NCBI GenBank assembly: GCA_024403995.1
Contig: JAKSQT010000003.1
Location: 19,629 to 83,628 of the forward strand
Direction: 5' to 3'
DNA from: Ruminococcus sp.
GTDB taxonomy: Bacteria; Bacillota; Clostridia; Oscillospirales; Ruminococcaceae
DNA length: 64,000 nt
Made by a program: the position numbers and the translations under genes. The notes beneath the pieces were generated by a model, which did not search any database, was not told where the DNA came from, and saw only the letters and a program-made list of their open reading frames with translations. Shown here piece by piece: positions 1 through 64,000 of this stretch; position 1 is the stretch's first letter, and each line of letters opens with the position of its first letter.

Positions 1-105
1 ATTGAAGGCAGTATCTTCACAACAGTAGTTCTCGGCGGCGGATGCTTTATATTGCTGAAATTGCTGCAAAAGAAAAATTCAGAGCCTGAAACAGAAAAAA
101 AATAA
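1..105 (+). CDS. C-terminal end of a membrane-anchored protein (partial)
   Basis: An open frame runs in from the window edge and stops with TAA at 103-105. The visible 34 residues are a short hydrophobic stretch (TTVVLGGGCFILLKLL) followed by a charged tail rich in Lys and Glu. This looks like a C-terminal transmembrane anchor with a cytoplasmic tail. The family cannot be named from so little sequence. A rho-independent terminator follows at once, so the gene ends its transcript here. Confidence 0.6.
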   Translation: MEGSIFTTVVLGGGCFILLKLLQKKNSEPETEKK

Positions 106-111
106 AATAAT

Positions 112-153
112 CGGTCGGCATAATATAATCTATTGTGCTGACCGTCTTTTTAT
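112..153 (+). terminator. Rho-independent terminator
   Basis: The 9-nt arms CGGTCGGCA (112-120) and TGCTGACCG (136-144) pair with one mismatch and are followed by a T-rich run at 145-152. It lies just after the stop of the partial gene and separates it from the esterase gene. Confidence 0.8.
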
Positions 154-213
154 GGTAAAATATAGTAAAGCACCGAATGATTTGCGGTGAAAAAATATTT
201 CGGAGGTAATACT

Positions 214-1263
214 ATGAAGAAAATAGCTGTTCTTTCAGCCGCATTGGCATTTTTACTGATGCTGGGCGCAAAGCCGCCGATGAATGACGATTTCAGAAAG
301 CAGACAGTCAGAATCATGCCTCTTGGAGATTCAATAACTGATGGTTTCTGGACAAACGGCGGCTATAGAAAATACCTTGACTATAAACTGACCGAGGAGG
401 GCTACAGCGGTATAGATTTTGTAGGCCCGCAGGGAAGCGACAAGGCATCGTTCACCTATAACGGCAAAAATTTTGAGTATGACAACAACCATGCAGGCTA
501 CAGCGGATATACCATAAAGGATATAAACGGCGGATTTTTCGGCAAGCTCAACGGCATTACCGAGACTTTGCAGAAAGGCGGATATATGGAGAAATATTCG
601 CCTGACATCGTACTTCTGCAAATCGGTACAAACGATGTTTTCAACGGTCATCTTGACGGCTCGGAACAGAGGCTGAATGAGCTTATTGACTATATTCTCG
701 GAAAAATGAGCAGCAGCGGAGTGATCTTCCTTTCAACAATTCCCGATATCAGTACTTCCGTCGGCATGATGGATACCAATATGCAGGCGGATGTCGATGC
801 ATTCAACAAAATCGTTCAGGGAACAGCAGATAAATACAAAAGTGCAGGAAAAAACGTTGTATTCGTTGATATACACAGCGTTATCAATCCTGATACAGAC
901 CTCCATGACGGAATACATCCAAGTGAGGAGGGCTATGAGAAAATAGGACTTTACTGGGCGGCAGTAATTGACAGCTATCTGAGTACAAATGCAGCACAGG
1001 GAACTACTTCAACAACTGTGAAAACTTCGCTTTGCGGCGATGCAAATAACGACAGCAAAGTGAATCTTGCGGATACTGTCATGATAATGCAGGCGCTTGT
1101 AAATCCGGATAAATTCGGAAGAGTGGGCACTGACAGCAGCCACATCACGCCGCAGGGCTGGGCAAACGCAGACTGTTCAGGTTCAGGTGACGGCGTTACG
1201 CTGAATGATGCCCTTGCAATACAGAAATATATGCTTGAACTTATTGACAAACTGCCTGAATAA
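214..1263 (+). CDS. CE3 family acetyl xylan esterase (SGNH hydrolase) with C-terminal dockerin
   Basis: Secreted esterase of 349 residues that probably removes acetyl groups from xylan as part of a cellulosome. The start at 214 is chosen because GGAGGT lies at 202-207; an in-frame GTG at 187 has no such site. Residues 1-20 form a signal peptide. The SGNH block I motif PLGDSITDG holds the nucleophile Ser40. QIGTNDV is the block with the Asn, and HDGIHP supplies Asp232 and His235. From about residue 272 a type I dockerin follows, with two calcium-loop repeats (GDANNDSKVNLAD and a second around GSGDGVTLNDA) separated by a longer linker than usual. CE3-dockerin proteins are known from Ruminococcus flavefaciens. 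Cohesin partner is unknown. It is followed by a convergent tadA gene across a long hairpin. Confidence 0.93.
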   Translation: MKKIAVLSAALAFLLMLGAKPPMNDDFRKQTVRIMPLGDSITDGFWTNGGYRKYLDYKLTEEGYSGIDFVGPQGSDKASFTYNGKNFEYDNNHAGYSGYTIKDINGGFFGKLNGITETLQKGGYMEKYSPDIVLLQIGTNDVFNGHLDGSEQRLNELIDYILGKMSSSGVIFLSTIPDISTSVGMMDTNMQADVDAFNKIVQGTADKYKSAGKNVVFVDIHSVINPDTDLHDGIHPSEEGYEKIGLYWAAVIDSYLSTNAAQGTTSTTVKTSLCGDANNDSKVNLADTVMIMQALVNPDKFGRVGTDSSHITPQGWANADCSGSGDGVTLNDALAIQKYMLELIDKLPE

Positions 1264-1269
1264 AAAATA

Positions 1270-1400
1270 AGCATGGCGCTTGACAGCGACACTGATATAG
1301 AAACTTTACTCTTTATCGGGGGCAAACCTTTCTGAGGAAGGGTTTCCCTCAATAATCAGTACAAAACTTCTATATCAGTGTCGCTGTCAATTACCATGCT
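1270..1400. repeat. Long hairpin repeat, copy 1, between convergent genes
   Basis: Arms of 33 nt (1270-1302 and 1368-1400) are inverted copies differing at only three positions. They enclose a G/C/A-rich core (about 1315-1352, containing CGGGGGCAAACCTTTCTGAG and GGGTTTCCCTCAATAA) that recurs near 15.7, 57.0 and 60.9 kb. It fills the gap between the esterase and tadA, so it probably works as a bidirectional terminator. The right arm abuts the tadA stop codon. Confidence 0.8.
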
Positions 1401-1401
1401 T

Positions 1402-1863
1402 TTATGTTTTTTTCTTTTTTATGCGAAGTTCTTTGAAAAATGCAGACAGGACCGCCGAGCATTCTTCCTCAAGCACACCGCCTGTGACTGTCGGGCGGTA
1501 ATTGTAGGGATACTCAAACATTTTCTGAACTGACACTGCCGAGCCGCTTTTAAAGTCATATGCGCCGAAAATAACGTCATCTATTCGTGAATTGATTATC
1601 GCACCGCAGCACATCGGGCACGGTTCAAGCGTGACATAAATGGCGCATTCAGGCAGTCTCCAGCCTCCGAGTCTGCGGCAGGCTTCGTCAATTGCGATTA
1701 TTTCCGCATGGGCAAGGGCATTTTTTGCGGTCTCACGTTTATTTCTTCCCTCGCCGACGATTTCTCCCGTAGTTTTTTTCACCACGACTGCACCAACGGG
1801 AACTTCGCCCTCTTTGAAAGCTTCTTCAGCAAGTTCAAGGGCACGTTTCATGAATTTTTCCAT
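1402..1863 (-). CDS. tadA: tRNA-specific adenosine deaminase TadA
   Basis: 153-residue zinc deaminase that converts adenosine 34 of tRNA-Arg(ACG) to inosine. The HAE motif (HAEIIAIDEA) gives the zinc-binding His and the catalytic Glu, and PCPMCC supplies the two zinc cysteines. The N-terminal block FMKRALELAEEAFKEGEVPVGAV (quoted in part: EGEVPVGAV) and the overall length are typical of bacterial TadA. It starts three bases after the stop of the upstream CPBP protease gene, so the two are likely cotranscribed. The C-terminus is lysine-rich. Nothing looks damaged. Confidence 0.95.
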   Translation of the reverse strand: MEKFMKRALELAEEAFKEGEVPVGAVVVKKTTGEIVGEGRNKRETAKNALAHAEIIAIDEACRRLGGWRLPECAIYVTLEPCPMCCGAIINSRIDDVIFGAYDFKSGSAVSVQKMFEYPYNYRPTVTGGVLEEECSAVLSAFFKELRIKKKKT

Positions 1864-1866
1864 AGC

Positions 1867-3024
1867 TTACAGCACCATTTTCAATACAGCAGCAAGTATG
1901 CATATGAATACCACTACCGGGAGTGGATAGCCTTTTATCAGGAAAAATCCACGCTTATAGGCAGGAACTTCCGATTCGTATACAGAGTAGTATTCTCTCT
2001 TTTCCCTCATCAGATAGAGCGAAATGAGCGTAACAACGCTGAGTGCGAACACGGCAAGCATGAACATATTTCTTTCAAGAAAAACATCACGCTTTAAAAC
2101 AGTTTCGATAATGACTATTGCAAGGCGGTATATCTTGTATACCATCTGTACAAAAATTGCTGTATAGACCGAGCCTGAACGCACCATGCCTGAGCCTGCA
2201 ACTATTGATATGAGAATTACGGCAGGCATTTCCGAGAAGTCCTGAACAAGAAATCCTGACATCAATGCGGTCACTATAACTGCGAACCAGTCACCAAACT
2301 GCCGCAGGGCGGTGAAAATCGCACCACGGAAAAGCAGTTCCGAGAAAATTGAGAGAATAATGATATCATAGACGGTATAGACCAGAAATTCGGTCTGTCC
2401 CCATACAGAGACATCAGCATCAAGCTTCATGAAGTAGCTGAAAAGCTGAACTGTGCTGCCCGAATAGATATTCGGCAGTGAGACAACAGTGCTGACAGCA
2501 AGGCATATGCATAGAGAACGCACAAGGTCGGCAGGGTGTATCATGGTATGCATGACTCGTGAATCGCTTGGGAGCCGCAGTTCCTTTTTCAGGTATATAG
2601 CGGGAATTATCGTTTTCATGAAAGAAGTTGCGATAAGGGCGATAACCATTTCTTTTCTGCCGCCGCTTAATGGGGCATTGAAGAATGTACTGTAAATATT
2701 AAATCCGAGGTAATCAAAAAGCTGTATAATGAGCTGACTGATGACCGTGTCTATTGAGATCCAGATAAGCATTGCAATGCCGATGATACGGGCGATCTTT
2801 CCGAGTGTTTCGGCTTCTGCATCGGCAAGATTAGGTGCTTTGAAGCCTTTGCTTTCGATGTAGACGCTTTCTTTTTTATTCACTTCAAAGTTGAAGGCGT
2901 ATGGATTTTGTTTGTTTTTACGCCATCGCTTGAAATTCATGTTATATATTTCGCCTTGGGTATCGTAATTGTATTCTTCTACTACATTAATTATATCTTT
3001 TGAGTAATTGGTGAAATCTTTCAT
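1867..3024 (-). CDS. CPBP family intramembrane metalloprotease
   Basis: 385-residue polytopic membrane protein of the CAAX protease/bacteriocin-processing (CPBP) family. The diagnostic motif is SELLFRGAIF, with the Glu-x-x-x-Arg arrangement of motif 1. Roughly eight hydrophobic segments follow a hydrophilic N-terminal region of about 65 residues. The start at 3024 is preferred because a purine-rich SD-like run (AAGGGGGTG on the coding strand) precedes it; an ATG at 3075 would add 17 residues that do not look conserved. Substrate is unknown. In Firmicutes the family is linked to peptide maturation or immunity, but no bacteriocin gene is visible here. It precedes tadA with a 3-nt gap. Confidence 0.85.
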   Translation of the reverse strand: MKDFTNYSKDIINVVEEYNYDTQGEIYNMNFKRWRKNKQNPYAFNFEVNKKESVYIESKGFKAPNLADAEAETLGKIARIIGIAMLIWISIDTVISQLIIQLFDYLGFNIYSTFFNAPLSGGRKEMVIALIATSFMKTIIPAIYLKKELRLPSDSRVMHTMIHPADLVRSLCICLAVSTVVSLPNIYSGSTVQLFSYFMKLDADVSVWGQTEFLVYTVYDIIILSIFSELLFRGAIFTALRQFGDWFAVIVTALMSGFLVQDFSEMPAVILISIVAGSGMVRSGSVYTAIFVQMVYKIYRLAIVIIETVLKRDVFLERNMFMLAVFALSVVTLISLYLMREKREYYSVYESEVPAYKRGFFLIKGYPLPVVVFICILAAVLKMVL

Positions 3025-3197
3025 TCTCCCACCCCCTTCTGTCTGTATGTACTGAGAGTAATACGTTATCAGCAATTTACAAAGCTGACATTGAAAGGTT
3101 GTTACAATACCTCATATTAATATTATCATATTTTGTATTCATTCGTGTTATTATTTAAGATACATTTCATTAAATATTTGTAAATCCGTAAAAGAAA

Positions 3198-5039
3198 TTA
3201 ACTGTTTTGCTGTGGGTTTTCGAGTAAATATTCGGCAATACGCTTACAAAACTGTTCTCCGTATTTCTCCGCTTTGACTTTTCCGACACCGGCGACTTTC
3301 ATAAACTGCGGAATAGTTGTGGGCTTGATGCGGCACATATCCCTGAGAGCAGAGTCTGAAAAAACGATGTATGCCGGCACAAGCTCCTTTGAGGCAATAG
3401 CGCTCCTGAGACGTTTAAGCTCCATAAACAGGAAGTCATCCGTGCCGACAGCCGCAGCTTTTTTGGCGGCAGGCTTTTTCTCTTTTGGAAGTTTCATGGT
3501 CAATTGCTTTTTGTCACGGAGTATCTCTGCTGATTTAGCCGTAAGCCTTACCTGCGGATAGTCGCCTTCAGTTACGGAGATATAGCCGTATTCTGCAAGA
3601 TAATCCAGTTCTGAGCGGAGCTTTTTCGGTGTAGTTTCAGCCATAATTCCATAGGTGGACAGTTTGTCAAAGCCGAGATTCAGCAGTTTTTCATTTTTGC
3701 TGCCACGGAGTATCTCTGTTATCATGACCTTGCCATAGTCACGTCCTGATGCCTGATGGACACGGTAAATGCACGAAAGTATTTTCTGCGAGTCGATCGT
3801 GATGTCAACAGTCTCAAATCCGTCGGTGCAGTTTGAACATTTGCCGCAGAAATTTGATGGTTTTTCACCGAAATATTTCAGCATGAATCCCCTGAGACAG
3901 TCAGTCGTAGTGCAGTAGAATGTCATTTGTTTCAGGCGTTCAAGGTCTTTTTCGAGCATGGCTTTGCGGTCACTGTCGGAGAGTTCCTCGTTTTCCTCAC
4001 GGGAGTTTTCAATCATGAAACGGTTCGTGCGGACATCCGAAGCGCTGTAGAGGAGCGTACATTCCGCAGGTTCGCCGTCACGTCCTGCACGTCCTGCCTC
4101 CTGATAGTAGCTTTCGGGATCTTTTGGCATATTATAATGTATAACGAATGAAACGTTGGATTTGTCGATGCCCATGCCGAAAGCGTTGGTGGCGACCATT
4201 ATCTGTTTACGGTCAAAGATGAAATCCTCCTGATTCTGTCTGCGTTCCGAGTCCGGCAGTCCTGCGTGATATCGTGATGCAGAATAGCCGTCATTGCATA
4301 GCTTTTCGCAGACAGACTCCACATTTTTTCGTGAAAGACAGTAGACGATGCCGCTTTTGCCGCTGTAGCCTTCAAGCAGCTTTACAAGCGCCTTGTATTT
4401 GTTGTCGGGATGCTGAACGGAAAAGAACAGGTTGCTTCTGTCATAGCCTGTGGTCACGGTGAACGGTTCATTAAGTTCAAGGAGAGAGATTATGTCTTTC
4501 TGGACTTCATTTGTGGCAGTTGCGGTGAATGCGCTTACTACGGGGCGATCTGGCAGACCTGCGATAAATCCTGCGATTCTAAGATAGCTTGAACGGAAAT
4601 CCTGTCCCCATTGTGAAACGCAGTGAGCTTCATCAACAGTCACCATTGCGATTTTTGTGTTTGAGGCAAAAGAGACAAATTCAGGTGCATCAAGGCGCTC
4701 GGGAGCAATGTATAATATTTTGCACATTCCGTTATAGAGTGCGGAAAATGCATAGCGGTATTCTTCGGCGCTGAGCGAACTGTTGATGCATACGGCATTT
4801 ATGCCTGCGGAATTAAGGGCACTGACCTGATCCTTCATCAGCGAGATAAGAGGGGAGATAACTATCGTCAGTCCGTCCATGAGAACGGCAGGTATCTGGT
4901 AGCAGACCGACTTGCCTGCACCTGTGGGCATAATGCCGAGAACATCTCTTCCGCCGAGAATATTATCGATAAGCTCCTCCTGTCCTTTTCGGAAAGAGTC
5001 GTGACCAAAGTATTCTTTTAGTATGCTGAATTTGTCCAC
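3198..5039 (-). CDS. recQ: ATP-dependent DNA helicase RecQ
   Basis: 3'-5' superfamily 2 helicase used in recombination repair. Walker A is seen as MPTGAGKS, the DExH box as DEAH (VDEAHCVSQWG), motif VI as QEAGRAGRDG, and the zinc-binding cysteines lie in the FCGKCSNC region. An HRDC domain closes the protein (VPAYIVFSDSALRDM, then VAGVGKVKAEKYGEQF). I chose the GTG at 5039, 6 nt after AAGGA. An ATG at 5057 and a longer frame from 5126 have no ribosome site, and the longest one reads into the MITE-like element just upstream. At 613 residues it has normal RecQ length. Confidence 0.95.
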   Translation of the reverse strand: MDKFSILKEYFGHDSFRKGQEELIDNILGGRDVLGIMPTGAGKSVCYQIPAVLMDGLTIVISPLISLMKDQVSALNSAGINAVCINSSLSAEEYRYAFSALYNGMCKILYIAPERLDAPEFVSFASNTKIAMVTVDEAHCVSQWGQDFRSSYLRIAGFIAGLPDRPVVSAFTATATNEVQKDIISLLELNEPFTVTTGYDRSNLFFSVQHPDNKYKALVKLLEGYSGKSGIVYCLSRKNVESVCEKLCNDGYSASRYHAGLPDSERRQNQEDFIFDRKQIMVATNAFGMGIDKSNVSFVIHYNMPKDPESYYQEAGRAGRDGEPAECTLLYSASDVRTNRFMIENSREENEELSDSDRKAMLEKDLERLKQMTFYCTTTDCLRGFMLKYFGEKPSNFCGKCSNCTDGFETVDITIDSQKILSCIYRVHQASGRDYGKVMITEILRGSKNEKLLNLGFDKLSTYGIMAETTPKKLRSELDYLAEYGYISVTEGDYPQVRLTAKSAEILRDKKQLTMKLPKEKKPAAKKAAAVGTDDFLFMELKRLRSAIASKELVPAYIVFSDSALRDMCRIKPTTIPQFMKVAGVGKVKAEKYGEQFCKRIAEYLLENPQQNS

Positions 5040-5065
5040 CTGTATTCCTTCTTTCATTATTATAA

Positions 5066-5225
5066 AGGGCACCTCTAAAAACCCCTTCTGAGAAAAAACA
5101 GCTATGTACAGCATATGCTGTGTCAATCCCTCTCGGAGTGCGACAGCACGCCTTCAAGGGCTTTCCTTGCATCTGCTGCACCTATCTGTTTTTTCTTACT
5201 CAAAACGGGTTTTTAGAGATGCCCT
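5066..5225. mobile_element. MITE-like element with about 36-bp terminal inverted repeats
   Basis: The ends are inverted copies: AGGGCACCTCTAAAAACCCC from 5066 and, read on the other strand from 5225, AGGGCATCTCTAAAAACCCG. Similarity continues through TTCTGAG and a poly-A/ACAG stretch for about 36 nt. The interior of roughly 90 nt holds no gene. It sits immediately upstream of recQ and is non-autonomous if mobile. No clear target-site duplication was seen, only AT-rich flanks. Confidence 0.7.
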
Positions 5226-5402
5226 AAATATTATTCTATCATAAAACTGTATTTATTTCAATAGGAATCTGAATGGCACATCCTGAATCGTCAACTACGC
5301 TTCCATTGTGAAATATTAACATATTGCCAAGCCGTTTTTCTACGTTTCAATGTCATGATTTTACTTTTCGTCATTTTGTGCACCTAATCTGTATTTTGTG
5401 GG

Positions 5403-5432
5403 TTGAAAGTGAATATTTTGATGTGGTATAGT
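5403..5432 (+). promoter_or_regulatory. Putative sigma-A promoter for the xylanase gene
   Basis: TTGAAA (5403-5408) and TATAGT (5427-5432) are 18 nt apart, about 90 nt before the xylanase start. Match to consensus is moderate. The rest of the 5226-5519 gap is AT-rich and shows nothing else. Confidence 0.45.
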
Positions 5433-5519
5433 ATTCTTATAGCTGAAATGAATCGTTATGGGATGATATATAATTAATATATTATATAAAATCCTAAATT
5501 TACTAAAGGAGGAAAAAGT

Positions 5520-8500
5520 ATGACATTCAAACGAATTGCGTCAGCACTGACTGCATTAGCTTGCTGCACGAGCATAATGACAGTGCTGCCGGAAATTACT
5601 GACAAAACTTATGCCGCTGCTGCGGTATCAAACGACTTTGAAGTGACATACGGAGGCTGGTACAGCACAAATGATCAGGCTGAACTCACAGCAGTCTCAA
5701 ATGAAGGCTTCAATGGTTCACGAGGCATGATCGTTTCGGGAAGACAATCTGCCGAAGACGGTGCCGCTTCTTCAAAGGGCTTCTATCTCTGGGGCGACAC
5801 AAAATATGACTACAGCGTTCAGGTTTACAGCGAAACAGACGAGGTATTCCACATCTCACTTCTCTATAAGGATATGGAAACCGACAAGGAAACAACTGTT
5901 GAACTTGCTTCTGAAAAAGTCAAGGCCGGCGAATGGACTGAGATATCAGCTTCATACAAAGCTCCTGCAAATACATATGAATATCTCGTTACTATCACAA
6001 CCGAAAGCACAAATGACTTTGCTTTCGATGACTTCAAGGTAACAGCAAAGGAAAAGGTTTCCGCTAAGGCTGCCCCTGCAGGCATGGGCCTTAAAAATGA
6101 ATTTGCAAGCTACGGTTTCCGTGTAGGCAACATCTTCAACGGAAATACCATTAAAAATTCAGGTATCGTTGCAAATATCCTCAAGGACTGCAGCGGTGTT
6201 GAGTGTGAAAACGAGACAAAGCCTGATGCAACTCTTGTTCTGAATGGCTCAAGCGATACAAACGTAAAGGTATCTCTCAGCAGAGCTGCTGCAATTATTG
6301 ATTTCTGCGTAGAAAACGGAATCGGCTTCCGTGGACATACCCTTGTATGGCACAGCCAGACACCGGAAGCTTTCTTTAAACAGGGCTTCAATCAGTCTTC
6401 TTCATATGTTGATGTAAATACTATGAATAAGCGTATGGAAAGCTATATCAAGAATATGTTCAACGCTTATGCAACACAGTATCCTACACTTGACCTCTAT
6501 GCATACGATGTCTGCAACGAGTGTATCAGCGACAGCAACGGCGGCGCAAGAGGCAAGGGCGTTGGAAACGGCAACTCTCCTTGGGTAGCTGTTTACGGCG
6601 ACAACAGCTTCATCGAAAAGGCTTTCACTTATGCAAGACAGTACGCTCCTAAGACCTGTAAGCTGTTCTATAACGACTATAATGAGTATATGACAGCCGG
6701 CAACAAAAAGAGCGGTATCTATAATCTTGTAAAATCACTCTACGGCAAGGGCATTCTCGACGGTATGGGAATGCAGTCACACGTTCCTGCAAATGCTACG
6801 GGCTTCGCAGGCACAGTTGATTACTTGCAGGCTATGGACGATTATCTCGGAATAGGCTGTGACGTTCAGGTTACAGAGCTTGATATCTCTCTTGAAAGCG
6901 GAAAATATTCACTTCAGGATCAGGCTAACAAGTACAAAGCTATCTTCCAGCACGCTATGGAGCACAACGCAAGCAACAAGGCTGGTGCAGGCAAGGTAAC
7001 ACTTATCCAGATCTGGGGACCTAATGACGCTAACTCATGGCTCTCATCCGGTTCAAATGCACTTCTCTATGATTCAAACAATCAGCCAAAACTCGCTTAC
7101 AATACTCTCATAGGCATGGTTCCTGAGAGCCAGTGGGTTCCGAATGATCAGCTCAACTATGGCAGCGGCACAATTTCAATTCCTGAACCTGAGCCGAATG
7201 AATACGGCTGGTGGTATCAGTGCGGATTTGAAGACGGTACAAGCGACTGGGGTGACAGAGGCGGAAACACAGTTGAACAGTCAAACAAGGAACACTATGT
7301 TCAGAGCAATTCACTCTTTGTTTCAGGAAGAACTTCCGAGTGGATGGGCGCTATATATACTCTTAATTCAAGAGTTTTCAAGCCCGGCGAAGCTTATTCA
7401 TTCAGCGCTCACGTTAAGCAGAATTCAGGCGAAAGCGTAAAGTTCATGATGAAGCTTGAATATACAGATGCAAGCGGCGAAACAGCTTATGATGAAATTG
7501 CTAATGTAACTGCTCCGGACGGCGCATGGGCACAGCTTATCAATACCGAGTATACTATTCCTTCAGATGCTTCCGGCGTAAAGATATATGTTGAAACAGA
7601 ATCATCACTTACAGACTTCTATCTTGATGAGTGCATTGGTGCTAAAAAAGGTGTAGGTATCCAGGGCGAAGGTCAGCCAGATCTTCCGGCAGATCCAAGC
7701 ACAGCTATCCGTGGCGATATCACATTCGACGGTTCTATCGATGCTCTTGACGTTGCAGTCGGCAGAAGTCTCCTTACATCAGGTTCACTTGATGCTGCAA
7801 CAAAGAAGGCTGCTGACGCTGACAAGAACGGCAAATACGAAATCAACGACCTCGTACTCATTCAGCAGTACGTTCTCGGAAAAATAAGCGAATTCCCGAC
7901 CGAAAAGGTTGAGGTGGATACATCTGCTATGGCACAGAAATTCTCATCAGTTAAACTTGCTGAAAGCTGGAAGAAAGAGGGAGAAAACAATCCTCTCTAT
8001 ACACAGCGTTTCGGTGCAGACCCGGGATTTATGGTATACAAGGACAGACTCTATGTATACACAACAAACGATGCATTTGAATACAATGGCAACCAGATGA
8101 AGGAAAACAGTTACGATGTCGGCACAATTAACTGCTGTTCATCTTCTGACCTTGTAAACTGGACTGACCACGGCGCTATCCCTGTTGCAGGCAGAAACGG
8201 CAGAACACAGGGCGGCGTAGCAAGCTGGGCTTCATGCTCATGGGCTCCTGATGCTTGCTGGAAGACCATCAACGGCAAAGACAAGTTCTTCCTCTATTTC
8301 GCAAACAGCGGCGGCGGTATCGGCGTTCTTACAGCTGACAGCCCGACAGGTCCTTGGAAAGATCCACTCGGTCATGCACTCCTCACAGGCGGTTCACCAA
8401 ACTGCAGCGATGTTGTATGGATGTTCGACCCGGGCGTAATGGTTGACGATGACGGCACAGGCTACCTGTTCTTCGGCGGCGGTGTTGACAACAGAGACAA

Positions 8501-9353
8501 GGCTAATCCTAAGACAGGCAGATGCGTAAAACTCGGCGACGATATGATCTCACTCGCAGGCACACCTGTTACAATGGAAACTCCATACCTCTTTGAGGAC
8601 TCAAGCATTATCAAGATAGGCAATACCTACTACTATTCATACTGCTCCAACTGGAATGTTCCGGGCGGTACAAACATCAACGGTTCTTCATTCGGCAGCG
8701 GCGATATCTGCTATATGACTTCAAACAGCCCGCTCGGCCCATGGACAAAGTCACAGTTCGCAGGCCGTGTATTTGCTAACACAGGCGGTCAGGGACTTGA
8801 TAAGGGCGGAAATAACCACCACTCTATCGTATTCTTCAAGGATAAGTACTATGTACTCTATCACACAAGAGTTGTTGAGAACCGTATGGGCATCAACCTC
8901 AACTACCGTTCACCAAGCATAAGCGAATGTACACTTTCAAACGGCAAGCTCTCATGCTCAGGTTCACACAAGGGTGTAAGCCAGCTTGAAGCTCTCGATC
9001 CGTACACAACAGTACAGGCTGAAACAATGTCCAGCCAGTCCAAGAACATCAAGGTTGACGGACTTATGGATACTAAGGTTTCAGGCGGCGCAGGCGAATG
9101 GATCAAGGTTAGCGGCGTTGACTTCGGTTCAGGTGCTTCAGGACTTACTGTTAAGGCATCTTCAAAGAACGGCGCAGTTATCAAGGTTTGCAAGGGCGGC
9201 ACAACAGGTGAAGCTATTGCTTACGTTGAAGTTCCGGCAGGCGGCAGCGTTGCAGAGATCGAAGGCGCTGTATGCGGCGATGCATCAGGCAAGACTGATA
9301 TCTACTTTGAATTCAGCGGAGACGTTACATTCGACTCCTGGTGCTTCTCATAA
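5520..9353 (+). CDS. Bifunctional cellulosomal xylanase: CBM22-GH10-CBM22-dockerin-GH43-CBM6
   Basis: 1277-residue secreted enzyme for arabinoxylan. After a signal peptide (1-33) come a CBM22-like module (about 37-180) and a GH10 endoxylanase (about 185-555). GH10 has acid/base Glu334 in DVCNEC and nucleophile Glu453 in TELDIS. A second CBM22-like module spans about 560-710. An internal dockerin lies at about 728-792 (GDITFDGSIDALDVAVGRSL, then DADKNGKYEINDLVLIQQYV). The GH43 domain (about 815-1130) has likely base Asp834 (ADPGF), modulator Asp970 (MFDPGVMVDDDG) and acid Glu1026 (LFEDSSII). A CBM6-like C-terminus starts near 1145. GH43 activity is probably arabinofuranosidase or xylosidase; which one cannot be read here. 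The SD AAAGGAGG is well placed. A dockerin between two catalytic halves is typical of R. flavefaciens. Confidence 0.95.
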   Translation: MTFKRIASALTALACCTSIMTVLPEITDKTYAAAAVSNDFEVTYGGWYSTNDQAELTAVSNEGFNGSRGMIVSGRQSAEDGAASSKGFYLWGDTKYDYSVQVYSETDEVFHISLLYKDMETDKETTVELASEKVKAGEWTEISASYKAPANTYEYLVTITTESTNDFAFDDFKVTAKEKVSAKAAPAGMGLKNEFASYGFRVGNIFNGNTIKNSGIVANILKDCSGVECENETKPDATLVLNGSSDTNVKVSLSRAAAIIDFCVENGIGFRGHTLVWHSQTPEAFFKQGFNQSSSYVDVNTMNKRMESYIKNMFNAYATQYPTLDLYAYDVCNECISDSNGGARGKGVGNGNSPWVAVYGDNSFIEKAFTYARQYAPKTCKLFYNDYNEYMTAGNKKSGIYNLVKSLYGKGILDGMGMQSHVPANATGFAGTVDYLQAMDDYLGIGCDVQVTELDISLESGKYSLQDQANKYKAIFQHAMEHNASNKAGAGKVTLIQIWGPNDANSWLSSGSNALLYDSNNQPKLAYNTLIGMVPESQWVPNDQLNYGSGTISIPEPEPNEYGWWYQCGFEDGTSDWGDRGGNTVEQSNKEHYVQSNSLFVSGRTSEWMGAIYTLNSRVFKPGEAYSFSAHVKQNSGESVKFMMKLEYTDASGETAYDEIANVTAPDGAWAQLINTEYTIPSDASGVKIYVETESSLTDFYLDECIGAKKGVGIQGEGQPDLPADPSTAIRGDITFDGSIDALDVAVGRSLLTSGSLDAATKKAADADKNGKYEINDLVLIQQYVLGKISEFPTEKVEVDTSAMAQKFSSVKLAESWKKEGENNPLYTQRFGADPGFMVYKDRLYVYTTNDAFEYNGNQMKENSYDVGTINCCSSSDLVNWTDHGAIPVAGRNGRTQGGVASWASCSWAPDACWKTINGKDKFFLYFANSGGGIGVLTADSPTGPWKDPLGHALLTGGSPNCSDVVWMFDPGVMVDDDGTGYLFFGGGVDNRDKANPKTGRCVKLGDDMISLAGTPVTMETPYLFEDSSIIKIGNTYYYSYCSNWNVPGGTNINGSSFGSGDICYMTSNSPLGPWTKSQFAGRVFANTGGQGLDKGGNNHHSIVFFKDKYYVLYHTRVVENRMGINLNYRSPSISECTLSNGKLSCSGSHKGVSQLEALDPYTTVQAETMSSQSKNIKVDGLMDTKVSGGAGEWIKVSGVDFGSGASGLTVKASSKNGAVIKVCKGGTTGEAIAYVEVPAGGSVAEIEGAVCGDASGKTDIYFEFSGDVTFDSWCFS

Positions 9354-9386
9354 GTTTTTTCCATATTTCTGTCATACGTTTTGCAG

Positions 9387-9414
9387 AACCGTACCTTTCG
9401 GGGTACGGTTTTGC
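9387..9414 (+). terminator. Terminator after the xylanase gene
   Basis: The perfect 9-bp stem AACCGTACC (9387-9395) / GGTACGGTT (9402-9410) has only a short T run after it. It overlaps the leader of the next gene (GTG at 9433), so it may act as an attenuator rather than a full stop. Confidence 0.6.
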
Positions 9415-9432
9415 GCATTTGGAGGCAAGTAA

Positions 9433-10119
9433 GTGAAAAAAGGAATTATTATCAATGATGTGAGCTATCCGTTTGGCAAAACAATTGCCGCAGGTCTCAG
9501 AAGGACAGGTATCTATCCGATATGCTGTTCATACAAAAAAGGCGTTTTTGAAAGATGCATCGAAAGAAATAAACCTGATGCGGCATTGATACTTGTATTC
9601 GATGTTAACAGGGAATGCATCAGAATCGCAGAGCTGAAAAAGAAATATCCCGATATGTATATCTTTACAGGTGTTTTCAGATCGGGAAAAATCGTACACA
9701 GGGAGCTTTTGCGTGCGGGAGTTGATTTCAGTTTCCCGATGCCGATAAATGAGCAGTATGTATACGAAAGAATACTTGATATCATGTTTGCAGAAAAGAA
9801 GATAATGTATGATGAGGCTGTCGGAAATTACCTTATAAAATGCGGATTTCAGCCTGATCTCCTCGGTTTCAGGTATCTGACAGCAGCTATTAAAATATGT
9901 ATTGACGAGCCTTCGCTGCTTTCGGGAAAGATTTGCGGAATATACAAGATCATCGGCGAAAAATGCAGAACAAAGCCGGAGCTTGCCGAAAGATCGGTGC
10001 GTACAGCAGCAGAAAAAGCACTCAGCTCAGGATGTATTCCGTTTGCGTTTGAAAAAAAGCCGTCCAACGGAGAATTGCTGTGCGTATTGTGCGATAACTT
10101 TGTACAAAGATATAAATGA
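9433..10119 (+). CDS. Orphan regulator: degenerate receiver domain plus Spo0A-type DNA-binding domain
   Basis: 228-residue cytoplasmic protein. Residues 1-115 have the alternating pattern of a response-regulator receiver. The usual phospho-acceptor position after PDAALI is not Asp, and the conserved beta-5 Lys-Pro reads Met-Pro (FSFPMPINE). Phosphorylation therefore looks unlikely. Residues about 130-228 (GFQPDLLGFRYLTAAIKICI, then TKPELAERSVRTAAEKAL) match the pattern of the Spo0A C-terminal DNA-binding domain. The GTG start at 9433 follows GGAGG (9420-9424) by 8 nt. No sensor kinase gene is adjacent. It lies only 79 nt after the xylanase gene and may be partly cotranscribed. Target genes are unknown, and the family call rests on motif pattern only. 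Confidence 0.65.
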   Translation: MKKGIIINDVSYPFGKTIAAGLRRTGIYPICCSYKKGVFERCIERNKPDAALILVFDVNRECIRIAELKKKYPDMYIFTGVFRSGKIVHRELLRAGVDFSFPMPINEQYVYERILDIMFAEKKIMYDEAVGNYLIKCGFQPDLLGFRYLTAAIKICIDEPSLLSGKICGIYKIIGEKCRTKPELAERSVRTAAEKALSSGCIPFAFEKKPSNGELLCVLCDNFVQRYK

Positions 10120-10299
10120 TAAATTATATGTCAATACTGCACAAAATAATTGCCGCTGTTTGCGTACCGTTTTTCTTATGTTAACCACGATTAACATGGC
10201 GATATTATATATTTTTAGTCAGTTTTAACGTATATCAGGCTGTTTTGTACCTGAAATAGTAAAAAAAACATTGAAAATAAAAAAAAATCTCTCTATATG

Positions 10300-10328
10300 T
10301 TGACTTATCAGAGCGAAAATAGTATAAT
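10300..10328 (+). promoter_or_regulatory. Sigma-A promoter for serC-serA
   Basis: TTGACT (10300-10305) and TATAAT (10323-10328) are 17 nt apart, giving a leader of about 85 nt before the serC ATG. The near-consensus match suggests strong expression. Confidence 0.85.
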
Positions 10329-10420
10329 TATAAATGTATGGCAAATACTACTGCTCTGATGGTGCTCTTTGCTTTCAGAACAGAATAAATTTAATATTAT
10401 ATATGGAGGTATATTTTACA

Positions 10421-11503
10421 ATGAGCAGAGTTTACAACTTTAGTGCCGGCCCTGCTGTACTCCCTGAAGAAGTCCTCAAGGAAGCAGCAGAAGAAATGCT
10501 TGATTACAAGGGATGCGGTATGTCCGTTATGGAGATGTCCCACCGTTCAAAGGTTTATGATCAGATCATCAAGGAAGCAGAACAGGATCTCCGTGACCTT
10601 ATGAATATTCCTGACAACTACAAGGTTCTTTTCCTTCAGGGCGGTGCTCATGCACAGTTCTCAGCTGTTCCTATGAACATGATGAAGAACAAGAAGGCTG
10701 CTTACATAGTTACAGGTCAGTGGGCTAAGAGAGCTTATCAGGAGGCTCAGCAGTATGGTGAGGCAATCGCTGTTGCTTCTTCTGCTGACAAGACTTTCTC
10801 TTATATTCCTGACTGTTCAGACCTCGATATTCCTGAAGATGCAGACTATGTTTACATCTGCGAGAACAACACTATCTATGGTACAAAGTTCTGGGAACTC
10901 CCTAACACAAAGGGCAAGGATCTCGTTGCTGACGTAAGCTCATGCTTCCTCTCAGAACCTGTTGACGTTACAAAGTACGGCGTTATCTATGGCGGCGTTC
11001 AGAAGAACATCGGTCCTGCCGGCGTTGTTATCGCTATCATCCGTGAAGATCTCATCCGTGATGACGTTCTTCCGGGCACTCCTACAATCCTCAAGTGGAA
11101 GACACAGGCTGACGCTGATTCTCTCTACAATACTCCTCCTTGCTATGGCATCTATATCTGCGGCAAGGTGTTCAAGTGGATCAAGAAGATGGGCGGTCTT
11201 GAGGCTATGAAGGCTCTCAACGAGAAGAAGGCTAAGATCCTTTATGATTTCCTTGACCAGAGCAAGCTCTTCAAGGGCACTGTTGAGAAGAAGGACCGTT
11301 CACTCATGAACGTACCATTCATCACAGGCAGCGACGAACTCGATGCTAAGTTCATCAAGGAATCTAAGGCTGCAGGCTTCGAGAACCTCAAGGGTCACAG
11401 AAGTGTCGGTGGTATGAGAGCTTCTATCTACAACGCTATGCCTATCGAGGGCGTTGAAAAGCTCGTTGAATTCATGAAGAAGTTCGAGGAAGAAAATTCC
11501 TGA
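10421..11503 (+). CDS. serC: Phosphoserine aminotransferase
   Basis: 360-residue PLP enzyme of class V that converts 3-phosphohydroxypyruvate and glutamate to phosphoserine. The N-terminus YNFSAGPAVLPEEVL and the PLP-lysine region GVIYGGVQKNIGPAGV (Lys in QKN) are diagnostic of SerC. The ATG at 10421 follows GGAGG at 10405-10409; an in-frame upstream extension (from 10334) would overlap the promoter. Codon use is strongly biased (GCT, AAG, CTC), as in highly expressed genes. It is followed by serA after 91 nt, giving two of the three steps of serine synthesis in one transcript. Confidence 0.96.
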   Translation: MSRVYNFSAGPAVLPEEVLKEAAEEMLDYKGCGMSVMEMSHRSKVYDQIIKEAEQDLRDLMNIPDNYKVLFLQGGAHAQFSAVPMNMMKNKKAAYIVTGQWAKRAYQEAQQYGEAIAVASSADKTFSYIPDCSDLDIPEDADYVYICENNTIYGTKFWELPNTKGKDLVADVSSCFLSEPVDVTKYGVIYGGVQKNIGPAGVVIAIIREDLIRDDVLPGTPTILKWKTQADADSLYNTPPCYGIYICGKVFKWIKKMGGLEAMKALNEKKAKILYDFLDQSKLFKGTVEKKDRSLMNVPFITGSDELDAKFIKESKAAGFENLKGHRSVGGMRASIYNAMPIEGVEKLVEFMKKFEEENS

Positions 11504-11594
11504 TTGAATAATTCAGGGGATAGTTCCGGATAATTGCGGAACAGACTGCCTCATGACAGTCAAAAATTTGATTTTTGAAAAGAGGTTTATTGAA

Positions 11595-12755
11595 ATGTAC
11601 AATATTCAGACATTAAATAAGATTTCTGCTATCGGTACTGATATTTTCGATAAGAGCAAATATGCTATTTCAGATGACTGTGCAGCACCTGATGCCATTA
11701 TGGTAAGAAGTGCTAAGATGCACGATATGCAGTTCGCTGACAACCTTCTTGCTATTGCAAGAGCAGGCGCAGGCGTAAACAATATCCCTGTTGACCGCTG
11801 CGCTCAGGAGGGTATCTGTGTATTCAATACTCCGGGTGCTAACTCAAATGCTGTTAAGGAACTTGCTATCTGTGCTCTCCTTCTTGCTTCAAGAAAGATC
11901 ACAGAGGCTGCTGCATGGGCTGCTTCACTCAAGGGCACACCTGATGCTCCAAAGACAGTTGAAGGCGGCAAGTCAATGTTCGTAGGCCCTGAGATTGCAG
12001 GCAAGACACTCGGTATCATCGGTCTTGGCGCTATCGGCGGAAAGATCGCAAATGCTGCTGATGCTCTCGGCATGAAGGTTATCGGCTATGACCCATACCT
12101 CTCAGTTGGCGCTGCTCTCCACCTTGTACCTTCTGTAAAGATAGTTACAGATATCAACGAAATTTATGCAAACTGTGATTACATTTCTATCCACGTTCCT
12201 TATACTCCTCAGACAAAGAATACGATCGATGCTGAGCAGATCGCTATGATGAAGGACGGCGTTCGTCTTATCAACCTCGCAAGAGGCGAGCTTATCAACA
12301 GCCAGGCTGTTGTTGATGCTATTGCTTCAGGCAAGGTTGCAAAGTATGTTACAGACTTTGCTGACGATATCGTTCTTGGCGTTGAGAATATCATCGTTCT
12401 CCCACACCTCGGAGCTTCAACTCCTGAGAGTGAGGACAACTGTGCTGTTATGGCTGCTGAGGAGCTTATCGAATACATCGAAAACGGTAATATCAAGAAC
12501 AGTGTAAACCTCCCTAACGCTTCAATGAACGCTGTAGGCACAAAGGTCTGCATCATTCACAAGAACGTTCCTACAACAATTGCTTCTATCACAACTGTTG
12601 TCGGCAATGAAGGTCTTAACATTGAAAACATGGTTAACGCAAGCAAGAAGGATTTTGCTTACACAATGCTCGATGTTGTTGGTGATATCCCTGCAACTGT
12701 TGAGGGCAAGATCAACGCTGTTGACGGTGTTATCAAAGTAAGAATTATCAAGTAA
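11595..12755 (+). CDS. serA: D-3-phosphoglycerate dehydrogenase
   Basis: 386-residue NAD-dependent first enzyme of serine biosynthesis. The Rossmann motif GLGAIGGKIA and the signature INLARGELI carry the NAD site; the catalytic His is in LPHLGAST. A C-terminal ACT domain (from about residue 316, VCIIHKNVPTTIASITTVVG) suggests serine feedback control. It is of the short SerA type, without the extra intervening domain. I chose the ATG at 11595 after AAAAGAGG; an in-frame ATG at 11553 has a poorer site. It shares the serC promoter and codon bias and ends at a clear terminator. Confidence 0.96.
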   Translation: MYNIQTLNKISAIGTDIFDKSKYAISDDCAAPDAIMVRSAKMHDMQFADNLLAIARAGAGVNNIPVDRCAQEGICVFNTPGANSNAVKELAICALLLASRKITEAAAWAASLKGTPDAPKTVEGGKSMFVGPEIAGKTLGIIGLGAIGGKIANAADALGMKVIGYDPYLSVGAALHLVPSVKIVTDINEIYANCDYISIHVPYTPQTKNTIDAEQIAMMKDGVRLINLARGELINSQAVVDAIASGKVAKYVTDFADDIVLGVENIIVLPHLGASTPESEDNCAVMAAEELIEYIENGNIKNSVNLPNASMNAVGTKVCIIHKNVPTTIASITTVVGNEGLNIENMVNASKKDFAYTMLDVVGDIPATVEGKINAVDGVIKVRIIK

Positions 12756-12774
12756 CTTATTACTGCAAATAATG

Positions 12775-12804
12775 AAGGCTGCTCTTTCGGGGGCAGCCTT
12801 TTTG
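12775..12804 (+). terminator. Rho-independent terminator of the serC-serA operon
   Basis: AAGGCTGC (12775-12782) pairs perfectly with GCAGCCTT (12793-12800), followed by a T run. It is 20 nt after the serA stop. Confidence 0.9.
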
Positions 12805-12877
12805 CATATATTCAGGGGTGAGGGAATATTATTGAATGACATAAACGCACAAATCCACATCGAAAGGACAAAATACA

Positions 12878-13387
12878 TTGAGGATAAAATTCCCGAAAAT
12901 CAAAGCAGAATTTTCGTTTTTTGCATTTGCGGCACTGATCTTTCTGATGAAAGACAAATATACAGCAAGCGGCTTTGTAATGGTCTGCATTCTGCATGAA
13001 TTAGGTCATCTTGCCGCAATCTTCATATTAGGCGTAAAAATAAAAATGGTGAAACTCAGCGGCTTCGGCATAAAAATAGAAACCGAAAAAAGCGGCATAG
13101 TCCCGATTTACCGCAGTATTCTCATACTGCTGTCAGGACCAGCCGCTAATATTATTCTGTATATTCTGCTCGGATTTTCCGGCGTATATCACCAGTTCGC
13201 CGTTCTCAGCCTTGCCGCAGCCGTTTATAATCTTCTGCCCTATCCACAGCTTGACGGCGGTTCAGCAATTGAACTGCTGATAACAGGTTCGGTTTATGAA
13301 CGTGAACTGCGTATCATACTGAAAATCGTCAGAATTTGCATTCCGTGTGCCGTTTTATTTATAATGCTGTATGAGCGGCAATTCTGA
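12878..13387 (+). CDS. M50 family site-2-type membrane metalloprotease
   Basis: 169-residue polytopic membrane protein with the zinc motif HELGH (LHELGHLAAIF) and the second M50 motif NLLPYPQLDGG, whose Asp completes the metal site. It resembles the SpoIVFB branch in size and order, but without a C-terminal CBS domain. Start is a TTG at 12878, nine bases after GAAAGGA. Function is unknown; SpoIVFB itself cleaves pro-sigma-K during sporulation, and no sporulation locus is seen here. The last 29 bases overlap the 3' end of the convergent alcohol dehydrogenase gene, leaving no room for a terminator between them. Confidence 0.85.
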   Translation: MRIKFPKIKAEFSFFAFAALIFLMKDKYTASGFVMVCILHELGHLAAIFILGVKIKMVKLSGFGIKIETEKSGIVPIYRSILILLSGPAANIILYILLGFSGVYHQFAVLSLAAAVYNLLPYPQLDGGSAIELLITGSVYERELRIILKIVRICIPCAVLFIMLYERQF

Positions 13388-14540
13388 ATATTTCAGTAAC
13401 ATCGTCTGACGAAAGCTCAACAAAGCCGCCTGTTTTGCCGTCACCAAGACCAAGTTTATCTACAAGTTTCGGGATATCCTCCTCTTTAGCGCCAAGCTGT
13501 TCAAAATTGACAGGCATACCGATACAGCTCAGGAAGTTACGGAAACACTGAATACCTTCAATTGCTGTAAGTTCAGGGTTAACGAAATTCATTTCACAGC
13601 CCCATACTCTTACTGCCATTTGTGCAAAACGCATAATGTCATGCTTGTAAACAAATTCCATCCAAGAAGGCATGATAACTGCAAGACCTGCGCCGTGAGC
13701 ACAGTCATAAAGTGCAGAAAGCTCATGTTCGATCTTGTGGCTGTTCCAGTCCTGACTTCTGCCAACTCCGACGATATCATTATGAGCAACTGTGCCTGCC
13801 CACATGATGTTCGCACGAGCCTCGTAATTGCCCGGATCGGCGATAACTCGTGGAGTTTCCTTTATCATAGTCATAAGAAGTGCCTCGCAGAGACGGTCTG
13901 TGACTTCAACTTCCTGTGTATTTGTAAAATATCTCTCGAAAATATGAGCCATGATATCCGTAGCACCGCAGGCTGTCTGGTATGCAGGCAGTGAACAGGT
14001 AAGCTCAGGGTTGAGGATGGAGAAACGTGGGCGGAGAAGGTCTGAGCCGACATCACGCTTGAAACTGCCTTCTTCTTTGGTGACAACAGATGCGCCCGAA
14101 CCTTCGCTTCCTGCGGCGGCAATGGTGAGGACAGTACCAACAGGCAGAGCCTTTTCAACTGTTTTGCCTGTGCCGTAGAAATCCCAGAAATCACCGTCAT
14201 ACGGTACACCAAGAGCAATTGCCTTTGATGAGTCGATGCATGAACCGCCGCCGACTGAAAGAATGAAGTCAACGTTTTCTTTACGGCAAAGCTCAATGCC
14301 CTTATAGATGAGAGTATCCCTTGGATTTGGCTGTACACCGCCGAGTTCTGTATATGCGATGCCGCTTTTTTCGAGAGATGCCTTTACATGGTCGATAAGT
14401 CCCGACTTAACTGCCGAGCCTGAACCATAGTGAATGAGCACTTTTGTTCCGCCGTATTTTTTGACCATTTCGCCTGCCTGATTTTCGGTTTCCTTGCCGA
14501 AAATAAATTCAGTCGGGCTGTAGAACTGAAAATTATCCAT
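13359..14540 (-). CDS. Iron-containing alcohol dehydrogenase (butanol dehydrogenase type)
   Basis: 393-residue group III NAD(P)-dependent alcohol dehydrogenase, probably reducing aldehydes to alcohols in fermentation. The NAD loop is GGGSCIDSSKAIALG. Metal ligands appear as Asp and His in ATDIMAHIFE and two further histidines in IEHELSALYDCAHGAGLAV. An SD AAAGGAG precedes the ATG. It lies 2 nt after the stop of the reductase gene upstream, so the two form an operon. Native substrate is not readable from sequence. Its 3' end overlaps the M50 gene by 29 bp on the opposite strand. Confidence 0.92.
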   Translation of the reverse strand: MDNFQFYSPTEFIFGKETENQAGEMVKKYGGTKVLIHYGSGSAVKSGLIDHVKASLEKSGIAYTELGGVQPNPRDTLIYKGIELCRKENVDFILSVGGGSCIDSSKAIALGVPYDGDFWDFYGTGKTVEKALPVGTVLTIAAAGSEGSGASVVTKEEGSFKRDVGSDLLRPRFSILNPELTCSLPAYQTACGATDIMAHIFERYFTNTQEVEVTDRLCEALLMTMIKETPRVIADPGNYEARANIMWAGTVAHNDIVGVGRSQDWNSHKIEHELSALYDCAHGAGLAVIMPSWMEFVYKHDIMRFAQMAVRVWGCEMNFVNPELTAIEGIQCFRNFLSCIGMPVNFEQLGAKEEDIPKLVDKLGLGDGKTGGFVELSSDDVTEIFRIAAHTAL

Positions 14541-14542
14541 GA

Positions 14543-15562
14543 TTATTCTCCTTTAAGCTGATTTATAGTATTGTTTACAGCATTTATCACTTTATCGCAC
14601 CACTTGTCGAAATCCTCGTCACAGACCTGTAATTCGGGATGTGCAAGAATATGGCGAATTGTATTCCTGATGCCCTGATCTGCACGGACAGTTGCCGTAA
14701 AATCGGGAACTGCACGTTTGATTTTGGAGTTATCGAATACCACGGTGCTTGTCTTGTCGCCGATAAGAGTGCCCTCAAAATCATATGGACCAATGGCATT
14801 GAGGAAGTCAGACGGAACATGGCACGCTTTAAGTTCAACGCCAAGTTCGTCAGCAATTATCTGATATATCTGGTTCCATGTTACGCTTTCGTCTGAGGTG
14901 ATATGAAAAGCCTCGCCTATTGCATGGATATTGCCGATAAGTCCGCAGTAAGCCTTGGCAAAATCGCTGTTGTGGGTGATAGTCCAGAGCGATGAACCGT
15001 CACCGTGAATAATTACGGGTTTGCCGTCCATGATACGCTTTATTACCTGCCAGCTTCCCTTGTCGCCGTGAACGCCGAGCGGAACGGAACGCTCATCATA
15101 GGTATGGCTCGGACGAACGATAGTGATCGGGAAACCGTTTTCACGGTACATCTTCATGAGAAATTCTTCACAGGCTATCTTGTCACGGGAATACTGCCAG
15201 TGTGGGTTTGAAAGAGGAGTGCTTTCAGTTATTTTATAGTGTGAAAGCGGCTTCTGATAGGCAGATGCAGAACTGATGTAGATATACTGTTTTGTTTTTC
15301 CGTTAAAAAGTCTGTAGTCACGCTGGACCTGTTCAGGAACAAAGCCGATAAATTCGCCCACGCAGTCAAATGTCATGCCGTCAAGAAGTGCAGCGGCTTC
15401 TTTTTCGTTGCTGATGTCGCCCTTGATGACTTTAACGTTGTCGGGAAGTTCAGAGGAACGTCCGCCACGGTTAAAGAGTATGACCTCATGGTTTTGTTTG
15501 GCAAGCAGACGGGTTATAGCCATGCTTATTGTACCCGTACCGCCGATGAGTAATATTTTCAT
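14543..15562 (-). CDS. NAD-dependent epimerase/reductase (extended SDR)
   Basis: 339-residue Rossmann protein of the epimerase/dehydratase superfamily. The glycine motif is GGTGTISMAITRLL at the N-terminus, an atypical spacing seen in SDR proteins related to isoflavone reductase and CSP41. The catalytic Tyr is probably in IYISSASAYQKP, followed by HYK. Substrate is unknown; a nucleotide sugar or other carbonyl is possible. GAGGTG precedes the ATG. It is cotranscribed with the alcohol dehydrogenase. Its upstream region holds two repeat elements. Confidence 0.8.
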   Translation of the reverse strand: MKILLIGGTGTISMAITRLLAKQNHEVILFNRGGRSSELPDNVKVIKGDISNEKEAAALLDGMTFDCVGEFIGFVPEQVQRDYRLFNGKTKQYIYISSASAYQKPLSHYKITESTPLSNPHWQYSRDKIACEEFLMKMYRENGFPITIVRPSHTYDERSVPLGVHGDKGSWQVIKRIMDGKPVIIHGDGSSLWTITHNSDFAKAYCGLIGNIHAIGEAFHITSDESVTWNQIYQIIADELGVELKACHVPSDFLNAIGPYDFEGTLIGDKTSTVVFDNSKIKRAVPDFTATVRADQGIRNTIRHILAHPELQVCDEDFDKWCDKVINAVNNTINQLKGE

Positions 15563-15683
15563 AGTTTCACCTCATTCTTAGAATTATGATACAATTATAG
15601 CATATAGAGATATGTTAAGCAAGGCGTTTTTTGCGGTAGAGCCAATAAAGCTGATAAAAATCAAAGAATAATGATTTTGTACG

Positions 15684-15780
15684 ATGTTGCCCTTATAGAA
15701 GTTTTACTCTTTATCTGGGGAAACCCTTTTCAAAAGGGTTCCCCTCAATAATAAGTACAAAGTTTCTATAAGAGCACTAC
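15684..15780. repeat. Long hairpin repeat, copy 2
   Basis: CTTATAGAA (15692-15700) and TTCTATAAG (15764-15772) are perfect inverted arms, and pairing continues imperfectly outward on both sides. The core holds GGGGAAACCCTTTT and AAAAGGGTTCCCC, itself a perfect inner hairpin, followed by TCAATAATAAGTACAAA, which is nearly identical to copy 1. It lies in the gap between the reductase gene and the membrane-protein genes, which are divergent. Confidence 0.8.
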
Positions 15781-15863
15781 CGTTACAGTTGTCCTTTTGT
15801 TCATTCCAGCCGTCCTTGACGGAATTTATGAAATCTGCTATAATATTTTTAAAGGCAGGTCAG

Positions 15864-16027
15864 TTATTGCTCCACCAACTAAATCTTGAATTTTTCTGCT
15901 TGTCCTGAAGAAGAAATTCTGCGTCAGAAAACCTTGAAATACGTAAGTATTCCTGCGGCTTTCTTCCTTGACTTTCTCCTTCATTACTTCGCATAAAATA
16001 TTCAAGACTTAATTGGCGGAGCAATAA
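15864..16027. repeat. 164-bp element with 27-bp inverted ends (MITE-like)
   Basis: Positions 15864-15890 and 16001-16027 are inverted copies matching at 24 of 27 bases, all three differences being transitions; the outer end reads TTATTGCTCC. The interior of about 110 bp shows no convincing gene. A 73-codon frame on the minus strand passes through it but has no SD and runs into both repeats. It ends 20 bp before the SD of the next gene. Unrelated in sequence to the element at 5066. Confidence 0.6.
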
Positions 16028-16061
16028 TAACATTTTGATAAGTCGCAGGGAGGCCATATAT

Positions 16062-16565
16062 TTGAAAAGGAAAAAAATCATAATTATTTCCGTGCTCGTT
16101 ATAATTATTTCCTATGTCCTGACTATGACATTAATATTTTCACTGAGAAAAGCTGTTATTTCGCTCATTTTGACATTTGCAGGCATGATACTGCCATTAC
16201 TGCTGATTTTTAATATATTGTACAGGCTGAAAAGGGAAATAAATATTTACAGGCACGGAACGAAAATTATCGGCAGATGCACGAAATATATACGCAGTCA
16301 GCGCAATCGCTATAATCTGCACGTAGTAGAATTTGAGGACGAAAGCGGAAATACGATTGAATGGTACTATGCCGCTCTGCATATCCATTACAGCTATCCG
16401 CATGATATAGCTGTCTATATGCTTGATAATTCTGAAGAAAAAAGCAATCTTGGAATGCTGACAATTGGCAGATATCTGATATTTTTAGCTTTTTCCTTTG
16501 CGGTATGGATAATTTGTTCTATCGGCGTGGTACATTTTATTTCTGAAATAATCAAATACACATAA
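16062..16565 (+). CDS. Small membrane protein, DUF3592-like
   Basis: 167 residues. Two N-terminal hydrophobic helices (about 5-25 and 33-55) are followed by a soluble segment with the pattern GTKIIGRCTKYI, then VVEFEDESGNTIEW, and then a final hydrophobic helix. That is the layout of DUF3592 proteins. Start is TTG at 16062, 8 nt after GGGAGG; an in-frame TTG at 16035 has no SD. Function is unknown. It is followed by two other hypothetical genes in the same direction and may be an operon with them. Confidence 0.6.
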   Translation: MKRKKIIIISVLVIIISYVLTMTLIFSLRKAVISLILTFAGMILPLLLIFNILYRLKREINIYRHGTKIIGRCTKYIRSQRNRYNLHVVEFEDESGNTIEWYYAALHIHYSYPHDIAVYMLDNSEEKSNLGMLTIGRYLIFLAFSFAVWIICSIGVVHFISEIIKYT

Positions 16566-16595
16566 CAGGAAAACAAGTAGGAGAGGAGCAAAATT

Positions 16596-17315
16596 ATGGC
16601 TTTGGAATACAGGATACCTTTTCAGTTCAAAGCTGGACAGTATAACAGCTTGGAATTACAGAATGTCAGCGGAGAATATATCACTTTAAAACTTGGAGAA
16701 TGGGATGTTCTTACATATACAGTTCCGAAAAGTTCAAGAGAGTCAAGACTTTATAGCGTCAATGAACAGTCAATGAAGAATGACTTGTATGCAACTTATA
16801 ATGATGAAGGAATGCTGAAATATGTTGAGATAATATCAGGTGATGACACAAGACTTATCTTTATAAATTATTTAAGCAATGAGGACGCAAGAGCAGAGAT
16901 AATGGATTTTGCAGAGCAGAGTGCTGATATAATTTCAGGTGAACTGCTCAAATACAAAGGAAAAGCCGCAAGATTGTTTATTGAGTATTACAGGGCTGTT
17001 GAAGGCTTTGATTTTGCCGCAAAAATAGGAAGTGACATGGAAAAGCAGATGCTTATTGACAGCCTTCCACCGCATAAAAGAACGCCTGAATATGAAAGAA
17101 TGATAGCTGACAATTGCGGAGATTATCCGCATGAAAACCGTATAGAGTGCGACAGCTATACACTGGGAGTAATGCTTGACTGCTGTCCGAATGAGATATG
17201 CGGTGAACTTCTTGACATGGCAATAACTTATATGACAAATGCGATAAGGGACAGAGTAACTGACAAGCTTGACAAAACCGATGATTTCAGGTTTATAGCC
17301 GAAGAATATGATTAA
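16596..17315 (+). CDS. Hypothetical cytoplasmic protein
   Basis: 239 residues, rich in acidic residues and Tyr, with no signal peptide or membrane segment. I do not recognise the family. The N-terminal 100 residues look beta-rich (ITLKLGEWDVLTYTV, YVEIISGDD) and the rest mainly helical. The SD GGAGAGGAG precedes the ATG. It overlaps the longest frame of the next gene, and close spacing on both sides suggests a small operon of three uncharacterised genes. Confidence 0.6.
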   Translation: MALEYRIPFQFKAGQYNSLELQNVSGEYITLKLGEWDVLTYTVPKSSRESRLYSVNEQSMKNDLYATYNDEGMLKYVEIISGDDTRLIFINYLSNEDARAEIMDFAEQSADIISGELLKYKGKAARLFIEYYRAVEGFDFAAKIGSDMEKQMLIDSLPPHKRTPEYERMIADNCGDYPHENRIECDSYTLGVMLDCCPNEICGELLDMAITYMTNAIRDRVTDKLDKTDDFRFIAEEYD

Positions 17316-17328
17316 TGGAGCAAATAAT

Positions 17329-18000
17329 ATGAAAGATTTTTGGAAAAAAAGCAAATATTTATGGATAGGCGGCATCATGGGATTTGCACAGCAGCTTTTA
17401 GGACGGCTGGATTATTACCTTTACCACGGGCATGACATATTCAGCTTTTCTGCGATTATGGGCGGTTTATCGCTGTATGCCGCAATCATACTTTTTGTGA
17501 TGAAAAGGGAAGTGCCGCCGAAACAGCAGTTCAGAGATCTTTTTCTGTATTTTTTAGGACTTGATTTCTTCTATTACATATACATTTTTATTCTTGACAT
17601 AATCACATATTTCACCAACAACAGCCATTCGGAAAAACTTTCCTTTTATTTCCAGCAGTCAAAAGGAGAAGCTGTTGATTTTATCATGTGGACAGTCATA
17701 GGCACAGCGGCAGGAATATGGGCATATGTTGCAGCTAAATCAAGGGATAAGGGAAGAAAAAAGATATACTGGATAATGACAGTGCCGCTTTTTGGTGTTA
17801 TGACAGCAGAGCTTGTAACTTATTCAATTTCCATGTATAAATATATTGCCGAGCAGTACAAAATATCTCATGGTCTTATGAATGCTGAAGACCGGAGACA
17901 TGGATGTGCTATCGCAGATTTGCTGACAGCTTTGGTATCGCTTATAATATGCGTTTATTTCTTCTTCATCAAAAAGAAAAAAGCTGAAAAGGCTGAATAA
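17329..18000 (+). CDS. Hypothetical polytopic membrane protein
   Basis: 223 residues with about five hydrophobic helices, separated by short charged loops, and a Lys-rich C-terminus (FIKKKKAEKAE). The ATG at 17329 follows TGGAG by 8 nt; an in-frame ATG at 17308 overlaps the previous stop. No family is recognised. A strong terminator follows. Confidence 0.6.
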   Translation: MKDFWKKSKYLWIGGIMGFAQQLLGRLDYYLYHGHDIFSFSAIMGGLSLYAAIILFVMKREVPPKQQFRDLFLYFLGLDFFYYIYIFILDIITYFTNNSHSEKLSFYFQQSKGEAVDFIMWTVIGTAAGIWAYVAAKSRDKGRKKIYWIMTVPLFGVMTAELVTYSISMYKYIAEQYKISHGLMNAEDRRHGCAIADLLTALVSLIICVYFFFIKKKKAEKAE

Positions 18001-18007
18001 TAAGACA

Positions 18008-18044
18008 AAGCCCGAAAGATGTTTTTTATCTTTCGGGCTTTTTT
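18008..18044. terminator. Bidirectional rho-independent terminator
   Basis: Perfect 13-bp stem AAGCCCGAAAGAT (18008-18020) / ATCTTTCGGGCTT (18028-18040) with T tracts in both directions, between the membrane-protein gene and the convergent galE. Confidence 0.92.
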
Positions 18045-18052
18045 ATGCGTTT

Positions 18053-19072
18053 TTATTTTTTGTATCCGTTTGGATTATTCTTCTGCCAGTTCCATGTGTC
18101 ACGGCACATATCGGCGAGTGTTTTTTCCGTTTTCCAGCCGAGTACAGCCAGTGCCTTGTCAGCATTTGCATAGCTTTCAGGAAGGTCGCCTGCACGTCTG
18201 TCGCCGTAAACGTGATTTATTTTGATATCGTTTACCTTTTCAAAAGTATCAACAATTTCAGTTACGCTGTACGGAGTGCCTGTACCAAGGTTGAATATCT
18301 CAACGCCGTCATGTCCGAGAACATAGTCAATAGCCTTGACATGACCTTTTGCGAGGTCAACAACATGGATATAGTCACGGCGGCAGGTACCGTCAGGAGT
18401 GTCATAATCCTGACCGAAAATGGTGAGCTTTTCACGTCTGCCGACAGCTACCTGAGCAACATAAGGCATGAGGTTATTCGGGATACCCTGCGGATCTTCA
18501 CCGATTCTGCCTGATTCATGAGCGCCGATAGGGTTGAAGTATCTGAGAAGAACAACAGAAAGCTCCTTGTCAGCCTTTGCGGCATCTTCAAGTATCTGCT
18601 CCATCATGACCTTAGTCCAGCCGTATGGGTTTGTGCAGGTACCTCTCTGCATCTGCTCAGTATAAGGAACAGGATTTTCCTCGCCGTAAACAGTAGCGCT
18701 TGATGAGAAGATTATCTTCTTGACGTTGTATTTGTTCATGCATTCAAGAAGTGAAAGTGTTGTATCAATGTTGTTGCGGTAATAGAGTACAGGCTTTGCT
18801 ACGGATTCTCCGACAGCTTTCAGACCTGCGAAATGGATAACTGCATCGATCTCATTTTCCTTGAAAATTTCTTCAAGCTTGCAGGTGTCCTTGATATCGA
18901 CTTCATAAGTTTTTACGGACTTGCCTGTTATCTCCTCCACACGCTTTACAGCTTCGGGACAGCTGTTTGAATAGTTGTCTGCGATGATAACATCGTAGCC
19001 TGAATTAAGAAGCTCAACGGCTGTATGAGAGCCGATGTAGCCTGCGCCTCCTGCGAGTAAAATTCTGCTCAT
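18053..19072 (-). CDS. galE: UDP-glucose 4-epimerase
   Basis: 339-residue NAD-dependent epimerase that interconverts UDP-glucose and UDP-galactose, feeding galactose use and surface polysaccharide synthesis. The motifs are GGAGYIGSHTAVELL at the N-terminus, the catalytic SSSATVYG and the Tyr-x-x-x-Lys of NPYGWTKVM, plus DYIHVVDLAKGH. Length and motif order are typical. An AAGGAG site precedes the ATG. It is the last gene of the gpsA, phosphofructokinase, galE group. Confidence 0.95.
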   Translation of the reverse strand: MSRILLAGGAGYIGSHTAVELLNSGYDVIIADNYSNSCPEAVKRVEEITGKSVKTYEVDIKDTCKLEEIFKENEIDAVIHFAGLKAVGESVAKPVLYYRNNIDTTLSLLECMNKYNVKKIIFSSSATVYGEENPVPYTEQMQRGTCTNPYGWTKVMMEQILEDAAKADKELSVVLLRYFNPIGAHESGRIGEDPQGIPNNLMPYVAQVAVGRREKLTIFGQDYDTPDGTCRRDYIHVVDLAKGHVKAIDYVLGHDGVEIFNLGTGTPYSVTEIVDTFEKVNDIKINHVYGDRRAGDLPESYANADKALAVLGWKTEKTLADMCRDTWNWQKNNPNGYKK

Positions 19073-19093
19073 TCTGGAAATCTCCTTTTGTTA

Positions 19094-20311
19094 TTATTTC
19101 AATACTGATTCATGTATTGCAAAGTGTTTCGGGATTCCGTTCTCTTTGATGAGGTTGAGGTCTCCCTGAATAAGTGGGAGGAAGTAGCCGAGAGCGAAAT
19201 CACGTATATTATTGCCTGCCGTATTGATATATTCTTTCGGCAGGAATTTTTCATTATTGGCGATACAGCCGGCATCTGCGGTCTCAATAACGACAGTGTA
19301 CGGCATATCTGCGATGCGTCGGAAGACCATGACCTTGCCTGTTTCGCCTTCAAGGGCACAGCGAACGCCTGCCGCACCGACAGCTTCAGCCTCGTCGATA
19401 TCAGTTTTTGAGCTGATATGAGAGGAACATCTCTGCATGACATTAAGTTCAATGGAACGGACCTTGCATCCTATTTCCGAGCGGACTATTTCTTCAAGGT
19501 ATTTGCCTATGCCTGAGAGATACTTGTGACCGAAATTATCAACAACGCCCGACTGAACGCCGTCAGGAACTTCAATACCCTCGGAAACAGCAACGATAAC
19601 AGCCTTATGCTTGGACATTTCCTGTCTGACATCGCTGAGGAAGTTATCGAGTGAGAAGTTCATTTCGGGTACATATATAAGATGCGGAGCAGTTTCACCC
19701 ATAGCATGGAGCACTGCGCTTGAAGCGGTGAGCCAGCCTGCGTGTCTGCCCATAATTTCTACGATAGTAACGGAAGGAATACTGTAAACTATGCTGTCGT
19801 GAGTGATCTCGTGCATTGTGGTAGCTACGTATTTTGCGGCAGAGCCGAAGCCCGGAGTATGGTCGGTAACGCAAAGGTCATTGTCGATAGTTTTCGGAAT
19901 GCCGATGACTTTGACATCGAAACTGATGTGGGCGAAATATTCCGAAAGTTTGTTGACGGTATCCATTGAGTCGTTGCCGCCGATATAGAAGAATGCACCT
20001 ATATTGCGTACTTTAAGCGTTTCGACTATCTTCTTGTATACGTCTTCATTCTCTTTCCAGTCGGGAAGCTTATATCTGCATGAGCCGAGGACTGTTGACG
20101 GAGTCTGTCTGAGCAGTTCCATGTCGTTATTAGTGAGAATGATGGATTTGAGGTCTACGAGGTGATTTCCGATAATACCCTCGATACCGTTGATAGAGCC
20201 GAAAATAGCGTCAATAGTTGACACTTTGAGTGACTCCTTGAAAACGCCTACGAGAGAGGCGTTGATGGCGCAGGTCGGACCGCCTGATTGTGCTACAGCA
20301 ATGTTGATCAT
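19094..20311 (-). CDS. Phosphofructokinase, probably pyrophosphate-dependent
   Basis: 405-residue PfkA-superfamily enzyme that phosphorylates fructose 6-phosphate. The nucleotide-site motif reads GGNDSMDTV rather than GGDGS, and the catalytic block reads PKTIDNDL rather than PGTIDND. Asp and Lys at these two positions are the accepted markers of PPi use instead of ATP. N-terminus AQSGGPTCAINASLVG is standard. PPi-dependent glycolysis saves ATP in anaerobes that live on polysaccharide. It sits 77 nt after gpsA and 21 nt before galE on the same strand. Confidence 0.88.
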   Translation of the reverse strand: MINIAVAQSGGPTCAINASLVGVFKESLKVSTIDAIFGSINGIEGIIGNHLVDLKSIILTNNDMELLRQTPSTVLGSCRYKLPDWKENEDVYKKIVETLKVRNIGAFFYIGGNDSMDTVNKLSEYFAHISFDVKVIGIPKTIDNDLCVTDHTPGFGSAAKYVATTMHEITHDSIVYSIPSVTIVEIMGRHAGWLTASSAVLHAMGETAPHLIYVPEMNFSLDNFLSDVRQEMSKHKAVIVAVSEGIEVPDGVQSGVVDNFGHKYLSGIGKYLEEIVRSEIGCKVRSIELNVMQRCSSHISSKTDIDEAEAVGAAGVRCALEGETGKVMVFRRIADMPYTVVIETADAGCIANNEKFLPKEYINTAGNNIRDFALGYFLPLIQGDLNLIKENGIPKHFAIHESVLK

Positions 20312-20388
20312 TTTAATATCCCTTTCAAAATGAAAATCTATGACAGTATCATACGATACATATCACCAGAATAAACCGCCGAATGCGG

Positions 20389-21399
20389 TCAGTCATGAAG
20401 TTCGGAGCGCTGTTTGCGCTTCATGAGATTGTCGAGAGCTTCCTGTGGGGAAATGCCCTCGAAAATTGCAGAGTTTACCGATGCGATTATCGGAAGTTCG
20501 ATGTCGTAACGGCGAGAAAGCTCCATTGCAGGCTTAATAGCGTTGATACTTTCGACAACCATGCCTACTTTTTTTAGTGCAGTATCCACATCACAGCCTG
20601 AACCTATGAGCATACCTGCCTGATAGTTGCGGCTGTGCTGGCTGAGGGCGGTAACGATGAGGTCACCCATGCCTGCAAGACCGTAGAAGGTCTGTTCGTG
20701 GCAGCCCATTCTAATGCCGAGACGTTTTATTTCAGCAAGACCACGGGTAATGAGAGCCGCTTTTACGTTGTCGCCGAGACCAAGACCGTTGAGTATTCCT
20801 GATGCAAGAGCGATGATGTTTTTCAGCGCACCGCACAGCTCAACGCCCTTGATATCAGGGTTTGTGTATACTCTCATGCACGAGTTGGTGAAAACGTCCT
20901 GAATGAGATTTGCGGTCTCAAGGTCAGGACAGGCAGAGAGAATGGTAGTCGGCATGAATTTGATTACTTCCTCGGCGTGTGTCGGGCCTGAGAGAGCGGC
21001 GATATTTATGGATTTTTCTCTTACGATGTCACCAAGTTCATTTGTGATGACTTCGGACATAGTGAGAAGTGTGGACTCCTCGATGCCTTTTGCAACGCTT
21101 ACTATTATCTGACCGTTTTTCAGATACGGAGCGATAGTTTTTGTGGTGGAACGGATAAATATTGACGGAACTGCCTCAACGAGGATATAGTTGTCGCTGC
21201 ATACTTTCTGTATGTCAACGGTGAACTTCATATTTTCGGACAGGACTGTGTCAGGAAATTTCGGGTGGATATGAGTCTTGTTAAGAGCTTCGATTTCTTC
21301 GGGCAGTGCAGACCACACGCTTATGTCGTGACCGCTTGCACAGAGGAGATTGGCAAGAGCTATGCCCCATGTGCCTGCGCCTAAAATACCTATTTTCAT
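20389..21399 (-). CDS. gpsA: Glycerol-3-phosphate dehydrogenase [NAD(P)+]
   Basis: 336-residue cytoplasmic enzyme that makes sn-glycerol 3-phosphate for phospholipids. The N-terminal MKIGILGAGTWGIALANLL is the NAD site; the catalytic Lys lies in CGALKNIIALASGIL, and GLAGMGDLIVT is a GpsA signature. The ATG at 21399 follows AAGGAG; a longer frame to 21462 lacks one. It is the first gene of a three-gene minus-strand group. Confidence 0.95.
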   Translation of the reverse strand: MKIGILGAGTWGIALANLLCASGHDISVWSALPEEIEALNKTHIHPKFPDTVLSENMKFTVDIQKVCSDNYILVEAVPSIFIRSTTKTIAPYLKNGQIIVSVAKGIEESTLLTMSEVITNELGDIVREKSINIAALSGPTHAEEVIKFMPTTILSACPDLETANLIQDVFTNSCMRVYTNPDIKGVELCGALKNIIALASGILNGLGLGDNVKAALITRGLAEIKRLGIRMGCHEQTFYGLAGMGDLIVTALSQHSRNYQAGMLIGSGCDVDTALKKVGMVVESINAIKPAMELSRRYDIELPIIASVNSAIFEGISPQEALDNLMKRKQRSELHD

Positions 21400-21721
21400 G
21401 ATAGTTTGCTCCTTATTATTTATAGTACAGCCAAGGCAGCCTCCGCAGTACGGATTTGCCATAATTTGATTATAACAGATGAACCATATAATGTCAAGCG
21501 TTGAGAACTTGTTCGCATAGGAGATAGAGGCAACTTTTTGGCAAATTTAATTGCTGACTGCGTTAAAATCACTTTAAATGTGAAAGCATTTCTGAAAAAC
21601 TTCTGAGAAAAAGCAGATATTCACAGCTATGATTTATAAGTTAAAATATAATTATTATACAAAAATCAAAGGAAATAGTTGCGGTATTTACAAATTAAAT
21701 ATGAATATATTGCAAACAGGT
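21400..21721. other. Intergenic region, no gene seen
   Basis: AT-rich divergent gap between gpsA and the pilus operon. No reading frame with an SD, no clear RNA fold and no repeat is evident, apart from a short stretch near 21600 (TTCTGAGAAAAAGCAG) that resembles the inner end of the element at 5066. Confidence 0.5.
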
Positions 21722-21792
21722 GTATATTATGGCTTGCAATATACTATTTGTATATCAGCGGTTGAATATCATTCTAAATAGTGCACTATTTA
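21722..21792. promoter_or_regulatory. Cluster of palindromes upstream of the pilus promoter (possible operator)
   Basis: TAAATAGTGCACTATTTA at 21775-21792 is a perfect 18-bp palindrome whose right end is 43 bp before the -35 box. Two weaker inverted repeats precede it: GTATATT/AATATAC (21722-21744) and ATATAC/GTATAT (21740-21756). A dimeric regulator is the simplest reading; which one is unknown. Confidence 0.5.
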
Positions 21793-21835
21793 TACACATG
21801 GTTGTTGTGCAAGAATACAAAATAGAAAAATCGTA

Positions 21836-21864
21836 TTGACAAACGCTATTTTTAGGGGTATAAT
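21836..21864 (+). promoter_or_regulatory. Sigma-A promoter of the pilus operon
   Basis: Consensus TTGACA (21836-21841) and TATAAT (21859-21864) with a 17-nt spacer. No other strong promoter is visible up to 35.4 kb, so it could drive the whole operon. Confidence 0.88.
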
Positions 21865-21870
21865 GAATTT

Positions 21871-22133
21871 AGTTCAATTGGTACAACTTACTAATTTAAT
21901 TTTGAAAAACGAATTTCTTTTATTAATAAAGTTTAATAATATGCTGCAAAGCACAAACATTATCATGCAAATAAGATGTAACACAAGGAATAATCTACAT
22001 TTTGTATATTAGCATAAAATTATTACTGTTTACTGTGACAAAAATATAAAAAGAGACACTATTACATATGTTTATTGATGCAAATTTCAATAAACATATT
22101 ATTTGTTTTATTATTGCGGAGGAAATTTTTATT
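21871..22133 (+). other. Long 5' untranslated leader of the pilus operon
   Basis: About 260 nt separate the predicted transcription start from the first ATG with an SD (GGAGG at 22118-22122). The leader is very AT-rich and shows no riboswitch or terminator that I recognise. A frame opening at 22068 runs in phase into the first gene but has no SD. Confidence 0.5.
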
Positions 22134-22481
22134 ATGACCGATAAGGAACTGAGCAAACTCAAACGAACCGAACTTCTTGAACTGATGCTCTATATGCGTG
22201 AGGAGATCGATAATCTTCAGAAAGAAAACGAGGAGCTGAAAAAACAGATCAGCGATAATGGCATAAATCGTTCGATGCTCGAAAAAATCATGAAGGCTGT
22301 ATGCCGTGATGATGAGCCTGAAAAATCAGATGAAAATGTGAAAGCAGCTCTCCCTGAAAATGATGATGAGATATCTGCTGAAAAAACAGATATTACCGTG
22401 GACAGCGGTGAATCTGAAACAGCGGAAACAACAGAAAATATTGAAGAAACAGGCGAGGAAAACAGTAATGAAAAAGGCTGA
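22134..22481 (+). CDS. Small acidic coiled-coil protein, first gene of the pilus operon
   Basis: 115 residues. Residues 1-45 form an amphipathic helix or coiled coil (LKRTELLELMLYMREEIDNL and following heptads). The C-terminal half is strongly acidic and rich in Glu, Ser and Thr. No signal peptide is present, so it is probably cytoplasmic. The start at 22134 is set by GGAGG 11 nt upstream. It overlaps the signal peptidase gene by 14 bp, implying translational coupling. No family is recognised. Its position suggests a role in pilus secretion or control, but this is inference from context. Confidence 0.7.
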   Translation: MTDKELSKLKRTELLELMLYMREEIDNLQKENEELKKQISDNGINRSMLEKIMKAVCRDDEPEKSDENVKAALPENDDEISAEKTDITVDSGESETAETTENIEETGEENSNEKG

Positions 22482-23064
22482 GCTGAAAAAATCAATAAAT
22501 GAGCTACCCTCAGCCAAGCAGCTTGAACAGGAACTGAACAGTGTGAGATACCGCAGGAATTTTGTGAAGATACTCGGTAATACAGTTGCTTCACTTCTCG
22601 TTGTTGCGGCGGCAGCGACACTGATAGCTATGCTGTTCCTGCCTTTCCTGAGAGTCACAGGCTCAAGCATGACTCCAACATTATATAATGATGAAATGAT
22701 CGTCTGCTCAAAACGAAGCAATTTCAAATCGGGAGATGTTGTTGCATTTTACTATAACAACAAGATACTCCTGAAACGAGTTATCGGAACATCAGGCGAC
22801 TTCATAAATATTACCGAAGACGGAACAGTTTATCTCAACGGAGAAATTCTCGATGAACCATATGTCGAGGACAAGGCTCTTGGTGAATGTGACATTCCGC
22901 TTCCTTATCAGGTTCCCGACAACAGAATTTTTGTAATGGGTGACCATCGTTCAGTCTCAGTTGACAGCCGTTCAGTATCAGTCGGTTGCATTGCTGACGA
23001 ATATGTTATCGGAAAAGTTATTTTCCGCATATGGCCGCCCGAAAAAATAGGCACAGTACAATAA
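22468..23064 (+). CDS. Signal peptidase I of the pilus operon
   Basis: 198-residue membrane-bound serine protease. One N-terminal hydrophobic helix (about 35-60) precedes the catalytic Ser in TGSSMTPTL and the catalytic Lys in LLKRVIGTSGD; the GDHR motif (VMGDHRSVSVDSRSVS) closes the fold. The ATG at 22468 overlaps the previous gene by 14 bp with GAGGAA just ahead. Dedicated signal peptidases (SipA/LepA type) are known in streptococcal pilus islands, so this one probably processes the pilins or helps assembly. Both catalytic residues are present, unlike some inactive SipA proteins. Confidence 0.92.
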   Translation: MKKAELKKSINELPSAKQLEQELNSVRYRRNFVKILGNTVASLLVVAAAATLIAMLFLPFLRVTGSSMTPTLYNDEMIVCSKRSNFKSGDVVAFYYNNKILLKRVIGTSGDFINITEDGTVYLNGEILDEPYVEDKALGECDIPLPYQVPDNRIFVMGDHRSVSVDSRSVSVGCIADEYVIGKVIFRIWPPEKIGTVQ

Positions 23065-23132
23065 AGAATACAATATCCAACAATAGATCTTGTTTCTATC
23101 TGAACAATTGCTTTTTCAAGGAGGTGACAGTG

Positions 23133-26100
23133 TTGAAAAGATTTCAGTCTATTATCCAGACTTATCTTAATGACCACGAAAAACATAAAAAACAATTAGC
23201 AGTTTTACTTGCATTATCAATACTTGTCTTCTTTACTGTACCGCTTGGTCTTATGAAACCGGCAAAAAGTATGACAAGTCCGAAAGTAAGCCCTGTTACA
23301 CCTGAAATACCGGTTGTACAGCTTAATTATACCGGCAGTGACGGACGTGAAAAGGTCACAAATGCTGCCGATGCTGACGGAAATATCGTTGACGGAATTA
23401 TTTACAGCCCGCAAGAGGCAGACCTCATTACCCTGTTTTTCGGAAACAAGGATGATTACAGCGGATACAACATGACTCTTGACGATGCGCTTAATCTTTC
23501 CAAAAGCACATATTTCCTCGGTCTTGCAAGTGACTTCTGTGCATTTGTTGAGAACGATTTTACTGCATCTGCTGCTGACTGTGAGGGACGTATCGCAGCC
23601 GGAGGAGATATCAGTTTCAAAGGCGAATGGAATTATCAGATAGGAAGCGGCGACTATGCATCAATGACTGCCCTCAGATATACTGATAATTATTCTAACG
23701 AAACAGTAAAAGAGACAGGCAATGTAGTTTCCGGATATGCCCATGTAATATGCGGCGGAAAACTTTACAGAATCAATCATCTGTCCACAGGCAAGGGCAG
23801 ACAGAGTGACTCAAATATGCATAAGTATTCAGGCGGCGCTCTTACTGTTTACTATGACCTTGATGAAGACGTATTCAAGCGCTTTCTCGTAGGCGACGTT
23901 GCAGGTTCACTTCATCTCAGCGATGAAAAAGAGGATATACCATTCTCAATAAGTCATAAGCACGAATATCCCGGTGAATGCGGCGACAATTGTACCCACG
24001 ATTATCTTGGAAATGTAAACGAACTGGCTCAGATGTATGAATATCCTGACCTTAAAAAAGTCATCACTTCAATATTCGCAACACTCAGAAGCCGTTCTGA
24101 TACACTTTACAGCATCGGCGGCATCCCTGCAAAGGAAACAAGCGGAAATTCAATTCTGTTTGAAGCTCCTGAGGGAACAACCGACAGCACAATTTATTTC
24201 TATCTTCCTGAATGGAAATTATCCTATAATGAAGTAAGATTCAAGAATATCCCTGAAGATGCACATATCGTCATAAACTGCGGCAATGAAGGCGAGGTAA
24301 AGATCCAGCACGGCGGCACAGTAAAGACATATTTCGTAAATTCAAACAATCAGATAATAAAGGATATATCCAATCAGGGCGGTAACTCATCAAACAACAG
24401 CAAGGATTCCGAAAGAATTATCTATAATTATCCAAAGGCTACAAATCTGGATATATCATGCAACTATAACGGAACTATTCTTGCTCCGAATGCTGATGTA
24501 ACATCATCATTCAACTGCGAAGGTCACCTTTCCGGTGCGCTTGTCGCAAAATCTTTCAACGGCGGTCTTGAATTCGGTTACAGACCATACCGTGGAACAA
24601 GCAGTATCGTATCACTTAAATCAGGCTATATTGTTCCTGTAGATAAGATATGCGCCGACACAGTAAACAGCTTTGTACAGAATGCCAAGCTTGCAGTATA
24701 TAAGTGCGATGCATACGGCAATCTCACAGACAGCGTTTTCGAGTGGACAAGCGGCAATGGCTCACAGTATGTTCCGTTCCCGTCAATGATAGACTTCTCG
24801 GGCGGTACTGATTATCTGAATATGCAGCCTGATGCTTCATTGAATATGTCTCCGCCAGGCGGAAAATATTCAGGCGGCAATCTGCTTAACAGCAAAAAGA
24901 GCAGTGATGCAGATGAAAATAACGAAGAAGAATTGACTGATGAAATTGAAGTCACCGAACCCGTTACAGAAGAAACTACGGAGGAAATGACTGCGGAGAC
25001 TACAGAAGCCGACGCAGAAGAAACAACCGTAGAAACATCCGAAACTGCGGCAGAGGAAACAAGTATCGAAGTTACCGAAACAGTAACGGAAGAAATTGTG
25101 ACAGAAGCAGCATCTGCTGATGATGAGGAGATAATTGAGGCTGAATTCAATGGGGAAAGTCCTGAAACTATCGATGTGCTTGCGGATAGTCCGAAGTACA
25201 AGACATTCACTCAGAGATATGTCATCAAGGAGACACAGACTCCTGAAGGCTATTTCACAGTTGAGAATCAGGATAAATACGTGACTGTAAAGGAAAAGGT
25301 TCTTCTTGGCAGCGAAAATATCGCAGTCATGACAAAGGATAACAAGAACTATTATTATCCGAAGAAATACACGGTCACAGTCACTGTTGACGGCGCAGGT
25401 TCATGGACAGCCGACATCGATGACAGTAAAATGTACGGCAGCACCAATAAGAGCCGTGTTATCACTTTCCCTGACAAAAATGATAAATTTGAGATATTCG
25501 TTGATGACAACAACAGCAATATCATAAGCGCAGTATATAATGACAGCGCAAATATTGACTGTTCAAAAGCGTATATTATCCCGACGGGAGTGAATAATTA
25601 TTATTTCGATCCCGATATGGAAATGATATCTTTTGTTTCTGATATGAATGTTAAAATTGAAAACCGTCCGGGACTGCTTTTCCAGAAAGTCGATGAAACA
25701 GGAAAGGTTCTTGTTGATACTTACAAGAAAGATGTTAACGGAGACTATGAAAAAGACAGCAACGGAAATTTAATTATTGATCAGGAAGCACCAACGGTTC
25801 AACTTATTACATTTGATAATTATGCAATGAGTCCATATGATCTGCATCCAATCAGCACTTTTAAAGGAAGTCTGCAAATTGATCCGCAAGATCTTGATTC
25901 AGGTAAAGTTTATATGCTGTATGAAAATCCAAATAATACAGAAAACTGCGGATATCACAGTTCGGATGGTTTGTTTTTTGTTTATGACAATACCAGACCA
26001 ACTGAATTGCAAGTAGGATATATTGAAAATATTGGATTTGATGATATTACCGGTACTTATTATTTGCGGAATCCTGAAATAAAAAATATATGTGAATCAA

Positions 26101-29100
26101 ATGTAGTTAAATTTGTAAACAACAAAATATACGGAGCATCAATAACCATAGAAAAAGAAGGTCAAATTAAGGGCAGTTCAAGCACATTTAGTTTGACGGG
26201 TGCAGAATTTTCTTTGTGGTCTGAAAAAGGTGAGCTTATTTGTTCGGGATTAAAACAGGATGAAGAATTTGGAAAGAATCCTGTATTTTCAAAATTAAAT
26301 AATGCATATGTACGAAACGGAGAATTAAAAGAAGGTAAATATTACCTTACAGAAGATGTTCTTCCGGCAAAAAGCGGATATAAAATTATTAATCCCGGAA
26401 AAATATATTTTGATGTTAAACATTCTGGTTTACTGTATACAATAGATATAGGACATTTGAAGTACCAGAAAGTTGAAATGGGAAAAGTGAATTTAGGATG
26501 GGCATGGGAATATTATCTCATGTCTCCTAATGGCAGTCCAATGCGTGAGCCAACAAATAAAGATACTATTCCAAATGTCAAATCAATTGATGTTTATTCA
26601 ACTGTAAAGGCAGACCAGTTCTGGATTCCTCCTGATGCAAATGGAAATGATAAAGGAACTGCAAATGCAGCTTCGCTTTATTCTGACAGTAAAGTGACAA
26701 TAGGTGGAAAGCAGTATTATCATTTTAAACAACCTGTTACATATGATCCACCTATTGATTTAAGTCAGTGTAAATTCTTTATAAATAGTAATGATGTTGA
26801 TATTATAATCAGAGCAACAACTGACAATGAAGCAGATGGTGAATCAGAAGGAATGGTTTATTACTATGGTGAACCTGATAGTTCATGGAATCTTAGTGAA
26901 AGTCTTGGTACAGGTAAAGCAAGTTTTAGACTTGTTGCTGGCGGAGGCTGTAAAATAATTGTAAAAAATGAATGTGAAACAACAGGCTCAACGACATTAA
27001 CAGTAAAGAAAAAGTGGGTCGGAGATGAAGCTGTTTCTGATATTTACAGACCTAAAGAAATTTATGTTGAGTTGTATTATAAAGGTACAAGTGCTCCACG
27101 TTCAGCCAACAATCCTTTGATAGCTGCTGATATGGAAGGCGGAACATATTATTCAACTATTACATTGAACGAGGAAAATAACTGGACATATTCCAAAACT
27201 TTTTCAGCAACCAGTTCAAGTAGACTTTATGCTTGGTATTTTAAGGAAGTTGGCAGCAAGGATAATTATACCGTAAGTTATTCAGTAGAAAAGGAAAAAC
27301 CAGAAGACAAGGAAGGAATAGAAGTTATCACCAACACGCTGAATAACATATCATTGAAAGCCAAAAAGAACTGGACTGGATATGGCAATAATTCAAGCTT
27401 TATCCCTGAAAGCTTAACAGCAACGCTTCAATGGAAAAATGCAAGCGGAAACTGGGAAGAAGTTCCGGGTAAATCAACGGTTATTCTCAGAAAATCCAAG
27501 AATTTCGAGGAAACTATCAGAAACTTGCAGGCAGGACGTGAATATCGTCTTGTTGAGACAAATGTTCCAAGCAACTGGATATGTACAAACCCAGACAATG
27601 CGGCAACACCTGCTAGCGGCGAAATGAAGCTGACCAACAAATTTGTAACAGGTGCTCTTGAACTGAACAAGGCGTGGGAAAACGATACTGCTGACACAAG
27701 ACCTGACTCGATCAAGGTCGCACTTTACCGGGCGGTACGCTATCCGTGGCCGACAGGTCAGGAACTCAAGGGTACGGACGACAGCGTTACATCAGACTAT
27801 GCAAGACTTCTCCAGTATTCGCTTTACTTCTATGACGGAGTAATGTGCGGAGATGATGTAGGTAATAAGAGTGCATATTCATGGCGCAGCAAGTGCCATT
27901 CACAGGATGATGACGTTGGCGGAGTGACCGGCGGCTTCCATGACGGTGAAGACCATGTTACATATGGATTGCCGACAGGTTATTCAGCTTCAACTCTTGG
28001 CTGGATGCTGTACGAATACCGTAACGAATGCGACGCACTCGGACAAACAGACCATTTCAGAACAATTCTCGATCACTATGCTGAATTTATCGACAGCAGC
28101 GTGAAAATTGAGAACGGAGCAGTTTCAGAGCTGCTTGTTCAGAAGGGCAAACCGTCAACCGATCATCTGTACTGGGGCACACCGGAAGCGCAGGAAAATG
28201 ACCGTACAGACGAAATGAAGTGGCTCACTCCTGCGGACAAAATGGGCGGCGATATAGCGGCAGAATATGCTGCGGCACTTGTTCTCAGTTATCTGAATTT
28301 CTATGATGCAAATTCACCTGATGCAGAAAAATATGCAGGATATCTTGAAAAAGCAAAACTGCTCTATACTTTCGCACAGGGTAAGGACGCATACAACGAA
28401 CAGTACTGGAACAGAGAGACCTATCCTTCGGGAAGTACAGATGATGATATTGCATGGGCGCTCGTATGGCTTGCTGTTGCAGACCCTGACAATTATAAGA
28501 CAGCGGCAAATGATTTGCTGAATGGACAGAATGCAGCGTTAAGCCAGTCATGGGACTCTGTAATGAATGCGGCATTGGTAGTAAATGCGGCTCATCTCGG
28601 CGGAAACTGGTCAAATATTGCAGGAAATATCAATAGTTATATCTTAAACGACGATTATCTGAATTATTCAGGTTCAAACAATATCGGCGTTGCAAGATAT
28701 AATACAGGCTATCAGATGATAGCTCTTGCGGCAGCTAAGAATAACGCAGCAGGTATTAATGCCGATGCTGTTAAAGCTTGGTGCAAGGGACAGATGAATT
28801 TCATTCTCGGTGATAATAACTATTACATCGATAACGAAGACGGCAGACAAAACGGCATCTGTTTCGTAAGCAACTTCAGCGAGAACTCAGTCCAGAAGCC
28901 GTTCTTCCGTGCAGGAAGCGGCATGGCAGTGGATATGCTGACGGCTGATGACCAGAGCGTTATCAATAGCTATGCACAGGACAGAAATCGTCTTATCGGC
29001 GGTCTTGTAGGCGGTCCACCGTCAGAAGTAACCGAACCTGACAAGAATACAGGAAAACTGGAGGCTGAGTACAATGATGTAAGATCTGACAAGACAAGAA

Positions 29101-30782
29101 ACGGAATAGGTACTGACTATAACGCTAACCTCATCGGTGCGGCAGCAGGTCTGTATTTCTTCTACGGAACGGGTCATACATACGAAATACCCGGTATTCC
29201 TGATGAATTCCAGTATCTTGAACCCGATACGGGCAGTTCAGGCGGAGGTGCACCGACATATAATGCAAATCCTTTCGTTCATTATTATGACGGTGATACT
29301 GAAACGACTGCTGAAACAACAGTTGCTGAATCGGCTGTTACCACAACCGTGACCGCTGAAACAGTCACAACTGAAAATGTAAAGACAGTTTCACAGCAGT
29401 TCAGCTCATATCTCAATAATCCGTTCAGCTTTGTTAATCTTAATGTTATTAGGGTTAGGGCTGGAAGTGATTATACTATAACAGCTCCTAAATTTAGTAC
29501 AAAATATGATATTCCGTCTGAGTATCAGGACGGCGTTGTTGGAATTGATATGTATTTTAATAGTGGAGCAAATAATGGAAATGGACGATTTGTTATTAAT
29601 AGTTATGAATATCAAAGAGAATTTAACTTACAAAATAATTCATCAAAAGTATCATTTTCAATTTCAGATATTAAAGTCAGCTATTTAACAATATATCAAG
29701 ACTGGCCGGGCGATAATAATTTTTCAATAAACAGAGTTGTTTTGCATTATGGAAATGAGCCACCGCCCACAACAACTACAACAGCGGCTCCTGAGCCAAC
29801 GACAGAACCTACAACATCTTCAACGACAGCTTCAACAACTTCTTCAACAACTTCTTCAACAACAATCCCATCAGTTCCGGCAATACTCAACGCATCACCT
29901 ATCCAGGTTCACGAAGGCGGCAGAATAAAAGTTAAGACCAATATCACCACAGGCGTGAGCATAGTTGCAACGACACAAGATCCGCCGTTCACTATTGAAA
30001 AGGACAACGACAACATCTACTATGTTGTCGGCAAACAGGGAGCGGCAGGCTCAGAAGGCTCGATAGTTGCAGTAAGAAGCGGCACGGAATCTTCACCGTG
30101 TACAGTTAAGGTAATACCTTCCCTTACATTGACCGGAGACGTTTCCGAGATGATAAGAGGCGAGGTAAGACAGTTTACAGTTGGAAACGCCATAAACGGC
30201 GGTTCAATAACATTGACAACAAGTAATGACAAAATCATCAGTGTAGACAACGACACAGGAAAAATTACAGCAGCAGGCTTCGGCAGTGCAGTTGTGACAG
30301 CTACGGATATTGACGGAACATCCATAAGAATTAATCTGAAAGTAAGAACCCAGCCGGCAGTACCGGACATTCCCGAATCGAAAGAATTCATTGGCTATTA
30401 CACGCTGACAAGCGCCAATATGACACAAGATGGCAAATGGAAGCTAGACCTTGACGAAATGCTCTTTACCAGTGAAAAAGGCGATCCTTATTATTACTAC
30501 ATCGAGGAAGTAAATGAAAAAGGCGAACCTGCAGAGTATATCGAAGGTCAGGGCGATATAAGCTATGTGCCGTTTGAATATGATCATGGCTATGAACTTT
30601 CAATGACAAGTGGTAATCCGACGATACTTTCAGTAGCGAATTTCGCAGTGCCGGCGATCACAGGTGTATTCCCGTCAACGGGCGGTGAGGGAACACGTAT
30701 CTACACAGTAACAGGTGCAGCAATTGCATTCTGTTCAGCAGCCGCCTATATACTGTTTAAAAAACGTCGTAAAAAAACGTAA
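23133..30782 (+). CDS. Giant pilus tip adhesin with an embedded GH9-like domain
   Basis: 2549-residue surface protein. Start is TTG 23133 or GTG 23130, behind AAGGAGGTG (23118-23126). In order: signal anchor (about 16-36); choice-of-anchor-A-like domain (about 115-490, CEGRIAAGGDISF); acidic Thr/Glu linker (about 605-656); SpaA-like region (about 1003-1100); two Cna-B domains (about 1285-1405 and 1405-1505). A third Cna-B starts at 1508 (Lys1513), breaks after about 1534 and resumes near 2420 (Glu2459, Asn2503). The break holds a GH9 domain (about 1546-2020), a beta-rich module (about 2089-2208), a Thr linker and a Big-like region (about 2245-2410). GH9 keeps Asp1604 and Asp1607, but the catalytic Glu is Gly1991 and HHR is FFR (1924-1926). 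Sorting signal FPSTGG at 2513, then a membrane helix and Arg/Lys tail. Probably a fibre-binding pilus tip. Confidence 0.88.
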   Translation: MKRFQSIIQTYLNDHEKHKKQLAVLLALSILVFFTVPLGLMKPAKSMTSPKVSPVTPEIPVVQLNYTGSDGREKVTNAADADGNIVDGIIYSPQEADLITLFFGNKDDYSGYNMTLDDALNLSKSTYFLGLASDFCAFVENDFTASAADCEGRIAAGGDISFKGEWNYQIGSGDYASMTALRYTDNYSNETVKETGNVVSGYAHVICGGKLYRINHLSTGKGRQSDSNMHKYSGGALTVYYDLDEDVFKRFLVGDVAGSLHLSDEKEDIPFSISHKHEYPGECGDNCTHDYLGNVNELAQMYEYPDLKKVITSIFATLRSRSDTLYSIGGIPAKETSGNSILFEAPEGTTDSTIYFYLPEWKLSYNEVRFKNIPEDAHIVINCGNEGEVKIQHGGTVKTYFVNSNNQIIKDISNQGGNSSNNSKDSERIIYNYPKATNLDISCNYNGTILAPNADVTSSFNCEGHLSGALVAKSFNGGLEFGYRPYRGTSSIVSLKSGYIVPVDKICADTVNSFVQNAKLAVYKCDAYGNLTDSVFEWTSGNGSQYVPFPSMIDFSGGTDYLNMQPDASLNMSPPGGKYSGGNLLNSKKSSDADENNEEELTDEIEVTEPVTEETTEEMTAETTEADAEETTVETSETAAEETSIEVTETVTEEIVTEAASADDEEIIEAEFNGESPETIDVLADSPKYKTFTQRYVIKETQTPEGYFTVENQDKYVTVKEKVLLGSENIAVMTKDNKNYYYPKKYTVTVTVDGAGSWTADIDDSKMYGSTNKSRVITFPDKNDKFEIFVDDNNSNIISAVYNDSANIDCSKAYIIPTGVNNYYFDPDMEMISFVSDMNVKIENRPGLLFQKVDETGKVLVDTYKKDVNGDYEKDSNGNLIIDQEAPTVQLITFDNYAMSPYDLHPISTFKGSLQIDPQDLDSGKVYMLYENPNNTENCGYHSSDGLFFVYDNTRPTELQVGYIENIGFDDITGTYYLRNPEIKNICESNVVKFVNNKIYGASITIEKEGQIKGSSSTFSLTGAEFSLWSEKGELICSGLKQDEEFGKNPVFSKLNNAYVRNGELKEGKYYLTEDVLPAKSGYKIINPGKIYFDVKHSGLLYTIDIGHLKYQKVEMGKVNLGWAWEYYLMSPNGSPMREPTNKDTIPNVKSIDVYSTVKADQFWIPPDANGNDKGTANAASLYSDSKVTIGGKQYYHFKQPVTYDPPIDLSQCKFFINSNDVDIIIRATTDNEADGESEGMVYYYGEPDSSWNLSESLGTGKASFRLVAGGGCKIIVKNECETTGSTTLTVKKKWVGDEAVSDIYRPKEIYVELYYKGTSAPRSANNPLIAADMEGGTYYSTITLNEENNWTYSKTFSATSSSRLYAWYFKEVGSKDNYTVSYSVEKEKPEDKEGIEVITNTLNNISLKAKKNWTGYGNNSSFIPESLTATLQWKNASGNWEEVPGKSTVILRKSKNFEETIRNLQAGREYRLVETNVPSNWICTNPDNAATPASGEMKLTNKFVTGALELNKAWENDTADTRPDSIKVALYRAVRYPWPTGQELKGTDDSVTSDYARLLQYSLYFYDGVMCGDDVGNKSAYSWRSKCHSQDDDVGGVTGGFHDGEDHVTYGLPTGYSASTLGWMLYEYRNECDALGQTDHFRTILDHYAEFIDSSVKIENGAVSELLVQKGKPSTDHLYWGTPEAQENDRTDEMKWLTPADKMGGDIAAEYAAALVLSYLNFYDANSPDAEKYAGYLEKAKLLYTFAQGKDAYNEQYWNRETYPSGSTDDDIAWALVWLAVADPDNYKTAANDLLNGQNAALSQSWDSVMNAALVVNAAHLGGNWSNIAGNINSYILNDDYLNYSGSNNIGVARYNTGYQMIALAAAKNNAAGINADAVKAWCKGQMNFILGDNNYYIDNEDGRQNGICFVSNFSENSVQKPFFRAGSGMAVDMLTADDQSVINSYAQDRNRLIGGLVGGPPSEVTEPDKNTGKLEAEYNDVRSDKTRNGIGTDYNANLIGAAAGLYFFYGTGHTYEIPGIPDEFQYLEPDTGSSGGGAPTYNANPFVHYYDGDTETTAETTVAESAVTTTVTAETVTTENVKTVSQQFSSYLNNPFSFVNLNVIRVRAGSDYTITAPKFSTKYDIPSEYQDGVVGIDMYFNSGANNGNGRFVINSYEYQREFNLQNNSSKVSFSISDIKVSYLTIYQDWPGDNNFSINRVVLHYGNEPPPTTTTTAAPEPTTEPTTSSTTASTTSSTTSSTTIPSVPAILNASPIQVHEGGRIKVKTNITTGVSIVATTQDPPFTIEKDNDNIYYVVGKQGAAGSEGSIVAVRSGTESSPCTVKVIPSLTLTGDVSEMIRGEVRQFTVGNAINGGSITLTTSNDKIISVDNDTGKITAAGFGSAVVTATDIDGTSIRINLKVRTQPAVPDIPESKEFIGYYTLTSANMTQDGKWKLDLDEMLFTSEKGDPYYYYIEEVNEKGEPAEYIEGQGDISYVPFEYDHGYELSMTSGNPTILSVANFAVPAITGVFPSTGGEGTRIYTVTGAAIAFCSAAAYILFKKRRKKT

Positions 30783-30802
30783 AGTATAATCCATCATTCA
30801 AC

Positions 30803-30832
30803 GCATGGCTGCAATAAATTCCGCAGCCATGC
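30803..30832 (+). promoter_or_regulatory. Intercistronic hairpin between adhesin and major pilin
   Basis: Perfect 10-bp stem GCATGGCTGC (30803-30812) / GCAGCCATGC (30823-30832) without a T tract. It lies 40 nt before the pilin start. A role in RNA processing or protection, allowing more pilin than adhesin, is plausible but not shown. Confidence 0.6.
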
Positions 30833-30872
30833 ATAAAACAAACTGAATATTATATTGTAAAGGAGTAATATT

Positions 30873-32624
30873 ATGAAAAAGACTAACAGATTTATCGCAA
30901 TGGCAGCAGCTCTCACACTTACAGCAAGTTCAATGATTCCTATGTTTGCATTTGCAGGTGGTGAAACACCATCAGGCCAAATTGTAATCAGCAATTCAAC
31001 ATCAGACGACGGCGTTCATTCATACGTTGCATATCAGATCTTCAGCGGCGTATATGATGAAGGTACAGGCGGCCTTAAAAATATAGCATGGGCTATTCCT
31101 GATAAAAGAACCGAAAATAGCGCAGAAGTAAGTATTTATACTGATCTTGTGGCTATAGGCATGAAAAAATCTGACAACTCAGCTTTTACAAACGTAGATG
31201 AAGTAGTTGAGGCTTTAAGTGTAATAACAACCGATGATGCTAAACTGACAAAGGATTTTGCTGCTGTTGTTGCAAAATATGTCGATGCGACTAAGGCTAA
31301 AACAGCAACATCAGGAACAATATCAGGTCTGGCTGACGGTTATTATCTTGTTGAAGATTCAGCAAATCCGACAGCAGATACAAGTGGTAATAATTCAGGT
31401 GCTATGACAAGATATATTTTAACTGTTGTTAATGGATCTACAACTACGGTTACTTCAAAATCATCTGCACCTACTGTAATCAAGAAGGTCAAGGAAGAAG
31501 ATTTAGCCGGTGACGAAACCAAAGAAACAACAGCTTTTGCAGGCAGTGATGCATATGATTTAGGCGACGGATATAATGATATTGCTGACTATGATATCGG
31601 CGATGATGTACCGTTCAAGGATTATGGTACACTTCCAAGCACATATGATGATTACACGCAGTATTTCTATGAGTTTGAAGACTGGCTCGATAAGGGTAAA
31701 TTTGGTACACCTGAAAATGTAAAGGTTTGCATTGACGGCAAGGAGGTTACTGATAAGGTAACAATAACAGATACATTTAATACTGACGGCAAGATCAAAT
31801 ATACATTTAGCGATCTGAAACAAATAGATAAAGATGACGAAGGTAATGATCTTACAGTTACAAAGGATTCAATAATTACAGTTGAATATACAGCAGAGCT
31901 TCAGACAACAGCTGATCTCGGAACGGCAGGACAGGCTTCAAGCGTAAAGCTTAATTATTCAAGCAACCCTAACGAGAGCACAGTAACTCAAAAGGGTTCA
32001 ACTCCTGTAGACGGTGTAGTTGTATTTACATACGGCATTGATATCAAGAAGGTTGATGATAAGGAGAATAGTCTTGCCGGCGCATATTTCGCAGTATACA
32101 AAAAGGTAGGCGAAAAGAAGTATTATGTTAAAACCGATACTGACGGTAAAGTTACAGGCTATACAGAGACTGCACCTGTAAAGACAGATAATGCATGGGG
32201 AAATACTACTAATGGTGTATTCCTTTCAACGACTTCAGGAAATATTATAATTGAAGGTCTTGACCACGGAACATATTACATAACAGAGCTTGAAGCACCT
32301 GAACATTATTCAAAGCTTGCCGCTGACGAAGCTGTAACAATAACAGCTACAATGGCAACAGACAGACAGGCTTGGACATTTAATTCCGCAGGCGATACAA
32401 ATAAAACGGCTTTAACAGCATTTGCAATTGATAAAGCAGTTGAGACAACTCTTGATAGTGATACCGGTAAGGGTACTGTTAAAATTGTAAACACAAAAAC
32501 ATCATCACTCCCGTCAACCGGCGGCATAGGTACAACATTATTCTACATCGGCGGCGGCTGCATGGTAGGTATCGCAGGCATTCTTCTTATCACAAAGAAG
32601 CGCACAAAGAATGCAAATAACTGA
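30873..32624 (+). CDS. Major pilin (isopeptide-forming, LPXTG-anchored fimbrial shaft protein)
   Basis: 583-residue secreted pilin. Residues 1-28 are a signal peptide ending in AFAGG. An N-terminal domain (YVAYQIFSGVYDEG) is followed by a segment with the candidate pilin-linking Lys near residue 196 (TSKSSAPTVIKKV). Next come a fimbrial D2-type isopeptide domain (DIGDDVPFKDYGTLPSTYDD) and a Cna-B-like domain (IDIKKVDDKENSLAGAYFAV, ending TVKIVNTKT). The sorting signal is LPSTGG, with a hydrophobic helix and a KKRTK tail. The set matches SpaA/EbpC-type shaft pilins, which the class C sortase next door would polymerise. An AAAGGAG site precedes the ATG. Hairpins flank the gene on both sides. 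Confidence 0.93.
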   Translation: MKKTNRFIAMAAALTLTASSMIPMFAFAGGETPSGQIVISNSTSDDGVHSYVAYQIFSGVYDEGTGGLKNIAWAIPDKRTENSAEVSIYTDLVAIGMKKSDNSAFTNVDEVVEALSVITTDDAKLTKDFAAVVAKYVDATKAKTATSGTISGLADGYYLVEDSANPTADTSGNNSGAMTRYILTVVNGSTTTVTSKSSAPTVIKKVKEEDLAGDETKETTAFAGSDAYDLGDGYNDIADYDIGDDVPFKDYGTLPSTYDDYTQYFYEFEDWLDKGKFGTPENVKVCIDGKEVTDKVTITDTFNTDGKIKYTFSDLKQIDKDDEGNDLTVTKDSIITVEYTAELQTTADLGTAGQASSVKLNYSSNPNESTVTQKGSTPVDGVVVFTYGIDIKKVDDKENSLAGAYFAVYKKVGEKKYYVKTDTDGKVTGYTETAPVKTDNAWGNTTNGVFLSTTSGNIIIEGLDHGTYYITELEAPEHYSKLAADEAVTITATMATDRQAWTFNSAGDTNKTALTAFAIDKAVETTLDSDTGKGTVKIVNTKTSSLPSTGGIGTTLFYIGGGCMVGIAGILLITKKRTKNANN

Positions 32625-32678
32625 CAACAGCGCAGAATGACAGAAAAATTTACTAAAAACTGATCTAACATAACCTGA

Positions 32679-32744
32679 CTCTCCCGGCTAAGGTCGGGAG
32701 AGACATCAGGGAGGACTCCATAAGTAAGTGTCCTCTGAGGAGGA
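32679..32744 (+). promoter_or_regulatory. Hairpins in the leader of the sortase C gene
   Basis: Perfect 8-bp stem CTCTCCCG (32679-32686) / CGGGAGAG (32695-32702), no T tract. Downstream, GAGGAC (32711-32716) can pair with GTCCTC (32730-32735), or TCCTC (32731-32735) with GAGGA (32740-32744). The second choice would cover the SD of the sortase gene. The two are mutually exclusive. Confidence 0.5.
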
Positions 32745-32747
32745 AAT

Positions 32748-33632
32748 ATGAGTAAAAAAGCCGATATTATAACTTCAATACTATTAATACTAATGATACT
32801 TGTGGGGATCTCCGTGATGTGTTATCCGATGTTCAGCAACTGGTGGAATCAGAACAAGGCTTCACACGTTATCTCGAACTATCAGGATGCAGTTGCACAT
32901 CTTGATGATGAGGACTATGAAAAATATTTCATCAGAGCAAGAGAATATAATAAACAAATTTATGAACTTGACAATCCGTTTACCGAATATGACCGGGTAA
33001 GAGGCTATGAAAGCTTTCTTGATGTCACAGGAACCGGAATTATGGGATTTATCTCTATTCCGGCGATAAGAGTCGAACTTCCTGTGTATCACGGAACAAG
33101 CGAAGGCGTTCTCAATATTGCAGTAGGGCATATGGAGGGTTCATCACTTCCTGTCGGAGGCGAAAATACTCACGCCGTTCTTTCGGGACACCGTGGACTT
33201 CCGTCAGCAAAGCTTTTCACTGACCTTGACAAGATCGTTGTGGGCGACTATTTTACACTGAATATCCTCAACGAAGTTCTGACATACGAGGTCGAGGATA
33301 TAAATATTGTTGAGCCTGATGATATGGAAAAGATCAGGATAATTCCACAAACCGACAAGGTCACTCTTGTGACCTGCACTCCATACGGAGTAAACACTCA
33401 CAGACTGCTTATCCGCTCAAAGCGTATTGAAACTGAGGCAGAAAAAATCGCAGTAAAAGTTTCCTCAGATGCAGTTCAGGCAGATATGTTCCTGTCTGTT
33501 CCGATAATAGCATTTCCGTTTCTGCTTCTGCTGCTGATATTCTGGGCAATAAGCGGAAAAGTCAGAGGAAAACGCATCGCAGTTCTTGAGGACTACAAGG
33601 TAAGACAAAACTATAAGAAGAAATTCAGATAG
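32748..33632 (+). CDS. Class C sortase (pilin polymerase)
   Basis: 294-residue membrane transpeptidase that links pilins through the threonine of the sorting signal. N- and C-terminal hydrophobic helices (about 8-30 and 245-268) flank the catalytic domain. The triad is His148 (LSGHRGLP), Cys210 (TLVTCTPYG) and Arg219 (NTHRLLI). Both the C-terminal anchor and the TLVTCTPYG...HRL motif are features of class C. The SD GAGGAGG lies just before the ATG. It follows the shaft pilin, as in other Gram-positive pilus islands. Confidence 0.95.
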   Translation: MSKKADIITSILLILMILVGISVMCYPMFSNWWNQNKASHVISNYQDAVAHLDDEDYEKYFIRAREYNKQIYELDNPFTEYDRVRGYESFLDVTGTGIMGFISIPAIRVELPVYHGTSEGVLNIAVGHMEGSSLPVGGENTHAVLSGHRGLPSAKLFTDLDKIVVGDYFTLNILNEVLTYEVEDINIVEPDDMEKIRIIPQTDKVTLVTCTPYGVNTHRLLIRSKRIETEAEKIAVKVSSDAVQADMFLSVPIIAFPFLLLLLIFWAISGKVRGKRIAVLEDYKVRQNYKKKFR

Positions 33633-33648
33633 AAAGGCAGGGAAGAAT

Positions 33649-34773
33649 ATGTCGTTGAAAAAACAAAGAATATTTACGCTGATGATGTGCATGGCAGTAT
33701 TCCTTTCAGTATTTGCAGGAGTTATCGTTCCGAATGCCGATGCTGCCGCAGACAGTGAACTGAAACTTGTCTGTGTCAACGATAAAACACCGCTTTCGGG
33801 AATGAAATGGAAGATATACCGTGTCGGAGAAATGGTAAACGGAGAATATATTCTTTCAGGGGATTTTGCACAGTATCATGTTGACCTTATCGATATGTCA
33901 AAGGAAAATATCAGTGCAGCAGCTCAGACACTGGAAAGTTATGCCATTGCTGACAGGAAAACTCCGGCAGCCGCATCAGTAGCTGATAAGGACGGAGAAG
34001 TCAGCTTCAAGAACATTGAAAGCGGTCTCTACCTTGCCCTCGGTTCACTTTATGAGGCAGGACCTTATTACTATGATCCTTCGCCTATTCTTGTTGATGT
34101 CGGCGAGAATACAGTAACAAGCTATGATGCTTACCCGAAAATTGAACGTGCCACCCTTACAGAGGAGGTCGCTTCATATACCGTAAGAAAGGTATGGCTT
34201 GACAATGATGACAGCTATGAAGTCAGACCTGTATATGTTACAGTTGATATCTATAAGGACGAGGAACTGTTTAAGACTGTTACACTTAATGAGGCTAATA
34301 ACTGGCAGTACCGCTGGGAATGTGAAAACAAGCTGACTGAATGGCTTGTTATCGAAAGAGAGATCCCGGCTGAATATGAAGTCAGAATAGAGTATAACGA
34401 AAAGCAGTATCTTATCCGCAACCGCCACAATTCCGTTGAAAACTGGGGCGATATCATACAGACGACTACTGCTGTCACAGGCAATCCTGTGACTACCGTT
34501 ACAACTACAGATGAAGTGACAGGCAAGGCAACAGGAAGCAATCCTGATACAGACGGAAGTATCACAACATCTTATCTTTCAACTTCAACATCATCAACTT
34601 CATCCACAAAGCAGAACAGCGTAGATATAACAACTCAGAAACAGTCAGGTTCAGGCGGCGGAAAGCTCCCTCAGACAGGACAGCTCTGGTGGCCAGTAAT
34701 ACCACTGGTATTCGGCGGCGCAGTATTTATCGCTGTAGGATTGATGCTGAGACCAAAAAAGGATAGAAAATGA
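33649..34773 (+). CDS. Minor or basal pilin with Cna-B domain and LPQTG anchor
   Basis: 374-residue secreted protein with a signal peptide (1-34, ending ADAAAD). The N-terminal domain (LKLVCVNDKTPLSGMKWKIY) looks like a prealbumin/SpaA fold. A Cna-B domain follows at about 178-262 (YTVRKVWLDNDDSYEVRPVY, then LVIEREIPAEYEV and YLIRNRHN). A Ser/Thr-rich wall-spanning stretch leads to the sorting signal LPQTGQ, a membrane helix and RPKKDRK. The sorting signal differs from the PSTGG form of the adhesin and shaft pilin, so another sortase may anchor it. Its stop overlaps the next start (ATGA). Confidence 0.9.
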   Translation: MSLKKQRIFTLMMCMAVFLSVFAGVIVPNADAAADSELKLVCVNDKTPLSGMKWKIYRVGEMVNGEYILSGDFAQYHVDLIDMSKENISAAAQTLESYAIADRKTPAAASVADKDGEVSFKNIESGLYLALGSLYEAGPYYYDPSPILVDVGENTVTSYDAYPKIERATLTEEVASYTVRKVWLDNDDSYEVRPVYVTVDIYKDEELFKTVTLNEANNWQYRWECENKLTEWLVIEREIPAEYEVRIEYNEKQYLIRNRHNSVENWGDIIQTTTAVTGNPVTTVTTTDEVTGKATGSNPDTDGSITTSYLSTSTSSTSSTKQNSVDITTQKQSGSGGGKLPQTGQLWWPVIPLVFGGAVFIAVGLMLRPKKDRK

Positions 34774-35468
34774 AGAAAATAATCTGGAAACTGATGGTAC
34801 TTTGCGGCACAGCAATGATAATGGGAGCTGTGTGTATATGCGTTACCAATATAAAACAAAGCAATGAAGCATTCAGACAGTCGAAGGCAGTGCTTTCGGA
34901 ACTTAAACAAGTTATTCCTGAACCTCAGCCTGCAACAGAGACCGACTCTGAAAATGTGATTGATTCATACAATAAACCTATGGTAAATCCTGCGGATGAT
35001 CTCTTTCTTCCATATGAAAAGAAGACAGAGAAGGAGAAAGATAAGCCCGATGCAGAATCACCACCCCCGATTGAGATCGACGGACGATACTACTGTGGTT
35101 ATCTGAAATTGCCTGCACTCGGAATTGAACTGCCCGTAATGGACAGCTGGAGTTATCCGAATTTGCAGACATCTCCATGCCGCTATAGCGGAAGTGCAGA
35201 AAGTGATGACATTGTGATTGCGGCACATAATTACAACAGTCATTTCGGCAGAATCAAGGAGCTTTCCATAGGTGATGAAATAATCTACATTAATTCAGAC
35301 GGACTGTATTACAGGTACAAGGTTTGTAATATGGAATATATTGACGGATATGATATTGACAGAATGTTTGACGGAAATGAAAACGAGTGGGATCTGACAT
35401 TATTCACTTGTACACTTAGCGGACAAAGCAGAGTGACAATAAGAGCAGACAGAATCAGAGTCAGCTAA
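34770..35468 (+). CDS. Second sortase (class B/D-like, wall-anchoring candidate)
   Basis: 232-residue transpeptidase with one N-terminal membrane helix (about 7-28) and no C-terminal helix. The triad is His153 (AAHNYNSHFG), Cys214 (TLFTCTLSG) and an Arg at 222 or 226 (SRVTIRADR). The lack of a C-terminal anchor and the shorter length set it apart from the class C enzyme. It overlaps the minor pilin by 4 bp, so translation is coupled. It may attach the basal pilin, and with it the pilus, to the cell wall; this is inference. Class is uncertain. Confidence 0.88.
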   Translation: MKKIIWKLMVLCGTAMIMGAVCICVTNIKQSNEAFRQSKAVLSELKQVIPEPQPATETDSENVIDSYNKPMVNPADDLFLPYEKKTEKEKDKPDAESPPPIEIDGRYYCGYLKLPALGIELPVMDSWSYPNLQTSPCRYSGSAESDDIVIAAHNYNSHFGRIKELSIGDEIIYINSDGLYYRYKVCNMEYIDGYDIDRMFDGNENEWDLTLFTCTLSGQSRVTIRADRIRVS

Positions 35469-35471
35469 GTC

Positions 35472-35610
35472 AGACATCACAGTAAGACATCTTAGTCAGA
35501 CAAAAACAATGACATCAGGTTGAGACAGCTATGTTTGACATCTCAGACAGACATCATGACAGACATCTTTGTACGACAGAAAAGAACAGACACAGAATTG
35601 CAGACAACAA
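35472..35610 (+). repeat. Tandem GACA repeat array with a 12-14 nt period
   Basis: [A/T/C]GACA units start at 35472, 35485, 35498, 35510, 35523, 35536, 35549, 35561, 35574, 35588 and 35602. Six read (A/T)GACATC and the others differ at the last two or three bases. The array fills the space between the last sortase stop and the terminator, so it should be transcribed as the operon's 3' UTR. Confidence 0.75.
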
Positions 35611-35625
35611 AGCGAGGCAAAAAAG

Positions 35626-35662
35626 AACACCGTACAGACGAAAAAATCTGTACGGTGTTTTT
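35626..35662. terminator. Bidirectional terminator between pilus and polysaccharide clusters
   Basis: Perfect 13-bp stem AACACCGTACAGA (35626-35638) / TCTGTACGGTGTT (35647-35659), T tract at 35658-35662 on plus and A-rich upstream for the minus direction. It ends both convergent operons. Confidence 0.93.
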
Positions 35663-36780
35663 CAGTTATGAGTTCTTTTTATGTTGTCAACTGCCTTGAT
35701 CTCGGCTTTTATTGAACTTTTTTTGCAGAAAATGCCACGCAGCAGACGATATCCCCAGCCTATCGGAAGGAGTATCCTGTGCTTATAGAAGAATGGGAAA
35801 CGTCTTTTGTATACATCAAGCGGCGGAAAAATTCTTCTGAAAAAATATACGAACTTGCTGTCTGAATTGAAGCTGTTCATTCTCTGTTCGGCTTTATTGC
35901 TGATCGTTCCGTATACGCCGGAATTGAAATAAAAACCAAGCATTTCTGCTTCATCATCGTTAAGCTCAGGAATTTCATCCGAAGAAAGGAGTTTCAGTGC
36001 AAGAAGTCTTGATTTTTCCTCAAAATCGGCTATTTCAAGCTTTTTACATTCCTCACGGATGTATTCCCAGTCAAGCTTTTCGGAAAATTTGTCAAGAAAA
36101 ACATAGACATCAATAAGTGAACGCAGTCCTGTTCCGCCTGATGAATAGTGTTTGTATTCATGCAGACACATGAAAATATAGAAATCTTCATTCGTAAAGC
36201 AGTATTCAAATGAATTTTCGTTTTTCTGAATGAGTTTTTCCTTGACACTGCTGTAATATTCAGCCCATGAATGACCGTGATAATCGGCTACAAGGGCATA
36301 GTGAATTTCGTAATTATAGCACGGCGGTTTCAGAAATGAGATATCGTGGCTTGATTCCTCGTGCTTTGAATAGCCCCGTTCAAGCATCCATTTGTTTGTG
36401 GAAGATATCCCGTCGGGATCAATGAGTATATCATTGTCACACATCTGACGCATTCCTGTTCTGGGATAATACTCTTTCAGGTAAACACCTTTCAGCGGCA
36501 TATACCATATATGGTTCTCGTCAAAAAAGTTACATATCTTTCTGCGCTCATTGTCAAGGAGAAGTATATTTCTTAGTACAAGATTTTTTTCTTCGTTTAT
36601 CTCTTTATTCTTTATGCCTGCCGATTCGAGTGCATATGCTGTCATTACCGTAAGGCTGTGAAACTTGCTGATTTTGAGCAGATCTTCATAATTCAGACTG
36701 CTTATCAGCTCTGTATCAGGAATTTTATTATGCAGAGCACATAAAACAAGATATAACAGTTGTTTTTCTGAATTGTTCAT
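35662..36780 (-). CDS. Nucleotidyltransferase-fold protein (NTP_transf_5 type)
   Basis: 372 residues. The motif LKGVYLKEYYPRTGMRQMCD followed by NDILI is the signature of the uncharacterised nucleotidyltransferase family PF14907, with the paired Asp of the active site in CDNDILID. GAGGAG precedes the ATG. It is the last gene of the polysaccharide cluster, and family members often occur in such clusters. The transferred group is unknown. Confidence 0.75.
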   Translation of the reverse strand: MNNSEKQLLYLVLCALHNKIPDTELISSLNYEDLLKISKFHSLTVMTAYALESAGIKNKEINEEKNLVLRNILLLDNERRKICNFFDENHIWYMPLKGVYLKEYYPRTGMRQMCDNDILIDPDGISSTNKWMLERGYSKHEESSHDISFLKPPCYNYEIHYALVADYHGHSWAEYYSSVKEKLIQKNENSFEYCFTNEDFYIFMCLHEYKHYSSGGTGLRSLIDVYVFLDKFSEKLDWEYIREECKKLEIADFEEKSRLLALKLLSSDEIPELNDDEAEMLGFYFNSGVYGTISNKAEQRMNSFNSDSKFVYFFRRIFPPLDVYKRRFPFFYKHRILLPIGWGYRLLRGIFCKKSSIKAEIKAVDNIKRTHN

Positions 36781-36803
36781 TTCTCCTCCTCAGCGTATGA
36801 AGA

Positions 36804-37601
36804 TCACTTCTGATATGCTGTAAAAACGTGGTTTGAAACTTGTTTTTCCTTTGGCGGAAGCTTCATATAATCGCCGTAAAGCTCGGTCAGATATTCCTTA
36901 TATCCGACAGGTGCTCTGAACTGTTTATCTTCAAAGTCGAGCATGGTATATGATTTGAATACTTCGCTTCTTACCTGACGCTTTTTCTTTGAAGCGGCGA
37001 TGATATTTCCGCAGTATTTAACTTTTCTGAAATCGTTTTTCTTTACTGTGCTGTCAAGAATACGGCAAAGCTTTTTCCAGCCTATCATATGGCTGACCTT
37101 AAAGCGTATTTTTTTGACAAATTTATTGGTTCTTGGCTTTTCAAGCAGTGAATCGTCCCACATTGCACGGAACAGCCAGAGCTTTTCACGGATAATGCTT
37201 TTTCCGACTGAACTGTCCGGCAGACCGTCTATCGGGAAGATATCAACATAAACTCCGAAGTCTTTGATAGGTTTGCGTCCGATATCTTCGATCAATGTTG
37301 TTGATGTGTCAACGACCTTGCCGAAAAGGTAATAATAATCGTCGCAAAGATCATGTGTGAGGAGCTTGTATCTTTTATTTGAGGCGTTGAATTTCTTTTT
37401 GAATATCTCATAGTCCTTTCTCGGCATGAGAATATCTATATCATCGTCCCATGGGATAAATCCCTTATGTCTTACAGCGCCGAGAAGTGTGCCGGAATCA
37501 AGAAAATATTCAATTCCGTTTTCGGAGCAGTATTTATCAATTTCGACAAGAATCTCAAGTTCGATTCTTTTCAGATCATCAAGATTAAGCGAATTACTCA
37601 T
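36804..37601 (-). CDS. LicD family phosphotransferase (copy 2)
   Basis: 265 residues with the LicD signature DSGTLLGAVRHKGFIPWDDD continuing DIDILMPRKDY; the aspartates are the metal ligands. LicD enzymes move phosphocholine or a related head group from a CDP carrier to a glycan or teichoic acid. No choline kinase gene is seen here, so the head group may be something else. A second LicD (46212-47015) lies in the same cluster. The SD is AGAGGTG. Confidence 0.9.
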   Translation of the reverse strand: MSNSLNLDDLKRIELEILVEIDKYCSENGIEYFLDSGTLLGAVRHKGFIPWDDDIDILMPRKDYEIFKKKFNASNKRYKLLTHDLCDDYYYLFGKVVDTSTTLIEDIGRKPIKDFGVYVDIFPIDGLPDSSVGKSIIREKLWLFRAMWDDSLLEKPRTNKFVKKIRFKVSHMIGWKKLCRILDSTVKKNDFRKVKYCGNIIAASKKKRQVRSEVFKSYTMLDFEDKQFRAPVGYKEYLTELYGDYMKLPPKEKQVSNHVFTAYQK

Positions 37602-37613
37602 AAAACACCTCTG

Positions 37614-38768
37614 TTAAGCAAATAATTCCGGATCGATCATATACGGGCAGGTCATATGGTTGTTCTTGATAACGAAGAATATGAACCACGTAGCCAGTAC
37701 AAACAATATAACAAGGGTATACCAGATCAATCGGGAGCTTTTTTTATAGCAGTTCTGTACGCTTGCGAGTGCAAATGCCTGAAATGGGATAAAATAGTAG
37801 CATACTCTTGAAATGTAGACAGAAATAAGAGAACCAAAAGAGCATACAAACATTACGACGGAAACCATCATGAAAAAGTTCGGTTCTATTTTTTTGTGGT
37901 ATAAGACCTGAGTATGGACAACATAGGCACAGATCAAAACTGTATATACAAAAACCGAAACAACGGAAAGATAACTTGAACCAAATCGTCCGTCACTGAG
38001 ATAGTTCAGTGCAGCAGCTTTCAGCACACCAAGGCTTACGGCAATTCTTACCACTTTGTCGAGAAGGACGACTGCTGCCATAAGTGCGACAAGAAAGAGT
38101 GCAATTCGTCTGATATCCTTGAATTTCAAGCCGTTATTTGTCTTTTTCAGCATCAGATACATCGGCAGGAATGCAAATCCTATCACGGCAGAGCTGTGGA
38201 GGAAGAATGCGATGAGCATGAAGAAAAAGTATTTCAGCGTCTGTTTGTCCATCAGGAATGTAGTAGCATAGAAAACGACTGCGACAGCCATTGACTGTCT
38301 GAGGATATTAAGTGATACATTGTAGTACATCAGGTAATACAGTGTCATTCCGAGCCATACCGGAACATCGAACTGCTTTTTCAGACGCTTGAAACCGAGA
38401 TAGGTAAATCCTACCGTTATTGCCTGAAAGACGAAAAGGGCAGCATGATAATTCGGGGTCAGTCTTGTTGTAATGAAAAGTATCATTGCATAAAGAGGTT
38501 CTGAAGTAAATGAAAGTTCAAAACGGTGTGCAAAGACTGAAAATGTCTTGCATCCGAGAGCCTGAGAGTAGTGAGGAATCGCATAATACTTTACATCTGT
38601 TCCGATTTCGGGTGAACGAATTGCAGCCAGCACTATCGGAAACATCAGCGAAAAGAATACTATCACCTTTTTGACAATGGGATTTTTTATTCTTTCAGCC
38701 ACATACAGCAAAAAAGCTGACATCATAAATATTACTAAATAAGGAAGTGATAATAAATATACTTTCAT
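37614..38768 (-). CDS. Polysaccharide polymerase, EpsG/Wzy type
   Basis: 384-residue membrane protein with about ten hydrophobic helices. The early loop AAIRSPEIGTDVKYYAIPHY carries the R-x-x-x-x-G-T-D pattern of EpsG family polymerases. It probably joins repeat units on the outer face of the membrane. It lies directly after the flippase gene, as expected for a Wzy-dependent pathway. Confidence 0.85.
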   Translation of the reverse strand: MKVYLLSLPYLVIFMMSAFLLYVAERIKNPIVKKVIVFFSLMFPIVLAAIRSPEIGTDVKYYAIPHYSQALGCKTFSVFAHRFELSFTSEPLYAMILFITTRLTPNYHAALFVFQAITVGFTYLGFKRLKKQFDVPVWLGMTLYYLMYYNVSLNILRQSMAVAVVFYATTFLMDKQTLKYFFFMLIAFFLHSSAVIGFAFLPMYLMLKKTNNGLKFKDIRRIALFLVALMAAVVLLDKVVRIAVSLGVLKAAALNYLSDGRFGSSYLSVVSVFVYTVLICAYVVHTQVLYHKKIEPNFFMMVSVVMFVCSFGSLISVYISRVCYYFIPFQAFALASVQNCYKKSSRLIWYTLVILFVLATWFIFFVIKNNHMTCPYMIDPELFA

Positions 38769-38792
38769 ATTTTAAATCCTTTTAAATTGAGA

Positions 38793-40025
38793 TCAGCTTT
38801 TTGCTTTGAACTCACTTCGGAATTTCCAGCAGTAAAGGCTTCGTGTTACGAGCATGAAAAGTTCTGTTCCGCCTCTTAAAAGAGCAAGATTTATCAGAGT
38901 GAACTGATTGAAAACTGCCAGCAGAAGCAGTCCGACAACCTGTAAAACAGCGGTAGCAATAGTGGTTATCGTAACCTCTTTTGTCTTTTCCAGTGCGCCG
39001 AGTGCGGGCCAGCCGTATATCATTGCAGGGAAACTTACTATCAGCAGAGGAATGAACCATCTGAGAAGATTTGCAACAACAATATATTTCTTGCCGCCGA
39101 TGAGGAGGAGAATAGTATCAGCGCCGAAGTATATTATACCGCAGCCGATAAATATCAGAGGCATGAATATTTTCATGATTCTGAATGTATATCTTATGTC
39201 CTTTTCTCTTATCATATGCGGATAGATGCCGTTTATAACAGGTGAATAGAGTGCCTGTACCGCATTGACGAGCTGCATTACAAGTCCCCATTTTCCGACA
39301 TCTGCTTCAGAGAGGAAGATACCGACGAGAAGTGTATTGAGCGCACCGAAAGCGGTTGTTGCCATGTTTGAGATGAAGTATACAAATGACTCCTTCAGCA
39401 TGGAAAGCACATCAGCGAGAGCACTGACCTTAACAGGTATCTTCATTTTGAAGATAGATATCCATACCCAGATAATAGCGGCAAGGTTGCCGATTATTTC
39501 GAGAATCGGAATGAGCATGATGTCGCTGTCATCTTTGATAAGAACAAATGTCAGCGCAGTTGTGATCGAACGAGTGATAAGAAAACGAATTGTAATTATG
39601 TGCATTTTTTCCAATCCACGGAACAGGAAGTCAACGAGAAATGCTGTAAGTACTATCGAAATGAAGTAGAGGAAAGTGAAAAGAGCGTGTTTTCTGAGTA
39701 TTTTGATACAGCACGTCATTACAATGAGAACGACAAAGGCGGCAAGTGAAAGAATGAGCTTGCCCATAATTGCATTGCCGGTGATTATGCCGATCTTCTG
39801 CTTATCGTCGCCGCATTTAACGATGTCCTTGGTAGCTGAAAGAATGAAGCCGAAGTCGATGATAAGCTGCATATAGGTCATTACAGCCTTGACATAGCTT
39901 ATAACTCCGTAGGTATCAACTGCCAGAACTCTTGTGAGATACGGCAGAGTTGCAAGCGGAAAGATAAGCTTTGCGATATTCATTATATAAAGCATAGCGG
40001 TATTTTTCGCTACGTTTTTTGCCAT
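38793..40025 (-). CDS. Wzx-type oligosaccharide flippase
   Basis: 410-residue polytopic protein of the polysaccharide transporter group (MATE/MVF-like). The N-terminal PLATLPYLTRVLAVDTYGVI is a common start of this family, and about twelve hydrophobic helices follow. It probably flips the lipid-linked repeat unit. GGAGG precedes the ATG. Confidence 0.9.
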   Translation of the reverse strand: MAKNVAKNTAMLYIMNIAKLIFPLATLPYLTRVLAVDTYGVISYVKAVMTYMQLIIDFGFILSATKDIVKCGDDKQKIGIITGNAIMGKLILSLAAFVVLIVMTCCIKILRKHALFTFLYFISIVLTAFLVDFLFRGLEKMHIITIRFLITRSITTALTFVLIKDDSDIMLIPILEIIGNLAAIIWVWISIFKMKIPVKVSALADVLSMLKESFVYFISNMATTAFGALNTLLVGIFLSEADVGKWGLVMQLVNAVQALYSPVINGIYPHMIREKDIRYTFRIMKIFMPLIFIGCGIIYFGADTILLLIGGKKYIVVANLLRWFIPLLIVSFPAMIYGWPALGALEKTKEVTITTIATAVLQVVGLLLLAVFNQFTLINLALLRGGTELFMLVTRSLYCWKFRSEFKAKS

Positions 40026-40045
40026 TATTTTTTACCTCCTTAACT

Positions 40046-41017
40046 TTATCTGTGAATTTTTTTGAGCAGTCTGTTTCCACGCTCAAATCCGAAAACCGAC
40101 CAGCATGATCTTGCGATCAGATATTTCGGCTTGTTTGAGCAGTGGGAAAGGATATTTTTGTTTTGTCTGATGAAATTCAGGCAGTCTTTCTTTTCGTCGG
40201 GATTTTTAAGTCCGTCTGCAAGAATGATAATATTTGCGAATTTGTCAGCAAAATATCTTCTCATAAGCTTTTTATTTGAAAAAGCCTCTGAGAAGTCAAA
40301 TGTCTTTTTGAAAACTTTAAGCTGACCGATGACTGATCTGTATGATGGTGCATTAACGATAGAGCCTTCTCTGAATGCTCTGTATTTTACCACGGTACAG
40401 TCTGAAAGCACATATTTTTTAATATGAGGCAGTATCCTGAAAAAGTATTCACAGTCCTCTGCGCCGATAATATCCGAATCAAATAAAAGATCATTATTTT
40501 TTATGAAGTCAGAGCGATAGACGCTCTGCCATGCTCTCCACGGAATAAGAATATTATTTTCGGCATATTTCTCGCAAAGATCAAAAAGAGAATGAGCAGC
40601 GGCAAATTCAAAGAATGTCTTGTTGTCAAAATAGACAGTTTCGCTGCCTTCGCACCAGTGAAGAACATTTCCGATGAGAATGTCTGCATCTGTATTTTTT
40701 GAAAGCTCCGAATCAAGACGTTCAAGAATGCCGTCATATAACACATCATCGCCGTCAAGAAAGATGATATAGTCTCCCTTGGCGGCTTCAATGCCTGAAT
40801 TACGGGCAGCCGACAAGCCGCCGTTTTTCTTGTGGATAACGGATATATGTCTGTCATCTTCCGCATATTTATCGCAGATAGCTCCGCAGCCGTCAGGAGA
40901 GCCGTCATCGACGAGAATAAGCTCATAATCGTCGAATGACTGCTTCTGAACGCTTTCGATACATTCGGGAAGATATTTTTCTATTTTATAGATCGGGACA
41001 ATAATCGAAAACATCAT
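40046..41017 (-). CDS. Family 2 glycosyltransferase
   Basis: 323-residue GT-A enzyme. Motifs: SIIVPIYKIEKYLPECIESV, the nucleotide-binding ELILVDDGSPDG, GLSAARNSGIEAAKGDYI and the metal-binding FLDGDD. It adds one sugar to the repeat unit; donor and acceptor are unknown. It overlaps the preceding GT4 gene by 4 bp (ATGA). Confidence 0.92.
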   Translation of the reverse strand: MMFSIIVPIYKIEKYLPECIESVQKQSFDDYELILVDDGSPDGCGAICDKYAEDDRHISVIHKKNGGLSAARNSGIEAAKGDYIIFLDGDDVLYDGILERLDSELSKNTDADILIGNVLHWCEGSETVYFDNKTFFEFAAAHSLFDLCEKYAENNILIPWRAWQSVYRSDFIKNNDLLFDSDIIGAEDCEYFFRILPHIKKYVLSDCTVVKYRAFREGSIVNAPSYRSVIGQLKVFKKTFDFSEAFSNKKLMRRYFADKFANIIILADGLKNPDEKKDCLNFIRQNKNILSHCSNKPKYLIARSCWSVFGFERGNRLLKKIHR

Positions 41018-42108
41018 TTTGATTTTTCCTCATAAAGGGCTTCGTATTTTTCTCTCAGAATAGAATTCTGCTTGTCAATGTCATAATTATCCTTTTTGAT
41101 ACTCCTGATATTGGCACTTCTGTCAGCCTTGCTGATCTCAAGTATCTTATCAGCCCAGAGTGAAGCTGAATCTATCGGGATATATTTGCAAAGGTCGGTT
41201 ATTTCAGCCTCTCTTGTAATCTCGTCGGACATAAGGCATGGAATGCCTGATATCTGTGCTTCGATTCCGACAACAGGGAGACCTTCAAAGAGTGACGGCA
41301 GGATGAAAACGTCTGCTGCCGAATAAAATTCGTTGACCTTGTCGTTTGCGCCGAAAAAGTTGATATATTTTGTAACGCCTTTTTCCTCGGCATATTTTTT
41401 TGTTTCTTCTTCAAGGATACCGTTTCCGAACCACCAGAACTCGAAATTCTTGGTTTTTTCAGCCAGAGCGCTTATGATATCAACGATGAACATCGGATTT
41501 TTCTGTTTTGTAAATCTTCCGACAGTAGTAACGATAAGCTTATCATTGGCGGAATATTCGTTTCTGAGGCGGTCTCTTGCTTCCTGATCGAAAGAATATC
41601 TTTTAAGGTCAACGGCATTGTTTATAACGGTATATTTTCTTTTGCCGTAAAGATAGTCACCTGCAAGTTTTGAACAGGCGAAATATGAGTTTGCATTTGC
41701 AAGGCTGATAGCGATGAAGAACTTGTTGCGTATCTCTTTCAGCTTTGTATCGCCTGATTTTGTTGCGTGTGCATGGAGAATGCGTACAGGAACACCGTAA
41801 TGCTTTGCGAGTTTGAGTATGACAGAGCCGCTGTTCAGAACATGGCTGTGAACGATATCATATTTTTCCTTTTTGAAAAGGTCGTTGATATACTTCACAG
41901 TTGCGAAAATATTCTTGCTGTATGGCGGCATCAGGAAGATATTGCTGCCATTTGCCTTAATTTCGTCATAATACGGTGAACCGATATCATTAACAACAAG
42001 GAAATCTATCCGGATATCCTTGCCGACGAGTTTTCTGTAATAATTCATTGCATAGCTGGTAACGCCGTTAGCCAGACGCATATTTTTTACAACATACAGT
42101 ATTTTCAT
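41014..42108 (-). CDS. Family 4 glycosyltransferase
   Basis: 364-residue GT-B enzyme. The donor-site motif is SLFEGLPVVGIEAQISGIPC, with the conserved Glu pair at EGLP...GIEAQ, and the phosphate region VTTVGRFTKQKNP. It resembles EpsF/CapM types. Sugar specificity is not readable. It overlaps both neighbours by 4 bp. Confidence 0.9.
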   Translation of the reverse strand: MKILYVVKNMRLANGVTSYAMNYYRKLVGKDIRIDFLVVNDIGSPYYDEIKANGSNIFLMPPYSKNIFATVKYINDLFKKEKYDIVHSHVLNSGSVILKLAKHYGVPVRILHAHATKSGDTKLKEIRNKFFIAISLANANSYFACSKLAGDYLYGKRKYTVINNAVDLKRYSFDQEARDRLRNEYSANDKLIVTTVGRFTKQKNPMFIVDIISALAEKTKNFEFWWFGNGILEEETKKYAEEKGVTKYINFFGANDKVNEFYSAADVFILPSLFEGLPVVGIEAQISGIPCLMSDEITREAEITDLCKYIPIDSASLWADKILEISKADRSANIRSIKKDNYDIDKQNSILREKYEALYEEKSK

Positions 42109-43427
42109 CTGGACTCCTTCTGGCAGTTGAAGTTTTCAACAACTTCTGTTATAGCTATCGTGTCATTCGGGGTGAACTTGCTGATAAACTCTGAATTATC
42201 GATAAGTTCGAGAAAATCGAGTATTTCATAGCGCAGGCCTTCACCCTGATATTCATAGAAGAATTTGCGTGTTTCCTTCAGGTCTTCGTTTCTTATCTCG
42301 AAATATTCGGTTTTCCACCATGGTGCAGGCACATAGATATAGCCTTTGCTGCCGGTGATAACGAGTGTACTTTCGGATTTATAGCCTTTGCTGACCTTGA
42401 AAGAGCCTATGCATGAGTCATACTGCATGATGCCTCTTGTAAATGAGCCGACTTCGTCATTATCGGCATTGAAAATGTGGAGCTGTTTCATATCAGTACC
42501 GAGAATTTTGACTATCGGCATCATTGCAAGACCGCCCCATTCATAGAAGCAGTTCTCATATTTATTGCTGAGGTCATATTTTTTCGGATTCTGGCTGCAT
42601 GATACTTCAACGTCCTTGACATCGCCGATGATGCCGCTTTCAACAAGAAGGAGAAGATGCTGGAATGCAGGGAAATAAAGTGTTTTGATAGCCTCCATGA
42701 GGACGAGCTTTTTTTCGGCTGCAAGAGCGAAAGCATTTTCGGCTTCTTCTTTTTTCAGGAACATCGGGGAAGTGCAGATGACATGGCAGCCTGCACTGAG
42801 AGCTTTCATGATAAGCTCATAGCGTTTGTCTATGAGTGAGTCGATATAAACAGCCTCGTTGTCTTTGAAAGAGTCTTCGAGGGTGTTATATCTTGTAAGA
42901 TCAGGAATATCGCTGAACCACTGGTCGGTTTCAGTGCTTTCGTCGAAAACGCCGTTGATCTTTACGCTTGTGACATTATCGGCTTCGTGGTAGAATTTCT
43001 TTGAATTTGTACCGCAGCCGACAATAGCCATATTTACGAATTTATGCTGGCTTGTTCTCAGTTCGGTGCTGCTTACGCCCTGAGTTCTTGAAAGATAGAC
43101 AACATCGCAGTATTTCTTGATATAGTCGAATTTCCCTTCCCAGTCAGAACCTACTGTAAAGATATCCACGTTATATTTCTGGATATCTGAAATTTTCTGA
43201 CCTTCATATTCTTCGACAATGACCTGATCGGCAATGCCCGTATCAAGTACAGCCTGAATTCTTTCAGCAAGAGTCTGCTTTACGTTTAGCTTTCCACGGC
43301 TTTTGTCAAATGCATCCGAGGTGACACCTACTATAAGATAATCACCCAATTCCTTAGCTCTCTCCAGAAGGCGGATATGACCGTAATGCAGGAGGTCATA
43401 TGTGCCGTATGTGATAACTTTCTTCAT
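42105..43427 (-). CDS. Fusion of a TagD-like cytidylyltransferase with a Gfo/Idh oxidoreductase
   Basis: 440 residues with two domains. Residues 1-130 are a TagD-like cytidylyltransferase: the HxGH motif is in TYDLLHYGHIRLLERA, and the end motif is the SSTE in RTQGVSSTELRTS. Residues about 133-440 look like a Gfo/Idh/MocA oxidoreductase (NMAIVGCGTNSKKFY, with the G-x-G-x-x-x nucleotide loop). The catalytic Lys usual for this family is probably in the VICTSPMFLKKEEAE stretch. The likely output is a CDP-activated polyol phosphate or related alcohol. Which substrate is bound cannot be told. It overlaps the next gene by 4 bp. Confidence 0.82.
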   Translation of the reverse strand: MKKVITYGTYDLLHYGHIRLLERAKELGDYLIVGVTSDAFDKSRGKLNVKQTLAERIQAVLDTGIADQVIVEEYEGQKISDIQKYNVDIFTVGSDWEGKFDYIKKYCDVVYLSRTQGVSSTELRTSQHKFVNMAIVGCGTNSKKFYHEADNVTSVKINGVFDESTETDQWFSDIPDLTRYNTLEDSFKDNEAVYIDSLIDKRYELIMKALSAGCHVICTSPMFLKKEEAENAFALAAEKKLVLMEAIKTLYFPAFQHLLLLVESGIIGDVKDVEVSCSQNPKKYDLSNKYENCFYEWGGLAMMPIVKILGTDMKQLHIFNADNDEVGSFTRGIMQYDSCIGSFKVSKGYKSESTLVITGSKGYIYVPAPWWKTEYFEIRNEDLKETRKFFYEYQGEGLRYEILDFLELIDNSEFISKFTPNDTIAITEVVENFNCQKESR

Positions 43428-43442
43428 TTTTCCTCCATCTGA

Positions 43443-44561
43443 TCATCTAAGATAGAAATTCTTTATTTTTTCAGGGGTATCTATTCCGAAAAGCTGTGGT
43501 ATTGCAGTTTCATTGATATCTTTTCCGAAGCTTCCGTCACTGAGAAAGTATTCTTTTCCTGTCATTCTGTAGTACCAGTCAAGAATTTTATCTATTGTTG
43601 GTGTTTCAAGCTTGACCATAAGTGCAAGAGCTTTAATTATGCACACGCCGAAAGGAATATCCTCGGTATAGAATCTTGATGAAAAGTCAGGCAAAAATCC
43701 TTTATCAGTTTTTATCATTGGGAGAGTGAGCGGATAGAATGACGGAATTGAATGGAATTTCTTGGTAAGAGCTTCTGGAGTTGGCGATTCATAGTATTCC
43801 TGTATCGTCTGTACACCTGAAAGGTCAATAGGAAGTCTGTTGCATATTTCACGCATTTCATTGCTGAAGCTGCAAATAACATCGGAACATTCGTCATCCC
43901 ATGACTGATAGTAATATATCTGTGCTTCAAAGGATTTATCAGGTGTATAGTCTTTCAGGTAAACATATGAGCCGCTTGTATGGAGAAGCGGATTACCCGG
44001 AAGGAGAGTAGCTGACATATAGTTATCAAGAACATCGACCTTCATAAGCAGCATATCTTCAAGCATTGATGCAACACGCTGACTGTTGCTGCGTGGAATT
44101 GATGAAACAAGGATATTATGCTTTTTGGACATGAGACCAGCGTGCTTTCCTCTTTCCTTTGTTCTTGCAACATACGGTACTTTCTGGAGAGCGAAAACTG
44201 TAACTCCTTTTTCGATGAGTTCACTGCAGAAAAATTCAGCGCCGCCGTATCCGGGAAAGAAGCCAAGAAAAGCATCTGATTTTATATAAGGTGTCATTTT
44301 TTTGATAATATCCTGACGCAGAAAAGCGGGAAGTGTGCATAAAATAACATCAGCACCGCTTATTGCTGTTTCTATATTGTCAGTAGCTTTAAATTCGCCG
44401 GAAGTATAAGTGATCTCTTTCTCGTCATCGGTTACCTGTATAGTTTTTCCGAACTGTTCCGGATGTGAAGCAAAAATAGTAACATCATACTTTTTGTATC
44501 TTGAGATCTCTCCCACAAGGCACATACCAATATTTCCGCCGCCTAATATAGTAATATTCAT
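43443..44561 (-). CDS. Octopine/nopaline-type opine dehydrogenase-like protein
   Basis: 372 residues. The N-terminal Rossmann motif ILGGGNIGMCLVGEIS is followed by a C-terminal all-helical domain of the NAD/NADP octopine/nopaline dehydrogenase family (TLLPGNPLLHTSGSYVYLKD carries the conserved N-P-x-x-H). Enzymes of this family couple an amine to a 2-oxo acid by reductive condensation. I chose the ATG at 44561 behind AGGAGG; a much longer frame to 44765 overlaps the acetyltransferase gene. It sits among sugar-modifying genes, so it may make a carboxyalkyl-amine substituent. Substrate is inference only. Confidence 0.8.
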   Translation of the reverse strand: MNITILGGGNIGMCLVGEISRYKKYDVTIFASHPEQFGKTIQVTDDEKEITYTSGEFKATDNIETAISGADVILCTLPAFLRQDIIKKMTPYIKSDAFLGFFPGYGGAEFFCSELIEKGVTVFALQKVPYVARTKERGKHAGLMSKKHNILVSSIPRSNSQRVASMLEDMLLMKVDVLDNYMSATLLPGNPLLHTSGSYVYLKDYTPDKSFEAQIYYYQSWDDECSDVICSFSNEMREICNRLPIDLSGVQTIQEYYESPTPEALTKKFHSIPSFYPLTLPMIKTDKGFLPDFSSRFYTEDIPFGVCIIKALALMVKLETPTIDKILDWYYRMTGKEYFLSDGSFGKDINETAIPQLFGIDTPEKIKNFYLR

Positions 44562-44626
44562 AATAACCTCCTGAATAAAAGAAATAGTATAGCAATACCG
44601 CAGGAAAAACGGTATTGCTCTGCATA

Positions 44627-45115
44627 TTATAATTCCTTGATTTTCTTTGCAGGAACGCCTGCATAAAGACAATTCGGTTCGCAGTCGGAAGTAACGACTG
44701 AACCGGCGGCAACAACGCATCCGTCTCCTATGGTAACACCGGGGAGTATAAGGGCATTGGCGCATATCCAGCAGCCGTTTCCGATATTGATATCAAGATA
44801 TTCATGTTCACCGGCACGTTTTTCGCTTCCGCCTATTTTATGGGAAATGCATACCATAGTAACATTCATGGCAAGACAGGTGTTTTCGCCAATGGTGATC
44901 TTTCCTGTGGCAGGACCTGTATGGAACTGACATCCTCTGTTTACAAAGCAATTGTCTTTAAGTTCGATATTGCGGATCTTGTCAAAGAAACATTTGCTGC
45001 GGACCCTGACGCCTGAACCGGCTTTCAGACCGAATTTTCTGAGAATTTTTGCACGGTTATTTTCCGTAAGGAACTTGTCAATAAAACCAATGATATATTT
45101 TTTGAATTTTTTCAT
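44627..45115 (-). CDS. Hexapeptide-repeat O-acetyltransferase
   Basis: 162 residues with left-handed beta-helix repeats ([53 protein letters not shown]) and the terminal [11 protein letters not shown] of the maltose/galactoside acetyltransferase family. It probably acetylates the polysaccharide or a precursor. Its start overlaps the aminotransferase stop by 4 bp. Confidence 0.9.
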
Positions 45116-46188
45116 TTAAGTATACCCTCATCTGCAAGTTTGTGAAGTGCATCTGAGAGTACCTTGTTGTCGTTTGTAGTAAGTGCGCCGATATGACCTA
45201 CACGGAAAACGGAGTCTTTAAGATTGCCGCCGTTAGGACAAATCCAGATGTTATAATTATCCTTTAATGTTGTAAAGATGTCATAAGCAGAGCAGTTTCT
45301 GACTTTAAGCGGAGTAACTGCGTTTGACCATGAATCAGAGCATATATCAAGCGGAAGATCGCTTATTCTTGCTCTGAAATCTGCGGCAAGAGCTGCAATT
45401 TTCTTCTGTTCAGCCTCAACGCCGCCGTCAGCCTTGATATCAATAAGTCTCTGGTGAATCTGAAGGAGAGTGCCGACAGCCGGAGTGAACGGAGTCTGAC
45501 CTCTTTCGCCGTTTTTGAGTGCGCTTTTGAGGTCGAAATACATGGATTTAACGTTGTTGCCTTCAACTCTTGCAACTGCGGCAGATGACATGACGATAAC
45601 GGAAATTCCGGGAGGGCAGGCAAGTGCCTTCTGAGAACCTGTAATCATGACATCAATGGAATTATTTGTAAAATTGATCGGGTCAGCAAGGAATGAACTG
45701 ATAGCATCAACAATAAAGAAAAGATTGTTCTTTTTGCAGAATTCGCCGAGCATATCAAGGTCATATCTTACGCCTGTGGATGTCTCATGGATATTGACAA
45801 CGAGACCTGTATATCCTTTGCCCTCAAACTGAGTGAGCTGTTCTTTTGTAACGCCCTTGCCGAATTCCATTTTAAGTTCGGTGTGAGGGATATCATGAAT
45901 CTCGCAGAGTTCAACGAAACGCTGACCGAAGCTGCCTCCGTTGATGACGATTACCTTGTCATCGGGAGTGAGAGTATTCATGATAGTAGCTTCCATTGAA
46001 GCAGTACCTGAGCCTGTGATAAATACGACTCTTGCGTCATCAGGCGCATAGGTGAACTCCTTCATGAGCTTTTCGTTTTCAAGCATTATTTCAGAAAACT
46101 CAGGTGTTCTGAAATAAGGAACATTTTCAGAACCTATTTTTCTTACATTTTCGCTTGACTGTACAGGTCCGACTGTAAAATTAATCAC
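45112..46188 (-). CDS. Class V PLP-dependent aminotransferase (PhnW/serine-glyoxylate type)
   Basis: 358 residues. The N-terminus [29 protein letters not shown] and the PLP-lysine motif [17 protein letters not shown] place it with 2-aminoethylphosphonate-pyruvate, alanine-glyoxylate and serine-pyruvate transaminases. No phosphonate mutase gene is present, so PhnW activity is not supported by context. The GTG start at 46188 is preferred, 10 nt after AAGGAG; a TTG at 46197 is too close to that site. It may supply the amine for the opine-type or LicD-linked group. Confidence 0.85.
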
Positions 46189-46211
46189 GCTAACCAATCT
46201 CCTTCATTGCA

Positions 46212-47015
46212 TTATTTATAATAAGCCTTTAACATATGAGTTTTTCTTTTATTCTCAGGCGGCATTACCATATATTCACCGTAAATTCCCTTGAGATAAG
46301 AGTCATAGCTCCTGATTACAGGCAGTTTTGCGCCTTCAAAATCAACATAGACAGGTTTCAGAAAGTCATTCATGTTAATATTTCCGGCAGTTGAAGACTG
46401 CCATGTAAGAACGGATACCCTGTTTTTGGAACGAGTTTTTTTTGCCTCGGAATTTATCTTTGCAACAAGTCTGTCTATGCCCCAGATCTTAGCGACAATT
46501 GAGAGCACGAACTTTGGAATGAATTTCCAGTTCTTATGCTTTGCGCTGAAATCCGTTGTATATGAGAGCACAGTGTTTTTCATAAATCTGAATTTCTTGT
46601 GCAGTTTTTTGTTTTTCTCGTCATCGTCAAAGATGCTGTCAACAGGGAAAACATCGATCCATATACCGTGTTTGGTGATGTTGTCCTCAGCCTTTGCGAC
46701 AGTTCTTGCGTCACAGACCTTATAGAAGGGGTAGAAATAGTCCTTCAGACCGTCGTGCAGCAGAACATAATTTTTAGCAATTCCGTTTTTTTCACTTTTC
46801 ATGATGCTGATAAGTTTGTCATAGTCTTTTCTTGGCATCATGACATCAACATCGTCATCCCACGGGATAAATCCGTGGTGTCTTACAGCGCCGATAAGAG
46901 TGCCGTAAGCGAGGCTGTAGCATAGACCATGCTTTTTGCAGAGCCGGTCAAACATTGTCAGGATATCAAATTCGATATCCTGAATTTCCTTTGAACTTAA
47001 ATAGTGTTTCTCCAT
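46212..47015 (-). CDS. LicD family phosphotransferase (copy 1)
   Basis: 267 residues with the signature AYGTLIGAVRHHGFIPWDDD continuing DVDVMMPRKDY. It is clearly related to the other LicD in the cluster (36804-37601) but differs outside the motif, so the two may act on different glycan positions. The region DYFYPFYKVCDARTVAKAED is typical. Head group unknown. Confidence 0.9.
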   Translation of the reverse strand: MEKHYLSSKEIQDIEFDILTMFDRLCKKHGLCYSLAYGTLIGAVRHHGFIPWDDDVDVMMPRKDYDKLISIMKSEKNGIAKNYVLLHDGLKDYFYPFYKVCDARTVAKAEDNITKHGIWIDVFPVDSIFDDDEKNKKLHKKFRFMKNTVLSYTTDFSAKHKNWKFIPKFVLSIVAKIWGIDRLVAKINSEAKKTRSKNRVSVLTWQSSTAGNINMNDFLKPVYVDFEGAKLPVIRSYDSYLKGIYGEYMVMPPENKRKTHMLKAYYK

Positions 47016-47052
47016 TATCTGTACCTTTCAGAATACTATTATTTTAGGACAA

Positions 47053-47074
47053 CACCGCACGATCTTGTGCGGTG
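47053..47074. repeat. Short palindrome, related to the one at the window's right end
   Basis: CACCGCAC (47053-47060) / GTGCGGTG (47067-47074) between the GT4 and LicD genes. There is no T tract on the transcribed (minus) strand, so it is probably not a full terminator. Read on minus, AAGGCAGCACCGCACAA matches AAGGCAACACCGCACAA at 63954. Confidence 0.6.
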
Positions 47075-47080
47075 CTGCCT

Positions 47081-48208
47081 TTACTTTTTCCGCCTTCTGA
47101 CAGCTTTCAGGTAAAACTGTTCCATTTTTTTGCTTTCGTTTTTTATGTTGAATTTTGAGGATTCAAGAGCGAGTTCCCTGTCTCTCTGAACGCCCTTGTA
47201 TTTAAGGAGAGCATCAGCCCATTTCCTTGCTGATGACCTGAGTGACATATGTCTGATAACATCTGTGATATCGGCTTCTTCAGGCACTTCGTCGGAAACT
47301 ACCGCAGGCAGTCCTGAAGCCTGTGCCTCAACAGCAACGAGACCGAGTCCCTCGAAGATGCTCGGGAAGCAGAACACGTCCATAGCCTGATAATACTCCT
47401 CGACCTTTGTAGTCGGGTCAACGAAAATTACCTTATCGCTTAAACCAAGCCTGTCCGCTTTTTCACGCATTTCGCTTCTGAGTTCTCCGTCACCAACGAG
47501 CATGAGAACCGCATCGGGCTTCTTTTTCAGAAGTTCAGCGAAAATATCGATAAGGAAGTCATGATTTTTCTGGGGCATGAATCTTCCGACATGACCGACA
47601 ACGAAATTCTTGTCTGTGAGGTCATATCTGCTGCGGACTTCCTGTCTTTTTACAGGGTCAAATGCAAATCTGTCAAGTTCGATGGCATTGTTGAAGACTC
47701 TGACTTTGCCTTCATCGAAAGTTTTGTTGCCGAAAAGCCATCTTCCGGCAAATTCACTGCACGCAAAGTAATCCGTAGCGAAAAGCTTTGCAAACGGTTT
47801 AAGTGCATATTTGAGGATTATGCGCTTGCCCTCGCCCTTGTTTGCGGTGCTGTGGTTGTGATTGATTCTTACGGGAACTCCGGCAGTCCATGCGGCAAAC
47901 AGAGAGAATACAGCAAGGGTATTCATGCCTGAATGCACTATCTTGTAATTGTTTTCCTTATAGAGCTTTCTGAGCGCTTTAAGGTGAGCCGGGAGTTTCT
48001 GGTAAGGCGGAACAACGAAATATCTTGCTCCCATGTCTTTTAATTCCTGCGGAGGTTTGCAGGACGAGTCCTCATCGATGATATAGTCAAACTGGATCTT
48101 TGAGTGGTCGATGTTCCGGTAATAATTATTCATTACGGATTCAACGCCTGCCGCATTCAGTTTGCCGATGACCTGAGCGACTCTTATCGGTTTCTTTTTT
48201 TCACTCAT
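47081..48208 (-). CDS. Family 4 glycosyltransferase
   Basis: 375-residue GT-B enzyme with GHVGRFMPQKNHDFLIDIFA and the donor-site motif PSIFEGLGLVAVEAQASGLP. The N-terminal IRVAQVIGKLNAAGVESVM is common in EpsF-like enzymes. Second gene of the cluster. Sugar specificity unknown. Confidence 0.92.
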   Translation of the reverse strand: MSEKKKPIRVAQVIGKLNAAGVESVMNNYYRNIDHSKIQFDYIIDEDSSCKPPQELKDMGARYFVVPPYQKLPAHLKALRKLYKENNYKIVHSGMNTLAVFSLFAAWTAGVPVRINHNHSTANKGEGKRIILKYALKPFAKLFATDYFACSEFAGRWLFGNKTFDEGKVRVFNNAIELDRFAFDPVKRQEVRSRYDLTDKNFVVGHVGRFMPQKNHDFLIDIFAELLKKKPDAVLMLVGDGELRSEMREKADRLGLSDKVIFVDPTTKVEEYYQAMDVFCFPSIFEGLGLVAVEAQASGLPAVVSDEVPEEADITDVIRHMSLRSSARKWADALLKYKGVQRDRELALESSKFNIKNESKKMEQFYLKAVRRRKK

Positions 48209-48226
48209 GACACATAGAATTCCTTT

Positions 48227-49231
48227 TTATTCAAGTCCTTTTTTATTGCAGTCCTTATACCAGTCCCTGAAAGTTTCCTCGAAGGTATAATGGAACTTAT
48301 ATCCGCATTTTGCGAGTTTTTCGCCGTTTATGTTGGTTGAGACCATCAGTTTCTTTACTCTTGCAGGATGAATGCCGACCTTTTTGCCACCGATAGGGCC
48401 GAGAACATAAGCGGCAGGCATTAATATCCATGAAGGGATGAGCGGTATATGGCGCTTCATTCCTGTAGCTCTCTGCATAGTCTCGCATATCTGCTGAATG
48501 TTGAATGCAGGTTCAAATGTGCAGTTGAAGACATCTGTTCCGGGGAAGGAGTTGTCGATCATTCTGTACTTCATGAATCTGACGAGTTCCTTGACATAGA
48601 TGCAGGCTTTTATTGTATCACGTCTGCCGGCATAGAAGAAATAGTGCTTCTTCTGACCTTTATAGAGACGTGTCATGTTTCCGTGTTCGCCCTTTCCGTA
48701 AACGATGCCGGGACGGACGATGGTAAGCTCACGGGAAGTGTCCTTGTTCTGCCAGATAGTGTGAATCTTTTCGGCAACAAGCTTGCTTATGCCGTAAGGG
48801 GTATTTGGAGTTGGGAGAGTGGTCTCCTTCTTTAACAGTTCAGCAGCGCCGTAGGGAGCGATAGAGCTTGTGAAAAGAATTTTTGTGATATTGTTCTTTT
48901 CTGCGAATTTGACTACATTTTCAGCGCCCCTGATGTTGGTTTCAAAGTAAGCGTGATCTGGGTGACCGGGAGTTCTGTGAACTGCTGCTAAATTAAATAT
49001 TATATCATTCTTTGTCGGCGTAAAGTCAAAATTTATCGGTTTTCTGACATCGAGCCTGATGTAATTCACACCTTCTATTTTTTCAACGATACCCGGAACA
49101 ACGCCTTCCTCACCGGGCATAACGATATCGAGATCATAGATCTTATCGCCTTTGTTCAGGCATTCTGATTTCAGAAGCTTGATCAGATGAGTTCCGATAA
49201 AACCTGAACCACCAAAAATAATATAATTCAT
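48227..49231 (-). CDS. NAD-dependent sugar epimerase/dehydratase
   Basis: 334-residue extended SDR. NAD motif FGGSGFIGTHLIKLL; catalytic Ser/Thr in LFTSSIAPYG and the Tyr-x-x-x-Lys in PYGISKLVAEK. First gene of the cluster, so it may act early on a nucleotide or lipid-linked sugar. AAGGAG precedes the ATG. Substrate unknown. Confidence 0.88.
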   Translation of the reverse strand: MNYIIFGGSGFIGTHLIKLLKSECLNKGDKIYDLDIVMPGEEGVVPGIVEKIEGVNYIRLDVRKPINFDFTPTKNDIIFNLAAVHRTPGHPDHAYFETNIRGAENVVKFAEKNNITKILFTSSIAPYGAAELLKKETTLPTPNTPYGISKLVAEKIHTIWQNKDTSRELTIVRPGIVYGKGEHGNMTRLYKGQKKHYFFYAGRRDTIKACIYVKELVRFMKYRMIDNSFPGTDVFNCTFEPAFNIQQICETMQRATGMKRHIPLIPSWILMPAAYVLGPIGGKKVGIHPARVKKLMVSTNINGEKLAKCGYKFHYTFEETFRDWYKDCNKKGLE

Positions 49232-49386
49232 AAAGCAACTCCTTACCTTCCGGCATCACCGAGTAAAATAATATATATATAATCAAACGGTGCTGCCATG
49301 CAAAATTTGATCGGCGGCTTTGTTGAACTGAAGCCGTAGCCGTGTTGATCTATAACTTAAATATAGATAAATACATACATGATTGT

Positions 49387-49415
49387 ATTATACCACTAAG
49401 ACCGTTTTTTGTCAA
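49387..49415 (-). promoter_or_regulatory. Sigma-A promoter of the polysaccharide cluster
   Basis: On the minus strand TTGACA (49410-49415) and TATAAT (49387-49392) are 17 nt apart. The leader to the first ATG is about 150 nt and includes a small hairpin (CGGCTT 49315-49320 / AAGCCG 49331-49336). No other promoter of this strength was seen inside the cluster. Confidence 0.88.
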
Positions 49416-49592
49416 TATACAATAGTTTGACGTGCAAATTTTCGTCGTTCCACACAAATTAAATCTTCAGGATAGCTCAGTATATACATTATTATGGGAT
49501 ATTTTGCGGTTAAATCTTCAAAGATTTCCGGAATAAATGAGCGGCTTTCTGAATAATATTCCTTGTCATAACATTGCGAAAGGAGCAGACCA

Positions 49593-50333
49593 ATGAAAAA
49601 GTTCAAACGGAAGATAATAAGCGCTGCGGCAGTATCGGCCTGTGTTGTCGTATTACTGTCGGCGGCGGCAAGATCAAAAGGTACAGAGCATTACGGTACA
49701 GTTCCGGCGGCGCTTGTCGGAAAGGTGACTGAAAAGCCTGTTATCATCATCGATGCGGGACATGGCGGATTTGACGGCGGCTGTACGTCAGCGGACGGAG
49801 TGCCTGAAAAGGGGATAAACCTGGATATACTGCTTAAACTGCGTGATATTCTGGAGATAAACGGCTATGAAGTGAAGGTGACACGGGACAGCGATATCTC
49901 CATTCATGACAGCGGAGTAGAGGGAATTGCCGCACAGAAAAGTTCCGATATGGACAACAGACTTGAAGTATTCAACAGCGAGGAGAATGCGGTGTGCATA
50001 TCCATACACCAGAATCAGTTCACTCAGCCGCAGTATAAGGGCGCACAGATGTTCTATTCGTCAGCGGTAAAACACAGCGAGGAGCTTGCCCGTTCACTGC
50101 AAAAAAGTTTTGCAACACTTTTGCAGCCTGAAAATACCCGTGAGATAAAGAACTGCGGCAAGGAGCTTTATTTATGCCATTACAGCGAAAATCCCACGGT
50201 TATGATTGAATGCGGATTTATGTCGAATCCTGAAGAAGCGGCACTTCTGAACACTGACGAATATCAGGAAAAGATCGCTCTTACGATTTTTTCAGGTCTG
50301 AATGACTATATTTTTAACACATCAAAAACATGA
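49593..50333 (+). CDS. N-acetylmuramoyl-L-alanine amidase, CwlD-like
   Basis: 246-residue exported zinc amidase of the Amidase_3 family that cuts the peptide from muramic acid. A signal anchor (about 8-28) is followed by the zinc ligands His in IIDAGHGGFDGG, Glu in VPEKGINLDI and His in SIHQNQF, and the catalytic Glu in MIECGFMSN. Size and motif order fit CwlD, the cortex amidase of spore formers, although this lineage is not thought to make spores. AAGGAG precedes the ATG. Confidence 0.88.
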   Translation: MKKFKRKIISAAAVSACVVVLLSAAARSKGTEHYGTVPAALVGKVTEKPVIIIDAGHGGFDGGCTSADGVPEKGINLDILLKLRDILEINGYEVKVTRDSDISIHDSGVEGIAAQKSSDMDNRLEVFNSEENAVCISIHQNQFTQPQYKGAQMFYSSAVKHSEELARSLQKSFATLLQPENTREIKNCGKELYLCHYSENPTVMIECGFMSNPEEAALLNTDEYQEKIALTIFSGLNDYIFNTSKT

Positions 50334-50378
50334 ACAGAAGAAAACAATGTTAAATGGGTGAAATTATATGAAATATTC

Positions 50379-50407
50379 TTGACATTTTGTGCAGAATGTT
50401 GTATAAT
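50379..50407 (+). promoter_or_regulatory. Sigma-A promoter for the pspA homologue
   Basis: TTGACA (50379-50384), 17 nt, TATAAT (50402-50407). A full consensus match. Confidence 0.88.
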
Positions 50408-50473
50408 GATAAAGCAGTGTAAAAAAGGGATTATACTGACTATTTTTCCATGAAACAGGAGGATTTAAAAAAA

Positions 50474-51160
50474 ATGGGTGTTTTCAGCAGATTAAGCGAT
50501 CTTCTCAAGTCAAATGTCAACGATTTAATAGACAGAGCCGAAGATCCTGAGAAAATGGTAAAACAGGTAATTATCGATATGCAGGCAGAGCTTACTAAGG
50601 CTACGCAGAATTACGGCAAGGCTAAGGCAAGTGAGCGCCTCGCAGAAAAGAAATATCTCGACGCACAGAAAATTTCTGAAAGCTGGGAGAATAAAGCTAA
50701 GACTGCCCTCGCAAAGGGAGATCAGGACCTTGCTAAACAGGCTCTTGCAAGAAAAGTCAAGGCTGACGAAGATTTAAAGAACTATAAGGAAATGTATGAT
50801 TCAATCTCTGACCAGACTGAGGCTATCGGCAATCAGGTAGAGGTCCTCAAGTCTAAGCTCGATGAGGCAAAGAGTCGTCAGGCTATGCTCATCGCACGTT
50901 CACAGATGGCTGATACACAGAAGGCTCTTGCAAAGTCTACAGGTGGTTTCGACGGCAGTTCTGCTCTTGAAAAGTTCGACAGAATGGAAGAAAAGATCGA
51001 GCGCAAGGAAGCTGAGGCTGCTGCATTTACAGAGGTTGCAGGCGACAGCATCAACGATGACCTTTCTGATTCATTCGCAAAGATCGATGAGGAAACTAAG
51101 GTTGATGCAGAACTTAAAAGACTTCTTGCAGAGATGGGAAACAATAACAGCGCAGAATAA
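50474..51160 (+). CDS. pspA: PspA/IM30 family membrane-stress protein
   Basis: 228-residue, almost wholly helical protein. The N-terminus MGVFSRLSDLLKSNVNDLID and the segment AEDPEKMVKQVIIDM are the PspA/Vipp1 signature. Long coiled-coil helices follow to about residue 150. It should coat the inner face of the membrane during envelope stress. The ATG at 50474 is chosen because AGGAGG lies 12 nt before it and the family starts with M-G-(V/I)-F. A small membrane protein gene follows and may be its partner. Confidence 0.92.
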   Translation: MGVFSRLSDLLKSNVNDLIDRAEDPEKMVKQVIIDMQAELTKATQNYGKAKASERLAEKKYLDAQKISESWENKAKTALAKGDQDLAKQALARKVKADEDLKNYKEMYDSISDQTEAIGNQVEVLKSKLDEAKSRQAMLIARSQMADTQKALAKSTGGFDGSSALEKFDRMEEKIERKEAEAAAFTEVAGDSINDDLSDSFAKIDEETKVDAELKRLLAEMGNNNSAE

Positions 51161-51245
51161 ACAATAGAATAAAATGCATAAAGTCAGACATAATTCTTTG
51201 TGCATTATAACATGAAAAAATTTAATAAAGAAGGAATCTGAACTC

Positions 51246-51416
51246 ATGAATAATATGGAAAGCAATCAGTCATGCAGAAAAACGAGGGGTTCTTATCCTC
51301 TCACAGCAGCAGTGCTCCTGGCAGTATCATCATCAGTGGCTTATATCCTTATGCGCAGAAATAATAACAAAATATACTCTGAGAAATGGAAGGAGTATGA
51401 TGAATGCGGCATATGA
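51246..51416 (+). CDS. Small single-pass membrane protein (56 aa)
   Basis: ATG at 51246, TGA at 51414-51416, with AAGGAA upstream. A hydrophilic start (MNNMESNQSCRKTRGS) is followed by one hydrophobic helix (YPLTAAVLLAVSSSVAYILM) and a charged tail. It follows pspA by 85 nt and precedes a terminator, so it may belong to the pspA transcript. PspA often has small membrane partners. No family is recognised. Confidence 0.6.
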   Translation: MNNMESNQSCRKTRGSYPLTAAVLLAVSSSVAYILMRRNNNKIYSEKWKEYDECGI

Positions 51417-51460
51417 CGCTTTTCATATAACTTTGTGAAATTCATAATCTAACATATTTA

Positions 51461-51500
51461 AAATAAATCCGATGGCTTTGACTGTCGGATTTATTTTTTT
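51461..51500 (+). terminator. Rho-independent terminator
   Basis: Perfect 12-bp stem AAATAAATCCGA (51461-51472) / TCGGATTTATTT (51485-51496) with a T tract to 51500. Confidence 0.88.
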
Positions 51501-51522
51501 CTGTATTTTTTACTAAAAAGTG

Positions 51523-51551
51523 TGGACTTTTTGCTGAGTTTGTGGTATAAT
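51523..51551 (+). promoter_or_regulatory. Putative sigma-A promoter for the beta-CASP hydrolase
   Basis: TGGACT (51523-51528), 17 nt, TATAAT (51546-51551). The -35 box is weak, the -10 is consensus. Confidence 0.6.
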
Positions 51552-51594
51552 AGTAATATAGAAGAATAATGTCACTGAAATGCGAGGTGTTTTT

Positions 51595-53193
51595 ATGAAA
51601 ATGATGTTTATTGGTGCAACTCATGAAGTTACCGGAAGCTGTACCTATATAGAAGCCTGCGGAAAAAAGTTTCTTGTCGATTTCGGCATGGAACAGGGCG
51701 AGGATATCTATGAGAATGTACAGATACCTGTTGCCCCGTCTGATATCGATTTTGTTCTGCTTACCCATGCACATATTGACCATTCGGGTTTGCTGCCGCT
51801 GCTGTATGCAGGAGGATTTCAGGGCGAGATACACGCAACTGAAGCCACTTCAAACCTGTGCAGCATAATGCTGCGTGACAGCGCACATATTCAGGAGTTT
51901 GAAGCTGAATGGAAAAACCGTAAGGGCAAAAGAAGCGGTGAAGAAGAATTTGAGCCGCTTTATACCATGAATGATGCTATTGGCGCAATAGAATTGTTTG
52001 TTAAGCATAAATATGATGAAACAGCAGAAATATCGGAGGGCATCACGGTTTCTTTCCGTGATGCAGGTCATCTGCTCGGCTCGTCAAGTGTTATCGTCAC
52101 TCTTACCGAGAACGGCGAAACACGTAAAATCGTATTTTCAGGCGATATCGGCAACATAAATCAGCCGCTTATCCGTGATCCGCAGTATGTTGAAGATGCA
52201 GATTATGTCATCATGGAATCGACCTACGGCAACCGTATCCACGAAAGACCTACTGACTATGTTACTGCCCTCGCAAGAGTTTTGCAGGAGACATTTGACA
52301 GGGGCGGAAGTGTGATAATTCCGTCATTTGCAGTCGGAAGAACACAGGAAATGCTCTATTTCCTGCGCCGTATCAAGGATGAAGGGCTTATCAGCGGCCA
52401 TGACGGCTTTCCTGTATATGTGGACAGCCCTCTTGCAAATGAGGCTACTGATATTTTCATTCTGAACCGTGAAAGCTGCTATGACGAGGAAGCTCTGAAA
52501 TACGTTCGTCAGGGCATAAATCCTATCACCTTTGAAGACCTTATCCGTACTGTTTCAAGCGACGATTCCCGTGCGATAAACAGCGATACACGCCAGAAGG
52601 TCATTATCTCCGCAAGCGGTATGTGCGAGGCAGGACGTATCAAGCACCACCTGAAACATAACCTGTGGATAAAGGAGAATACCATTCTTTTCGTCGGCTA
52701 TCAGGCAGGAAATACCCTCGGACGCAGTCTTATTGACGGTGCGAAAAGAGTCAAGCTGTTCGGCGAAACGGTCAAGGTAGCCGCAAAAATTCTACAGCTC
52801 CCCGGCGTAAGCGGTCATGCAGACATGAACGGTCTGTTCAACTGGGCGCAGTCAGTCAAGGGTGTGAAGAAGTACTTTATCAATCACGGTGAAGCAACAT
52901 CTGCTGAATTTTTCGGACAGAAACTGCGTGACGAGCTTGGTGCTGATGTCTATGTACCGTACAGCGGCGCTGAATTTGACCTCATCGAAAACGTTGTGAC
53001 AGTCGATGCAGAGCCGAAACTCATACCAAAGAAGAAGAAAAATCTTGCAAACATGAGTCCTGTATACTCCGATCTTATCATGGCTTCCGACAGACTTGCT
53101 GCACTTATCAGAAATTCCGACGGACGGACAAATGCCGATATGCGTCAGCTTACCGAGGCTCTCAATAAGCTTTACAATGAATTTAAACTGTAA
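51595..53193 (+). CDS. Metallo-beta-lactamase/beta-CASP ribonuclease-like protein
   Basis: 532 residues. The zinc motif HAHIDHSG, MESTYGNR, and the beta-CASP motifs SFAVGRTQEML, SGMCEAGRIKHHL and SGHADMNGLF mark it as a member of the CPSF73/YSH1-like branch. Proteins of this branch are RNA nucleases or their homologues. It is probably cytoplasmic. The ATG at 51595 follows GCGAGGTG; an in-frame ATG at 51580 has no site. A C-terminal extension rich in Lys (LIPKKKKNLANMS) and a helical tail follow the core. RNA substrate unknown. Confidence 0.9.
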   Translation: MKMMFIGATHEVTGSCTYIEACGKKFLVDFGMEQGEDIYENVQIPVAPSDIDFVLLTHAHIDHSGLLPLLYAGGFQGEIHATEATSNLCSIMLRDSAHIQEFEAEWKNRKGKRSGEEEFEPLYTMNDAIGAIELFVKHKYDETAEISEGITVSFRDAGHLLGSSSVIVTLTENGETRKIVFSGDIGNINQPLIRDPQYVEDADYVIMESTYGNRIHERPTDYVTALARVLQETFDRGGSVIIPSFAVGRTQEMLYFLRRIKDEGLISGHDGFPVYVDSPLANEATDIFILNRESCYDEEALKYVRQGINPITFEDLIRTVSSDDSRAINSDTRQKVIISASGMCEAGRIKHHLKHNLWIKENTILFVGYQAGNTLGRSLIDGAKRVKLFGETVKVAAKILQLPGVSGHADMNGLFNWAQSVKGVKKYFINHGEATSAEFFGQKLRDELGADVYVPYSGAEFDLIENVVTVDAEPKLIPKKKKNLANMSPVYSDLIMASDRLAALIRNSDGRTNADMRQLTEALNKLYNEFKL

Positions 53194-53203
53194 AAATGAT
53201 TTC

Positions 53204-53229
53204 AGGGGATGTCGCAGGCGGCATCCCCT
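53204..53229 (+). terminator. Hairpin after the beta-CASP gene
   Basis: AGGGGATG (53204-53211) / CATCCCCT (53222-53229), perfect 8 bp, GC-rich, with only a weak T-rich stretch (GTTTT) downstream. Terminator function is likely but not certain. Confidence 0.55.
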
Positions 53230-53327
53230 ACGCTGTTTTAACGGATTTTTCCTGCCAATTGTCATTTTATACATAAAAGCTGTGGTAAACAGTGCCAAAT
53301 ATATAATGTAAAGTTTGTGAAAAATGA

Positions 53328-53356
53328 TTGACAAACAGCGGCGGACGTGCTATAAT
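53328..53356 (+). promoter_or_regulatory. Sigma-A promoter of rpsF-ssb-rpsR
   Basis: TTGACA (53328-53333), 17 nt, TATAAT (53351-53356), both consensus. A leader hairpin TTGCCCT (53392-53398) / AGGGCAA (53410-53416) lies before the rpsF SD. Confidence 0.9.
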
Positions 53357-53439
53357 ATAAAAGTATCGTGTGCAAATACGATAAGTTATCCTTGCCCTCA
53401 GTAGGTTGCAGGGCAATATTCCAGAAGGAGGTGTGCTAA

Positions 53440-53736
53440 ATGGCAAAGGTATCCGCTAAGTATGAAGTAATGGTTGTTTTCAGCCTCAAGGACGGCGAAG
53501 AACCAATGAAGGCTCTCATCCAGAAGTTCAAGGAGAGAATCGAGCGTCACGCTGAAGCTGTTGAAGTCAACGAGGATTGGGGTAAGCGCAAGCTTGCATA
53601 TCCTATCAATGACGAAACAGAGGGCTACTATGTAATCTATACATTCCAGTCACAGCCTGATTATCCGGCTGAACTCACAAGACGTCTCAACATTGCTGAC
53701 GGTATTCTTCGTTCACTCGTAACAGTTATCGACTAA
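53440..53736 (+). CDS. rpsF: 30S ribosomal protein S6
   Basis: 98 residues. The pattern YEVMVVFSLKDGEE, VNEDWGKRKLAYPINDETEG and the C-terminal ADGILRSLVTVID are those of S6. It binds S18 and 16S rRNA in the small-subunit platform. AAGGAGGTG precedes the ATG. Standard rpsF-ssb-rpsR order. Confidence 0.97.
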   Translation: MAKVSAKYEVMVVFSLKDGEEPMKALIQKFKERIERHAEAVEVNEDWGKRKLAYPINDETEGYYVIYTFQSQPDYPAELTRRLNIADGILRSLVTVID

Positions 53737-53764
53737 TTCACTTCATTATCAAGGAGGCGGTCAG

Positions 53765-54328
53765 ATGAATAAGGTTATTTTAGTTGGCAGACTTACTGCT
53801 GATCCTGAACTCAGACAGACTCAGGGCGGCATTGCTTCATGCAGATTTACCGTGGCAGTGGACAGACGTTTCGCTGATAAGACCACAGGTGAACGACAGG
53901 CTGATTTTATTTCCTGTACAGCATGGAGACAGACTGCTGAATTTGTTTCACGCTATTTTAACAAGGGCAAGCTTATTGCTGTTGAAGGCTCTCTCAGGAC
54001 AGGCAGTTATCAGGACAGAAATCATCAGGATGTAACTCATTACACAACAGATGTTTTTGTTGATAGTGTCGAATTTGTCGGAGGCAAGGGCGAAAGTGGC
54101 GGAAACAGCGGTTATCAGGGTGGCAACAACGGCTACCAGAATAACGGCGGCTATCAGGGCGGCAATAATAACTATTCCGCACCTCAGCAGAACAATTACA
54201 ATAACTATCAGCCCGCTCCTCCTCAGCAGTCAGCAGTGCCGCAGGCTGCACCGAATAATGACAGTATGTCTTACGGTAATCTGAGCGATTTCGAGGAAAT
54301 ACTCAGTGACGGCGATGTTCCGTTCTAA
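53765..54328 (+). CDS. ssb: Single-stranded DNA-binding protein
   Basis: 187 residues. OB fold in residues 1-105 (MNKVILVGRLTADPELRQTQ, then FISCTAWRQTAEFV), a flexible Gly/Asn/Gln-rich linker (YQGGNNGYQNNGGY and similar), and an acidic tail ending DGDVPF, the site that binds repair and replication partners. AAGGAGG precedes the ATG. Between rpsF and rpsR as usual. Confidence 0.97.
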   Translation: MNKVILVGRLTADPELRQTQGGIASCRFTVAVDRRFADKTTGERQADFISCTAWRQTAEFVSRYFNKGKLIAVEGSLRTGSYQDRNHQDVTHYTTDVFVDSVEFVGGKGESGGNSGYQGGNNGYQNNGGYQGGNNNYSAPQQNNYNNYQPAPPQQSAVPQAAPNNDSMSYGNLSDFEEILSDGDVPF

Positions 54329-54362
54329 AATCTGATTCTATCATTACGAAAGGAGAATTGTC

Positions 54363-54605
54363 ATGGAAAAGGAAAGAAATTCCCGTCCCTCAAAGAAGCC
54401 ACGCAAGAAGGTTTGTATGTTCTGCGCTGACAGAATTGAGAAGATTGATTATAAGGATCTTGCAAAGCTCAGAAAGTGCATCACTGAAAGATCTAAGATC
54501 CTTCCAAGACGTGTAACTGGTACTTGCGCTTTCCATCAGCGTGAACTTACAGTTGCAGTAAAGAGAGCAAGACACGTAGCTCTGCTTTCATATGTAAGCG
54601 ACTAA
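54363..54605 (+). CDS. rpsR: 30S ribosomal protein S18
   Basis: 80 residues with the core [20 protein letters not shown] followed by [20 protein letters not shown], which is diagnostic of S18. Two cysteines near the start (CMFCAD) plus one at the TGTC motif may bind zinc, as in C+ forms of S18. AAAGGAG precedes the ATG. Confidence 0.97.
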
Positions 54606-54613
54606 TAAAATTC

Positions 54614-54638
54614 AGGGAGGTTTTATGCCTCCCTTTTT
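54614..54638 (+). terminator. Terminator of rpsF-ssb-rpsR
   Basis: AGGGAGG (54614-54620) / CCTCCCT (54628-54634), then a T run to 54638. Confidence 0.9.
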
Positions 54639-54696
54639 GTTTATGTAGCAGAAAGCCACAGTCGGCTCTCTGCACGGCATCATGTTTGTTTACGGT

Positions 54697-54915
54697 TTAG
54701 CGGTCGGAACGCTGATATGCGAGTGCCTCGTCCCTCTTGAAAAGGAGAGAGATGCACCATACGGCTGATATTGCGACAAGAATATAGATCGTCCTTGCGA
54801 GTATGCTGTCAGCGCCGCCGAACAGCCATGCCACCAGATCAAATTCAAAAATTCCCACTAAACCCCAGTTTATTCCTCCGATTATCAGAAGAATAAGCGC
54901 TATTTTATCCCACAT
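54697..54915 (-). CDS. DUF378 family small membrane protein
   Basis: 72 residues with two hydrophobic helices. The motif LLIIGGINWGLVGIFEFDLV followed by WLFGG is the DUF378 (YuzA-like) signature. AAGGAG precedes the ATG. Function unknown. Monocistronic by position. Confidence 0.85.
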   Translation of the reverse strand: MWDKIALILLIIGGINWGLVGIFEFDLVAWLFGGADSILARTIYILVAISAVWCISLLFKRDEALAYQRSDR

Positions 54916-55004
54916 TGTGAAGTCTCCTTGTTCGGGGTTTTGACGCTTCTGAGCGTCTGATGATATTATTGCACAGGAATTTTTAATTATTCTGCTGGAA
55001 AAAA

Positions 55005-55037
55005 ATTAAAAAAGCAGTCTGCCGGAAAGCAAACTGC
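55005..55037 (-). terminator. Terminator of the HPr-like gene
   Basis: On the minus strand GCAGTTTGC (55029-55037) pairs with GCAGACTGC (55014-55022) with one mismatch and is followed by a T run (55005-55013). Confidence 0.75.
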
Positions 55038-55118
55038 CGTTTTATGATCAGATGTCATTGCTTCACACAAAGGGTGTGTGGTACACGCCAATGTGCGAAG
55101 GCTTACAAATGCCGCTGC

Positions 55119-55352
55119 TTAGCGGTTTACGATGAATTTGTCGATTTCATTGAAGAACTTGTCAGCGTCATCAGTATGTGCATGAAGTTCGATCGGCTTT
55201 GAGAGGTCAAGACTGAAAATGCCCATTATTGACTTAGCGTCAACGGCATATCTGCCTGAGACAAGGTCGATGTCGAAGTCATACTTCATAACGATGTTGA
55301 CAAACTCTTTTACGTCATTGATAGCCTGTAGATTTACCGTGGTTTTTGTCAT
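55119..55352 (-). CDS. HPr-like protein without the active-site histidine (Crh-like)
   Basis: 77 residues with the HPr fold pattern. The regulatory site KSIMGIFSLDL is intact, with Ser41 at the position phosphorylated by HPr kinase. The N-terminal active-site motif (normally G-L-H-A-R-P) is replaced by NLQAINDVKEF, with no His in the first 50 residues. It therefore cannot carry sugar phosphate in a PTS, but could act like Bacillus Crh as a co-repressor with CcpA. GGAGG precedes the ATG. HPr kinase and CcpA genes are not in the window. Confidence 0.82.
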   Translation of the reverse strand: MTKTTVNLQAINDVKEFVNIVMKYDFDIDLVSGRYAVDAKSIMGIFSLDLSKPIELHAHTDDADKFFNEIDKFIVNR

Positions 55353-55644
55353 ATAAATACCTCCGATACATTTTGTTTTGTTTTTTCTTTGCTTTTTTTC
55401 TCGTTTATTTCTTTTTCTTTTGCGGCTTTTCCCTTCCGCACCTATATAATAACACGTAAAAATCCCGATGTCAAGCCATTTATCAGATTTTCGTCAATTT
55501 GATATAAATGGTTAAATTTAAGAGCTTAATTTTTATGAATAGCGGATAGGTAACGACTGTTAGAAATGCATAATAAACAGAATGTCAATTTGTGCAAGAT
55601 TAACACGAAGAATGTAAATGATCGGCGTTAAAATAAGGTGAAAT

Positions 55645-56958
55645 ATGTATAAAGTATATTTTATAACTTTTGGCTGTAAAGTCAATTACTACGAGACCGA
55701 ATGCATGAAGTCTCTTTTCCGTGAGAACGGCTTTGAAGTACTGCCTGAGATCAGCGGTGCAGATGCAGTTGTGATAAATTCATGCACTGTGACTTCATCG
55801 GGCGACAGCCGTGCTCTTGCGGCGTTGCGAAAGACGAGGGCGGCACTTCCTGAAGCTGTGATAGCCCTGACAGGATGTTATCCTCAGGCAAACCGTGACG
55901 AAGCCGCAAAGATCACGGAAGCAGACATTATTCTCGGCACAAAGAACCGCAGTATCGTTCATGACCTTGTGCTTGACTGCCTGAACGAAAAAAAGCGCAT
56001 TGTCAGACTTTCTGATTATTCGCCTGATGAGCCGTTCGAGCCGCTGAAATGTTCACGCTTTGATGATAATACGAGGGCTTTCGTCAAAATTCAGGATGGC
56101 TGCAATCAGTTCTGTTCATACTGCATGATACCGTTTGCGAGGGGAAGATGTCGTTCAAAGCCGCTTGATGATATCCGTGATGAGATAACTGCGATCGCAA
56201 AGGGCGGCAAAAAGGAGATAGTGCTATCGGGTATCAATCTTGCGTTTTACGGCAGGGAATTTGGTCTTGACCTTGCCGATGCCGCAGAGGTATGCGCACA
56301 AGTAAGCGGTATTGAGCGAATAAGGCTTGGTTCGCTTGAACCTGAGATGATGTCCGGTAATCTGCTGAAACGGCTTGCTGCGCTTCCGCAGTTCTGTCCG
56401 CAGTTCCATTTGTCATTGCAAAGCGGCTGTGAGAGAACGCTGAAAGCCATGAACCGAAAGTATACGCCGTCGGAATACCGTGAACTGACCGAGCGCATCA
56501 GGAATATTTTTTCCGACTGTTCGTTCACAACAGATGTCATGGTAGGTTTTCCGCAGGAGACTGACGAGGATTTTGCTGAATCGGCAGAATTTGTCCGCAG
56601 CATAGGTTTCTCGAAAGTTCATGTTTTCCGCTATTCACGCCGCAAAGGTACTCGTGCGGACAGAATGGACGGACAGGTGGCTGAGAGCATCAAGACCGTA
56701 AGGTGGCATAAAATGACCGAAACCGCCGCAGAATGCCGTGAAAAATATCTTGCATCACTTGTCGGAAAAACTGTTCCCGTGCTGTTTGAACGTGAAAACG
56801 AGGAAGATTTTCACCACGGTTATGCACCGGATTATACAATGATAAAAATTTCTCGGAAAAATTCAAAAAAAAGTTTGCGTAATCGGATTTTTTGTGTTAC
56901 AATAGAAGAGTACAGTTCAGATTGCTGCTTCGGCAGCACCAGCGAGGAACTATATTGA
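55645..56958 (+). CDS. mtaB: tRNA threonylcarbamoyladenosine methylthiotransferase MtaB
   Basis: 437-residue radical SAM enzyme that turns t6A37 into ms2t6A37 in tRNAs reading ANN codons. The N-terminal cluster domain has FGCKVNYYETECM and NSCTVT; the SAM cluster motif is CNQFCSYCMIP. The C-terminal TRAM-like end (SLRNRIFCVTIEEYSSDCCFG) is complete. The 3' end is unusually A-rich. It runs directly into a long hairpin repeat before purL. Confidence 0.93.
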   Translation: MYKVYFITFGCKVNYYETECMKSLFRENGFEVLPEISGADAVVINSCTVTSSGDSRALAALRKTRAALPEAVIALTGCYPQANRDEAAKITEADIILGTKNRSIVHDLVLDCLNEKKRIVRLSDYSPDEPFEPLKCSRFDDNTRAFVKIQDGCNQFCSYCMIPFARGRCRSKPLDDIRDEITAIAKGGKKEIVLSGINLAFYGREFGLDLADAAEVCAQVSGIERIRLGSLEPEMMSGNLLKRLAALPQFCPQFHLSLQSGCERTLKAMNRKYTPSEYRELTERIRNIFSDCSFTTDVMVGFPQETDEDFAESAEFVRSIGFSKVHVFRYSRRKGTRADRMDGQVAESIKTVRWHKMTETAAECREKYLASLVGKTVPVLFERENEEDFHHGYAPDYTMIKISRKNSKKSLRNRIFCVTIEEYSSDCCFGSTSEELY

Positions 56959-56960
56959 AA

Positions 56961-57096
56961 AATGTCCCCTGTTTTTGGGGAACACCTGCGCTGATTATCG
57001 GGGCAAACCTTTCTGAGGAAAGGTTCTTCCCCGAACCCCTTTTCAAAAGGGTTTCCCTCAATAACAGGCGGATGTACCTCAAAAAACAGAGACATT
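56961..57096. repeat. Long hairpin repeat, copy 3
   Basis: Imperfect arms from 56961 (AATGTCCCCTGTTTTTGGGG) and, on the other strand, from 57096 (AATGTCTCTGTTTTTTGAGG) enclose the shared core. The core is a double hairpin: ATCGGGGCAAACCTTTC... and AACCCCTTTTCAAAAGGGTT, with CCCTCAATAA at its right. It sits between mtaB and purL; no T tract was noted, so read-through is possible. Confidence 0.75.
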
Positions 57097-57114
57097 AATT
57101 GGAAGGAGATCTTT

Positions 57115-60100
57115 ATGTCCGTATTCAGAATTTATGTTGAAAAGAAGCCCGAATTTGCTGTTGAGGCTCAGTCTGTATTAAGCGATATCAGAACCGCACT
57201 CAGATATGAGATAGAGAATGTAAGAATACTCAACAGATACGATGCTGACAAGCTCAGCGAGGAAGTCTTTGAAGCTGCTGTAAACACAGTATTTTCAGAG
57301 CCTGCCGTTGACAAGGTATACCGTGATATGCCGTCTCTTGGCGAAAACGAGAGAGTTTTTGCCGTTGAGTATCTTCCGGGTCAGTTTGACCAGAGAGCCG
57401 ACAGCTGTGAGCAGTGTATCCAGATTCTCCGTCAGGGCGAGCGCTGCCGTGTAAGAAATGCACGAGTATACATTATAAAGGGTATTATTTCCGACGCAGA
57501 ATTTGATAGGATAAAGTCATACATAATCAACCCTGTTGAAAGCCGTGAAGCTTCACTTGAAACCGTTCAGACACTCGACACAAATTATGAGATACCTACT
57601 ACTGTTGAGGTGCTTGAAGGCTTCACACAGCTCAATGCACACGGACTTCACGCATTTATCGATAAATTCGGTCTTGCAATGGACTATGATGATATCAAGT
57701 TCTGTCAGGACTATTTCCGCAATGAGGAAAGACGTGACCCTACCGTTACTGAAATTCGCATGATAGATACATATTGGTCTGACCACTGCCGTCACACCAC
57801 ATTCCTCACAAACGTTGAAAAGGTCGATATCGCTGCTCCTTATATCAAGGATACTTACGATATGTACCTAAATGTAAGGGAAGAACTTGGCAGAACAAAC
57901 AAGCCGATAACTCTTATGGATATCGGTACTCTTGCTGCAAAGAAGCTCAAGGCTGACGGACTTCTCCCTGACCTTGACGAGAGCGAGGAGATCAATGCTT
58001 GTTCAGTAAAGATCAAGGTAGATATCGACGGCAAGCTTGAAGACTGGATTCTCATGTTCAAGAATGAGACTCATAACCACCCGACTGAAATTGAGCCTTT
58101 CGGCGGTGCAGCTACCTGTCTCGGCGGCGCTATCCGTGATCCGCTTTCAGGACGTTCATATGTATATCAGGCTATGCGTGTTACAGGTGCAGCAAATCCG
58201 CTCGTTCCTGTTGAAGATACAATTCAGGGCAAGCTCCCACAGAGAAAGATAACTGTCGGCGCTGCAAACGGCTACAGCTCATATGGTAACCAGATTGGTC
58301 TTGCTACAGGTCATGTTTCTGAAGTTTACCATCCGGGCTATGTTGCAAAGCGTATGGAAATAGGTGCAGTTCTTGGTGCAGCTCCTGCATCAAATATTCG
58401 CCGTGAAGCTCCTGTTGCAGGCGATGTTGTAATCCTTCTCGGAGGAAAGACAGGCCGTGACGGCTGCGGCGGCGCTACAGGTTCATCAAAGTCACATACT
58501 CTCGAATCACTTGAATCATGCGGTGCAGAAGTTCAGAAGGGTAATCCGCCAGAGGAGAGAAAGCTCCAGAGACTTTTCCGCAATCCTGAAGTTACAAAGC
58601 TTATCAAGCGCTGCAATGACTTCGGTGCAGGCGGTGTTTCTGTTGCTATCGGCGAGCTGACTGACGGTCTTGTAATCAACCTCAACGCAGTTCCTAAGAA
58701 GTATGACGGTCTTGACGGTACTGAGATCGCAATTTCCGAGTCACAGGAGAGAATGGCTGTTGTAGTTGCTCCATATGACGTGAAGAAGTTCATGGAGGAG
58801 GCTGCAAAGGAGAACCTTGAAGCTACTCTCGTTGCAAATGTTGTTGACGAGCCAAGACTTAAAATGGTATGGAACGACAATACAATCGTTGACCTTTCAA
58901 GAGAATTCCTCAACTCAAACGGCGCTTCAAAGTATACTGATATCGAAGTTGAAGCACCTGTTGAAGAAGATGATGACGTTATGCCTGATACACAGGAAAG
59001 CTGGACTTGTCTCATGTCCAACCTCAATGTCTGCTCACAGAAGGGACTTATCGAAAAGTTCGACTCAACGATCGGCGCAGGCACGGTACTCATGCCGTTC
59101 GGCGGTGTATATCAGCTTACTCCTTCACAGGCTATGGCTGCAAAGATTCCTGTATTAAAGGGCGAAACAAATACCTGTTCACTTATGGGCTGGGGATATA
59201 ACCCTGACCTTTCATCAAAGAGCCCGTACCACGGCGCTGTTCTCGCAGTTATTGAGTCTATCGCAAAGGTAGTTGCTGCAGGCGGTACTTATAAGAAGTG
59301 CTGGCTCACATTCCAGGAATATTTCGAGAGAACACAGAATGATCCTAAGCGCTGGGGCAAGCCTCTTGCTGCACTTCTCGGTGCATTCAAGGCACAGCTC
59401 GAAATGGGCTGCGGAGCTATCGGCGGCAAGGACTCAATGTCAGGCACATTCGAGAATATCGATGTTCCTCCGACACTCGTTTCATTCGCAGTTTCAACAG
59501 CACAGGCTGACAAGATAGTTTCAACAGAATTCAAGTCCGCAGGCAACCCTGTAATCCTCATTACCCCTGACTATGATGAGAACGGTCTCCCTGTATTCGA
59601 CAGCGTAAAGGCTTGCTTTGACAAGGTTGAGAAGATCATCGCTGACGGCAGAGCAAACGCTATCTGGACAAACGGCTACGGCGGTGTTGCAGAAGGCATC
59701 ACAAAGATGTGTTTCGGTAACAAGATAGGTTTCGAGTTCCTTACACAGCTTGACTGCAAACAGCTCTTCAAGCCGCTCTACGGCGCATTCATCATCGAAC
59801 TCAACGGCGAAGCTAATGACGATGAAAAGCTTATCGGTCAGACAATTGCTGACTACAATATCGTAACCCGTGACTATACAATGAATGTTGAGAGTCTCCA
59901 GAGAGTATGGGAGCAGAAGCTTGAACCTGTATTCCCATGCAGAATCAAGACAACTGATGCAAAGCCTGAGGTTTACTCATATAACGAAAATATCCACCTT
60001 TCAGCTACTATCAAAACTGCAAAGCCGAAGGTTATCATTCCTGTATTCCCGGGCACAAACTGCGAATACGATACTGCCCGTGCATTTGAAAAGGCAGGTG

Positions 60101-60819
60101 CAGAGGCTGAAACAGTCGTAATTCGCAACCTCTCCGCAGGCGATATCGAACAGTCGGTTGACTATTTCGAGAAGGCTATCAGAAAGTCACAGATCATTAT
60201 GATACCTGGCGGCTTCAGCGGCGGTGACGAGCCTGAGGGAAGCGGTAAGTTCATTACTGCATTCTTCCGCAATCCTAAGATAAAGGATGCTGTACATGAC
60301 CTCCTCAAGAACCGTGACGGTCTTATGCTTGGTATCTGCAACGGTTTCCAGGCGCTTATCAAGCTCGGTCTTGTACCATACGGCGAGATAGTTGATATGA
60401 CAGATGATTCTCCGACACTTACATTTAATACTATCGCACGTCACCAGTCAATGATGGTAAATACAAGAATCGCATCAAACAAGAGCCCATGGCTTTACGG
60501 CTGGAACGTTGGCGATATCCATACAGTTCCGATATCACACGGCGAGGGACGTTTCGTTGCTCCTCTTGACCTTATCCAGAGACTTGCTGCAAAGGGACAG
60601 ATCGCTACACAGTATGTTGACCTCAACGGCGAACCTACAATGGATATCCGCTATAACCCGAATACTTCTATCGAGGCTATCGAGGGCATCACTTCACCTG
60701 ACGGACGAGTTCTCGGTAAAATGGGACACTCCGAGCGTAAGGGCAGCTTCATCGGCAAGAACGTTGACGGCGACAAAGACCAGAAGATCTTTGAAAACGG
60801 CGTAGCTTACTTCAAATAA
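57115..60819 (+). CDS. purL: Phosphoribosylformylglycinamidine synthase, single-chain type
   Basis: 1234-residue enzyme of purine synthesis that makes FGAM from FGAR, glutamine and ATP. N-terminal PurS-like segment (1-150), then the two AIR-synthase halves (SDHCRHTTF; KNETHNHPTEIEPFGGAATC; GGKDSMSGTFENID) and a C-terminal class I glutaminase (about 970-1234). In the glutaminase, PVFPGTNCEYD and the nucleophile Cys in LGICNGFQAL are seen, with the His in SHGEGRFV. Codon use is that of a highly expressed gene. GGAAGGAG precedes the ATG. The fused form is common in Clostridia. Confidence 0.96.
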   Translation: MSVFRIYVEKKPEFAVEAQSVLSDIRTALRYEIENVRILNRYDADKLSEEVFEAAVNTVFSEPAVDKVYRDMPSLGENERVFAVEYLPGQFDQRADSCEQCIQILRQGERCRVRNARVYIIKGIISDAEFDRIKSYIINPVESREASLETVQTLDTNYEIPTTVEVLEGFTQLNAHGLHAFIDKFGLAMDYDDIKFCQDYFRNEERRDPTVTEIRMIDTYWSDHCRHTTFLTNVEKVDIAAPYIKDTYDMYLNVREELGRTNKPITLMDIGTLAAKKLKADGLLPDLDESEEINACSVKIKVDIDGKLEDWILMFKNETHNHPTEIEPFGGAATCLGGAIRDPLSGRSYVYQAMRVTGAANPLVPVEDTIQGKLPQRKITVGAANGYSSYGNQIGLATGHVSEVYHPGYVAKRMEIGAVLGAAPASNIRREAPVAGDVVILLGGKTGRDGCGGATGSSKSHTLESLESCGAEVQKGNPPEERKLQRLFRNPEVTKLIKRCNDFGAGGVSVAIGELTDGLVINLNAVPKKYDGLDGTEIAISESQERMAVVVAPYDVKKFMEEAAKENLEATLVANVVDEPRLKMVWNDNTIVDLSREFLNSNGASKYTDIEVEAPVEEDDDVMPDTQESWTCLMSNLNVCSQKGLIEKFDSTIGAGTVLMPFGGVYQLTPSQAMAAKIPVLKGETNTCSLMGWGYNPDLSSKSPYHGAVLAVIESIAKVVAAGGTYKKCWLTFQEYFERTQNDPKRWGKPLAALLGAFKAQLEMGCGAIGGKDSMSGTFENIDVPPTLVSFAVSTAQADKIVSTEFKSAGNPVILITPDYDENGLPVFDSVKACFDKVEKIIADGRANAIWTNGYGGVAEGITKMCFGNKIGFEFLTQLDCKQLFKPLYGAFIIELNGEANDDEKLIGQTIADYNIVTRDYTMNVESLQRVWEQKLEPVFPCRIKTTDAKPEVYSYNENIHLSATIKTAKPKVIIPVFPGTNCEYDTARAFEKAGAEAETVVIRNLSAGDIEQSVDYFEKAIRKSQIIMIPGGFSGGDEPEGSGKFITAFFRNPKIKDAVHDLLKNRDGLMLGICNGFQALIKLGLVPYGEIVDMTDDSPTLTFNTIARHQSMMVNTRIASNKSPWLYGWNVGDIHTVPISHGEGRFVAPLDLIQRLAAKGQIATQYVDLNGEPTMDIRYNPNTSIEAIEGITSPDGRVLGKMGHSERKGSFIGKNVDGDKDQKIFENGVAYFK

Positions 60820-60830
60820 TCATAATAAGG

Positions 60831-61040
60831 AACAGCTTTAACAGCAATACTCATGCAGAAGTTTGATGCTGATTATTGAGGGAAACCCTTTTGAAAAAGG
60901 GTTCTCCCTCAAACTCCCTTCCTAAAACTTTTGGGTGTTTTAGGAAAGGGGTTCGGGGGCAAACCTTTCCTCAGAAAGGTTTGCCCCGATAAAAAGTACA
61001 ACTTCTATATTAGAATTGCAGTTAAGGCTGTTCTTTTTTG
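60831..61040. repeat. Long hairpin repeat, copy 4, doubling as purL terminator
   Basis: Arms from 60831 (AACAGCTTTAACAGCAAT) and, read back from 61032, AACAGCCTTAACTGCAAT pair almost fully. Pairing continues inward through CAGAAGTT / TAGAAGTT. Inside are two core hairpins, one with GAGGGAAACCCTTTT and one with GGGGCAAACCTTTCC...GGTTTGCCCCGAT, joined by a third stem (TCCTAAAACTTTTGGGTG and partner). A T tract (61033-61040) follows the outer arm. Confidence 0.8.
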
Positions 61041-61047
61041 GTTTATC

Positions 61048-61076
61048 TTGACAATAAGGCGATAGAGTGCTATAAT
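61048..61076 (+). promoter_or_regulatory. Sigma-A promoter for the two dockerin-only genes
   Basis: TTGACA (61048-61053), 17 nt, TATAAT (61071-61076), full consensus, directly after hairpin copy 4. Confidence 0.88.
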
Positions 61077-61116
61077 TAGAGCATTATTAAGGCAAAAATA
61101 TAAGGAGTTGGGTTAC

Positions 61117-61458
61117 ATGAATAAACGTAAAATATTTGCAATTAATATCAGAAAATTGACAGCGGCTATTGTGTCGTGCTTGCTTATTGGCAGCGTTTCG
61201 GCTAATACCGCAGGATATACCAATGCGGCATTTACTCCTGTTGCAGAAAAAGGTGATGTTACACTTGACGGGAAAATTGATTCCCGTGATGCCTCGGCGA
61301 TACTTCGTCACTATGCAGAATCATCTGCCGGCAAAGTTGATGAGTATACAGGAGATATGCTTTTTCGTGCCGACTATAATTCTGACAGCATTGTTGATTC
61401 AAAAGATGCCTCGGCAGTTCTGATATTTTATGCAGAAAGTTCTGCGGAAAATAAATAA
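61117..61458 (+). CDS. Secreted dockerin-only protein (113 aa)
   Basis: Signal peptide (about 1-35) followed by one dockerin that fills the rest of the protein. Two calcium loops: GDVTLDGKIDSRDASAIL and ADYNSDSIVDSKDASAVL, each followed by an (H/F)YAESSA helix. There is no catalytic or binding module. The ATG at 61117 follows AGGAG by 9 nt. It is the first of three paralogous dockerin genes that share the signal-peptide pattern (L/I)TAA(I/V)xSxCL(I)G. It may bind a cohesin as a plug, competitor or spacer; no role is proven. Confidence 0.88.
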   Translation: MNKRKIFAINIRKLTAAIVSCLLIGSVSANTAGYTNAAFTPVAEKGDVTLDGKIDSRDASAILRHYAESSAGKVDEYTGDMLFRADYNSDSIVDSKDASAVLIFYAESSAENK

Positions 61459-61475
61459 TTTAAGGAGTAATTATT

Positions 61476-62102
61476 ATGAATATCAACAAATTGACAGCGG
61501 CAGTAATGTCATTCTGCCTTATCGGTGGAACTTCGGCTTATATTGCAGGCAGTGCAAAGGCTGAGGACACACAGTATGCTGTAGGTGATGTGACTCGTGA
61601 CAATAAGATCGATTCCCGTGATGCTTCGGCGATCCTTATTTATTACGCAAAAACATCGGCAGATCAGGACGGCGGTTTCGATGATGTGCAGATCTCACTT
61701 GCTGATTTTACAGGCGATGAAAAGGTTGACTCACGAGATGCATCGGCAGTTCTGAGGTATTATGCAGAGTCATCAGTATCCGTAACCACAACAACGACAA
61801 AAGCAGCAACTACAACGACTAAAGCTGGAACAACAACGACAAAAGCAGCAACTACAACAACTAAAGCTGCAACGACCACTGCCGCAACAACGACTAAAGT
61901 CGGAGTTATAACACTTCCGTTTGTACCATTTGATGAAATTTTCACAACGACCACCTCTGCAAAAACAGGCAGTGAAACTACCACAAAGGCTACTGCAACA
62001 ACAGCAAAAACTACAGCCAAGACAACAGCGGCTTCAACAGCTAACACCACAACTACCACAGAAGCTTCAAAAATAGAGCTTCCTGTTATACCGATAGACT
62101 GA
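61476..62102 (+). CDS. Secreted dockerin with a Thr/Lys-rich low-complexity tail (208 aa)
   Basis: Signal peptide (about 1-28), then a dockerin (GDVTRDNKIDSRDASAIL, DFTGDEKVDSRDASAVLRYY), then a tail of repeated TTTTKAA-type units, about 110 residues, ending KIELPVIPID. The tail resembles the Thr-rich linkers of cellulosomal enzymes but leads to no module. It starts 17 nt after the previous stop with AAGGAG, so the two are cotranscribed. A terminator follows. A frameshift that removed a module is possible but no remnant is seen downstream. Confidence 0.85.
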   Translation: MNINKLTAAVMSFCLIGGTSAYIAGSAKAEDTQYAVGDVTRDNKIDSRDASAILIYYAKTSADQDGGFDDVQISLADFTGDEKVDSRDASAVLRYYAESSVSVTTTTTKAATTTTKAGTTTTKAATTTTKAATTTAATTTKVGVITLPFVPFDEIFTTTTSAKTGSETTTKATATTAKTTAKTTAASTANTTTTTEASKIELPVIPID

Positions 62103-62110
62103 TACTCAGG

Positions 62111-62135
62111 GGAGTCCGGATACGGGCTCCTTTTT
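62111..62135 (+). terminator. Rho-independent terminator
   Basis: GGAGTCCG (62111-62118) / CGGGCTCC (62123-62130), one wobble pair, then five T. Confidence 0.85.
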
Positions 62136-62188
62136 GTTGAATTTGTTTAATACTTTAATAAAAAACAAGCGTTTTTTGTCGTAATTGA

Positions 62189-62217
62189 TTGACAAATACT
62201 TCGTAGTGTGATATAAT
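62189..62217 (+). promoter_or_regulatory. Sigma-A promoter for the leucine-rich repeat dockerin gene
   Basis: TTGACA (62189-62194), 17 nt, TATAAT (62212-62217), full consensus. Confidence 0.9.
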
Positions 62218-62252
62218 GATGGTACATTTTTTTAATAAGGGAGAAAATATCC

Positions 62253-63947
62253 ATGAATATCAATCGTATTACAGCAGCTATTCTTTCATTATGCATTATC
62301 GGCGGAACTATGCCTTATCTTGCTGACAGGGCGGATACGGGAATTACCGTAAGTGCAGATGTGACCAATTTTTATAATTTTGTTATTTGTGATGACCATG
62401 TTGAAGTCGCAAGTGGTACAGATCAGGCAACAGGCAAGATAACCATTCCGGAAATGAAAAATGATCTGCCCGTTACAGTAATAAGAGATGATGCTTTCTA
62501 TGGCTGTGACGAACTCACTGAGGTAGAATTGCCTTCAACAATTAAAACAATAGGCAAAAACGCATTCTTCGGATGCACCAATCTGGTATCGATCGATCTG
62601 AATGACGGACTGGAAACTATTGATGATTATGCTTTCGGCAGCTGTACTCATTTGCCTGAGATAATAATTCCTGATACTGTAACAACTCTGGGCAGGGAAT
62701 CTTTTGCATCATGCGTTTCGGCTACGGATATTGTTATCGGAAACGGAGTCAGCGTTGTCAGCAGGGCTGCATTCAGTTACTGTGAGCTTGCAAGCAGTGT
62801 TCAGATAGGCAGCAAAGTCAAGTCTATCGGCAGTTCTGCATTTAACGGCTGTACTGCACTTCCGACGATAACTATTCCTGACAGCGTTGAAGCTATCGGT
62901 AATTATGCATTTTATGGCTGTTCAGCTCTTGTTAAGGCAAAGCTCGGCAAAAATGTAAAGACTATCGGTGAAGGTACATTTAACAGCTGTTCAACACTGA
63001 AATCAATAGAATTCAGTGATGTACTTGAAGCAATTCCAAAAGAGGCATTTAACAGCTGTTCAAAGCTGGTATCTGTAACAATTCCTGACAGCGTTAAGAC
63101 TATTGATGAGAATGCTTTCACCGGATGTTCAGCTCTTACAGATGTTACATTCGGCAAAAATGTTGCTACTTTAGGCGGTTATGCTTTCAGAAGCTGCAAA
63201 TCACTTACAAATGTTAAGATGAATGAAGGCTTGCTTACTATCGGAGGTCACGCATTTGATTACTGTACTTTACTGCCGTCAATAACAATTCCTGATAGTG
63301 TGGGAACGATAGGATACTATGTATTCAGCGAATGCAGCAGTCTTGCCTCCGCAACACTTGGCAAGGGTGTTTCAACAATTCCGGAAGGTACATTCTATAA
63401 ATGTAATTCACTCAAAGAGATCGATATACCGTCAAATATCAAATCAATTGCAGAAAATGCATTTTATGACTGCGATGCAATGAAAGAAGCCGTTATTCCT
63501 GTAAACGTAAGAAGTGTCGGTAAGAGTGCATACGCTGAATGTTCTTCACTGACATCTGTAACGGTATACAATCCTGATTGCAGTATCTCATCGGAAAAAA
63601 ATACTTTCAGTTCGCCTGACAGAGTAACAGTCAAGTCATACAAGGACTCATTTGCAGAGGGATATGCAAATGATTACGGCTATAAATTCGTGGCTCTTGA
63701 AGGTGAACCGCCAAAGACTACAACAGTCACCACAGCAAAGACTACTGCAAAGACAACGCCGTCAACAGTCATACCTACAACAACTACCACAACAGCAAAT
63801 ACATCAGCCGCAGGAAAGGGCGATGTAAACGATGACGGAAAGATCGATGCAAGAGACGCTTCACTCATTCTTACATTCTATGCGCTTTCTTCAACAGAGG
63901 GCGGCAAGGATATGACATTCGATTCATTCCTTGAATCACGCAAATAA
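62253..63947 (+). CDS. BspA-type leucine-rich repeat protein with an incomplete dockerin
   Basis: 564-residue secreted protein. Signal peptide (about 1-33); about 15 LRR_5 repeats of 23 residues with the pattern IGxxAFxGCxxLxxVxxPxS (about 60-450); a Thr-rich linker (about 490-515); and a C-terminal dockerin segment. Only one calcium loop is clear (GDVNDDGKIDARDASLILTF YALSS); the second is replaced by GGKDMTFDSFLESRK. BspA-type repeats usually bind proteins or glycans. It shares its signal peptide and dockerin style with the two genes upstream. Cohesin binding by a half dockerin is uncertain. GGGAGAA precedes the ATG. Confidence 0.88.
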   Translation: MNINRITAAILSLCIIGGTMPYLADRADTGITVSADVTNFYNFVICDDHVEVASGTDQATGKITIPEMKNDLPVTVIRDDAFYGCDELTEVELPSTIKTIGKNAFFGCTNLVSIDLNDGLETIDDYAFGSCTHLPEIIIPDTVTTLGRESFASCVSATDIVIGNGVSVVSRAAFSYCELASSVQIGSKVKSIGSSAFNGCTALPTITIPDSVEAIGNYAFYGCSALVKAKLGKNVKTIGEGTFNSCSTLKSIEFSDVLEAIPKEAFNSCSKLVSVTIPDSVKTIDENAFTGCSALTDVTFGKNVATLGGYAFRSCKSLTNVKMNEGLLTIGGHAFDYCTLLPSITIPDSVGTIGYYVFSECSSLASATLGKGVSTIPEGTFYKCNSLKEIDIPSNIKSIAENAFYDCDAMKEAVIPVNVRSVGKSAYAECSSLTSVTVYNPDCSISSEKNTFSSPDRVTVKSYKDSFAEGYANDYGYKFVALEGEPPKTTTVTTAKTTAKTTPSTVIPTTTTTTANTSAAGKGDVNDDGKIDARDASLILTFYALSSTEGGKDMTFDSFLESRK

Positions 63948-63952
63948 TATAA

Positions 63953-64000
63953 GGCAACACCGCACAAAGATTGTGCGGCAGAAACGCAGTTAGATTTTTC
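63953..64000. repeat. Palindromic repeat at the window edge
   Basis: CCGCACAA / TTGTGCGG (around 63963-63981) is a perfect 8-bp stem. The stretch AAGGCAACACCGCACAA matches the palindrome at 47.05 kb read on the other strand. It could be a terminator or the left end of a longer element cut by the window. Confidence 0.55.

Follow-up and report, generated by a model that had tools for sequence, protein, structure and literature searches.

Cellulase-like GH9 domains in giant adhesins of presumed sortase pili in Ruminococcus, and one member that has lost its catalytic acid

What might a cellulase-like domain do in a pilus adhesin once its catalytic acid has gone? The question is raised by a giant gene of Ruminococcus sp. 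that lies within a 64,000-nucleotide stretch of DNA, referred to here as the window. Its product, a presumed tip adhesin encoded on the forward strand (23133..30782), is an LPXTG protein of 2,549 residues when counted from a TTG codon at 23133. The longest open frame extends from 23031 to 30782 on the same strand, with ATG 23031 as its mechanically assigned start. The aaggaggtgacagtg stretch, a strong ribosome-binding stretch, is located 5' of TTG 23133 and, judged from the sequence, the TTG appears the likelier start of the adhesin. An earlier note on this DNA used a residue numbering that matches the TTG start.

The adhesin begins with a hydrophobic N-terminal stretch and contains a pAdhesive_15, or choice-of-anchor A, domain at residues 129–482 (23517..24578; PF20597 at 1.1e-32 and TIGR04215 at 8.5e-29). 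A CnaB-like stalk region (residues 1280–1545, 26970..27767), delimited by alignment with relatives, precedes the GH9 domain. The stalk aligns with the SpaA and CnaB parts of the related proteins, and the Pfam Cna_B model matches 15 of the 16 GH9-bearing tips scanned; the one it misses is the window protein. The adhesin further contains the GH9 domain, threonine-rich parts and a candidate carbohydrate-binding module (CBM). The translation then reads through an FPSTG sorting motif of the LPXTG type (30669..30683).

The adhesin gene is part of a cluster, all on the forward strand, in which a signal peptidase, the GH9 adhesin, an LPSTG backbone pilin, a class C sortase, an LPQTG pilin with a Cna_B domain and a second sortase follow one another. 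The signal peptidase I frame (22360..23064; TIGR02227 at 117.4 bits, cut-off 47) lies just upstream of the adhesin gene, and a similar gene is found 5' of the adhesin in many relatives. Its start is overlapped by a small frame with a coiled-coil look (22068–22481) that has no Pfam match. The backbone pilin (30873..32624) matches SpaA at 6.3e-10 and Gram_pos_anchor at 2.9e-5, and scores 63.4 bits with the SpaH/EbpB model, under its cut-off of 95. It is followed by the class C, pilin-polymerising sortase (32748..33632; NF033745 at 265.3 bits, cut-off 160), by a minor or basal pilin identified from Pfam and its sequence (33649..34773) and by the second sortase (34770..35468; PF04203 at 2.3e-16). 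In the translations, each of the three sorting signals, FPSTG in the adhesin and LPSTG and LPQTG in the pilins, leads into a hydrophobic segment and a basic tail. The earlier note had placed the GH9 domain in a pilus adhesin, and the LPXTG protein within a sortase-pilus cluster that includes a class C sortase bears this out. By analogy, the window protein is presumably the large non-polymerising subunit of a sortase-assembled pilus, its position at the tip being suggested by the size of the adhesin and the make-up of known pili.

The GH9 domain itself (residues 1556–2003, 27798..29141, forward strand) is matched by PF00759 at 1.2e-58. The score of 199.9 bits against a cut-off of 27.7, over profile positions 1–443 of 444, excludes a chance match and agrees with the earlier description of a GH9 pattern that runs from start to end; the motifs quoted in that description are all present in the translation at their stated place. 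A phmmer comparison with PDB sequences aligns 1ia6 and 3wc3 end to end and 2yik in three stretches (E 1.9e-45). A check for the (alpha/alpha)6 barrel yielded a helical GH9 model of low confidence (pLDDT 46, from rows for the window, L039 and L040 only), for which the best Foldseek matches are the GH9 structures 2yik (E 4.3e-6) and 1ia6 (E 7.0e-6), with an rmsd above 10.

In the phmmer alignments with 1ia6, 3wc3 and 2yik, Gly1991 (codon GGA, 29103..29105) stands opposite the acid Glu of the NEVA motif, just as had been claimed, and the family alignment places it at the same position. The active site was surveyed at 19 positions in an alignment of 23 pilus-type and 48 secreted GH9 domains, from which 13 shorter loci duplicating the same proteins and six partial frames below 530 aa were left out. 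The window domain keeps 11 of these positions (D1604, D1607, H1678, W1681, Y1764, R1855, Y1856, R1926, D1982, Y1996 and N1997). The two base aspartates are therefore retained, as the earlier note had it, in a base motif that reads D1604-G-E-D1607 (27942..27953) and is DAGD in all 22 other tips. The eight deviating positions comprise five that are near-uniform in other GH9s (A1605, G1606, W1851, H1924 and E1991) and three that are more variable (H1925, Y1987 and A1993). Besides the loss of the acid, the substitutions are A1605 to Gly, G1606 to Glu, W1851 to Ile (28683..28685; Trp in 70 of 70 other compared GH9s), Y1987 to Lys and A1993 to Gly. The H-x-R motif, which we take to be the active-site His signature of GH9 (PROSITE pattern), is likewise altered, and the reported FFR in place of HHR is indeed present as F1924-F1925-R1926 (28902..28910). 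The first His of this motif is found in 21 of the 22 other tips, L067 having Gln, and in all 48 secreted domains. The second is His in 14, Phe in five and Tyr in three of the 22 and, since the nearest relatives share HFR or HYR, FFR represents the loss of the first His added to a common change. The claim that the cleft is kept thus stands only in part, in that H1678, W1681, Y1764, R1855, R1926 and Y1996 remain whereas W1851 and H1924 (His in 69 of 70 others) are lost. Both of the lost residues probably lie in the cleft, and the loss of W1851 argues against its having stayed unchanged.

Is the glycine a feature of the family? The earlier note had raised the question of its conservation, and the homologues give a negative answer: the catalytic Glu is present in 21 of the 22 other pilus-type domains and in 48 of the 48 secreted ones, so that Gly as a family trait is ruled out. 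The remaining tip, L077, was not counted for the acid, as its contig runs out short of the motif and its aligned Asn is an end artefact. Since the other assessable tips keep Glu, the acid loss is, from the alignment, private to the window species within the compared set. The acid is also kept in all five other aligned GH9 copies of the same genome (L001–L004 and L006), two further loci, L005 and L007, being without a match and not aligned. Within this assembly the catalytic loss is genuine, and the occurrence of several changes in one active site makes a single base-calling error unlikely. Scattered changes are seen in other tips as well, with Gln at H1678 in L080 and at H1924 in L067, both of which retain the acid Glu. 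In L065 (7918–9465) the start of the GH9 domain is absent, with the query match beginning at residue 93 and seven gaps, and the catalytic residues are kept.

The stronger finding is the family, namely GH9-bearing pilus subunits whose domain looks competent in nearly all sampled members. A genome search with inspection of the loci identifies at least 23 giant GH9 proteins of the pilus type in 22 of 125 Ruminococcus genomes, the 23 being a lower bound counted among the matches listed. In a tree made from core columns only, all 23 GH9 domains group in a single clade (support 100/98), separate from the 48 secreted GH9s, which are the best-scoring loci rather than a full census. A first tree may have included linker columns, and an origin of the clade in these was rejected when the core-only tree gave the same grouping. 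A pilin and a homologue of the window class C sortase adjoin the adhesin in 14 of the 23 tips (the window, L065, L068, L070, L071, L073, L074, L075, L076, L078, L082, L101, L102 and L113). Six more tips are found at contig ends (L066, L069, L072, L077, L079 and L083), and L067, L080 and L081 are GH9 tips with no pilin or sortase gene in the stretch that was fetched. Genome G092 contains two GH9 adhesin copies, L066 and L083, on the short contigs C92 and C97, which represent either two loci or an assembly split.

Pfam scans covered 16 of the 23 GH9 tips and all 18 giant anchored proteins without GH9 that were seen in sortase neighbourhoods. pAdhesive_15 is found in 15 of the 16 and in one of the 18, indicating that the GH9 domain travels with pAdhesive_15. 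The 18 come from a survey of 40 sortase neighbourhoods among the matches listed, in which three showed a giant anchored frame with GH9 and 19, many of them at contig ends, showed no visible one; some of the 18 lie on the other strand beside another sortase. Pfam detects GDSL models in up to four of the 18 and CBM_4_9 in two. A GDSL esterase-like domain is present in one such protein, L119 (G025, 5311–13791), and CBM_4_9-like modules are seen in L106, L120 and L122. In a sample of 394 genomes from across the order, two of the genus among those listed, 14 have a match at E <= 1e-60, and no listed open frame other than that of the window exceeds 1116 aa. Viral contigs were scanned for further GH9 rows and none was confirmed. 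From these sequences, the GH9 domain was apparently gained by the pilus adhesin once, within Ruminococcus, and the wider object looks to be a pilus-linked cellulase that is competent by its residues.

Behind the GH9 domain lies a module of eight predicted strands that is a candidate CBM (residues 2087–2212, 29391..29768, forward strand). A model made from the single sequence of residues 2087–2206 has eight strands and a pLDDT of 61, and its top four Foldseek matches are CBMs, with 4d3l third (E 6.9e-3, TM 0.48), viral coat proteins close behind and nothing at E <= 0.001. Sequence similarity links the module to one in L079 (E 7e-14) and, more faintly, to some in secreted GH9s (L058, 7e-8), and a seven-row profile built from these ranks 4d3l first among PDB sequences, at a weak E of 0.03. 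The structure 4d3l is the CBM of R. flavefaciens Cel9A, which we take to belong to family CBM79, so that from the modelled fold and the profile the window module is possibly a distant CBM79-like module. A search for residue-level literature on Cel9A found none.

Has the window domain simply begun to decay? Its frame is open, without a stop, and the domain can be aligned over its length. Identity between the window and L072 is 56% over 420 residues of GH9 and 55% in pAdhesive_15, compared with 25–38% in the stalk parts. The window and L073 share 53% in GH9, 52% in pAdhesive_15, 32% in the SpaA-like part and 35% in the CnaB-like part, the values between L072 and L073 being 71%, 66%, 55% and 55%, respectively; in the SpaA-like part the window and L072 share 35%. 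Towards L073 the window thus lags by 18 points for the GH9 domain, by 14 for pAdhesive_15 and by 23 for the stalk. Divergence accordingly affects the entire protein and is not clearly greater in GH9. Towards L075 the lags are about equal (50 versus 61 for GH9 and 48 versus 61 for pAdhesive_15). Faster decay of the GH9 domain alone is thus not clearly seen, and the domain is still among the best-kept parts, although the slightly larger lag of GH9 than of pAdhesive_15 towards L073 leaves room for relaxed constraint.

In the tree, the branch length of the window domain is 0.82 and that of L076 is 0.92, yet L076 keeps every catalytic residue, so a long branch alone is not the cause of the losses. 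When each row is left out in turn, the window breaks nine of 70 near-invariant columns, against means of 2.5 in the other 22 tips and 1.5 in the 48 secreted domains. Among the other tips 20 break six or fewer, L065 breaks 10 (seven of them gaps where the domain start is absent) and L077 breaks nine, all at the contig end; of the 48 secreted domains, two distant ones, L003 with 25 and L004 with 15, are alone in breaking more columns than the window does. Five of the nine broken columns, A1605, G1606, W1851, H1924 and E1991, are among the 19 active-site positions, a fraction to which no probability is attached because those positions were picked after the sequence had been seen.

With the proton donor, the H-x-R His and the Trp lost, the window domain is not expected to hydrolyse beta-1,4-glucan through the usual inverting mechanism, and we infer that it has no activity. 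The reading that is likeliest for the window species, with a probability of about one half, is that the altered domain would act as a binding module of the pilus adhesin, in the manner of a lectin. The sequence is most likely that of a dead GH9 kept as part of the adhesin, given the open frame, the lack of a clear GH9-specific acceleration and the possible CBM79-like module behind it. It is rather unlikely, though to be taken seriously, that the inactive domain has no binding role and is a folded spacer in the stalk, nearing loss, with pAdhesive_15 doing the adhering. Such a spacer would be consistent with the loss of W1851 and H1924 besides the acid, with the nine broken columns and the long branch, with a GH9 lag behind its sisters slightly above that of pAdhesive_15, and with the near-constant presence of pAdhesive_15 in the scanned tips. 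It accords less well with an open frame and a fully alignable domain, with a GH9 identity to L072 that matches that of pAdhesive_15 and exceeds that of the stalk, and with the retention of 11 of the 19 inspected positions. A domain that is otherwise intact but has a changed active site appears to fit a binding role somewhat better than disuse. Binding may nevertheless be weakened, as the residues lost at 1851 and 1924 are fully or almost fully conserved in the other domains and are probably cleft residues.

That the domain is still a glycosidase, perhaps on another glycan, is improbable. The acid would have to be replaced by a changed mechanism or by a carboxylate of the inserted loop (residues about 1963–1980), and the insertion before the acid motif does hold several Glu and Asp residues. 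In its favour, the domain retains the two base aspartates together with R1926, Y1996 and H1678, and the GH9 model is of too low confidence to argue against the idea. Yet the normal Glu accompanies an insertion at the same place in L066, L067, L068, L070, L076, L078, L079 and L083, so the insertion is in itself no substitute acid, and the H-x-R His is lost too. That the acid loss is artefactual, or a defect confined to one strain or assembly of a species whose pilus cellulase is normally active, is also quite improbable. The species is represented by one fragmented genome (86% complete, 179 contigs) and all 21 assessable relatives keep Glu, whereas eight of the 19 positions deviate together rather than one, even if H1925 is Phe or Tyr in eight of 22 relatives too. 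For the preferred binding role, the PDB entry 7v0i, whose title describes an active-site mutant with bound cellohexaose, sets a precedent, by analogy, for an altered GH9 that binds. A further structure, 5gy0, has Ala at the acid position in the alignment.

The proposed course of events is thus that a pilus adhesin of Ruminococcus would have acquired a GH9 cellulase domain, of which nearly all sampled copies keep the catalytic residues. In the window species the domain would have lost its proton donor, H-x-R His and conserved Trp in a gene that is otherwise intact. It may now function as a binding module, perhaps jointly with the CBM-like module behind it, and a pilus-borne GH9 of this kind would fasten the cell to a plant beta-glucan, be it cellulose or some other.

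The organism is a cellulolytic type of bacterium. Its genome has 12 GH9 matches including that of the window, two of the other 11 being partial at contig ends, and 77 dockerin matches, so cellulolysis need not rest on the window domain. Only one weak cohesin match, below cut-off, was found; ruminococcal cohesins may escape the model used. Elsewhere in the window are a GH10-CBM4_9-dockerin-GH43-CBM6 gene (5520–9353), a GDSL esterase with a weak dockerin match (187–1263), a small dockerin protein (61476–62102) and a BspA-type leucine-rich repeat protein with a partial dockerin match (62253–63947).

Compared with GH9 endoglucanases of the Cel9M and CelT kind (1ia6 and 2yik), the window domain is alike in its full length, its base aspartates and most of its cleft motifs, and differs in the changes of acid Glu to Gly, of H-x-R His to Phe and of the conserved Trp to Ile. 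The protein that bears it is also of the LPXTG type and has no dockerin according to Pfam. The R. flavefaciens Cel9A CBM, at the profile E of 0.03 and fold E of 6.9e-3, may be a distant relative of the module behind it. With Gram-positive sortase pili of the SpaA/SpaH type the locus shares a class C sortase, an LPXTG backbone with a SpaA domain, an LPQTG minor pilin, a large LPXTG adhesin and a signal peptidase; it differs in the GH9 domain of its adhesin and in a backbone under the SpaH/EbpB cut-off.

Other means of holding on to cellulose have been described in ruminococci. As Rakotoarivonina is said to have reported in 2002 and 2005, type IV pili take part in the cellulose adhesion of Ruminococcus albus. 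Those pili are similarly proposed to hold a ruminococcus to cellulose, whereas the sortase pilus of the window relies on other assembly machinery. The parts of the literature consulted ascribe ruminococcal cellulose attachment both to type IV pili and to scaffoldins of the cellulosome, with CBM proteins (PMC4081043, PMC3723904). In R. flavefaciens, the sortase-anchored scaffoldin ScaE holds the cellulose-binding CttA, and in the consulted parts of this comparative ruminococcal paper sortase is mentioned for ScaE only (PMC4081043). Both ScaE, as described there, and the window locus would provide sortase-based attachment to cellulose; the ScaE route involves scaffoldins, dockerin partners and CBMs, in contrast to a pilus with a GH9 domain. 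No description of a sortase pilus with a GH9 domain was found in the literature searched, which covered few subscription journals.

The gene content points to surface appendages that hold on to plant fibre and may also cut it. A broader view, which can be held only tentatively, is that ruminococci possess cellulase-tipped sortase pili, to which GH9 was joined once and which 22 or more of the 125 species genomes encode. Such pili would both grip cellulose and cut it at a distance from the cell, alongside the cellulosome, and would be pure binders in the window species. The subunit may then be an exchangeable plant-wall tool, as the corresponding subunit of other pili in the genus bears a GDSL esterase or CBM4_9 modules. 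If true, a cellulase domain on a sortase pilus would add one more route of attachment to cellulose, and one that can be tested. The window species, in which the acid is lost, and its sisters, in which it is kept, would moreover form a natural experiment on whether such a pilus must cut or need only bind.
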